NCBI GenBank assembly: GCA_028278645.1
Contig: JANQDZ010000060.1
Coordinates: forward strand, 1 to 38,643
Source of the DNA: Longimicrobiales bacterium
Lineage (GTDB): Bacteria > Gemmatimonadota > Gemmatimonadetes > Longimicrobiales > Gaopeijiaceae
Reading direction: 5' to 3'
Length of the DNA: 38,643 nucleotides
Of the stretch, positions 1 through 38,643 are shown piece by piece (position 1 is the stretch's first letter; each line of letters begins with the position of its first letter). Under the pieces are notes generated by a model that saw only the letters and a program-made list of their open reading frames with translations, ran no database searches and had not been told where the DNA came from. Position numbers and translations under genes: made by a program.

Positions 1-1
1 C

Positions 2-2614
2 ATCAGGGAGGGCCTGGACCCAAAGGAGGCCCGGAGGCAGGCGGCTATCAAGTTCGGAGGAGTGGAGAGGTACAAAGAGAAGGTCCGGGAGGCTCGGACA
101 CTGGGATGGGTGCCGGGCATGTCCCTGGACTTCAAGCTGGGTGTCCGGATGCTCGCCAAATACCCAGGGTTGACCATCGTCGGCGTCGTCTCTATGGCGT
201 TCGCGATCTTCATCGGGGTCGCCACGTTCGAGGTCATGAACAAGATGGTCGATCCAACCCTCCCCCTCCCCGGCGGAGAACGCATCGTCGGAATCCGCTA
301 CTGGGATCGGGCCGAGAATGAGATGGTCCTCCCTCGTCATGCCGAGCTCGGCGTGTGGAGGAAGGAACTATCGGCGATTGAGCTTCTGGGTGGATTCCAA
401 AGGGTCCAGCGAGACCTGTCGGTGCGTGGGGAGCCAGGAGAACCTGTTCAGGTTATCTGGATCAGCGCCGCGGCCTTCAGAATCGCGGAGGTCCTCCCGT
501 TGCTAGGGCGAACGCTGGTTGAAGGGGATGAAAGCCCGGGTGCCCCACCGGTGTTGGTTCTTGGCCACCGCCTTTGGCAGGTGCGTTTCGGCAGCGACCC
601 TTCGGTATTGGGTCGGACCGTAAGGCTTGGAGGCGTGGGGGTGACCGTGGTCGGGGTGATGCCCGAAAGATTTGGTTTCCCGAAGGAGGACAATCTCTGG
701 GTTCCCCTACCGTCGGAGGAGGGCAGCGGAATCGCCTTCCCCGGCGAAGAGTTGACCGTGTTTGGCCGGCTAGCTCCCGGAGCAACGCTCAAGAGCGCCC
801 AACTCGAGGCGCGCACTCTTTCCACAGGATCCACCTGGGAGACCTTTGGACGCCAGGAGCACATGACGCTTGAGGTCCTCCCTTATGTTGAGTCCCTCAG
901 CAGCGTTAGAATGGGGCTCTTTCTCCGCGCGCTTCTCTACCAGGTCAACCTCTATCCCGCCCTCTTCCTGATCCTTGTCTGTGGGAACATCGGCTTACTG
1001 ATGTTTGCTCGGGCGGCAGCCCGGAGGAGGGAGATCGTTGTGAGAAACGCCCTCGGTGCTAGTCGAGGCCGAATCGTGACTCAGCTCTTCATCGAGGCTC
1101 TGGTGCTGGGCACGCTTGCAGCCACCATCGGCCTCGCCGCCACGAGCCCAGCGTTACAGTGGCTGCTGGATAGGCACCACCAGGTCGGGATCTCTTTCCC
1201 TTTCTGGGTAAATGCTGACATTTCCCCGACGACCATGATCTACGCTGTCTTCCTTACTCTGCTGGGTGCCGCGGTCGCCGGTGTAATCCCGGCGCTGAAG
1301 GCCACGGGACGGGGTCTAAAAGCTGGATTGAGCCAGGTAAGCACGGGCGCGGGCGGCCTCCGAATGGGCGGCATCTGGAGCGCGGTCATCGTATCCCAAA
1401 TTGCCGCGACGGTAGTGTTCACTGGTGTGGCCCATTTAGTCACGGGCCAAGCCCGGCGGAACGCATCCGTGGAGCCGTACTTTCCACCCGAGCAATACGT
1501 TGGAATCCGGATTCTGATGGAATGGGATAGCGCTGAGCCAGGGACCGGCGGGGGAAACGAAGAGTTCCTACGACGGTTTGCCGACAATGTTCGGGAGTTG
1601 AAGCGTCGATTTGCAGAGGACCCAGCGGTAACCGGTGTGACACTGGCCGACCGACTTCCGGTCCAGGCCCGTGGATTCGATCGAATCGAGGTGGACCAAG
1701 GAGGCCGTGCCCCTCTCGGCACCGCCCGACAGGGGCACCGGGCAAGGTCCGACGCCGTTGATCTCCTCTTCCTTGATGTGTTTCGCGCACCTGTGATCAG
1801 TGGCCGCAAGTTCGATCCCAGTGACTTAGAGGGAGGTGTAAACACGGTTGTGGTGAACGCCTCCTTTGTGGAGGAAATCCTCGGTGGGAGAAACGCCATC
1901 GGTCGGCGCATCCGCTACGTGAAGTCGGATCGGTCTACAGAGCCCGGCCCGTGGTACGAGATCGTCGGGGTCGCGGGGGATCTCGTCGCAGATCAAATGA
2001 GAGCTATGGACACCTTTGAACCCCCGCCGAAAGCGCGTGTCTACCATCCACTGGATCAGGATCGGGCAGGAACCTACCCATTGCTTTACGCCATTCTGCA
2101 CGTGCCGAGTGGTACTGAAACTCTAGCCCCGAAACTCCACACAATGGCTGGCGCAGTCAGCCCGGCCCTCCGTCTTGAAGGGATCAAAACGCTTGACCGG
2201 GCCGACGGTGATATCGCTTTCTTCTGGCGCCTCTTTGCCTATCTCGCCTTGCTTGTAAATGGAATCGCGTTGTTCCTCTCTCTCGCCGGGACCTACGCAG
2301 TGATGTCCTTCACCGTGGCAAGACGCACGCGGGAGATCGGAGTGCGAGTGGCCCTAGGCGCCGGGGCTGCGCGAGTAATCTCGGACAGCCTCCGAAGGCC
2401 AATTGCGCAGATCGGAACTGGCGTATCGTTGGGTTGCCTAGTAATGGGAGCTTTGGTATGGCGCTTCAGTGAAAACAGAGTAGCCGCGGGAGATGCCGTG
2501 TGGCTCCTGATGCTGGGCCTCAGTCTAGTTGGGGTTTGCACCCTTGCCTGCATGGTGCCGATCCGGAGGGCACTTCGGATCGAACCCACGGAAGCGATGA
2601 GGGTCGACGGATGA
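2..2614 (+). CDS. ADOP-type FtsX/MacB-like permease, first of three tandem copies (5' partial)
   Basis: Large integral-membrane permease of the MacB/FtsX superfamily, of the orphan duplicated (ADOP) kind that carries two periplasmic MacB_PCD plus FtsX modules in one chain and no ATPase. The reading frame is open from base 2, and the residues before the GTG at 62 (IREGLDPKEARRQAA...) match the prefix domain of the two following genes, so the true start lies upstream of the window; about 50 residues are missing. Visible parts: a charged linker (RYKEKVREARTLGW), a membrane helix, a periplasmic core, a central FtsX block with REIVVRNALGASRGR, a second periplasmic core, and a C-terminal FtsX block with RTREIGVRVALGAGAAR. 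The stop overlaps the next start by 4 bases (ATGA), implying translational coupling. Family assignment is firm; substrate and partner ATPase are unknown. Confidence 0.9.
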   Translation: MREGLDPKEARRQAAIKFGGVERYKEKVREARTLGWVPGMSLDFKLGVRMLAKYPGLTIVGVVSMAFAIFIGVATFEVMNKMVDPTLPLPGGERIVGIRYWDRAENEMVLPRHAELGVWRKELSAIELLGGFQRVQRDLSVRGEPGEPVQVIWISAAAFRIAEVLPLLGRTLVEGDESPGAPPVLVLGHRLWQVRFGSDPSVLGRTVRLGGVGVTVVGVMPERFGFPKEDNLWVPLPSEEGSGIAFPGEELTVFGRLAPGATLKSAQLEARTLSTGSTWETFGRQEHMTLEVLPYVESLSSVRMGLFLRALLYQVNLYPALFLILVCGNIGLLMFARAAARRREIVVRNALGASRGRIVTQLFIEALVLGTLAATIGLAATSPALQWLLDRHHQVGISFPFWVNADISPTTMIYAVFLTLLGAAVAGVIPALKATGRGLKAGLSQVSTGAGGLRMGGIWSAVIVSQIAATVVFTGVAHLVTGQARRNASVEPYFPPEQYVGIRILMEWDSAEPGTGGGNEEFLRRFADNVRELKRRFAEDPAVTGVTLADRLPVQARGFDRIEVDQGGRAPLGTARQGHRARSDAVDLLFLDVFRAPVISGRKFDPSDLEGGVNTVVVNASFVEEILGGRNAIGRRIRYVKSDRSTEPGPWYEIVGVAGDLVADQMRAMDTFEPPPKARVYHPLDQDRAGTYPLLYAILHVPSGTETLAPKLHTMAGAVSPALRLEGIKTLDRADGDIAFFWRLFAYLALLVNGIALFLSLAGTYAVMSFTVARRTREIGVRVALGAGAARVISDSLRRPIAQIGTGVSLGCLVMGALVWRFSENRVAAGDAVWLLMLGLSLVGVCTLACMVPIRRALRIEPTEAMRVDG

Positions 2615-5292
2615 AGGGGTGGTTGAGGCGCTGGAGAAAGCGCATCCGGACGCTGCTCCTTAGAGACACTGTGGAACGGGAGCTGGATGAGGAGCTTTCG
2701 TTTCATCTTGAGATGGAAACCGAGAAGAACATTAGGGAGGGCATGACTCCTAGGGAGGCGAGGCGGCAAGCAGCGATCAAATTCGGAGGAATGGAGAGGT
2801 ACAAGGAGAAGGTCCGGGAAGCCCGGACTTTGGGATGGGTGCCAGGGATGTCGTTGGACTTCAAGCTGGGTGCTCGGATGCTCCGCAAGTACCCGGGCCT
2901 CACTGCGGTAAGTGTTCTTGCCGTGGCCTTCGCGATCGCCGTTGCCGCGATTTCATTCGAGTTTTTCACCCAGATCGTCATTCCCCGCCTTCCGTTTGAA
3001 GACGGGGATCGGGTGGTCGCAATCGTCATGCAGGACGCAGCATCGGGAGCCGAGGAATCCCGTATCCTGCACGACTTCGAGGGGTGGCGCAGGGACCTGA
3101 AGACCGTCGAGGACCTCGGAGCCTACCGGGCCATATCGTCCAACCTGGTCGTGGGTGGTGGGCCCGGTACTCCAGTGTCGGGCGCGGAGATCACCGCCTC
3201 AGCGTTTCGCCTGGCACAGGTGCCGCCCTTGCTCGGGAGAACCCTTGTTGAGTCGGACGAGCAACCCTCGGCCCCCCCGGTCATCGTGATCGGGCAAGAG
3301 GTCTGGCAAGCACGATTCAATGAGGACCCCAACGTCCTTGGGAGGGAGGTTAGCCTCGGTTCCACCACCCATACCATCGTGGGCGTCATGCCGAAGGGTT
3401 TCGGGTTTCCGGTTGCCCAGCGGGCGTGGGTCCCATTTCGATTTAGTTCACTCGGCTACGAGATGCGGCAAGGCCCCGGTGTGAAGGTCTTCGGCCGACT
3501 CTCGCCTGGGGTCACGGTAGATGAAGCTCAGGCGGAAGTGACTACGGTGTTGACCCGGTCTGCTGCCGATTCTCCCGAAACTCACCAACACCTCCGTGCT
3601 CGGGTACTCGCGTACCCGCACTCCGTCGTCAGCGTGTTTGGCCCTGAGATCGTCGGCCTTACATCGATCAACCTGCTGATCACATGTCTTTTGGCGCTTG
3701 TGTGTGGAAACGTCGCACTGTTGTTCTTCGCGCGTGCTGCTTCTCGGGAGAGCGAAATAGTCGTGCGGGCCGCCCTAGGGGCCTCCCGGCGGAGGCTAAT
3801 CACACAGCTGTTCATTGAAGCCTTGGTCATGGCGGGTGTGGCCGTGTTCATCGGGGCGATTGCCGCTCAGCTTTCCTTGCGGTGGTTCGTCGATGTTCTG
3901 GGGACTGAATTCTTCGGTGTCGGCGGAATCCCATTCTGGTTTAGGGCCAGCCTTTCCCCTGGGACCTTCCCCTATTTGGCCCTGTTGACAATCACCGCGT
4001 CTGGGCTTTCTGGAATCCTCCCTGGTATCAAAGTCACCCGAGGACTCGGCACCCGCCTAAAGGACGTGGGGCAGTACGGCGGGGAGTTGCGTTTCGGAGG
4101 GGTATGGACTGCTTTGATCGTTACTCAGGTCGCGGTGATGGCTTTAGCACCAATCTTCCTATTCATTATCAGTGGGGAGTCTTCGGGCATTCGATCCAGG
4201 TTCAGTACCGTGGGGTTCCCCACCGAGGAATACCTAACGGCTACCATTGGGATGGACCTGGAGGTGATGCCAGGGGTGTCGGACACCGTAGCCGCAGCGG
4301 ACTTCCTGGCTCGATACCTGGGTTCATACCAGGAACTCGGACGGCAGCTGGAAACGGAACCCGAAGTCATCTCTGTGACCTTCGCTGATCGGCTCCCCCT
4401 GACGTACCATCCCCATCGTCGCATTGAGCTCGACGATGGCCCAGCCGCACCCATTGACGAGCAGCTAGGGCACCGCCGGGTGACCTCGGCCAACGTTGCC
4501 GTCAACTTCTTCCAGACCCTAGATGCGCCGGTGCTCCTGGGCCGCGGATTCGACGACATTGATCTGAACCCGGACGGTCGAGCGGTCGTCGTGGACGAAA
4601 AATTCGTCGAGAAGATGTTGGGTGGAAGCAGCCCGATCGGACGACGTTTTCGCTACCGCTACTTTGAGGAGTTGGAAAGTCCCAGATCCGGCGATGAGCC
4701 ATGGTACGAGATCGTTGGAGTCGTCAGGAACTTGGGCATGCGGTGGGCCGGGATCTACCATCCGCTCATCCCCGAATCTACCTACCCAGTCCGTGTGGCC
4801 ATTCACTTAAGGGGGGACCCGCTACTGTTCGCGTCGAGGCTGCGGACCATGGCCACGGCACTTGACCCGAACATCCAATTGCATCGGGTGGTTAGTCTCG
4901 ATTCAGTAAGGGCCGCCGACCTCAGCGTGTACCGGATGTGGTTTTGGGTCACGGTCCTCGTGACCTCGGTCGTGATGGTTCTCTCACTGATGGGGATCCA
5001 CGCTGTCCTATCATTCGTGGCCACCAGGCGAACGAAGGAAGTGGGGATTCGAATGGCCCTGGGTGGTCAGTCTTGGCGGGTGATGGCGCCGATATTCCGT
5101 CGCCAGATGGTTCAGGTAGCGATTGGCATCTTGGCCGGGTTGTTCATCGCCGGAGTCTTATCGACCAGGCACATCATCCCAGTTCTGGGCTATGGCAGCG
5201 TGATTATCCTGGTCTGTTCAATCGCGACCGTGGAACCGGTGCGCCGAGCGCTCCGCGTCCAGCCCACGGAAGCTTTACGGGTGGATCAATAA
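2611..5292 (+). CDS. ADOP-type FtsX/MacB-like permease, second tandem copy (893 aa)
   Basis: Full-length orphan permease. The ATG at 2611 is chosen because it overlaps the previous stop (ATGA), has GAGGG about 7 bases upstream, and begins the prefix domain (MKGWLRRWRKRIRTLL, then an ELDEELSFHLEME helix). The frame stays open further upstream, inside the first gene, but that extension is unlikely to be translated. Order: cytoplasmic prefix (about residues 1-75), linker RYKEKVREARTLGWVPGM, first membrane helix, MacB_PCD-like core, FtsX block (SEIVVRAALGASRRR), second core, FtsX block (RTKEVGIRMALGGQSWR). The family usually transmits ATPase-driven motion to the periplasm; no nucleotide-binding domain is encoded here. 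Diverged from its neighbours except in the prefix and linker. Stop overlaps the next start by one base (TAATG). Confidence 0.93.
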   Translation: MKGWLRRWRKRIRTLLLRDTVERELDEELSFHLEMETEKNIREGMTPREARRQAAIKFGGMERYKEKVREARTLGWVPGMSLDFKLGARMLRKYPGLTAVSVLAVAFAIAVAAISFEFFTQIVIPRLPFEDGDRVVAIVMQDAASGAEESRILHDFEGWRRDLKTVEDLGAYRAISSNLVVGGGPGTPVSGAEITASAFRLAQVPPLLGRTLVESDEQPSAPPVIVIGQEVWQARFNEDPNVLGREVSLGSTTHTIVGVMPKGFGFPVAQRAWVPFRFSSLGYEMRQGPGVKVFGRLSPGVTVDEAQAEVTTVLTRSAADSPETHQHLRARVLAYPHSVVSVFGPEIVGLTSINLLITCLLALVCGNVALLFFARAASRESEIVVRAALGASRRRLITQLFIEALVMAGVAVFIGAIAAQLSLRWFVDVLGTEFFGVGGIPFWFRASLSPGTFPYLALLTITASGLSGILPGIKVTRGLGTRLKDVGQYGGELRFGGVWTALIVTQVAVMALAPIFLFIISGESSGIRSRFSTVGFPTEEYLTATIGMDLEVMPGVSDTVAAADFLARYLGSYQELGRQLETEPEVISVTFADRLPLTYHPHRRIELDDGPAAPIDEQLGHRRVTSANVAVNFFQTLDAPVLLGRGFDDIDLNPDGRAVVVDEKFVEKMLGGSSPIGRRFRYRYFEELESPRSGDEPWYEIVGVVRNLGMRWAGIYHPLIPESTYPVRVAIHLRGDPLLFASRLRTMATALDPNIQLHRVVSLDSVRAADLSVYRMWFWVTVLVTSVVMVLSLMGIHAVLSFVATRRTKEVGIRMALGGQSWRVMAPIFRRQMVQVAIGILAGLFIAGVLSTRHIIPVLGYGSVIILVCSIATVEPVRRALRVQPTEALRVDQ

Positions 5293-7943
5293 TGGGTCTG
5301 ACGAAGCGTTGGATAAAGCGCATCCGGACGTTGGTCCGACGAGATGTCGTGGAAAGGGAGCTTGACGAGGAGCTGGCATTCCACCTGGAGATGGAGACGA
5401 AGAAGAACCTCCAGGCCGGGATGACCCCGGAGGAGGCCCGAAGGCATGCTGCGATCAGGTTTGGTGGCGTAGATAGGTACAAAGAGAAGGTCCGCGAAGC
5501 TCGGACTCTGGGGTGGGTGCCAGGGATGTCGTTGGACTTCAAGCTCGGGTTCAGAGTACTGACCAAGTATCGAGGCCTGACGACCGTCAGTCTCTTCTCG
5601 ATGTCAATCTCTGTGGCAGGTGCCGGCGGTTTCTTCGCGTTCACTAACAACTTCGTCAACCCCAAGCTCCCAGTGGAGGAGGGTGACCGGATCGTGGCGA
5701 TCCAGAGCTGGAACGTCGCCACGGGTACCTTCGAGAACCGCATCCTTCACGACTTCGTCGGTTGGGAAACCCAGCTTGAATCGGTTCAGGACCTCGGCGT
5801 ATTCAGTTTCTACGAGCCAAATCTCATCACTGAAGGAGGCCGGTCCGAGCCCATCCGCGGCTCAAAGATCAGCGCTGCAGCCTTCCGTATCACACGAACT
5901 TCTCCACTCCTGGGGAGGACCCTGGTTGAGGCGGACGAGGAGGCCGGAGCTGAAGCAGTTGTCGTGATCGGGTTCGACCTCTGGCAAGACTTCTTCGCCG
6001 GTGACCCTCAGGTGGTGGGCAGGGCTATACAGGTCGGACCTTCTCCTCACACCATTGTCGGCGTAATGCCTGAGGAGTACGGCTTCCCGTTCAATGACAA
6101 CTTTTGGGTTCCCTTCCGAGAAAGCCCGTTGGACTGGGGACGTCTCTCAGGTCCGGGCATAACGGTTTTCGGCAAATTGGCACCCGGGATTACACTCAAC
6201 GAAGCCCAGACCGAATTATCCCTCCTTGGCCGGCGGACCGCAGCGGAGTTCCCCGAGACGCATGAGCTTCTCCGGCCCCAAGCGGTTCCGTTCGCAAAGG
6301 GCATGGTAAGCCCGCCAACGGGAGTCGCGTTTGGAGGACGCTTGATACTGGTCCTCCTCCTCCTTGTCGTAAGCGCAAATGTCGGCGCTCTCATTTTCGT
6401 TCGAAACCTATCCAGGGAAGGTGAGATTACCCTGAGAGCAGCGCTGGGCGCGAGCAGGAGACGGATCGTTTTTCAACTCTTCGTCGAAACCCTCGTCCTG
6501 GCGTCAGTGGCATCTGTGGTAGGGCTGTTTCTTGCCTCGCAGGGGATCGGTTGGTTTTCGGAGGTTCTCCAGAAGGAGATGTTCGGACGCAGCGGCCTCC
6601 CCTTCTGGTGGCGTGACGGCATCGGGCTTAGCACCCTCATCTTCGTCGGCCTTCTTACGCTGCTTGGGTCTGCCGTGTCCGGCCTTCTTCCCGCTCTTAC
6701 CCTGACCCGTTTTCAATTGGGGTCGCAGGTTCAGAACCGGACTACTGGAGGGTCCTATCTCCGGTTCGGTAGGAAGGCAAAGCTGGCAATCGTCGGTCAG
6801 ATAACTCTCTCGGTCGGCCTCCTGATGACCGTTTTCGAGGCGTGGCCGGACCTGGTAGAATCGGAGGCCGAGATCCTGGGGCTCATTGCTGAAGAGTACC
6901 TCTCAGCCCGCCTCATGGTGAGCCAGGACTCCGGGGCCGGGGAGGATCCTACTGGTGCCGTTGGGAGGCTCTCGAATGCTCAGCAGGAATTGGAGAGGCT
7001 TCTTTTCGAAGAACCTGAGGTTTCCGGGGTGACCTTCGCCAGTTCACTTCCTGGGACACCACACAGGCGCCAGGCCATCGAACTCGAAACGGACCCAGCC
7101 GGATCGGTTCATTCGCGGGCCCGCACTGCCCAGGTGGATGCCGATTTCTTCACGGTGATGGGTGCTCCGCTGCGTGCCGGTCGAACCTTCAACGCCGGAG
7201 ACCTCTATTCGGATGGCTCAGCTCTCCCCGTGGCCATTGTCAATCAATCGTTCGTCCGAACACGATTCCAGGACCGAAACCCGATTGGCCAACGCCTGCG
7301 AATCCTCGGCGCGGATGGGGATCCCGGGCCCTGGCTGGAAGTTGTCGGAGTAGCAGGAGACTTCGGGATGGACCTTTATAATCCGAGTGGACTCTACCTC
7401 CCCCTTACCCCTGGCACCTTGCCACTTCGCCTGGCAGCCAGACTGAACACCGACCCGGCCAACTTCACAGCCCGCCTCCGCTCAGCAGCAACCTCAGCGG
7501 ACCCGGAACTCCGGATGGTAGAAGTGCGGACCATGGCAGCGGTCCTGGCAGAGGCACGAATGCCAAACAGAATCATGTTCACGGGGTTATTCGTGGCAAC
7601 CTTCGTAGGACTTGCCCTGACTTTGAGTGGCGTCTACGCATTGATGTCCTTCTTCGTGTCCAGACGGATCAGGGAGATCGGCATCCGTGCAGCGATAGGA
7701 GCAAAGCCAAGCCGCCTTGTCGTCAACATCTTCTCGCAGGCTTTGGTCAGGCTCGGCACAGGTGTGGTTTTCGCGGCGATCATGAGTCTTCCCTTCACAG
7801 CCATCGTCCTCGAAGGCGGTAGTGTCGGAACCTGCATGAAAGTCTCTGCAGTGATCGTAGTCGCTGGGCTCCTAGCATGCTTGGGGCCGACTCGACGGGT
7901 ACTGAAGGTTCAGCCGGTTGAGGCGATCCAAGTCGAAGGGTAG
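5292..7943 (+). CDS. ADOP-type FtsX/MacB-like permease, third tandem copy (883 aa)
   Basis: Third member of the coupled tandem array. The ATG at 5292 shares its A with the preceding TAA. An in-frame extension upstream exists but lies inside the second gene and lacks domain similarity. The prefix domain (MGLTKRWIKRIRTLVRRDV, ELDEELAFHLEME) and linker (RYKEKVREARTLGWVPGM) are nearly identical to those of the other two copies, while the periplasmic cores are much more diverged. FtsX signatures: GEITLRAALGASRRR in the middle and RIREIGIRAAIGAKPSR near the C terminus. Three paralogues in one transcription unit suggest a complex of several such subunits or specialised copies; both are inferences. 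No ATPase gene follows: the next genes belong to the cobalamin island. Confidence 0.93.
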   Translation: MGLTKRWIKRIRTLVRRDVVERELDEELAFHLEMETKKNLQAGMTPEEARRHAAIRFGGVDRYKEKVREARTLGWVPGMSLDFKLGFRVLTKYRGLTTVSLFSMSISVAGAGGFFAFTNNFVNPKLPVEEGDRIVAIQSWNVATGTFENRILHDFVGWETQLESVQDLGVFSFYEPNLITEGGRSEPIRGSKISAAAFRITRTSPLLGRTLVEADEEAGAEAVVVIGFDLWQDFFAGDPQVVGRAIQVGPSPHTIVGVMPEEYGFPFNDNFWVPFRESPLDWGRLSGPGITVFGKLAPGITLNEAQTELSLLGRRTAAEFPETHELLRPQAVPFAKGMVSPPTGVAFGGRLILVLLLLVVSANVGALIFVRNLSREGEITLRAALGASRRRIVFQLFVETLVLASVASVVGLFLASQGIGWFSEVLQKEMFGRSGLPFWWRDGIGLSTLIFVGLLTLLGSAVSGLLPALTLTRFQLGSQVQNRTTGGSYLRFGRKAKLAIVGQITLSVGLLMTVFEAWPDLVESEAEILGLIAEEYLSARLMVSQDSGAGEDPTGAVGRLSNAQQELERLLFEEPEVSGVTFASSLPGTPHRRQAIELETDPAGSVHSRARTAQVDADFFTVMGAPLRAGRTFNAGDLYSDGSALPVAIVNQSFVRTRFQDRNPIGQRLRILGADGDPGPWLEVVGVAGDFGMDLYNPSGLYLPLTPGTLPLRLAARLNTDPANFTARLRSAATSADPELRMVEVRTMAAVLAEARMPNRIMFTGLFVATFVGLALTLSGVYALMSFFVSRRIREIGIRAAIGAKPSRLVVNIFSQALVRLGTGVVFAAIMSLPFTAIVLEGGSVGTCMKVSAVIVVAGLLACLGPTRRVLKVQPVEAIQVEG

Positions 7944-8235
7944 CAGATCCGCCTTCGAAGTTCGCCACTCCAACCTTCCCGCCTAACCCCGGCCGGTCCG
8001 CCCTCGTCCGTGGCTTGCCCAACGCTGGCCTTCCTGGGCCTACTCCACGCACGCCGGATAGGCGTGCGGCTCCTGTCAGGACCGCTTGTTCATCCTACGC
8101 AGACTGGACCCGGTGCCGCCCAGGACCTTTTCAGCCGTCCAGGAAACCTTCGTGTTGCCGTGCGGTTTCGTCTGATTCTGGCCACCCACTTTCGGGATTC
8201 AAAACCTCCCCATATACTTCCCTCGAAGTTGTTGA
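7944..8235. other. Intergenic region between permease array and B12 riboswitch
   Basis: No supported gene: open frames here are short and their translations look non-coding. It contains one perfect hairpin (8048-8068, listed separately) and presumably the promoter of the B12 operon. I could not identify convincing -35/-10 elements. Confidence 0.5.
8048..8068 (+). terminator. Perfect 8-bp hairpin without U-tract
   Basis: CGCACGCC, loop GGATA, GGCGTGCG. It lies 105 bases after the last permease stop. Stem and loop size fit a terminator or mRNA 3' end, but no T-run follows, so intrinsic termination is uncertain. Confidence 0.3.
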
Positions 8236-8345
8236 AGTAGGCCGGTTGGCGGGGGAAGTCCGGTGTGAATCCGGCGCTGTGCCGCAACGGTATGGCCTCT
8301 CTTGGAGAGGCTGAGCCCGAGCACCCGCGATCCAGGCTTTGCGAA
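8236..8345 (+). promoter_or_regulatory. Cobalamin (B12) riboswitch upstream of DUF6580 operon
   Basis: The core matches the cobalamin aptamer: GGGGGAAGTCCGGTG (from 8251), then TGAATCCGGCGCTG, then GCCGCAACGG (8281-8290), a hairpin GGCCTCTC...GAGAGGC, and a B12-box-like GAGCCCGAGCACCCGCG (8313-8329). The order is the same as in the E. coli btuB leader, though the optional P6-type CACTG...GGGAAG element is not evident. The start codon of the next gene is about 80 bases downstream. Expected behaviour is repression of the downstream operon when cobalamin is abundant (established for the class). Exact ends are approximate. Confidence 0.9.
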
Positions 8346-8427
8346 TAACCGCTCACGAGCATGGGCTGGATCGTTCTTTTTTCCCGCCTCGTGCTTCCTG
8401 GGCCCAACGTGCTCTGGAGGTACTCCG

Positions 8428-9006
8428 ATGGATGGTTCGTTCCACTCCATCCGCGATTCGATCACCAACAAGATCCAGGATCCTGAAGTCAGGCATTCGC
8501 TGTTGTTTGCCGTTGCTTCTGTGGTGGTTGGCCTGAGTCTCTTTTTCCCCCGGCCCCAGAATTTTGCGCCCATCGGAGCCCTTGGGCTTTTCGCCGGTGC
8601 CTTTGCTCGCTCTCGGCATGCTTGGTTGTTTCCTGTTGGTGCCTTGGCAGTTCACACCGTGGCAATTGGTGGATACCACTGGGTCGTGTTGGGATCGGTG
8701 GCTTTGGGGTTCTCCATGTCCGGATTCATCGGCCAACATTGGATCCGGCACCGGGTCCGCCCGTTGCGGATCGGAGCGGCAGCCGTCTGCACGAGCGCGG
8801 GGTTCTTCTTCATTTCGAATCTCGGAAGTTGGGTCACTTTCGGGATTCCGAGGGGGGAATCACTTCTGCACCACTATATCCTGGGTCTTCCCTTCTTCTG
8901 GAACACCCTCCTCGGCGATCTCTTCTTCTCCACCGTACTGTTCGGAGGGTTCGCGGCATTAGCGGTTCGGAGGCCGAAGCCCGTGGGGCATGGAGCCCGG
9001 CCATGA
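8428..9006 (+). CDS. DUF6580 family putative membrane transport protein (192 aa)
   Basis: Small polytopic inner-membrane protein with about five hydrophobic segments. The ATG at 8428 is chosen because GGAGG (8416-8420) sits 7 bases upstream and the B12 riboswitch lies before it; a longer in-frame start would fall inside the riboswitch. Family-typical features: NFAPIGALGLFAGA (residues 45-58) in a loop-helix, then ISNLGSWV (about 129-136), then LPFFWNTLLGDLFFS (154-168). DUF6580 proteins are annotated as putative transport proteins resembling ECF S components. Placed directly behind a cobalamin riboswitch and before a BtuF-like gene, it is the only inner-membrane candidate in this island, so a role in cobalamin or cobamide-precursor uptake is plausible but inferred. 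The stop overlaps the next start (ATGA). Confidence 0.85.
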   Translation: MDGSFHSIRDSITNKIQDPEVRHSLLFAVASVVVGLSLFFPRPQNFAPIGALGLFAGAFARSRHAWLFPVGALAVHTVAIGGYHWVVLGSVALGFSMSGFIGQHWIRHRVRPLRIGAAAVCTSAGFFFISNLGSWVTFGIPRGESLLHHYILGLPFFWNTLLGDLFFSTVLFGGFAALAVRRPKPVGHGARP

Positions 9007-9674
9007 AACCCCGGGTTGTTGTTTCCTGGAGTACTGGCAAGGACGCGGCTTGGTGCCTCCACGCCCTCCGGGCCACCGGAGAGGCGGAGGTGATCGGTCT
9101 GTTCACAACCGTAACATTGGCATTCAGGCGGGTCTCAGTACATGGAACCAGAGTGGATGTACTGAAAGCGCAAGCCAACCGACTCGGACTGCCGATCTGG
9201 GCCGTGGACATCCCCTACCCCTGTAACAACGGGGACTATGAAGCGGCAATGGCTGAAGCGGTGAACGGGCTGGTGGAGGAATGGGCCCCAACCCATGTGG
9301 CCTTCGGGGACCTTTTCCTGGAGGACGTCCGGACCTACCGAGAAGAGCGTCTGGCTCCGACACCTCTCGATCCCCTCTTCCCGCTCTGGGGACGGGATAC
9401 TGGTGCCCTGGCCGACGAGATGCTTGCTGAGGGGCTGGAAGCCGTGATCGTGGCGGCGCAACAAGAATCCGGTGCGGGACCCTTTGTGGGACGGCGGTGG
9501 GACGCCCAGACCTTGGGCCTTCTCCCCACTCATATCGATCCATGCGGCGAAAACGGGGAGTTTCACACGTGCGTCGTGGGTGGGCCGGGATTTGAGCCAT
9601 TGCCCTACGAACTGGGAGAAACCGTTGAAAGAGACGGTACCCGATTTTGCGACCTCTTCATACAAGAGAAATGA
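9003..9674 (+). CDS. Dph6-like PP-loop ATP pyrophosphatase (adenine nucleotide alpha hydrolase family, 223 aa)
   Basis: Cytosolic N-type ATP pyrophosphatase related to diphthine-ammonia ligase (Dph6/DUF71). The PP-loop appears as SWSTGKDAAW (residues 8-17, the SxGKDS pattern with Ala replacing the final Ser). The family signatures FGDLFLEDVRTYRE, PLFPLWGRDT and the C-terminal DPCGENGEFHTCV are present. Bacteria do not make diphthamide, so the bacterial members do something else, probably ATP-dependent amidation or adenylation of a small molecule. Its coupling on both sides (ATGA at 9003 and ATGA at 9671) inside a B12-riboswitch operon suggests a job in cobamide handling, such as amidation of a corrinoid side chain; that is a guess from context. 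The family is sure, the reaction is not. Confidence 0.88.
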   Translation: MKPRVVVSWSTGKDAAWCLHALRATGEAEVIGLFTTVTLAFRRVSVHGTRVDVLKAQANRLGLPIWAVDIPYPCNNGDYEAAMAEAVNGLVEEWAPTHVAFGDLFLEDVRTYREERLAPTPLDPLFPLWGRDTGALADEMLAEGLEAVIVAAQQESGAGPFVGRRWDAQTLGLLPTHIDPCGENGEFHTCVVGGPGFEPLPYELGETVERDGTRFCDLFIQEK

Positions 9675-10582
9675 ACATTGTCTCTCTTCTCCCGAGCGCG
9701 ACGGAGATCGTCGCTGCCCTTGGACTTACCGAGAATCTCGTCGGAGTCACTCATTCCTGTGACTTCCCCGAATCGGTCAAGGACCTCCCCCGAGTGACTT
9801 CCACGGTGATTCCAAAGGAAGCCACGAGTAGACAGATCGATCAAGCCGTCAAGGACTCACGGGCTCAGGGGGCACCTCTTTACGAGATCGATATCGATCT
9901 CCTGGAGTCTCTCGCTCCAGACCTCCTGATCACGCAGGGGGTTTGTGACGTTTGCGCAGTCTGTGAAATGCAGGCGTTGGCAACCCTTCCAGACATGGCC
10001 CTGGAGCCAAGGGTTTTGAATCTCACTCCCCATCGCCTCCAGGATGTCCTGAATGACGTGGTCCTCGTCGGAAGAGCCGCTGGTATCGAGGAACGAGCCT
10101 GGAAGCTCGTGGAGGAATCCCGGCAGAGGATCGAGAAAGTGGAACGCCGAGTCGCTGGCCTGGAACCGGCTTCTGTTGTTGTTCTGGAATGGATCGACCC
10201 TCCCTTTTCCGCCGGCCACTGGACTCCGGACGTGGTTGAGTTAGCGGGAGGGTTCGAACCGCTGGCAAAAGCCGGAGCTCGCTCCCGCCAACTTCAGTGG
10301 GAGGAGGTTCTTCAGGCCGATCCTGAAGTCCTGGTTCTGGCTTGTTGCGGCCAGGGCATCGATCGAGCGATGCATGACTGGGACTATCTCCGACGCCAAC
10401 CGGGGTTTGAAGGTATTCGGGCTGTTGCGAGCGGCTCGGTCTTCGTGGCAGACGGGGCTGCCCATTTCAGTCGGCCCAGCCTGCGGCTCATCGATGCTCT
10501 TGAGCTGCTAGCAGAGTCCGTTCACCCCAGGTGCAATCCCGAAGCTCGATCACTGTCCCGTGTTAGCAGTTTTTTGGCGTAG
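9671..10582 (+). CDS. Leaderless cobalamin-binding protein, BtuF-like (303 aa)
   Basis: Periplasmic-binding-protein fold of the helical-backbone metal/cobalamin type (BtuF/FhuD superfamily). The ATG at 9671 overlaps the previous stop (ATGA). The protein starts directly with the mature-fold sequence NIVSLLPSATEIVAALGL and has no signal peptide or lipobox, unlike E. coli BtuF, so it may be cytoplasmic or exported by an unrecognised route. THSCDFP follows at about residues 28-33. A cysteine cluster CDVCAVC (92-98) is notable, as is VLEWIDPPFSAGHW. The homologous fold appears to end near RLIDALELLAE; the last 20 or so residues look like a non-homologous tail whose DNA overlaps the second riboswitch. 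BtuC and BtuD are absent nearby. Confidence 0.88.
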   Translation: MNIVSLLPSATEIVAALGLTENLVGVTHSCDFPESVKDLPRVTSTVIPKEATSRQIDQAVKDSRAQGAPLYEIDIDLLESLAPDLLITQGVCDVCAVCEMQALATLPDMALEPRVLNLTPHRLQDVLNDVVLVGRAAGIEERAWKLVEESRQRIEKVERRVAGLEPASVVVLEWIDPPFSAGHWTPDVVELAGGFEPLAKAGARSRQLQWEEVLQADPEVLVLACCGQGIDRAMHDWDYLRRQPGFEGIRAVASGSVFVADGAAHFSRPSLRLIDALELLAESVHPRCNPEARSLSRVSSFLA

Positions 10583-10692
10583 TAGGATCGTGGAATCTGG
10601 TGAGGTGCTCGCCGCTCGGAGAGGCCACTGGGAAGGGATCCCCGGGAAGGCGAGTCGGGCGGCATGGAGCCAGGGGACCTGACCCACCCCAA
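10520..10692 (+). promoter_or_regulatory. Cobalamin (B12) riboswitch upstream of btuB-like receptor
   Basis: The 3' half is clear: GGCCACTGGGAA (10623-10634), CCCCGGGAAGGCGAG (10640-10654), then the B12 box GAGCCAGGGGACCTGACC (10667-10684), as in classical aptamers with the P6 arm. The 5' half is less clear; AGGTGCAATCCCGAAGC (10529-10545) and CTGTCCCG (10553-10560) resemble the expected GGTGCAATCCG...CTGTCCCG core and lie inside the 3' end of the BtuF-like gene. The receptor start is about 97 bases after the box. Class is confident, 5' boundary is not. Confidence 0.82.
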
Positions 10693-10788
10693 ACACACAC
10701 TGATGTCTCCGCGGGGAGGCACGGGCATATCTGGCTTGAATCGGTCGGACCTGCCCTCCCCCTCGCCAGGAGAAAAGGGGATTTCCTA

Positions 10789-12801
10789 ATGGCGAAGACC
10801 TGCGCGGGTAGGCATAACCGTCTCCGTTCTACCGGTCCCGCCGAGGGCCACTTTTATCTCGGCCTCTTCCTCCTTAGCCTCCCCCTTTTTCCTTGCGAAG
10901 GGTCCGCACAGATCCGTCCCATTGAACTGGAGGGTATTGTGGTCACCGGGACACCTGTGCCCCGCACGGTAGGGACGGTGTCATCATTCGTGACCATTCT
11001 GGATGGCGAAGAGCTCCGGTCGCGTGGGGTCACCAGAGTACTGGATGCGCTCGCAGAGGTTCCAGGTCTGGTCGTGGTGCAGGGAGGCTCATACGGCAGC
11101 ATCGCCTCTACCTTTTTCAGAGGAGGAGAGAGCGATCATATGAAGGTGCTGGTGGATGGTGTCGAAATGAACCAGGCCGGCGGGGCTTTCGATTTCTCAG
11201 GCCTCCTCCTTTCGGATGTCGAGCGAATTGAGGTGGTCCGTGGGCCAGCCTCTGCATTCTACGGTTCGGATGCTATGGCGGGTGTCATCCAGGTGATCAC
11301 CCGTCGGGGCCAGGGCCCATTCCAGGCCTCAGTTTCCACTGCTGGCGGGACATTTGGGCGGATCAACTGGGGAGCAGATGTAAAGGGAGGGATGGGCCCA
11401 TCCGGCTACGCTTTTTCCCTCGCCCGGGAATCGACCGACGGAATCCTGGAGTTCAACAATGAGTTTGAAAACACTGCCATTTCTGGAAAGCTCTCCTCCA
11501 ATCCGGATCACCGCACGAGTTTGGCATTGGCAGCTCGTTATTCGGACCGAAGCTTCCATTTCCCCACTGACAATGCAGGAAACGTGGTTGATCAGAACGC
11601 CTTCACTTTTGGTGAAGAATGGGGTGTCCACGCTGAGGCGACGCGGACGGTGTTCGACCGGCTCGAGCTCTTGGCATCGGCGAGGACATACCACTGGAAC
11701 GGAGGATCCGACGATCGATCCGATGGTCCCGCCGATACGCTGGGTTACTACGGTTTCGTGAGTGAAGACGCTTTCCAGCGCAATGCTGGCGACGTAAGGA
11801 TGAAATTCGTGCCTTGGTCCGGGTCTGCCCTTTCTCTAGGTTTTGAACTCGAACAAGAGCAGCAAGATTCCAGGTCGGAGTCGTTGAGTCAGTGGGGCCC
11901 CTCCGAAGGGGAGGACTCCTTCGAGAGATGGAGCCGTGGATATTATGCCCATCTCGGATCAGAGGGTGCCGAGCTGGCCTGGAACTTCGGTGTCCGACTA
12001 GACGACAACGAACAGTACGGCGGCTTCTTCACCTACCAGGCAGGCATCTCCTACTCGGTGTTTTCCAAAGGGACCGTGCTAAGGGCCAATGTCGGAAAGG
12101 GGCTGAAGGAACCGACGTTCCTGGAAACCTCATCCACCGGGTTCAGTACCGGGAACCCGAACCTCAAGCCCGAGAGATCCCATGTGTGGGAGATCGGCAT
12201 CGATCAGGCACTGGGGTCAAGCGGGTCGTCCGCCTCCCTCACCTGGTTCCACCAATCCCTCGAGGACCTCATCCAGTACACTTTCTCGGTGCCGAATCCA
12301 GGTGATCCGAATTTCTTCAACGTTGCTGAGGCCCAAGCGCGGGGTCTTGAGGCGGCTGTCACGGCCCCTTTCGGGGCGCTGACCTTCTCGGGGAGCTACA
12401 CATATCTGGACACCGAAGTCTCGGACTCTGGGTTCGACGAGGGGGAAGGCGCAGTTTTCGTGGAACGGGAGGGTCTCATCAGACGACCGAAACACCAAGG
12501 GGCTATCGGTTTGGGCTACCGCACCCTCCGCGGGACTCTGAGCGGTGAAATCCGTTGGACTGGCTCCCGTTCGGACAGAGACTTCTCCTCATGGCCGGCA
12601 TCTCCGGTGGAGCTCTCAGCGTACGCCCTTGTGGGTCTAGGTCTGGATCTGACCCTTCTCCGGCCAAGGGGTGGTCGGCCTGGGCTGGACCTCACCTTCC
12701 GGGGAGAGAATCTATTTGATGAAGTTTACGAAGGAATCTTCGGGTTTCCGGGGCCCGGAAGGGCCTTTCTGGTTGGGGCGCGAATGAACTTCGGCGGGTA
12801 G
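10789..12801 (+). CDS. btuB: TonB-dependent outer-membrane receptor, BtuB-like (670 aa)
   Basis: Outer-membrane active transporter, most likely for cobalamin given the B12 riboswitch just upstream. The ATG at 10789 is chosen because it begins a signal peptide (hydrophobic FYLGLFLLSLPLF, cleavage near GSA|Q40-41) and AGGGG lies 8 bases upstream; the longer frame would run through the riboswitch. A TonB-box-like ELEGIVVTG (about 47-55) precedes a plug domain with LDALAEVPGLVV, FFRGGESDHMKVLVDGVEMN, and VERIEVVRGPASAFYGSDAM. The remaining roughly 450 residues form alternating strands ending in FLVGARMNFGG, close to a canonical barrel end. Length fits BtuB (about 600) with some loop growth. The substrate rests on context rather than residues. 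Confidence 0.9.
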   Translation: MAKTCAGRHNRLRSTGPAEGHFYLGLFLLSLPLFPCEGSAQIRPIELEGIVVTGTPVPRTVGTVSSFVTILDGEELRSRGVTRVLDALAEVPGLVVVQGGSYGSIASTFFRGGESDHMKVLVDGVEMNQAGGAFDFSGLLLSDVERIEVVRGPASAFYGSDAMAGVIQVITRRGQGPFQASVSTAGGTFGRINWGADVKGGMGPSGYAFSLARESTDGILEFNNEFENTAISGKLSSNPDHRTSLALAARYSDRSFHFPTDNAGNVVDQNAFTFGEEWGVHAEATRTVFDRLELLASARTYHWNGGSDDRSDGPADTLGYYGFVSEDAFQRNAGDVRMKFVPWSGSALSLGFELEQEQQDSRSESLSQWGPSEGEDSFERWSRGYYAHLGSEGAELAWNFGVRLDDNEQYGGFFTYQAGISYSVFSKGTVLRANVGKGLKEPTFLETSSTGFSTGNPNLKPERSHVWEIGIDQALGSSGSSASLTWFHQSLEDLIQYTFSVPNPGDPNFFNVAEAQARGLEAAVTAPFGALTFSGSYTYLDTEVSDSGFDEGEGAVFVEREGLIRRPKHQGAIGLGYRTLRGTLSGEIRWTGSRSDRDFSSWPASPVELSAYALVGLGLDLTLLRPRGGRPGLDLTFRGENLFDEVYEGIFGFPGPGRAFLVGARMNFGG

Positions 12802-12827
12802 AGGTGGGTGCCCCTGGGCTGGTTCCT

Positions 12828-12843
12828 CCGGCCTTTTGGCCGG
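12828..12843. terminator. Hairpin between convergent btuB and hydrolase genes
   Basis: CCGGCC, loop TTTT, GGCCGG, 27 bases after the receptor stop; GGCCGG recurs at once (12850-12855). It is symmetrical and could act for both convergent genes, but no T-run follows the stem, so termination is only suggested. Confidence 0.4.
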
Positions 12844-12966
12844 TGATTAGGCCGGAAGATCACGGCATGGCACTGAATGAGATCTCAGAGCCGCCGGGCC
12901 TTTATCTGCCGCTTTACAGACCACCATCGAGAGATGTTGCGGCTGCCGGTCGTCTTCCTCCCTTCC

Positions 12967-14547
12967 TCACCTCGACCGGTTTTCGATCCGAACGAAGGGC
13001 GTCTCCAGACGCTCTGCCGCATAGGGGCTCAGGGCGTACCGGAGCCCGTATTGGTCGTGGGACCAGACGTCGTCCATCTCCAGCTCCGCCACTGTCCGGT
13101 ACCGGGTCAACGCCTCTTCCCTCCGGCCCAGCAGGTCCAGGAGATGTCCCTGCCACAACGTGGCCAGGGCCCGGCGGTTGTCCTGTCCTGTCTCCTTCGC
13201 CCACTCCTCGAACCGGGTGAAGACGGCCAGCCCGTCCTGGTACCGCTCTGCGTCGTAGAGGGCGAATCCCAGCCGCAGGTAATCCCGGTAGCCCTCCATC
13301 CGATCCAACCAACCGGCCCCGTACTCGGCCGCCAGCTGCATGGAGGCCCGCCTTCCCCAGTCCACTGCCCGGAGGAGGAACTGGGGTGAGGCCACCAGCT
13401 CCTGGTACCACTGGGTCACGTCGGCCCGGAAGACTGCCAGGGCATCGGGATCCACCGGCTCCAGCCTTTCCATGAACCGCCGGAGGATCGAGAAGAAGGC
13501 ATCGGGCTCCTCATTGTAGATGGAGTGACCTGACTTCTCGAAGACCACCATCTCCCCGTTGGGTTGGTTCGCGGCCAGGGCGCGGCGCTTCTCCTCACCC
13601 CACGTCAGGTCCCACTCCCCTTCCAGGATCAGCGTGGGGATGGGGCTGGATTCGAAGGCGTGGCGCATGTTGATCCGACCGGCGCTCTGGCTCATCAGGC
13701 TGTTGAAGCTCCCGTCGTGGACCCACTCGAAGCGGGCCCCATGGGCGAACTCCTCCGGGGTGGGTTTGTAGTAGTTCTGCCGCTTCCAGTCCCCGTTGAT
13801 GTGGTTGTTGTAGACGATGAGGGCCAGGAGCTCAGCGTCGGTCCATCCCTTCTCCGGTGCCATCTCCTGCAACTGCCGGCTGTAGGTTCGTTGGCGGTCC
13901 AGTTCCTCGGCGGAAATGAAGTCCCGCTGCCTGCTCCGACCCAGGTCCATCCCGGCTCCCGGCGATGCACCCACCAACACCAGCCCCGCCACATTCTCCG
14001 GATACCGGGTGGTGTAGTACTGGGCCAGGAACCCTCCGTAGGAGAAGCCGAGCAAGACGAACTTCTCCCCTCCCAGCGCCTTTCTCAGCGCCTCCAGGTC
14101 CTCCACCGCTTGCTCCACCGAGTAGCCGTCGGGTCCGGGGCGGTAGTCCGAGAGCCCACATCCCCGCTGGTCGTAGTAAACCACCCGGGCGAACTCGGCA
14201 GCACGACTGAACCAGGGATGGAAGCCGTGGTGGGTACCGCCGGGCCCGCCATTGATGAGGACCAGGGGCACCCCTGATCCCTCCTCTTCCACCCACAGCT
14301 CGGCGTCGCCGACGCTGATCCGACGGCCCTGGATTCCCAGCCGCTCTTCCCAGCGGGGGAAGTCGGGGATCTCGGTGATGACCTGGGGCTCCAGGTGGAT
14401 GACCCGGTCGAAGATGGACTCCCGAACCTGGGCATGAACCGGGAGTGCGGCAGCCAGGGCCAGGAGGAGGGCCAGCCCCATTGCGAGGGCCACTGGAGTG
14501 AGTTGCTGGAAGTGGGACCGGGAACTGACTGACGAATCAACCGACAT
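12967..14547 (-). CDS. Secreted alpha/beta hydrolase, proline-iminopeptidase-like, with helical/TPR-like tail (526 aa)
   Basis: S33-type alpha/beta hydrolase. The ATG at 14547 (MSVDSS) has AGGGG 9 bases upstream; an ATG three codons earlier is possible but lacks spacing for a ribosome site. Residues 1-40 form a signal peptide ending AAALPVHA|Q. Motifs: oxyanion segment NGGPGG (99-104), DQRGCGLS (126-133), nucleophile elbow GFSYGG (167-172, Ser169), acid in EGEWD (Asp313), and His341 in SGHSIYNEE. These positions follow the proline iminopeptidase order. The last roughly 150 residues are helical with repeats resembling TPR (YDAERYQDGLAVFTRFEEWA, LLGRREEALTRYRTVAELE), unusual for the family. Likely periplasmic peptide or ester hydrolysis; substrate unknown. 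Divergent from a PadR gene. Confidence 0.85.
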   Translation of the reverse strand: MSVDSSVSSRSHFQQLTPVALAMGLALLLALAAALPVHAQVRESIFDRVIHLEPQVITEIPDFPRWEERLGIQGRRISVGDAELWVEEEGSGVPLVLINGGPGGTHHGFHPWFSRAAEFARVVYYDQRGCGLSDYRPGPDGYSVEQAVEDLEALRKALGGEKFVLLGFSYGGFLAQYYTTRYPENVAGLVLVGASPGAGMDLGRSRQRDFISAEELDRQRTYSRQLQEMAPEKGWTDAELLALIVYNNHINGDWKRQNYYKPTPEEFAHGARFEWVHDGSFNSLMSQSAGRINMRHAFESSPIPTLILEGEWDLTWGEEKRRALAANQPNGEMVVFEKSGHSIYNEEPDAFFSILRRFMERLEPVDPDALAVFRADVTQWYQELVASPQFLLRAVDWGRRASMQLAAEYGAGWLDRMEGYRDYLRLGFALYDAERYQDGLAVFTRFEEWAKETGQDNRRALATLWQGHLLDLLGRREEALTRYRTVAELEMDDVWSHDQYGLRYALSPYAAERLETPFVRIENRSR

Positions 14548-14700
14548 GGGGTCCATCCCCTTTCGGAGTCGTTGGCGAACTTCGGACGCAGATGCGGAGG
14601 AGCCTCCGGGCTCCCTCTTCTTTAGTAGGACGGGCGGCGGCCAGGGTTGGTTTATCCCTCTCTTACGATCCCCTCTGCAACCCTTTCTCATCCTTCCGCG
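14548..14700. other. Leader region of the divergent hydrolase gene
   Basis: Part of the 287-base divergent intergenic region. It holds the hydrolase ribosome-binding site (AGGGG, minus strand, near 14557-14561) and nothing else recognised. Confidence 0.4.
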
Positions 14701-14737
14701 TACTAATAGAGTATCGAGTCTAGAAAATAGACTCAAA
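14701..14737. promoter_or_regulatory. Tandem inverted repeats, likely PadR operator overlapping a minus-strand promoter
   Basis: Two adjacent dyads: TACT-AATAG-AGTA (14701-14713) and a perfect 7+5+7 repeat GAGTCTA-GAAAA-TAGACTC (14716-14734). On the minus strand TTGAGT (14737 down to 14732) and TACTCT (14713 down to 14708) are 18 bases apart, a weak sigma70-like pair that would drive the hydrolase. The half-site AGTCTA/TAGACT recurs in the operator of the PadR gene at 37848. Binding by the adjacent PadR protein is inferred. Confidence 0.5.
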
Positions 14738-14834
14738 TCGCTCCTGACCCCGGGGCCGCCGAACCGAGATGTACCGGACCCGAGGGCTGTGGCCCCCAGC
14801 GCTTTGGCCCTGACCACCCGCACACGGATACACC

Positions 14835-15170
14835 ATGCGTCGCAAAGGATACCTGGGAGAGTTCGAGCAGCTGGTTCTCCTCGCCGCCCTTCGCCTGAAG
14901 GAGGAGGCCTTCGGCCCCGGCATCGCTGCCGAGCTGGAAGAGCGGGCCGGTCGGCGGGTTTCCCGGGGGGCCCTCTACGGCACCCTGGACCGCCTGGAGA
15001 AAAAGGGCTTCCTCAACTGGACCGAGGACGTTGGAGGGCCCGAGCGGAGTGGCCAACCCATGCGTCTGTTCCAGGTGACGAAGGAAGGGCTGGCCGCACT
15101 CCGCGCTTCCAGGGAGGCGGTCCGGAAGCTGGAGGCAGGATTGGAAGAGCTCCTCGGAGAGACCCGGTGA
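14835..15170 (+). CDS. PadR family transcriptional regulator (111 aa)
   Basis: Short winged-helix repressor of the PadR type. GEFEQLVLLAALRL opens the fold; GPGIAAELEERAGRRVSRGALYGTLDRLEKKGF contains the recognition helix (SRGALYGTLDRLEKKG, about residues 43-58), followed by a wing (PMRLFQVTKEG) and a C-terminal dimerisation helix rich in Glu and Leu. Length is standard for the minimal subfamily found next to ADOP permeases. The stop overlaps the permease start (TGATG), so the pair is co-translated. It probably controls itself and the permease through the inverted repeats at 14701-14734; no ligand can be guessed. The ribosome site is weak. Confidence 0.92.
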   Translation: MRRKGYLGEFEQLVLLAALRLKEEAFGPGIAAELEERAGRRVSRGALYGTLDRLEKKGFLNWTEDVGGPERSGQPMRLFQVTKEGLAALRASREAVRKLEAGLEELLGETR

Positions 15171-17896
15171 TGGCAACCCCGCCACCCCTCCTCTCGGCCC
15201 TACTCCGACTCGTCCTATCCGACGACGTGACGGGGCGGAGCATCCATGGCGATCTGGATCAGGAGTTCCGGCAGCGGGCGCGGCGAGACCCGGTGGCCGC
15301 CGCCCGGTGGTATCGCCGTGAGGCTTTGAGCGTTGCGGGCCATACGATGGCCCGGGCAGTGAGCCCAGCGGCCCGTCGTCGCAGGCACCTCGTCTCGAGG
15401 AATGGAAGCAAGGCACGAAAGGGAGACCCCATGTTGCAGGTGTTTTTGAGAGAGCTCCGTTACGCGGTCAGGACGCTGGCCCGATCCCCCCGGTTCACCT
15501 TGGTGGCCGCCTTCACCCTGGCCCTGGGCATTGGTGCCACCTCCTCTATCTTCAGCGCCGTGAACGGGGTCCTCCTGAGGCCCCTCCCCTATCCCCATGC
15601 CGAGCGCATCGTGGGCCTCTGGCACGGGGCGCCTGACCTGGGCTACGAGCAGTTCGGCATCTCTCCCGGGATCTTCTACCACTACCAGACGGAGAACCAG
15701 GTCTACGAGGCCATGGGCCTCTTCGCCCCCACCCAGGAAACCCTCACCGAAGATGCCGCCGCCGAGCGGGTTCAGGCCATCGCTACCACCCGCGGCCTCT
15801 TCGACGTCCTGGGGATTGCTCCCCTCATGGGGCGGACCTTCACCCCCGATGAGACCGACGAGGGGGGCCCCATGGTGGTGGTCATCAGCCATGCCCTCTG
15901 GCAACGGAGGTTCGGGGGTGATCGGGAGATTCTGGGTCGAAGCCTCCGGGTGGACGGGACTCCCAGGGAGATCATCGGGGTCATGCCCCGGGGATTCGAT
16001 TTCGGTGGGGCCAACCGGGAAGCCGAGCTCTGGCTCCCCCTCCGGATGAACCTGGAGACCTCCCCTCCAGGGAGTTTCTCCTTCCAGGGAATCGCGCGCC
16101 TCAGACCTGGCGTTACCCCCGAAGGAGCCGTGGCCCAGGAGGAGGCCCTCCTCCAGCGGATCAGGGAGCAGTACGCCGACTCGGAGGCGTTCATCAACTT
16201 CCTCGACGCCGGTGGTTTCCACCCAATTTCCCACACCCTCCAGGAGGAGATGGTGGGGGACATGCAGCGCCCTCTCTGGATCCTCCTGGGCACCGTCGGG
16301 TTCGTGCTCCTCATCGCGTGCGCCAACGTGGCCAACCTCTTCCTGGTGAGGGCCGAGGGGCGCCAGCGTGAGATGGCGGTTCGTGCGGCCATGGGCGCAG
16401 GCCGGGGCAAGCTGGCCAGCCACTTCCTCGTGGAGAGCTTCGTCCTGGCCGGGGTGGGAGGGGCGGCGGGCCTGGCCGTGGCGTGGTGGGGGCTCCCTCT
16501 CCTGCTGAGAATGGCCCCGCCGGAGCTGCCCCGGCTGGACCAGATCTCCATGGACGGCCGGGTCCTGGGTTTCACCCTGGCGGTGACGGTCCTGGCCGCC
16601 CTCTTCTTCGGGGCGGTGCCCATCCTCCGCTTCCGCATCCCCAAGCTCCTGGGTGTCCTCCGCTACGCCGGCCGGGGCACCACAGAGGGGCGGGAGCGCC
16701 ATCACCTCAGGAACGTCCTGGTGGTGGGGCAGACGGCGCTGGCCATGGTCCTCCTGGTGGGATCCGGGTTGCTGGTGAAGAGCTTCTGGGAGATCCGCCG
16801 GATCGATCCCGGGTTCGAGACGGCCGACCTCCTCACATTCGGGATCATGCTCCCCGAAGCCGATTATCCGGGCCCCTTGGAGACGGCGGCCTTCCACACG
16901 GAGCTCCTGGATCGCCTCGGCGCCCTCCCCGGCGTCCGGTCGGTAGGGGCGGTAAGCAGCCTTCCTCTGGCTCAGTCGGCCTCGGGCACGGCCCACGACA
17001 TCGAGGGCATCCCCACCGCCGAGGGGGAGCTGCCTCCCATGTTCTGGTACAAGTACGCCACCCCGGGCTACTTCGAGACCATGGGGATCGCGGTGGAAAC
17101 CGGCCGGGTATTCCGGCGCTCCGATCACGAAGGCGATTACGGGAACATCCTGGTGAGCCAGGCGCTGGCCGAGCGGATCTGGCCAGACCAGGATCCCATG
17201 GGCCACCGCATCCGAACCACCGGCGATACAGCCGAGGTCGGGTGGAACACCATCGTAGGGGTGGTTGAGAGCACCCGGGACCACGGGCTGAGAGAAGATC
17301 CCATCGAGGTACTCTACTACCCCATGGTGGGACCCAGGGTGGAGGAGGATTATGCCACCCGCCAGCTCACCTACGCCATTCGGGTCCAGAACCCCACCCA
17401 GCTGGTGAGCCAGGTCAGGGATGTGGTCGGGGAGATGGATCCGAACCTCCCCCTGGCTGCCATCCAGACCATGGACGAGGTGGTCTCCGACTCTATCGTC
17501 CGCCTCACCTTCACCGCCCTGGCCCTGGGTCTGGCCTCGTTCATGGCCTTGATCCTGGGGGCGGTGGGTCTATACGGTGTTCTATCGTACGTGGTGAACC
17601 AGCGGACGCAGGAGATCGGGGTCCGCATGGCGCTGGGCGCCCAGGCCGGGCAGGTCCAGGGGATGGTAGTGGCTTCGGGTGCCAAGCTGGCCCTCATCGG
17701 ACTGGTCCTGGGAATGGCGGGGGCCGGTGGCCTCACCCGTCTCCTCCAGGGCCTCCTCTTCGGCACTCAGCCCCTGGACCCCGTCACTTTCGGCGGGATG
17801 TCGGTGATCCTCCTGGGGGTGGGGCTCCTGGCCAGCTACCTTCCGGCCCGGCGGGCAGCCACCGTGGACCCGGTGAGCTCCATGCGGGCCGAATAG
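15170..17896 (+). CDS. ADOP-type permease with PadR-linked prefix domain (908 aa)
   Basis: Orphan FtsX/MacB-like permease. The ATG at 15170 overlaps the PadR stop (TGATG). Residues 1-80 are a cytoplasmic prefix of a different type from the three-gene array (LLRLVLSDDVTGRSIHGDLDQEF...), then FLRELRYAVRTLARSPRFT leads into the first membrane helix (LVAAFTLALGIGATSSIFSA) and the NGVLLRPLPYP motif. FtsX blocks: IACANVANLFLVRAEGRQRE...VRAAMGAGRGK and NQRTQEIGVRMALGAQAGQ. Ends PARRAATVDPVSSMRAE as usual. An internal ATG at 15431 (residue 88) has AAAGGGA in front and would give the permease without the prefix. Function: probable transport or mechanotransmission; substrate unknown. Confidence 0.93.
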   Translation: MATPPPLLSALLRLVLSDDVTGRSIHGDLDQEFRQRARRDPVAAARWYRREALSVAGHTMARAVSPAARRRRHLVSRNGSKARKGDPMLQVFLRELRYAVRTLARSPRFTLVAAFTLALGIGATSSIFSAVNGVLLRPLPYPHAERIVGLWHGAPDLGYEQFGISPGIFYHYQTENQVYEAMGLFAPTQETLTEDAAAERVQAIATTRGLFDVLGIAPLMGRTFTPDETDEGGPMVVVISHALWQRRFGGDREILGRSLRVDGTPREIIGVMPRGFDFGGANREAELWLPLRMNLETSPPGSFSFQGIARLRPGVTPEGAVAQEEALLQRIREQYADSEAFINFLDAGGFHPISHTLQEEMVGDMQRPLWILLGTVGFVLLIACANVANLFLVRAEGRQREMAVRAAMGAGRGKLASHFLVESFVLAGVGGAAGLAVAWWGLPLLLRMAPPELPRLDQISMDGRVLGFTLAVTVLAALFFGAVPILRFRIPKLLGVLRYAGRGTTEGRERHHLRNVLVVGQTALAMVLLVGSGLLVKSFWEIRRIDPGFETADLLTFGIMLPEADYPGPLETAAFHTELLDRLGALPGVRSVGAVSSLPLAQSASGTAHDIEGIPTAEGELPPMFWYKYATPGYFETMGIAVETGRVFRRSDHEGDYGNILVSQALAERIWPDQDPMGHRIRTTGDTAEVGWNTIVGVVESTRDHGLREDPIEVLYYPMVGPRVEEDYATRQLTYAIRVQNPTQLVSQVRDVVGEMDPNLPLAAIQTMDEVVSDSIVRLTFTALALGLASFMALILGAVGLYGVLSYVVNQRTQEIGVRMALGAQAGQVQGMVVASGAKLALIGLVLGMAGAGGLTRLLQGLLFGTQPLDPVTFGGMSVILLGVGLLASYLPARRAATVDPVSSMRAE

Positions 17897-17939
17897 GGTC
17901 GGGGCGGCCGAGTCGCCGGGCCTCCCGCGGATCAGGAAC

Positions 17940-18026
17940 TATCGGGGCCTTCGGAAGTCCGGCCTGTTCCTCGCAGTGCCGGTCATCGACAAGGTGGCCC
18001 AGGTCGTGGACCAGCGGATGCGCTGA
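17940..18026 (+). pseudogene. Possible remnant of an SPFH/slipin-type gene
   Basis: A 28-codon open stretch encodes YRGLRKSGLFLAVPVIDKVA followed by QVVDQRMR and a stop. It resembles the N-terminal SPFH entry motif of slipins and stomatins (GLFxxIPxxDxVxxVDxR). No upstream start or downstream domain is present. It could be chance; similarity is by eye only. Confidence 0.3.
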
Positions 18027-18062
18027 AGGCCATCACCATCAACCCGGACCGTCGGTTGGCCT

Positions 18063-18710
18063 TCAAGGCGTCTCCTTTTTGTGGCTCCCGTCGCAGAAGG
18101 GCTTGTTCTCCGACTTCCCGCATCGGCACAGGGCCGACTTCGTTCCGCTCCATCCCTCGCGGCCGGCGCTAGTCACGATGACGTGGGGTCCAGTGAGGAG
18201 GAGAGGACCGCCCGGCGCCTGTTTAATTTCCAAAGCGCCATCCGACCGGTCCAATCCTGGTCCGGTTTCGCCGAGGGCCGCCCTGTCAACGAAGCCCGCC
18301 TCCTCATGGGAGTTGTCGCAGAAGGGTTTGTTCTTCGACTCACCACACCGACAAAACGCGGCCCGGAAGCGAACACCCTGCATGTCGTCTTCGGCGCCGT
18401 CGATCTCGAGTGTTCCAGAAACGTAGAGAGGCCCGTTGTTGGCGATGACGACGCGGTTGGTCTCGGAGGGCATCTCCCCTTCCTCGCCGTCTTTCCGCCG
18501 GTACGTCAGAGCACCGGTCGGACACCGTGTCACGACCTCAACGACGTAGTCGGTATCGGCGAGGTCGGGATCGCCCCACGGCCTCCGGCCGGTGACGAAC
18601 AACTCACCCTTCGCCCGGACACACTCTTGGACATGGATGCAGAGACGTTTGTCCCAGGTTATGTCCACGGCCGTGCCGGGGAAATCGAACAGGTTCTTCT
18701 TCTCACTCAT
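18063..18710 (-). CDS. CDGSH iron-sulfur protein with N-terminal divergent 4Fe-4S domain (215 aa)
   Basis: Soluble iron-sulfur protein. The N-terminal part (about 1-72) resembles the divergent mono-cluster ferredoxin domain often fused to CDGSH domains: Cys24, Cys30 and Cys63 in RCPTGALTY. Two mitoNEET-type motifs follow: CRCGESKNKPFCDNSH (Cys120, Cys122, Cys131, His135) and CRCGKSENKPFCDGSH (Cys195, Cys197, Cys206, His210). Each 3Cys-1His set can bind a 2Fe-2S cluster; the first has Asn where Gly is usual (CDNSH). No signal peptide, so cytosolic; probable role in redox sensing or cluster transfer. The stand-alone gene faces away from its neighbours with 518 unannotated bases upstream. Start ATG at 18710 begins MSEKKNLFDFPG. 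Confidence 0.92.
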   Translation of the reverse strand: MSEKKNLFDFPGTAVDITWDKRLCIHVQECVRAKGELFVTGRRPWGDPDLADTDYVVEVVTRCPTGALTYRRKDGEEGEMPSETNRVVIANNGPLYVSGTLEIDGAEDDMQGVRFRAAFCRCGESKNKPFCDNSHEEAGFVDRAALGETGPGLDRSDGALEIKQAPGGPLLLTGPHVIVTSAGREGWSGTKSALCRCGKSENKPFCDGSHKKETP

Positions 18711-19228
18711 TCTCGAGGGCCTCGGTTCAGTTGGACCCCGGCGACGAATGGGCCGGGACGATGGGATACCCCGATCCGCGGATCCCGTTTCGCGTACGGG
18801 GCGGGGCCCCCCAGCATGACTGTTCCACCCGAGGTTCGTACGTCCATGAATCGGGTCCCGGATCGACCGTGGCGTGGAGCCCGTCGGGACCCACGCCGAG
18901 TCTTCCGCTCAGGCGATGGATGAGGACACGGTACCTCTCGAGTTCGTGAAGATCCTTACCTGGGGGCTTTTTTATACCAAAGGGGATGCTCCGGAGGTCA
19001 TGCCTGCGGACTGCCCTCGGAGTTCGAAGGCATCCTTCCCCCGGCTTCATTCAGCGGTCGAGTAACGATCTCGTCTACTGCCGTGAGAACGACCTGTACG
19101 TCTCCCTAAACCTGGTGGAGGCTGAGCGCACCGGGACCTATGTGACCATGTCGTCTCGGGATTGGGGCATCGATTTCCCTGCCGATCCGTCCAGCTGGGT
19201 CCGGACTCACCTTCGGGACTCCTCCCAC
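18711..19228. other. Gene-poor interval
   Basis: About 520 bases without a recognisable gene. Open frames of about 60-110 codons exist on both strands, but none resembles a known family. One plus-strand frame (RENDLYVSLNLVEAERTG, near 19083-19136) reads like protein and could be a scrap of a lost gene. The region must hold the promoter of the CDGSH gene and the 3' end signals of the permease at 19229; neither is evident. Confidence 0.4.
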
Positions 19229-21667
19229 CTACTCTCCCCTCAACGCAATGGCCGGGTGGGTCCTCGCCGCCCTTGCCGCCGGTAGGGCACTGGCAAGGGC
19301 GGCCACCCCCAGGAAAATCACCGACACTGAAATCAGGGTCGCTGCATCCATGGGGCTCACGCCGAACAGGAGTGAGCCCAACACCCCGCTCAGGGCTGCC
19401 GCTCCACCGAGGCCGAAGGCTACTCCTACCACCGCCATCACCATGCCCTGCGTCAGGATGATCTTCCCGACCTGGGGCCCGTCGGCCCCCAAGGCCATGC
19501 GGACCCCCATCTCGGGCTCCCGCTGGGCTGCCACATAGGACAGCACTCCATACACCCCGACCGCCCCGAGGAACAGGGCGATGGCCGAGGCCAGCATCAG
19601 GAGCGACATCGTGAAGCTCGTCCGACTCAGGGAGTTCGACAGAATCCCGTCCAGGGCACGCATCTCCGTGATGGGTAGATCTGGGTCCAACTCCGCCACA
19701 GCCTCCCGGATAGGAGTAGCTAGCTGGTTCGGATCCAGGTCGGTACGCACCACCATCATCATGGGCCTGACACCCCCACCGATGGAGTCGAGCATGGGTT
19801 TGTAGCTAAACTGCTCCGCGTCGATTTCCAGGCTTTCGTCGTGTACGTCCCCAACCACGCCCACCACCCGGGCCGGGGCGCCGTTCGTGGTGATCCGTTT
19901 ACCCAATGCGCTGGTCTCGGGCCAGAATTCCCGTTTCACCGATTCGCTGATGATGATGGAGCCGGCCCGGGCGTTATGGTCATCCACCGTAAACTCCCGG
20001 CCTTCGATGATCGGGATGCCCATGGCCTCGAAATAGCCGGGGGTAACGCGTCGAGCCAGGAACGCCGGCGGAAACTCGTCTTCATCTATGGGGAACTCAT
20101 CGATCTGCACCGTGAGTACCGGACCGCCACCCGTCAGGGGAAGGTTGTTGATCCCACCCGCGGATCTAGCCCCGGGGATGGCTTCCAGGCGCTGAACGAG
20201 TTCGTCATAGAACCGGGCCGTGGCTTCGGCGTCCTCATACTTGTTGGGGGGCGGGGAGAGGCGGAACGTCATGGCCCCGGACTGGAATCCGGGATCCACA
20301 TCCTTGAGCCGCTGGTAGCTCCGCACCAGGAGGCCGGACCCCACCAACAGCATGAGAGCCAGGGCGACCTGTCCTACCACAAGGAGGCTCCGCACCCGGT
20401 GCCGCTCCCGTCCGATCATCGACCCCCGTCCGCCGTCCCGGAGGGCGGCCAGGGCTTTCCGGGAGCCAGCCTTCAGGGCCGGGATCAGACCGAAAAGGAG
20501 TCCGGCGAAGACGGCCACACCCGTCGTGAATAAGAGGACCGTCCCGTTGATTCCCACCTCATGGAGCCGGGGGATGCTCACTGGCCCGAATGCCACCAAT
20601 GCCCGTGTAGCTGCGAAGGCCAAAAGGATGCCCAGGATCCCGCCGGCCACAGAGAGCAGCACACTCTCGGTCAGGACGTACCGGATCAGGCGTCCACGGC
20701 CCGAACCCAGGGCCATGCGTAGGGCTCGTTCCCTGGTCCGGGATTCCGCCCTGACCAGCAGCAGGTTGGCCAAGTTGGAGCAGGCGATGAGGAGCACGAA
20801 GATCACCGTTCCCAACAGGATCAGGAGGGGTTCCCGTGCATCACCCACCAGTCGTTCCTTCCACGGGGCCACGGCAGCTTCGCCGCTGAACACGCCGTCG
20901 AACCATTGGGGCCCGTACCCCACCTCGTCGAACCGGGCGATCAGGCTTTCCGCGTCTGCCGTAGCGGCATCGATGGTCATCCCGGGCGTGAGGCGTGCGA
21001 TGCCCGAGATATGGTGCCCGCCGAAGTTCTCACTTGCCGGGTCGAGCTGACGGGGAATCCAGGCATCGGTCTCCCGCGTGGGGAAGTCGTAGCCGTCCGC
21101 CATGATCCCTATGACCTCTCGGGACGAGCCGTTCAGCTCGATGGTCCTCCCGATCATGTCGGGGTCGGCGCCGAATCGGTTCCGCCAAAGAGCGTCACTG
21201 ATGAGAACGATCTGGGGCCCGTCGGGGATGTCCTCCTCGGCGGTGGGAAAACGCCCTCGCTGAGGGTACATGCCCACCACTTCAAATGCGGTCGCCGTCA
21301 TTGCGGCGACATCAAGCTGAATGGGAGGGCCGTCGGTTCCGGTCAAGGGCCACTGGATGGCTCCGCCCGCGAATCCACCGAACGTCTCAAACGCCCGGTT
21401 GTTCTCCACGAAGTGCCAATAACCCCGGTCGGAGAACGGCGCCTCGCCGCCGCCCACCTGAGGGAGGGCGGTGGCCGCCACCGTCACCATTTGGTCGGCA
21501 TCCGGGTACGGAAGGGGACGAAGCAGGACGCCGTCCACCACCGAGAAGATGGCTGAGGTCGCCCCGATGGATACGGCCAGGGTGGTCAAAGCCACCAGGG
21601 AAAGACCACGGGCCTTTCGGAGCGAACGTAGGGCGACCTTTACATCCTGCTTGATCGATGACCACAC
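19229..21667 (-). CDS. ADOP-type FtsX/MacB-like permease without prefix domain (812 aa)
   Basis: Orphan permease lacking the cytoplasmic prefix: the chain starts WSSIKQDVKVALRSLRKARG and immediately enters the first membrane helix (LSLVALTTLAVSIGATSAIF). The GTG at 21667 is preferred because GGAGG lies 7 bases upstream (minus strand, 21675-21679); a GTG six codons earlier would place that Shine-Dalgarno inside the gene. Signatures: VDGVLLRPLPYPDA, LIACSNLANLLLVRAESRTRERALRMALGSGRGR, then C-terminal QREPEMGVRMALGADGPQ and ARAARTHPAIALRGE. No PadR gene is adjacent, unlike the copies at 15170 and 35209. It is flanked by decayed genes on its upstream side. Confidence 0.92.
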   Translation of the reverse strand: MWSSIKQDVKVALRSLRKARGLSLVALTTLAVSIGATSAIFSVVDGVLLRPLPYPDADQMVTVAATALPQVGGGEAPFSDRGYWHFVENNRAFETFGGFAGGAIQWPLTGTDGPPIQLDVAAMTATAFEVVGMYPQRGRFPTAEEDIPDGPQIVLISDALWRNRFGADPDMIGRTIELNGSSREVIGIMADGYDFPTRETDAWIPRQLDPASENFGGHHISGIARLTPGMTIDAATADAESLIARFDEVGYGPQWFDGVFSGEAAVAPWKERLVGDAREPLLILLGTVIFVLLIACSNLANLLLVRAESRTRERALRMALGSGRGRLIRYVLTESVLLSVAGGILGILLAFAATRALVAFGPVSIPRLHEVGINGTVLLFTTGVAVFAGLLFGLIPALKAGSRKALAALRDGGRGSMIGRERHRVRSLLVVGQVALALMLLVGSGLLVRSYQRLKDVDPGFQSGAMTFRLSPPPNKYEDAEATARFYDELVQRLEAIPGARSAGGINNLPLTGGGPVLTVQIDEFPIDEDEFPPAFLARRVTPGYFEAMGIPIIEGREFTVDDHNARAGSIIISESVKREFWPETSALGKRITTNGAPARVVGVVGDVHDESLEIDAEQFSYKPMLDSIGGGVRPMMMVVRTDLDPNQLATPIREAVAELDPDLPITEMRALDGILSNSLSRTSFTMSLLMLASAIALFLGAVGVYGVLSYVAAQREPEMGVRMALGADGPQVGKIILTQGMVMAVVGVAFGLGGAAALSGVLGSLLFGVSPMDAATLISVSVIFLGVAALASALPAARAARTHPAIALRGE

Positions 21668-21979
21668 AGCGAGACCTCCAGACACGGGTAACGGATACCG
21701 GGACGCCCGGACCAGCCAACCGCACTCGTACCTGGAGGAGCTCCATGCCCTGGTCGTGGCCCCGCGAGGGACCAGGCATGCCTTCGTGGGTCGATTCGGC
21801 CGATTCCCTTCCCTTTGATGTACGAGTGTCGGATAGCGTTGGCTTCAAATCCGGCTCACCTCCCAGGCTCCGGCCTCCGCCGCGGTCCGCGCAAAATCCC
21901 GAAAATCACGTGGAGGGCGTCCGAGGGCTCGATCCACACCGTCGGCCACATACTGGTTTCTTCCAGCCATGAATTCGGT

Positions 21980-22494
21980 GAGGGGTGCGGCCACGTTGGG
22001 TTTCAGCTCGGAACACTTTTGAACGGGGCAGGTGCGAGGCTGGTAGTCTCAGACATCGACGAGGCGAAGGCCCAGCTTTGTGTGGAACAGCTCGGAGCCG
22101 CGGCCGTCTCGCCGGAGGACATCTACGGCGTGGACGCAGACATCTTTTCTCCATGTGCCCTGGGTGGAGTGATCAACGATGTCACCCTCCGGATACTGCA
22201 AGTTGATATTGTCGCTGGTGCAGCGAACAACCAGCTGGATGAAGATCGATATGGGGATGAGCTGTACAACGCGGAATTTTTTTCGCGCCTGACTACGTCA
22301 TCAATGGCGGCGGCGTTATCAACGCTAGCGCGGAGGTTTCCGGATGGGGTCCGGAGAAAACTCGCGAGAAGGTCCTCCCAGCAGCGGATCGATTGGCTGA
22401 GTGGAGGATGAAGAGTGGTGGGAGAAGGTGGCGTCAGGGATATGATCATGGCCAAGAATGGATGTTTGGGCCCGAGACATCTTCATTGACCTAG
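21980..22494 (+). pseudogene. Leucine/Glu/Phe/Val dehydrogenase, truncated and frameshifted
   Basis: Remnant of the NAD-binding half of an amino-acid dehydrogenase. The first frame gives EGCGHVGFQLGTLLNGAGAR (Rossmann GxGxxG), then VVSDIDEAKAQ, EDIYGVDADIFSPCALGGVI and VAGAANNQLDEDRYGDEL, all diagnostic of leucine dehydrogenase. At a run of seven Ts (22277-22283) the frame shifts; the other frame continues with APDYVINGGGVINASAEV (from 22285) and GWGPEKTREKV, and ends at the TAG at 22492. The catalytic N-terminal half is missing, and a stretch between the last helices also seems deleted (PEKTREKVLPAADRLAEWR). No credible start. Non-functional unless the T-run is a sequencing error, and even then truncated. 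Confidence 0.85.
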
Positions 22495-22534
22495 AAAGCC
22501 CCATGGCTGAGAGCGCCATTTCACCCACATGAAC

Positions 22535-22558
22535 TGCTCGCAATTGTGCTCGCAATTG
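22535..22558. repeat. Perfect 12-bp tandem duplication
   Basis: TGCTCGCAATTG occurs twice back to back (22535-22546 and 22547-22558). Just downstream GTGCAGGTTGC also occurs twice, at 22564-22574 and 22595-22605. Short duplications of this kind fit a decaying non-coding stretch; no function is suggested. Confidence 0.7.
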
Positions 22559-22650
22559 AGGCCGTGCAGGTTGCTCTGATTGGGGTTTCAGGGTGTGCAG
22601 GTTGCGCGGCCCCCGGCTCGAGTCTACCCAGGCCCATTTTCAGAAACACC

Positions 22651-22691
22651 CGTCCCGCTTGGCCCTTCCGGCCAGCGGGACGTTTTGTTTT
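22651..22691 (+). terminator. Strong rho-independent terminator
   Basis: A stem of 13 base pairs with one bulged T: CGTCCCGCT(T)GGCC, loop CTTCC, GGCCAGCGGGACG, followed by TTTTGTTTT. It reads on the plus strand. The only plus-strand gene upstream is the dead leucine dehydrogenase, so it is probably a leftover terminator of that or another lost gene, and it now insulates the DUF5916 gene. Confidence 0.85.
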
Positions 22692-22935
22692 GGTGGTCGA
22701 GCCCCTTTTCTTGCAGTTCGGGTCCGGGATCGGCTACTCCGGGCCGTTCCATCGCGTTTCGGATGTCAGCAACCGTGACCTGGTCGTAGATCCCTTTCAT
22801 AGTCTCAAAGCTGGTTCCTGCGATCGCCTCTCTCAGGGGGACATATCAATCCCATGGAATTACGAAACCATCGCGTCGGTAACCCCGTCCAATTGGGTGA
22901 ACGAGATCTTTGTGAACTCAACTTGGCCGGTTCTG

Positions 22936-25665
22936 ATGTCCAATTATGATTCGCGCGCTGCCGCGCTCTTGGCACTCCTCTCCGTGATGGTCCCGCACAC
23001 AGCTCGTGCCCAAGCCTCCGACGACCCTGATCACATGACTTCCGTGCCCTCTGTCGAGGCTGTCCGGCTCGATGGGCCCATCGCCATCGATGGGCGCCTC
23101 GACGAAGGTGCCTGGAACGCTCCCATCCCGGCCACTGGGCTCCGTCAGTCCCAACCCAATGAAGGGGAGGCGGCTTCCTACCCTCTCGAGCTGCGGATCC
23201 TCTACGACGATCAGGCCCTTTACCTCGGTGCCTTTCTGACCCAGCCAGGAGGGACGGTTGCCCCCTTGGCCCGCCGGGACCAGCTCCTGGACGCCGATGG
23301 GAACAACGGTTCGTTCAATTCCCTCACGACCGACAAGCTCATCATCCGCCTCGATCCCTATCACAACCACCTGGACGATGTCTGGTTCGAGGTGAACCCG
23401 GCCGGGGTCAAAGGGGATCAGTTCAACGGTGATCCGTCGTGGGATCCCATCTGGGAGGCCGCCACCCAGCGTGGACCCGAGGGATGGACGGCGGAGATCC
23501 GGATCCCCTTCAGCCAGCTCCGATTCTCGACGGATCGGGATCAGACCTGGGGACTGCAGGTTTGGCGGTATCTGGATGAACGGAACGAACAGGACATGTG
23601 GTCGTTTCGCCTCAGGAGCGAGGCAGGCGGGCCGGCGTACTTCGGCCACCTCACGGGACTGGAAATTGCCAGCCAGCCCCGCCAGATGGAGGTCCTACCC
23701 TATGCCGTGACGGGGAGCCGGTTCGAAAAGGCGGCCGCGGACGACCCCTATCACGACGGCCGGGAAGACCGTTTCGCCGTCGGGGCCGACGTAAAGTATC
23801 TCCTCACGTCGAACCTGACTTTGGATGCGACGCTGAACCCGGACTTTGGTCAGGTCGAGGTCGACCCATCGGTCCTGAACCTCAGCGCATTCGAGACCTT
23901 CTACGAGGAGAAGCGCCCGTTCTTCATCGCCGGGGCCAGCGCGTTCCGGTTCGGTGGAATGCGCTGCATGTTCTGCAGCAACTCCTCCGGCATGAGTGCA
24001 TTTTATTCCCGTCGAATCGGACGGGCCCCTCAACTCCGCCGCTATGTCGACGATATCTCGGATTACGCTGATGTTCCGGACCACACGTCCATCCTTGGCG
24101 CGGTGAAGATCACCGGGCGAACCCAGAACGGATACACCGTGGGTGTGCTGAACGCGGTGGCCGGCAAAGAGACGGCCCATTTCACCCCAGGCATTGACCA
24201 GCCAGAGGGCACGCAGGTCGTGGAGCCCCTCACCAACTACTTCGTTGGACGCCTGCGAAAGGAATTCCGAGGAGGGGCCACGACTTTCGGAGGCATATTC
24301 ACCTCCACGGCCCGTCGGATGGAAGATGGCCCTGTGAAGGATCGGCTTCGGAGTCACGCCGAAGCGGTCGGACTCGATTGGCGTCACACCTGGCGTGACA
24401 GGGAATACTCCTGGATGGGGAGCGCTCTGGTGTCGAACGTAGCCGGCACACCCGAAGCCATGACTCGCACCCAGGAGTCGAGTGCGCATTACTTCCAGAG
24501 GCCGGACCGGTCGGTGGACGGTGACGGCTTCTTCGGTGTTAAATACGATCCGACGGCCACATCCCTCCGGGGCTACGGCTTGTATTCCCGCGTAGGGAAG
24601 GACAGCGGGACTCTGCTGTGGGAAGCCATGACCAACATCCGGAGTCCGGGTTACGAGGTGAATGACCTGGCTTTCCTGGACCGTTCCGACTTTGCCTGGT
24701 TCAACGGCAACATCGGTGGTTCATGGACGGTTCCCACCAACTGGTACCGGAACATCTTCACCACCATCGGAGGCGCCACCGAATACAACTTCGACGGTGA
24801 TCGGACCCGGGTTGCCCTCCAAGCCTTCTTCCAGATCGAGTTTCTGAACTTCTGGCGAATCCGACTCTTTGGGATCCACAACGAGGTCGCCTTCGACGAC
24901 CGCCTCACTCGGGGCGGCCCCGTGGTGAAGCGAACCGGGTCCGACTTCGGGAGTTTTCAGGTCTCTACCGATGCCCGCCGAAAAGCCGTGTTCGACGTGG
25001 TCTTTGAATCCGCCTGGGGGGTCGGTGACGATACTCGGCTCTTCACGTTCAGGCCCGGGCTCGCCCTCAAACCAGCCAGCAATGTGTTCATCCAGCTCTC
25101 GCCGGCCTACACGCGGGACCAGAGAAGTGAGCAGTATGTGACGTCGGTGGCAGATCCTACTGCCACGGCGTTTTATGGAAACCGGTATGTGTTCGGATAC
25201 ATCGAGTCGACCACGGTGTCGCTGACCACCCGCATCAACTGGACGTTCTCGCCGAACCTGACCCTGCAGCTTTTTGCCCAACCGTTCATCGCCAGCGGCG
25301 ACTACTCGTCTTTCAGGGAGTTCGCAGCCCCGCGGGCCTTGAAGAAACGGGTCTACGGCCAGGACATGGGGACCATCGCGTACGACGAGGAAACGTTGCT
25401 GTACACGGTGGATCCCGACGGAACCGGATTGGCGGAGTCGTTCACTTTCAGGAATCCCGACTTCACGACGAGCGCCCTCCGAGGGACGGCGGTGCTCCGT
25501 TGGGAATACCGGCCGGGTTCGACCCTGTTCTTCGTCTGGACGCAGGAGCGGTCAGGCTTCGATCCAGATGGGGACTTCGACTTCTCCCGAGCGCGACGGG
25601 CCATCTTCGATCAGAGGCCCATGAACGTGTTCCAGATCAAGGCCACGTATTGGATCGGGCGGTAA
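22936..25665 (+). CDS. DUF5916 family outer-membrane protein with CBM9-like N-terminal domain (909 aa)
   Basis: Large envelope protein. The ATG at 22936 starts a signal peptide (MSNYDSRAAALLALLSVMVP, cleavage near TARA|QA), which is why the longer upstream frame is rejected. The mature N-terminal part (about 45-230) has a CBM9-like carbohydrate-binding fold: IDGRLDEGAWNAP, LRILYDDQALYLGAF, WTAEIRIPFSQLRF. The rest is the DUF5916 barrel with hallmark LNPDFGQVEVDPSVLNLSAF followed by EEKRPFFIAGASAFRFG, and repeated amphipathic strands to the C terminus (IKATYWIGR). In this family the barrel is predicted in the outer membrane; function is unproven, perhaps binding or export of polysaccharide or other ligands. 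A CMFCS motif (two cysteines) lies in a surface loop. Appears monocistronic. Confidence 0.9.
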   Translation: MSNYDSRAAALLALLSVMVPHTARAQASDDPDHMTSVPSVEAVRLDGPIAIDGRLDEGAWNAPIPATGLRQSQPNEGEAASYPLELRILYDDQALYLGAFLTQPGGTVAPLARRDQLLDADGNNGSFNSLTTDKLIIRLDPYHNHLDDVWFEVNPAGVKGDQFNGDPSWDPIWEAATQRGPEGWTAEIRIPFSQLRFSTDRDQTWGLQVWRYLDERNEQDMWSFRLRSEAGGPAYFGHLTGLEIASQPRQMEVLPYAVTGSRFEKAAADDPYHDGREDRFAVGADVKYLLTSNLTLDATLNPDFGQVEVDPSVLNLSAFETFYEEKRPFFIAGASAFRFGGMRCMFCSNSSGMSAFYSRRIGRAPQLRRYVDDISDYADVPDHTSILGAVKITGRTQNGYTVGVLNAVAGKETAHFTPGIDQPEGTQVVEPLTNYFVGRLRKEFRGGATTFGGIFTSTARRMEDGPVKDRLRSHAEAVGLDWRHTWRDREYSWMGSALVSNVAGTPEAMTRTQESSAHYFQRPDRSVDGDGFFGVKYDPTATSLRGYGLYSRVGKDSGTLLWEAMTNIRSPGYEVNDLAFLDRSDFAWFNGNIGGSWTVPTNWYRNIFTTIGGATEYNFDGDRTRVALQAFFQIEFLNFWRIRLFGIHNEVAFDDRLTRGGPVVKRTGSDFGSFQVSTDARRKAVFDVVFESAWGVGDDTRLFTFRPGLALKPASNVFIQLSPAYTRDQRSEQYVTSVADPTATAFYGNRYVFGYIESTTVSLTTRINWTFSPNLTLQLFAQPFIASGDYSSFREFAAPRALKKRVYGQDMGTIAYDEETLLYTVDPDGTGLAESFTFRNPDFTTSALRGTAVLRWEYRPGSTLFFVWTQERSGFDPDGDFDFSRARRAIFDQRPMNVFQIKATYWIGR

Positions 25666-26231
25666 AGCGCGCAGGTTCCGGAAGACCTGAACGGCATCCC
25701 CCCGGCAGTCGACCAGGCTTATGAAACCGCTCTGAAGCAACAGGGAACGAGCTACATGTTGGCAGGGGCGACCGAACCAAGGACACAGGGGAGTACGCTG
25801 GAGCTGTGGCATGCTTGAAGTAGGTACGCTCTTATGCCAGACCGCCCCATCGGGGGTTTGTGCCGTCGCCGGCTGTGCCGATTGTCGTGCCGAAATACTC
25901 CAGAGGAGTCCAACCTGGTTCCCAGGGACCGACGGCAAGTCATCGGTCTTCGCGAGGAGATCCGGGCACCTTGCCGGGATTTGGCCCATTTGAGAGGGGC
26001 CTGATAAGCGTGAGGCCGGTAGTGGCCACAAAGTGACCCTGGGAGCCCCCGCGATCAGGACCTGCTGGCTAACTTCTCGGGCGACGTAGAGCACCGAGGC
26101 TCCGGCGTGTTCCCGAGGCGCCGGAGGAGGGAACAGGGGGTGAGTGGCCGTGTAGGCATTCAATTGAACCTCTCGATTCATGAGGGGAATTCTCGCATCG
26201 ATCGGGAAGGCAGTCGAACCCAAGATTCATC
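25666..26231. other. Gene-poor interval with a possible remnant
   Basis: About 566 bases without an intact gene. Open frames are short or shadow-like. A minus-strand stretch (26011-26178) may be a scrap of a CocE/NonD-type hydrolase, and 25980-25997 carries a motif also seen near 35131. No hairpin typical of a terminator was recognised after the DUF5916 stop. Confidence 0.45.
26011..26178 (-). pseudogene. Possible fragment of a CocE/NonD-family hydrolase C-terminal domain
   Basis: The minus strand encodes NREVQLNAYTATHPLF and, further on, ASVLYVAREVSQQVLIAGAP then RVTLWPL. The second piece resembles the jelly-roll entry of CocE-type hydrolases (VLVYTSEPLxEDLEVAGPxRVTLW). No flanking domain remains. 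Weak; by-eye similarity only. Confidence 0.2.
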
Positions 26232-26672
26232 ATGGTCCGCGTGCCCACTTCCAGAAGGCTTACGGCTGCTGCAGCCCTGTTGGCTCTGCTCCTCTCCCCT
26301 TGGGGATCTGCGCAGGCGTGCGACCACGCAGACACAGGTGAGCGCCCGGCTGCGGCGGATGGTGGCGTTGACCCCATGTCCGGCGGCGCCCATTCGTGCC
26401 ACAGGGATGGCGTTTCTTCTGTTGGGCAGGAGGAGGTAGCCCAGGGCCTTCCCGAGGGCGTGCCGGTGCCCGGTTTTCAGATAACCGACGTCCAGGACTC
26501 TGAGAGCGAGATGGGTTGCTGCGCCGGCGAATGCTGTGCGTCCCCGGGGATCCCCATGGACCCGAGTCTGTTCGCATCAGTAGCCGCCTCTATCCTCGGT
26601 CAATCCATCAGGTCTCCTTCCAATCTTGTCACCGGCGAGCCTGCCGGGGTTTTCCGACCTCCCATCGTGTGA
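26232..26672 (+). CDS. Small secreted cysteine-rich protein (146 aa), possibly metal-binding
   Basis: Hypothetical protein with a signal peptide (MVRVPTSRRLTAAAALLALL..., cleavage near GSAQA). The mature part has six cysteines: Cys30 with His32, Cys56 with His54 and His57, and a CCAGECC cluster (Cys96, 97, 101, 102); the C terminus ends FRPPIV. The order Cys/His, CC, terminal PP recalls the HYC_CC_PP family encoded next to copper-associated TonB receptors in Bacteroidota; this is a resemblance in layout, not a proven match. The gene is followed after 55 bases by a TonB-dependent receptor in the same orientation, so they probably form one operon. A role in periplasmic metal binding or sensing is inferred. 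Confidence 0.7.
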   Translation: MVRVPTSRRLTAAAALLALLLSPWGSAQACDHADTGERPAAADGGVDPMSGGAHSCHRDGVSSVGQEEVAQGLPEGVPVPGFQITDVQDSESEMGCCAGECCASPGIPMDPSLFASVAASILGQSIRSPSNLVTGEPAGVFRPPIV

Positions 26673-26727
26673 CGCGTCGCTCCGCCTAAGCGGTCGTCGT
26701 TCACTCATTCCAGGTGGGAGGAGTACC

Positions 26728-29136
26728 ATGAAGAAGACGTATCTGTACGTCTTGGCCCTGGTGGTCTCGAGCGCCATCGGGGGCATGCCAATAGATGTCG
26801 CGGCCCAGCACGAGGGACACGGCGCTCCTGAAGGGTCTGTGTCCGCAGTCCTGAGCGGCCGTGTCCTCGGCGAGGACGGAACTGCGTTGTCCGGGGCCGT
26901 CGTCCAACTCTTCCATATGATGGGAGAGATGAGGCACCTCGTAGCCGGGGGACTCAGCGATCCGGAGGGTCGGTTCGTCATCCGTGCCGAGCCGGGGACT
27001 TATCTCGTTGCCATCGGCTTCCTCGGTTACACGGCGTACGAGGTAACTGTGACCGTGCCGCCCTCGGGGGGACCGTTGAGCGTCGGCGAAGTGCGTCTCG
27101 CTCCGTCGCCTTTGGCCCTCGATGGGATCACCGTGAATGCTCAGCGCGCTCCGGTTCGCGTGGTGAATGCCACGACGGTGGTGGACGCCTCGGTGGCCAC
27201 ATCGGCAGGGGGAAGCGTCGGGGATCTCCTCCGGACCGTGCCCGGTCTGGAGATCTCTCCGGAAGGGCAGATCTCCATGCGGGGCAACACCGGAGTCCTC
27301 GTGCTCATCAACGGCCGACGGACGCCCCTGGAGGGGGAGGCCCTGGTGGCCTTCCTGCGCCAGATGCCGGCTACATCCCTGGATCGCATCGAAGCGGGCA
27401 CGTCTGGTTCGGCCAGGGAAGAAGCGGGGGGAGCCGCCGGCATCGTGAATCTCGTTTTCCACGAAGCCAGCGCGGCGGCCACGGACCTGCGTTCATTCTC
27501 CGGATCGGTTGCGACCGAAGACCACTACATGGCCTCGGCGGCCTTCACCGGTTCTCTGGGACCTGCCATCTCCTGGGATGCCACCTATTCGTATTCCGGC
27601 ATGCGCCCGGACACCGAAGCCGGAACGGACCGGGAGAGCCTGCTTCCGGGTGAACCGATCCTGTTCAGCCACCAGGAGAGCAATGCCCAGGCGTGGCACC
27701 GGCTGCACTCCCTTTCCGGAGGCGCCGCAGCACTCCTGACGCCCTCAACATCGGTTTCAGGACGAGGGTCCATATCCTGGATGAAAGGGGCCTTCCACAA
27801 CCGGACGCTTTTCGACGACGTTCTCGCCGAAGGGCCACCGAGCTCCCGCAAAACGGTGAGTTTGCTTGACCATACGATCCCGTCCGCCGAAGGGACTGTC
27901 TCGTTCTTCTGGCGAGGCGGACAGGCTGTAAAAACTCAACTGATGGCAGAGGCTTCGGCCAGCTCCGTCGAGGAAGACTTCACCGGGGATTATGACGACG
28001 CCCTCGGCGTGACCTTCCTGACCACAGATATGGAGTCTACCCGAGATGAGTACCGGATACGTGCCGACGGGACGTTCGAGGGCGAGCGCGGAACGGTGGA
28101 ATTCGGATGGGCGATGCAGTTGCGGTTCATCGATGCACGGTACGCGAGCGTTGGCTTGGAGGCTGATCCCAGGAACGACTTCGGCTTGGAAGACAGGGTC
28201 CAGGCTGGATATGTCTCTGGAGCCAAAACGATAGGAGGCGCTGAAATACGAGCCGGGGCCAGGCTCGAGTCCGATGTGACCACGGTGGAGTGGGAGGAAT
28301 CGGACCGGCGGCGCGACCTACACGTTCTCCCCTCCTTTGAGGCCAGGTGGCCGAGGGGCCCGGGGCGGTCCTGGGGATACCATCTCTCGTACGGCCGGCG
28401 GATCGTGCGGCCCGAGTCCGGAGCCCTGAACCCCTACAGCATGGGGGAGGACGACATGAACTCGGTGGTCGGTAATCCCTACCTCAGCCCGGAGGTGATC
28501 GACCAGGTCGAGGTTGGGGCAGAAGGGGCGATAGGAAGTGCCACCGTGAACGTGGCGCCGTTCCTTCGCTGGACCACCGATCCCATCCGTCCCCTAAAGG
28601 CCGTCACAGAAAGCGGCCGATCCACCACCACCCTGCATAACCTGACTCGGACCTTTTCTGCGGGGATGGATGGAAGCCTCCGGGCACCCCTCGGAGATCG
28701 CTTAACCGCCTCGGTGGCCGCGAGCCTCTACAGACTTTCCACAGAGGGCTTGTCCTACAGCAGCACCGGCCCGTATGCCTCGGTCAGAGCCACGCTCGAC
28801 GTGCGGGTGAGCAGTTCAACCACTTTCCAGATCTATGGATACGGGAGCAGCTCGGAGGCCATCGAGCAGGGGAAGATCCTTCCGAACGCGACCTCCGAAC
28901 TCGCACTCACCCACCGGTGGGGAGAGGGAGAGCGTGGTCGGCTGACACTTCGGATCTCCGACCCCCTCCGAAGTGATGACCTCGCTTATAGAGTGAGGGA
29001 ACCAGCCTTCGTTCAGAAAAGCAACCGAAGAGAATCCCGGCCGCTGGCTACCCTTTTCGTTTCGTGGACGGTAGGGGGCACCCCTCGGGAAGATGCCCCC
29101 GATCGATCAAGGGAGGGCCGCCGGACCATCTTCTGA
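26728..29136 (+). CDS. TonB-dependent receptor with carboxypeptidase-regulatory-like N-terminal domain (802 aa)
   Basis: Outer-membrane receptor of the 'outer membrane beta-barrel family' (OMP_b-brl_3) type. The ATG at 26728 has GGGAGGAG just upstream and starts a signal peptide (MKKTYLYVLALVVSSAIGGM, cleavage near VAAQ). The mature N terminus is His-rich (HEGHG, 28-32), then a CarboxypepD_reg-like Ig fold (SGRVLGEDGTALSGAVVQLF to TVPPSGG), then a plug (GDLLRTVPGLEISPEGQISM, RGNTGVLVLINGRRTPLEGE, AGGAAGIVNL). The remainder is a long barrel. The last residues (SREGRRTIF) extend past the last evident strand FVSWTV. The substrate is unknown; the cysteine-rich partner gene and His/Met residues (FHMMGEMRH) suggest a metal or metallophore. 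Confidence 0.87.
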   Translation: MKKTYLYVLALVVSSAIGGMPIDVAAQHEGHGAPEGSVSAVLSGRVLGEDGTALSGAVVQLFHMMGEMRHLVAGGLSDPEGRFVIRAEPGTYLVAIGFLGYTAYEVTVTVPPSGGPLSVGEVRLAPSPLALDGITVNAQRAPVRVVNATTVVDASVATSAGGSVGDLLRTVPGLEISPEGQISMRGNTGVLVLINGRRTPLEGEALVAFLRQMPATSLDRIEAGTSGSAREEAGGAAGIVNLVFHEASAAATDLRSFSGSVATEDHYMASAAFTGSLGPAISWDATYSYSGMRPDTEAGTDRESLLPGEPILFSHQESNAQAWHRLHSLSGGAAALLTPSTSVSGRGSISWMKGAFHNRTLFDDVLAEGPPSSRKTVSLLDHTIPSAEGTVSFFWRGGQAVKTQLMAEASASSVEEDFTGDYDDALGVTFLTTDMESTRDEYRIRADGTFEGERGTVEFGWAMQLRFIDARYASVGLEADPRNDFGLEDRVQAGYVSGAKTIGGAEIRAGARLESDVTTVEWEESDRRRDLHVLPSFEARWPRGPGRSWGYHLSYGRRIVRPESGALNPYSMGEDDMNSVVGNPYLSPEVIDQVEVGAEGAIGSATVNVAPFLRWTTDPIRPLKAVTESGRSTTTLHNLTRTFSAGMDGSLRAPLGDRLTASVAASLYRLSTEGLSYSSTGPYASVRATLDVRVSSSTTFQIYGYGSSSEAIEQGKILPNATSELALTHRWGEGERGRLTLRISDPLRSDDLAYRVREPAFVQKSNRRESRPLATLFVSWTVGGTPREDAPDRSREGRRTIF

Positions 29137-29359
29137 TGCGCAATCACAGCCACCTGATGGAGCCGTTGCCCAGTTAGGGATCTTCCCTCCGGGATACCCG
29201 CCCCGTTTGGGCCGGCCATCGGGCCAGTAAATCCCGGCATAATCCGGCATGTTTGCCGTGCTGGCGGAGGGTGAGGCATGAGGCTCTTCAGGATTCTCGA
29301 CTACCGGCCTGGTCCCGGCCAGAGCAGGATCCCGTGGCCGGATGCCGGACAGCCTCCGA
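29137..29359. other. Intergenic region after the receptor
   Basis: No gene or regulatory element recognised. Short frames after 29278 lead into the dead permease fragment. Confidence 0.4.
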
Positions 29360-29850
29360 AGGGGTCGGCGCGGCTATGGCCAGGAAGTGGGAAAACGGGG
29401 CGTTCGGACTCTGCTCCTGGAAGCGTTGCCGGGTGTGACCGAGGTGGGGGCCACGACGAGCCTACCGTTGCTGTCGGGCTCGGACATGACTGTGCTCACC
29501 GAGGAGGCTTGGGTTGACGGGCGCCTCGCCGGTGCCCATCGGGAGACGATTCGCCTTTTCACCCTCCGGATTGGACCAGGATTCCCCTCGATGGATCACA
29601 GTCATCGGCATCGTGGGTGACACCCGAAACCGAAGCCTTGAGCTTTCCCCCACGCCTGAAATCTATCTTCCGTATGCTTCCTTCCCACCCGGTACAATGT
29701 CGCTTGTTGTGAGGGGGGTGGGAGACCTGGCTCCTCTGGCGTCGGCAATCCGGAAGCAAATCAGGCGCGTTGATCCCCTCCAAGCCGTTTCCGATGTACA
29801 GACGGTGGAAGAGATTATTCGGGGCCAGGAGGAGAGTAACCTCGGACCTC
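29360..29850 (+). pseudogene. ADOP permease fragment, frameshifted and truncated at both ends
   Basis: Remnant of the second periplasmic core of an orphan permease. One frame reads RTLLLEALPGVTEVGATTSL then PLLSGSDMTV, the other (from about 29534) reads PIGRRFAFSPSG, WITVIGIVGDTRNRSLEL, IYLPYASFPPGTMSLVVRG and IRKQIRRVDPLQAVSDVQTV. These match, in order, the equivalent stretch of the intact permeases. The frame changes around 29530-29560, the N-terminal half and the C-terminal FtsX block are absent, and similarity stops near 29845 (EEIIRGQEESNL). Not functional. Confidence 0.85.
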
Positions 29851-29928
29851 CCAAAGGGAGGGCATTGCGCTACCCGGTCCAAACAAGGGTGGCAAGGGCG
29901 AAGAGCCTGAGGTGATCTTTGGTTCCGA

Positions 29929-31275
29929 TCACGCTCGAGCCAAATCCTCAATAAGGGCCACGGCTCGGTCGATTCCACCGTACGATCTAAGGATCTCGCC
30001 GTACCTCTCGGCGTTCTCCCGGTAACTCGGCGTACCCAACAGCTTTTCCACCGTCTTCCTGAGGGTATCGGCATCGACGGTCTTGGGGCCATCAGAGTCC
30101 GATTCCGGCAGGATAAACTCTCCCGCTCCTACCGAGGCGACTCGTCTCGCATTGGACTCCCTCTCGGAAAAGGTGGGAATGATCACAGCCGGTGTACCGG
30201 TGAAGAGCCCGGTTTGGCAGGATCCATATCCTCCATGGTGAACCATCAGGTTACACCGCCGAGCGAGGGAGAGCCCCGGCAAGAACTGCTCGAACCTGAA
30301 ATTCTCCGGAAGGGGGAGGTACTGCTCGGGAATGGGATGGTGACCTGTGGTCAGGATCACCTGAACATCTTCCCCTCCCAAGGCTTCGATACACGCCCCA
30401 AGGATCACCTCGGAGTCCACGATTGTGCTCTTTCTCGCATAGCGTGGATTACCGGAATACACCCACACAAACGGTCTCGCAGAATCGAGATCTTCCATCC
30501 AGGATGGGAGTGTCGCCCCCGGATTCTCCCATAAGAGGGGGCCGATGTACTGGCCCTCTGACCCGGGGGGAAGGGGATCGGTATCCGGCGTCCCAAGGAT
30601 CAGCGTTAGATCCCCGAGATTCAGGTCATCCAACTTTGATATGGGGGCCGCTCCCTGTTCTAGCAGAATCTTATTGATGGTCGGGACGACTGTCGGTAGA
30701 CCATCAGGCGGGTCCTTCCACCAGATGAAACCCTTCCCGGCAGGGTGACCATCTGCCTGAATCACAGTGGCGAGTGTCTTACCCAAGACTCTGGCCGCCA
30801 TCCCTGCGAAAGGGTTCCAGAAATCGACGATGACATCTGGATCGTGGGTTTGGATCAGGGAGACGAAGGCCTGGCAGTTCGCCCGGACGAAACCGCGGTT
30901 CAGCATCCCGGTCATCGCCGCAGCGTGATCCATGTTCCAGACCTTGGGAGTCCGAGGTGCGAATCGGAGGGGGATCGCGGAAAGAAGCTGCGATATGAAC
31001 CTGACCGGGCCGGTACCGGCATCCTTCCACGGCCTGGCTCTCGCCAACCCCATCATGCCCCGGGGACTCAGGTGCTTCGTCCTTAACTGGTAGATGGGGT
31101 GTGGTGGAAGGAGGTTCTCGAAGCCCGCAGTTGAGATGAGTTTTCTCGGAGCTCTTCCGGGGCTGCAGAAGGCGGTGACATGTCCACGGTCCCTTAGACC
31201 TCGGGCAATCGGGAGAGACCGAGTGAGAAGCCCAAGGTCGTTGGACGGGAGAGTCGTGAAAAGGAACTTGGCCAT
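29929..31275 (-). CDS. GT1-family glycosyltransferase (UDP-glycosyltransferase-like, 448 aa)
   Basis: GT-B fold glycosyltransferase of the UGT/MGT type, which moves sugar from a nucleotide-sugar to a small acceptor such as a macrolide, lipid or terpenoid. Begins KFLFTTLPSNDLGLLTRSLP with the usual N-terminal Rossmann start and ARGLRDRGHVTAFC. The donor-binding C-terminal domain carries WVYSGNPRYA (271-280) and HHGGYGS (346-352), followed by TGTPAVIIPTFSERESNARR, the classical nucleotide-sugar signature. The ATG at 31275 is supported by GGAGG 9 bases upstream. Length is normal. No biosynthetic neighbours; divergent from a lipoprotein gene with 271 bases between. Acceptor unknown. Confidence 0.92.
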   Translation of the reverse strand: MAKFLFTTLPSNDLGLLTRSLPIARGLRDRGHVTAFCSPGRAPRKLISTAGFENLLPPHPIYQLRTKHLSPRGMMGLARARPWKDAGTGPVRFISQLLSAIPLRFAPRTPKVWNMDHAAAMTGMLNRGFVRANCQAFVSLIQTHDPDVIVDFWNPFAGMAARVLGKTLATVIQADGHPAGKGFIWWKDPPDGLPTVVPTINKILLEQGAAPISKLDDLNLGDLTLILGTPDTDPLPPGSEGQYIGPLLWENPGATLPSWMEDLDSARPFVWVYSGNPRYARKSTIVDSEVILGACIEALGGEDVQVILTTGHHPIPEQYLPLPENFRFEQFLPGLSLARRCNLMVHHGGYGSCQTGLFTGTPAVIIPTFSERESNARRVASVGAGEFILPESDSDGPKTVDADTLRKTVEKLLGTPSYRENAERYGEILRSYGGIDRAVALIEDLARA

Positions 31276-31434
31276 CTACCACTTCCTCCACATGGCCTCG
31301 TAGCTGACGGGAGAACCCTCGTTTAAGCGTACTCCAAGGCCGCAGCGGGACCCGGACGCTACGGTGAAGATTGGTCCCGGATCGCAGGAGCCGAAAGGAC
31401 ATGCCGCTGAAGAAAGCCCCGCAGTAGGAAACTG

Positions 31435-31448
31435 TGTGTTTGAACACA
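31435..31448. promoter_or_regulatory. 14-bp dyad in divergent intergenic region
   Basis: TGTGTT-TG-AACACA, perfect over six base pairs per arm, between the glycosyltransferase and lipoprotein genes. It could be an operator for a dimeric regulator; no regulator gene is adjacent except the AraC gene 700 bases away. Confidence 0.3.
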
Positions 31449-31546
31449 TTGGGGAGTCGGGTGTAAGAGCCCGATTCTCAGGTATGCTTTGGCGGACCGA
31501 TCCAACGCTCAGGACGGTCCTGACGCTTAATTCCGAAAGGCAAGTG

Positions 31547-31966
31547 ATGTTCAAACCCACAACCGCCGCGTGGTTCCCGGTGATGATCGCGGCTACTGGA
31601 ATCCTGCTCATCGCGGGATGCGAGGATAGCGCAACCGGAATCGGTCCCGAGAACCAACTCGAGGTCACCAACGCCGCGGACCAATTCCAGTTCCAACTAA
31701 CCGCGCTGGATGATGTCACGGATCGCAGGGGTTACGACTGGGAAAACACCGGTACTCAGGCCACCATCGACATCAGCCAGGCGATCTCAGGAGGCTCGGC
31801 GATCCTGAAAATCATTGATGCGGCTGGGACGGTCATGTACGAGAACGATATCGCCGACGACCAAGACGGAAACACGCCTGTAGGTGTGGCCGGAACTTGG
31901 CGGATCGAGGTAGTGTTGTCCCGCACCACGGGCACCTTCAACTTTCGGGTCCAGAAGACCACCTAG
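31547..31966 (+). CDS. Small lipoprotein (139 aa)
   Basis: Predicted lipoprotein of unknown function. The ATG at 31547 has AAAGG upstream, and MFKPTTAAWFPVMIAATGIL precedes a lipobox LIAGC (Cys25). The frame extends further upstream but the longer version would bury the signal peptide. The mature part (EDSATGIGPENQLEVTN...) is a single predicted beta-rich domain resembling secretory-protein jelly-roll pre-peptidase folds: ATIDISQAISGGSAILKIID, DGNTPVGVAGTWRIEVVLSR, TGTFNFRVQ. Asp2-rule position is Glu26, so outer-membrane sorting is likely. No recognised family. Confidence 0.8.
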   Translation: MFKPTTAAWFPVMIAATGILLIAGCEDSATGIGPENQLEVTNAADQFQFQLTALDDVTDRRGYDWENTGTQATIDISQAISGGSAILKIIDAAGTVMYENDIADDQDGNTPVGVAGTWRIEVVLSRTTGTFNFRVQKTT

Positions 31967-32149
31967 CCGACGGCTCAGCCGGTCAGTTGGCCTGACGATT
32001 CGCATTCACAAAAACACTGAGTGCCGGAGTCCGGTTCAACGCTCCTGACTGTCGGCTCGCGGAATCTGAGCTGGACAGCGTACTTCCTCCAACTCATCTG
32101 AGTACCTCTGCGATTTCTTTCCCGAATCCCTCGCTGGGGAGCCGGACCG

Positions 32150-33172
32150 ATGGGTAGAATAACCTCTCTATTCGCGCGAAAGGTCGTCGAGCAGGTCGAG
32201 GCCCCGGGGGACGCAGGGGCGTTGCTCCGTACTGTGGGTCTCGAGCGAGGGAGCGATGTCGATCCCTCGTTCATGATCAAGGACGATGACTATTACCGGT
32301 TCTTCGAGGAGGCCGCCGCCGCCGATCCGGATGCGACGACCCTCCCGCTCCGGGTGGGCGCGTCGATGCGGTCCGACGACTACGGGCCCTTCGGGTTTGC
32401 GTGGAAGTCCGCGCCCACCCTCCGAGGCTCATTCGAGCGTGCCGCGCGTTACGCCCTGGCGCTCACCAGCGTGGCGGGCTACGAGGTCGAAGAGTGCTTC
32501 GATGGCGCATTCATGCACCTTCACCGAGACGGGGAGCGACGGTTGGGCATGAGGCTCTCCAACGAGGCCACACTCGCAAGCATCGCCTCGATCAGCCGGG
32601 AGGTTTCGTCGCAACCATTCCGACCGGAATCCGTGTACCTCAAGCACGAGGCTCCGCCAGACACGGAAGGGCACGAGGCGTATTTCGAGTGCCCCGTCCA
32701 CTTCGGGTCCGACAAGGACGCGTTGCTGGTTTCCAGGCAGACACTGCTTACGCCGAACAAGCTGGGGGACGCCAGTATCGCGCACTTCTTCGATACCCTC
32801 CTGGCGGCCGAGGTCAGCAAGCTGGATGACGCGGCTCCGCTGGAGCGCCTGGTGCTCGATCGGGTTTCCCCGGCCCTGAGTGGTGGGGTCCCGGCGCTAT
32901 CGGACGTCGCCGGAGAGCTGGGCATGAGTGGGCGCACCCTTCAGCGGCGACTCTCGGAAGAGGGTCTCTCTTTCCAGTTGCTTGTGGACGAATCGCGGCG
33001 ACGCCTCGCCCTGCGCCTCCTCCGGCAGGAAGCAAACGTTTCGCTGACCGAAGTCACGTTCATGACAGGGTTCTCCGACCAGAGTGCGTTCACCCGCGCT
33101 TTCAGGCGCTGGACCGGGCAGACGCCCGGCGCTTTCCGCGCCGCTGCCATCGGGGGCGAGTCGTCCAGATAG
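32150..33172 (+). CDS. AraC family transcriptional regulator with arabinose-binding-like N-terminal domain (340 aa)
   Basis: Dimeric or monomeric activator with an N-terminal ligand domain of the Arabinose_bd type (about 20-200; LPLRVGASMRSDDYGPFGFA, LTSVAGYEVEE) and a C-terminal double helix-turn-helix (about 235-333; VAGELGMSGRTLQRRLSEEG, then VTFMTGFSDQSAFTRAFRRW and TGQTPGAFR). The ATG at 32150 has GGGGAG 8 bases upstream. This subclass (OruR/GadX-like) often responds to small aromatic or fatty compounds. It stands 101 bases before a same-strand three-gene unit (NmrA-like, DUF1772, SnoaL-like) and is its probable regulator. Confidence 0.93.
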   Translation: MGRITSLFARKVVEQVEAPGDAGALLRTVGLERGSDVDPSFMIKDDDYYRFFEEAAAADPDATTLPLRVGASMRSDDYGPFGFAWKSAPTLRGSFERAARYALALTSVAGYEVEECFDGAFMHLHRDGERRLGMRLSNEATLASIASISREVSSQPFRPESVYLKHEAPPDTEGHEAYFECPVHFGSDKDALLVSRQTLLTPNKLGDASIAHFFDTLLAAEVSKLDDAAPLERLVLDRVSPALSGGVPALSDVAGELGMSGRTLQRRLSEEGLSFQLLVDESRRRLALRLLRQEANVSLTEVTFMTGFSDQSAFTRAFRRWTGQTPGAFRAAAIGGESSR

Positions 33173-33273
33173 CCTTGGCGCGCAGGATCAAAGATCTGTC
33201 GCGCAGGGTCGAGAAGTGTCACGGCCAATCGGTCATCTTCCGCCTGTATTCCTCCAACCGAAGGGAGCAGGCG

Positions 33274-34125
33274 ATGAACACCTCACACACGAAACCTCGG
33301 GCCTCCATCGAGCATGTCCTTGTCCTTGGTGGGACGGGAAAGACGGGTCGTAGGATCGCAACCGGGCTCGGCGCGAAGGGCATCTCTGTCCGAGTTGGAT
33401 CACGCGGAGCGACGCCTCCTTTCGACTGGAACAACGAGGTGGGATGGGACGCTTGTCTGGAGGGCGTGGATGCGGCCTACATTTCCTACGCCCCCGACCT
33501 GGCGATGCCCGGTGCAACGGATGCCATCCGGGCGTTTGTGAACCGGGCGACGCGGAGCGGAGTCCGCCGACTCGTCCTCCTCTCGGGACGCGGCGAGCCC
33601 GAGGCGCAGGCGTGCGAACGCATCGTTCAGGAGAGTGGGGTCGAGTGGACCGTGGTTCGGGCGAGTTGGTTTTTCCAGAACTTCTCGGAAGGCGCGTTCA
33701 CCGATATGGTCCTCGCCGGTCAGATCACACTTCCGGTTAATGACGTTCAGGAACCCTTCGTGGACGCGGACGACATCGCCGAGGTAGCTGTCGCGGCACT
33801 GTCCGAGCCGGGGCACGCGGGCGAGGTGTACGAAGTGACCGGCCCACGCCTCATGACCTTCACCGATGTCGCCGCCGATCTATCAAAAGCGACCGGGCGT
33901 TCCATCGAGTTCGTCGAGGTCCCCCACGACGCTTTCATCGACGCGGCAAAGGAATCGGGTGCCCCGGGGGACGTGATCTGGATGCTCGATTACCTGTTCG
34001 CGACCGTGCTCGATGGCCGCAACGCCTATCTGACCGACGGGGTGCAGCGGGCCCTCGGCCGGGAGCCGTGCGATCTCGTCGATTACGCCCGTGGCGTGGT
34101 CTCGGCCGGTGGGTGGGCGTCATGA
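33274..34125 (+). CDS. NmrA-like NAD(P)-binding oxidoreductase (283 aa)
   Basis: Atypical short-chain dehydrogenase of the NmrA/ergot-alkaloid-biosynthesis type. Nucleotide motif VLVLGGTGKTGRRIATGL (about 15-32), then AYISYAPDLAMPG, VRRLVLLSGRGEPEAQACE, and TVVRASWFFQNFSEGAFTDM (active-site region lacking the classical YxxxK), then PFVDADDIAEVAVAALSEPG and VYEVTGPRLMTFTDVAADLS. The ATG at 33274 is preceded by AAGGGAG; upstream in-frame codons encode no domain. The stop overlaps the next start (ATGA). Members reduce quinones or small carbonyls or act as redox sensors. Part of the AraC-controlled unit. Confidence 0.9.
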   Translation: MNTSHTKPRASIEHVLVLGGTGKTGRRIATGLGAKGISVRVGSRGATPPFDWNNEVGWDACLEGVDAAYISYAPDLAMPGATDAIRAFVNRATRSGVRRLVLLSGRGEPEAQACERIVQESGVEWTVVRASWFFQNFSEGAFTDMVLAGQITLPVNDVQEPFVDADDIAEVAVAALSEPGHAGEVYEVTGPRLMTFTDVAADLSKATGRSIEFVEVPHDAFIDAAKESGAPGDVIWMLDYLFATVLDGRNAYLTDGVQRALGREPCDLVDYARGVVSAGGWAS

Positions 34126-34616
34126 CGGCGGTCTCCGTGGCACTCGTCGCCACCACCTTTCTCGTGTCGCTCGTGGCAGGGTTTGTGTTCGCCTTCGCAG
34201 TCGTGGTCATGCCCGGGATCCGCACACTCGACGACGGCGACTTCATCCGCGCGTTCCAGCGCATCGACCGCGTGATTCAGAGGGGCGATCCGCTCTTCGG
34301 GCTCGTCTTCATCGGATCGATCGTGTCTCTGCTCGCCGCGGTCGTCCTCGGCGTACCAGTCCTAACCGGACTAGAGCGGACGCTGCTGCTTTCCGCGGGT
34401 GGAATCTTTATCGTCGGAGTCCTGGTACCGACTGTTGCCGTCAATGTGCCGTTGAACAATCGGCTGCAGGGACTCGATGTCGCCGCTCTGAACCCCGAAG
34501 AGCGCAGCTCCGCTCGCCAGGCGTTCGAGCCCCGATGGAATCGCTGGAATCGCATTCGGACCGGGCTCGCCTGCGCGTCGGCCTCGCTGATGACAACCCT
34601 GCTCATCATCTTCTGA
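34122..34616 (+). CDS. DUF1772 (anthrone-oxygenase-like) membrane protein (164 aa)
   Basis: Four-helix membrane protein of the DUF1772 family: helices at about 4-30 (VALVATTFLVSLVAGFVFAF), 62-80 (LFGLVFIGSIVSLLAAVVLG), 85-110 (LLLSAGGIFIVGVLVP) and 145-163. Conserved VVVMPGIRTLDDGDFIRAFQ and VNVPLNNRLQ, plus a C-terminal RWNRWNRIRTG. The ATG at 34122 overlaps the preceding stop by 4 bases. Fungal relatives (anthrone oxygenase) oxidise anthrones to anthraquinones without cofactor; the bacterial role is unknown. Coupled to an NmrA reductase and followed by a SnoaL-like gene, which fits aromatic-compound detoxification. Confidence 0.88.
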   Translation: MTAVSVALVATTFLVSLVAGFVFAFAVVVMPGIRTLDDGDFIRAFQRIDRVIQRGDPLFGLVFIGSIVSLLAAVVLGVPVLTGLERTLLLSAGGIFIVGVLVPTVAVNVPLNNRLQGLDVAALNPEERSSARQAFEPRWNRWNRIRTGLACASASLMTTLLIIF

Positions 34617-34650
34617 CCCCTGCCCACGATTCCCACTGAGGAGGACTTCC

Positions 34651-35061
34651 ATGTCCCATCACGCCCAGGACCTCGTGCGCCGTCTGATTGGCGCCATCAA
34701 CAACCAGGACTACGAAGCTCTGCCTGACATCGTCGATCCTGAGTACGTGTACCGCGCGCCCGGCGAGGAGTTGAGAGGCGTCGCGGGCCTGGAGAGCCTC
34801 CTGACCTCCTATCATCGGGGTTTTCCCGATCTGGAACTCGTCATTGACGAGATGTTCGGAGACGAGGACCGGGTGGCGACAGCCTTCACATTCACCGGCA
34901 CCCACCTAGGGGAACTGATGGGTGCCCCCGCGACGGGCAAGCGCGTGTCGGTGCACGGGACCATCCACAGCCGCGTGGACGGCGGACGGATCGTCGAGGA
35001 GTGGGAGCTGCTCGATCTGGCGACGATGTACCAGCAGCTCGGCCTGGCGGAAGGTCACTAG
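34651..35061 (+). CDS. SnoaL-like polyketide-cyclase/ester-cyclase family protein (136 aa)
   Basis: Small cone-shaped alpha+beta protein of the NTF2/SnoaL type. Starts with HAQDLVRRLIGAINNQDYEA, then DPEYVYRAPGEELRGVAGLE, and HRGFPDLELVIDEMFGDEDR, followed by VATAFTFTGTHLGELMGAPA and the paired His/Asp/Glu pocket region SVHGTIHSRVDGGRIVEEWE. The ATG at 34651 has GAGGAGGA 6 bases upstream. 34 bases follow the DUF1772 stop, so it is likely last in the same operon. True polyketide cyclisation is not implied: many members have unknown small-molecule substrates. Confidence 0.9.
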   Translation: MSHHAQDLVRRLIGAINNQDYEALPDIVDPEYVYRAPGEELRGVAGLESLLTSYHRGFPDLELVIDEMFGDEDRVATAFTFTGTHLGELMGAPATGKRVSVHGTIHSRVDGGRIVEEWELLDLATMYQQLGLAEGH

Positions 35062-35154
35062 TGCGGCCCCCCGGACCACGGACTCCGCGACTTGTCCGGT
35101 TCCCACGAAGCAGGATCCAGTCTTCAAGGTTTGGGCCCATTTGAAAGGTTGTTG

Positions 35155-35190
35155 CCCCGCTTGGACTTACTGATCTGGGCGGGGTTCTTC
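35155..35190 (+). terminator. Weak hairpin followed by T-rich tail, between convergent genes
   Basis: GCCCCGC (35155-35161) can pair with GCGGGGT (35080-35086 on the same scale: 35180-35186), with an 18-base loop, followed by TCTT. It lies 94 bases after the SnoaL-like stop and just before the end of the minus-strand permease. Long loop and short T-tract make it uncertain. Confidence 0.35.
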
Positions 35191-35208
35191 GGTGACCGTG
35201 AGCGTCCC

Positions 35209-37845
35209 CTAGGCCAATGTCCTCACGGGATCGGACTGGGTGGCCCGGTGAGCCGGGAGCAAGCCGGCCAGCAAGGCCACGATCAGAAAAAGGGCACCGG
35301 TCCCCAGAAGGGTAGTCGGGTCCCAGACCGGTACCCAGGGGAGGGCGGACCGGGCCAGGATGGCGACACAGATGGCTCCACCAAATCCTATCAGGAGGCC
35401 CGGGACGACAAGAAAAAGAGTATCGGCCAGGACACTCCACCGTATGGAAACCCGGCTCGCGCCCAGAGCCATCCGAACACCGATCTCCCGTTCCTTTCTC
35501 CGGGTACGGTAGGCCACCACGCCGAACACCCCGGTGAGAGCTAAGGTCAGGGCAAGGAGGGCAAACCCGGCCAGGAGAAGGGTCGTCTGGCGCTCCGCCC
35601 AGAGGACCCAGTCCGTGGCTTCATCCAGCTCCATCTGGCCGAAGATGATGAGTCCCGGATTGACCTCCGCCACGCGGTCCCTGATGAGGGAGCCCTGGGA
35701 CGAAGTGGTTTCCCCGAAATAGACCACCAGACCCGAGGTAGCCGGTGCTCCCGGCCCCATAGGAAGATAGAACTGCTCCTGGACGCTTCGGCCCGGGCCG
35801 TCCTGGTGGACATCTCCGGCCACACCCACGATCTCCAGGGCGGGCTGATCGGGACCGACGACGGGATTCCTGGACCCGCGGGGGGAGTGTCGGATCCTCT
35901 GGCCGATCGGATTCTCCCCCGGCCACAGCCTTTCGGCCATGCCCTGGCTGAGGACGGCCACGGCCGCCCCCTCCCGAAGCTCATACGGGGTGGGTGACCG
36001 GCCCCTCAGGATGGGGATTCCCAGGGCGCCGAAGTAGTCGCCGCCGATGTTGTTCAGGACTGCCACCAGGTTCGAGGCCTGGGATGATCCCACGGCCTGC
36101 ACGGCCACTTGGTCTCCCGCTTCGAAGAACGGGAGAGTCTCGCCTAGGCCGACGGCGCGGACGCCCGATAGGCGGGAGAGCCGATCCATGATGCGGCTCA
36201 GCTGGATCATGCGGTCAGGAGCATCGGGATATTCCCAGGGTGGGATGGTGAGGCCCTGGGCCACCCGCCCATCGGTTTCGAACCCGGGATCCACGGCTCT
36301 GAGATCTGCCAGGGCCCGCATGCTGAGGCCTGCCATGAGGACTAGGAGGGAGGCCATGGCCACCTGGCCTCCGACAACAAACCGGCCCTGCCCCGTGATG
36401 ACCCGGGACCCGGACCCGGGTCCAAGCTTCCCCTCCGCCCGCGAGACACGGACGGCCGGAAGGAGACCCATGGCCAGGGAGGACACGAAGGCCGCCAGAA
36501 GGCACCATCCCAGGACCCTTCCGTCCAGGCCGAAGTGAACCCAGAAGGGGTGTTCCGGAGGGAGGAGAAGGGGAAAAACCCTCCCTGCCATGACGACCAG
36601 CGCAACAGCTCCGACCGCACCGAGGCCTGCCAGCACGGTGCTCTCTGCCAGAAGCTGACGGGCCAGCCGGCCCCGGCTGGCGCCCAAGGCGCTCCTGACC
36701 ACCATCTCTTCCCTCCGCTCTTCCCCCCTTGCCAAGAGCATCATGGAGACGTTGGTGCAGGCGATGAGCATGACAAGGGAGGTGGTGGCCAGGAGCACGA
36801 GAGAGGCGATGGCCAGCGCAGTCGGGACATCAGCGTAGCGAAGGGGATAGGCCGTGGCACCGATTCCCGTCTTGGTTCCTGGGAAATCCGCTGCCAACGC
36901 AGCAGTGATCCTCTCCCCCTCATCCCGGGCATGGGAGAGGGCGAAGCCCTCTCTGAGCCGGGCAATGGCGTCGAAGCCGTAATTTTCGGGATCGGCAGCG
37001 GACGGTCGGAAGGAAAGGGGAACCCAGAGGTCCGCTACCTCGGGGAAGTTAAAACCTCTGGGGGCCACTCCAACCACGGTCCGCTCCACGCCGTCGAGGA
37101 GGACCGTCGAGCCCAGGATATCCGAGCGGCCGCCAAAGCGACTTTCCCACAGGCGGTGGCTGAGAATGGCTACGCGGTCGGATCCCGGGGTTTCCTCCTC
37201 CGATGAGAAGTCCCGCCCCAGCGCGAGGGGTACCCTGAGAACCGAGAGGAATCCGGGGGAAACCACGGCCCCCTCGACGAAATCGGCCTGGTCCGAGGCG
37301 GAGAGGACGAAGCGTTCGTCGTCGAAGGCGAAGATTCCCTCGAAAACCCGGGTCTCGCTTCTCCAGCGGTGGAAATCCGGGAGGGCGAGATCCATGGTTC
37401 CCAATCCAGGAAAGGTCTCGCTGAGCTGAACCAGGCGGGCTGGTTCCCCATACGGCAAAGGCCTGAGGAGGAGGCCGTTTACGAAGCTGAAGATGGCTAC
37501 GTTCACGCCGACGCCCAAGGTGAGGGTCAACACCACCACGCCGGTGAATCCGGGTCGGCGCAGGAGCCCCTTCCTTACCCAGTGGAGGTCCTCCATTACC
37601 CCCGTGGTTCCCCCGATCCCGCCGACGTCCCTGAACCGATCCCACCGCATGGAGAATGCGGCTGTCAGGAGGTCTCCCAGCGTTCGCCAGACCAGGCGTA
37701 GCCTCCCGAGGCCCCGTGTCTGCGCCCACTCTTCCTCGAACATGGCCGCCATCTCTTCCCCATACCGGTCCCGGGAAGAGGGGGGTAGGAGGTGTAGCGC
37801 CCGTAGGTAGGCCCTTGCTGCAAGGCGGCCCGGGAAGGAGCCCAT
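35209..37845 (-). CDS. ADOP-type permease, PadR-linked (878 aa)
   Basis: Orphan FtsX/MacB-like permease downstream of a PadR gene. The ATG at 37845 (MGSFPGRLAARAYL) is chosen with AGGGG 6 bases upstream; a TTG two codons earlier overlapping the PadR stop is also possible. A cytoplasmic prefix of yet another type (LHLLPPSSRDRYGEEMAAMF) precedes VRKGLLRRPGFTGVVVLTLT. Signatures: VNGLLLRPLPYGE, LIACTNVSMMLLARGEERRE, VRSALGASRGRLARQ, and C-terminal RTRRKEREIGVRMALGASRV. The tail ends AHRATQSDPVRTLA. 2 bases separate it from the PadR stop, so they form a two-gene operon under the promoter at 38223-38251. Confidence 0.93.
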   Translation of the reverse strand: MGSFPGRLAARAYLRALHLLPPSSRDRYGEEMAAMFEEEWAQTRGLGRLRLVWRTLGDLLTAAFSMRWDRFRDVGGIGGTTGVMEDLHWVRKGLLRRPGFTGVVVLTLTLGVGVNVAIFSFVNGLLLRPLPYGEPARLVQLSETFPGLGTMDLALPDFHRWRSETRVFEGIFAFDDERFVLSASDQADFVEGAVVSPGFLSVLRVPLALGRDFSSEEETPGSDRVAILSHRLWESRFGGRSDILGSTVLLDGVERTVVGVAPRGFNFPEVADLWVPLSFRPSAADPENYGFDAIARLREGFALSHARDEGERITAALAADFPGTKTGIGATAYPLRYADVPTALAIASLVLLATTSLVMLIACTNVSMMLLARGEERREEMVVRSALGASRGRLARQLLAESTVLAGLGAVGAVALVVMAGRVFPLLLPPEHPFWVHFGLDGRVLGWCLLAAFVSSLAMGLLPAVRVSRAEGKLGPGSGSRVITGQGRFVVGGQVAMASLLVLMAGLSMRALADLRAVDPGFETDGRVAQGLTIPPWEYPDAPDRMIQLSRIMDRLSRLSGVRAVGLGETLPFFEAGDQVAVQAVGSSQASNLVAVLNNIGGDYFGALGIPILRGRSPTPYELREGAAVAVLSQGMAERLWPGENPIGQRIRHSPRGSRNPVVGPDQPALEIVGVAGDVHQDGPGRSVQEQFYLPMGPGAPATSGLVVYFGETTSSQGSLIRDRVAEVNPGLIIFGQMELDEATDWVLWAERQTTLLLAGFALLALTLALTGVFGVVAYRTRRKEREIGVRMALGASRVSIRWSVLADTLFLVVPGLLIGFGGAICVAILARSALPWVPVWDPTTLLGTGALFLIVALLAGLLPAHRATQSDPVRTLA

Positions 37846-37847
37846 GA

Positions 37848-38177
37848 TCAACCCCTGCCCTCGGCCAGGGCCCGCACCTCGGACCTACCCGCCAGATCCG
37901 TGAGGCGGATGGCTTCCTCCCTGAGGGCTTCCTCCCCTGCCGCGGTGAGTCCGTAGTATTGCCGCCGGGCGTCACCCGAAAGGTCGCTTTGCGGCCGTGG
38001 AACGGACTGAACCAATCCCTCACCCTGGAGCCGACCGATCAACCTGTAGAGGCCCCCAGGCTCCAATTCGAAGCGCCCCCCGCTCAGAACCAGAACTCTC
38101 TTTCGGAGTGCGTACCCATACAGGGGCTCACCTTCCAGCGCCAGGAGAACGAGGAAGGTTCGATGAGGCATGGACAT
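37848..38177 (-). CDS. PadR family transcriptional regulator (109 aa)
   Basis: Minimal winged-helix repressor. The ATG at 38177 (MSMPHRTFLVLLALEGEPLY) is preferred: AGGA lies 8 bases upstream and it falls downstream of a strong promoter; the longer frame (start 38240) would require translation of that promoter. Typical PadR core LVLLALEGEPLYGYALRKRV, recognition helix LEPGGLYRLIGRLQGEGLV (about 39-57), wing RRQYYGLTAAGEEALREEA. The C-terminal helix is short. Transcribed with the ADOP permease at 35209; likely autorepressor through the dyad at 38210-38243. Confidence 0.92.
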   Translation of the reverse strand: MSMPHRTFLVLLALEGEPLYGYALRKRVLVLSGGRFELEPGGLYRLIGRLQGEGLVQSVPRPQSDLSGDARRQYYGLTAAGEEALREEAIRLTDLAGRSEVRALAEGRG

Positions 38178-38209
38178 GGCGGAGATCCTGAAAGTAGATG
38201 CCCGAAGAC

Positions 38210-38243
38210 TAGATGTTAATAGACTATAGTCATACGGCATCTA
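38210..38243. promoter_or_regulatory. 34-bp symmetrical operator covering the PadR-ADOP promoter
   Basis: A nested dyad centred at 38226.5: outer arms TAGATG (38210-38215) and CATCTA (38238-38243), inner perfect palindrome GACTATAGTC (38222-38231). The inner palindrome contains the -10 element. A further TAGATG lies at 38195-38200, 15 bases from the outer arm. A classic layout for autorepression by a PadR dimer; binding is inferred. Confidence 0.65.
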
Positions 38244-38251
38244 TCTGGCAA
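38223..38251 (-). promoter_or_regulatory. Sigma70-type promoter of the PadR-ADOP operon
   Basis: On the minus strand: TTGCCA (38251 down to 38246), 17-base spacer, TATAGT (38228 down to 38223); each hexamer has five of six consensus bases. The predicted start near 38216 gives a leader of about 40 bases to the ATG at 38177. Confidence 0.75.
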
Positions 38252-38449
38252 GTAGCACGTTGGGAGTCGGGTTGTCGGGACCAACCGTTTCGGGAGGAAC
38301 TTCGTCGCCGATTCCCAGCCGGGAACGGCGGAGTCTGGGGACCGCTCGGAGCAACGGAACACTCTCTTCCTGAAGGCAACCTGGGTATTCTGAGAAGGAG
38401 GGATTTCATCACCGAGGGTGATCCCAACAGGCAACTGATTCAACTGTTG
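38244..38449. other. Intergenic region between divergent PadR genes
   Basis: About 200 bases with no gene. It separates the divergent promoters of the two PadR genes and shows no clear hairpins or repeats. Confidence 0.4.
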
Positions 38450-38479
38450 TTGACTTTCGACAATACCTCTTTTCATATT
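38450..38479 (+). promoter_or_regulatory. Promoter of the second PadR gene
   Basis: TTGACT (38450-38455) and CATATT (38474-38479) spaced 18 bases. The -35 has five of six consensus bases, the -10 four. The gene start is at 38517. Confidence 0.5.
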
Positions 38480-38481
38480 GG

Positions 38482-38496
38482 TGTCGGTATTCGACA
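38482..38496. promoter_or_regulatory. Inverted repeat, probable operator of the second PadR gene
   Basis: Perfect 5+5+5 repeat TGTCG-GTATT-CGACA just after the predicted -10, where the transcript would begin. CGACA also occurs in TTTCGACAATACC (38455-38467) beside the -35. Half-site TGTCG differs from the TAGACT half-sites of the other two PadR cassettes. Confidence 0.5.
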
Positions 38497-38516
38497 GCAA
38501 AGACTCGGAGGCACTC

Positions 38517-38643
38517 ATGTCCCCTTCCCCATCCAAGAGCCAACCCCACTCCCACGATGTGGTGCGCGGTACCCTAGATCTCCTCATCCTCAAAGCCCTC
38601 TCCCTCGAGCCGATGCACGGCTGGGCCATCGCTCAACGGTTGG
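38517..38643 (+). CDS. PadR family regulator, N-terminal part (cut by window end)
   Basis: Forty-two codons: MSPSPSKSQPHSHDVVRGTL then DLLILKALSLEPMHGWAIAQ, the opening helices of a PadR domain (LDLLILKALSLxPxHGWxI). Continues past the window. GGAGG lies 6 bases before the ATG at 38517. By analogy with the other cassettes, a permease gene probably follows. Confidence 0.9.
   Translation, partial: MSPSPSKSQPHSHDVVRGTLDLLILKALSLEPMHGWAIAQRL

Follow-up and report, generated by a model that had tools for sequence, protein, structure and literature searches.

A DUF6580 membrane protein in a cobalamin island is a candidate solitary inner-membrane carrier for corrinoids

Many B12-dependent bacteria have neither corrin synthesis nor a recognizable BtuCDF system, and the transporter that serves their inner membrane is unknown (PMC6072759; PMC2667541); Xanthomonas axonopodis and Nitrosomonas europaea have been named as such cases (PMC2667541). 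One described solution is BtuM of Thiobacillus denitrificans, a solitary B12 transporter for which trapping by BtuR has been proposed (PMC6072759). The DUF71-B12 subgroup of COG2102 is defined by an ENGEF/YH signature, and in the 2012 paper that predicted its tie to B12 salvage, 75 of 102 members are reported to adjoin B12 transporter genes and a role in pseudo-B12 remodelling is predicted (PMC3541065); this link is therefore already known and not new here. DUF6580 is an uncharacterized family present in many phyla, and a literature search for this term returned no paper, which leaves room for unpublished or database-only predictions and for papers outside the search. BtuN is the name of a predicted transporter; the literature search gave no useful match for it, and none was found for a B12 transporter of Xanthomonas.

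The window, which is the whole stretch of 38,643 nucleotides that was analyzed, is contig C5 of a 4.9-Mb draft genome consisting of 103 contigs. Close family relatives are deposited as Gemmatimonadetes metagenome-assembled genomes, which suggests Gemmatimonadota as the phylum. It contains a cobalamin island on the forward strand. A predicted cobalamin riboswitch of the AdoCbl type (8227..8379) is followed by genes encoding a DUF6580 membrane protein of 192 amino acids (8428..9006), which is a candidate corrinoid carrier of a diverged lineage, a Dph6-like PP-loop ATPase of the DUF71-B12 type (9003..9674; PF01902, 75.7 bits) and a BtuF-like, probably cytosolic corrinoid-binding protein (9671..10582; PF01497, 67.8 bits). 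A truncated cobalamin riboswitch (about 10591..10690) then lies upstream of the gene for a BtuB-like TonB-dependent receptor (10789..12801; PF00593 and PF07715). The receptor has a plug and a barrel, and its best NCBIfam model is the B12 receptor TIGR01779 (232.8 bits, under the equivalog cut-off). All four genes named in the initial annotation are thus backed by profile matches, and the 4-base ATGA overlaps that it described, between the DUF6580 and Dph6-like genes and between the Dph6-like and BtuF-like genes, are present in the sequence. No open reading frame for a BtuC permease or BtuD ATPase was found within 8227-12801.

Two B12 riboswitches had been proposed for the island, and they fared differently. 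In a scan of 5 kb, the element at 8227-8379 matched RF01482 (AdoCbl) with 45 bits (E value 4e-6), slightly short of the gathering score of 50; against RF00174 it scored 27.7 bits with an E value of 7e-5 in a genome-wide scan. A scan of the whole window at Rfam gathering scores gave no riboswitch match because the score of this element is just under that threshold; the element surfaced in the 5-kb scan. It directly precedes DUF6580, a B12-linked gene, and this position together with the model match suggests that it controls the operon. The second element is truncated. Positions 10624-10651 align to RF00174 positions 108-135 with 16.8 bits, and a composite motif, matched at every letter over 10624-10679, occurs once in the window, in 0 of 100 shuffles, and again in the riboswitch of the btuFCD genes of the same genome. 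Compared to intact relatives, it retains the GGAA..GGTG start and the conserved 3' half, but its 5' core is shorter by about 60 nt, so that the aptamer core is incomplete.

The BtuF-like protein begins with MNIVSLLPSATEI, with the conserved first strand starting at residue 2, and reading of the sequence by eye revealed no export signal. As it has no signal peptide, the protein is probably cytosolic. The cleanly modelled BtuF-like homologues linked to DUF6580 are also leaderless and begin directly with the domain's first strand. The best sequence match of the window protein in the PDB is the vitamin B12-binding protein 5ysc. The translation of the Dph6-like gene reads DPCGENGEFHT, with the ENGEF/YH motif in place of EGGE/DxE.

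The initial annotation had based its case for DUF6580 on the absence of BtuCD. This absence holds for the operon and not for the genome: contig C39 of this assembly carries a riboswitch (75.9 bits) directly upstream of btuF-btuC-btuD (L025:6937-9820), a complete B12-controlled set of the kind that had been named beforehand as speaking against the proposal. The btuC product matches FecCD with an E value of 6.8e-94, btuF/btuC and btuC/btuD overlap, and BtuF (L025:8723-9652) has a lipoprotein-like leader, unlike the BtuF-like protein of the window. CbiC was not found in this genome. Its gene content thus marks it as auxotrophic for corrins, with ordinary uptake available by at least one route, and since btuFCD is present, uptake in it can be explained without DUF6580. 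The reason originally given for DUF6580 as the inner-membrane carrier is therefore lost. The core idea gains support at the level of the family, from fold, gene linkage and host profile.

The window DUF6580 protein matches PF20221 with 105.6 bits (curated cut-off 27 bits) over profile positions 7-158 of 162. AlphaFold2 models were made for this protein (pLDDT 86.3) and for a canonical family member, L078 (pLDDT 95.8), and both show the fold of an S-component. The window model aligned to BtuM (8ovv) with Z 14.5 and 3.1 Å over 162 residues, tied for best with other S-components. For the L078 model, BtuM-cobalamin structures came out on top (Z 14.5 and 14.4; next S-component 13.0), and BtuM was at Foldseek rank 1. 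Searched against the PDB, a profile made from 64 DUF6580 sequences gave no match at E values up to 10, either to BtuM or to any other chain. Because this sequence link is missing, the models are best read as DUF6580 working like BtuM, not as being a member of the BtuM family.

In the window protein, five polar residues that are near-invariant in the family are exchanged (R to L, H to R, D to T, Y to A, and C to H). The Cys is present in 57 of the 64 sequences, and the window protein has His149 at its place. A relative in another genus (L030, genome G007) shares this pattern, the two proteins having Leu, Arg, Thr/Val, Ala/Leu and His for Arg, His, Asp, Tyr and Cys, and the order riboswitch-DUF6580-Dph6-BtuF is retained there. 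Between the window and G007, dN/dS is about 0.3 for DUF6580, indicating purifying selection, and about 0.2 for the BtuF-like gene. From these sequence comparisons the window lineage looks like one whose function is kept while its binding site has changed, and not like one in decay, and results obtained with canonical members may not carry over to it.

PF20221 matches occur at 573 or more places across phyla, and above the cut-off in 14 of 297 Gemmatimonadota genomes. Among 80 loci from many phyla, the recurring neighbours of DUF6580 are BtuF-like proteins (23 loci), BtuB-like TonB receptors (23 loci) and Dph6-like proteins (22 loci); a PduO-type adenosyltransferase (PF01923) is a neighbour at six. 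For the TonB neighbours that were scanned, TIGR01779 was the best model in 10 out of 10, each time below its cut-off. At least one B12 neighbour or riboswitch is found at 50 of the 80 loci, and the 30 loci without a B12 neighbour were covered in part by the riboswitch scan. When 32 loci were scanned with Rfam, 16 had a B12 riboswitch within about 6 kb, one of them AdoCbl-II, compared to a chance expectation of about 0.1 that is based on 66 riboswitches among the matches listed and on 49 whole genomes of about 3.8 Mb. The co-occurrence of DUF6580 with B12 riboswitches, which the initial annotation had proposed as a check, is thus seen across phyla. BtuF-like and adenosyltransferase neighbours were never found together (0 of 6), a number too small for a claim of mutual exclusion. 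In the order of Thermomonas the family is patchy (32 of 150 genomes), which argues against a general B12 carrier role in that order.

The host genomes show a consistent profile. CbiC is absent in 63 of 64 genomes with DUF6580, so that these hosts presumably import corrinoids, and CbiQ/EcfT is absent in 58 of the 64. A strong FecCD match was found in only 16 of 49 DUF6580 genomes from many phyla, which are mostly metagenome-assembled genomes of unstated completeness and represent carriers of DUF6580, not DUF6580-free relatives; the remaining FecCD matches in this set are short and weak and resemble a different permease family. Thirty of the 49 have neither strong FecCD nor EcfT, and 24 of these 30 have a B12 riboswitch. 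Within the Gemmatimonadota, 286 of 297 genomes have some FecCD match. Five of the 11 genomes without one carry DUF6580 and all five belong to the sister genus g12 (Fisher p 4e-5, a value that rests on one clade and so perhaps on one event). Five of the seven g12 genomes are without FecCD (G131 and G291 have matches), and B12-binding proteins (enzymes) are kept in this genus. Its riboswitch-linked operons contain DUF6580 and a BtuF-like gene, mostly after BtuB.

We consider it fairly probable that DUF6580 proteins are solitary inner-membrane carriers with an S-component fold for cobalamin or close corrinoids that act together with cytosolic traps, and accordingly DUF6580 is probably a B12 importer. 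The S-component fold would also suit a protein that relies on a shared ECF module encoded at another place in the genome, as had been suggested for the window. The lack of any CbiQ/EcfT (PF02361) match in the window genome (G000), together with its absence in the hosts described above, led us to reject this variant as very improbable. Cobalt transport was set aside, as the hosts without CbiC presumably have no corrin synthesis to feed; CbiM shares the DUF6580 fold at lower Z. A different cargo, such as alpha-ribazole, dimethylbenzimidazole or another lower-ligand precursor destined for cobamide remodelling with DUF71-B12, has a precedent in Firmicutes, where the S-component CblT imports alpha-ribazole (review PMC8123684). 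It would suit the remodelling role predicted for DUF71-B12 (PMC3541065), and a Dph6-like gene is also found at 16 of the 23 DUF6580 loci that have a BtuF-like gene. Three observations count against such a cargo and make it quite unlikely: in g12 DUF6580 lies between BtuB and the BtuF-like gene in an operon without Dph6-like, the five FecCD-less genomes of this genus would leave the corrinoid without a route across the inner membrane, and cobalamin-bound BtuM is the structure that the canonical member resembles most in fold.

For the window genome itself, the BtuFCD system on C39 could be the real importer and the DUF6580 operon a decaying or repurposed remnant that moves no corrinoid. The 75.9-bit riboswitch in front of btuFCD, the truncation of the second island riboswitch and the loss of five near-invariant residues all fit this reading. 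However, all island genes are open, L030 keeps the gene order and has the same residues replaced, and both dN/dS values are low, and we therefore regard it as rather unlikely.

If DUF6580 is a corrinoid carrier, import would proceed in the following way. Judging by its family, the BtuB-like receptor would bring the corrinoid into the periplasm, from where DUF6580 would pass it across the inner membrane without an ECF motor, as fold, context and host profile suggest. Inside, the cytosolic BtuF-like protein may hold the corrinoid, a role suggested by its missing leader and constant linkage. A PduO adenosyltransferase may be the inside holder in other lineages, and this neighbour fits the idea of trapping proposed for BtuM. 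The DUF71-B12 ATPase would take part in salvage, following the published prediction (PMC3541065). When cobalamin is plentiful, the AdoCbl riboswitch would shut the operon down. In the window genome DUF6580 would be a second route beside the normal BtuFCD, and its altered candidate binding residues may give it a preference for a different corrinoid. More tentatively, an ATP-free B12 route of BtuB, DUF6580 and a cytosolic sink may be widespread and replace BtuCDF in many corrin-auxotrophic phyla, with the Arg/His/Asp/Tyr/Cys exchange of the window lineage reflecting another corrinoid or cobalt ligand. The fold, gene context, predicted riboswitch control and host profile of DUF6580 point to the role of a missing B12 carrier, and a BtuF homologue without signal that serves as internal sink, if true, would be a new use of the periplasmic-binding-protein fold.

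Compared to known systems, the window operon shares a BtuF-like and a BtuB-like protein with BtuCDF and differs from it in having neither permease nor ATPase. DUF6580 has the same fold as the ECF S-components FolT, RibU, ThiT, BioY and CbrT (Z 10-14 for those matched that have a solved structure) and differs from ECF transporters in that most of its hosts are without EcfT. Like many DUF71-B12 members, the Dph6-like protein of the window (9003-9674) combines the ENGEFH signature with neighbouring B12 transport genes; in the passages of the DUF71-B12 account considered here, a membrane protein like DUF6580 is not named as a partner (PMC3541065). The closest likeness is to BtuM, for which transport has been demonstrated, whereas the carrier role of DUF6580 is a prediction. 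BtuM and, according to its models, DUF6580 have the six-helix S-component fold, and both occur in hosts of the Gram-negative type without an ECF module and often without BtuCDF; E. coli also has no ECF module (PMC6072759). In both cases the gene adjoins btuB and/or an adenosyltransferase gene. The invariant Cys80 of BtuM ligates cobalt, whereas the near-invariant Cys of DUF6580, replaced by His149 in the window protein, lies elsewhere along the chain. Unlike BtuM, DUF6580 commonly has as partners a BtuF-like protein without signal peptide and a DUF71-B12 protein.

Elsewhere in the genome to which the window belongs, a riboswitch-controlled btuF-btuC-btuD operon was identified on the minus strand of contig C39 (L025:6937-9820, corresponding to G000:C39, about 153936-156819), and the BtuF protein of this operon carries a lipoprotein-like leader. 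The 38-kb window itself contains six large ORFs for MacB/FtsX-type permeases, five of which were confirmed by Pfam (62-2614, 2500-5292, 4938-7943, 19229-21685, and 35209-37851) and one of which was recognized by eye only (14498-17896). It also encodes a DUF5916 protein (22546-25665) and, next in order, a TonB-dependent receptor that includes a carboxypeptidase-regulatory domain (26626-29136), a pair that apparently bears no relation to the B12 island.

The DUF6580 copy in genome G023 (L029:6804-7358) lacks approximately 20 model positions in frame and is possibly decaying; several matches to FecCD, the BtuC-type permease family, are present in the same genome. The DUF6580 reading frame of a Vicinamibacterales MAG (L069:6001-6594) is interrupted by an internal stop codon; the BtuF-like gene beside it is intact, and a btuD-like gene is also adjacent.

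No B12 riboswitch was detectable at the DUF6580-BtuF-like pairs of five loci (L028 and L053 to L056). The latter four belong to genus g77 of family f7, and all four have a tRNA gene just upstream, with identical Rfam scores. The record JAPPJO010000161.1 (L061, probably the same contig as G248:C110) was deposited as Gammaproteobacteria, a name that is probably wrong; genome G248 is placed in the family of the window. In a Levyibacteriota MAG (L091), whose contig label indicates a candidate-phyla-radiation organism, an AdoCbl-II riboswitch (5342-5411) precedes genes for DUF6580 (5914-6465) and an adenosyltransferase (6428-6991).
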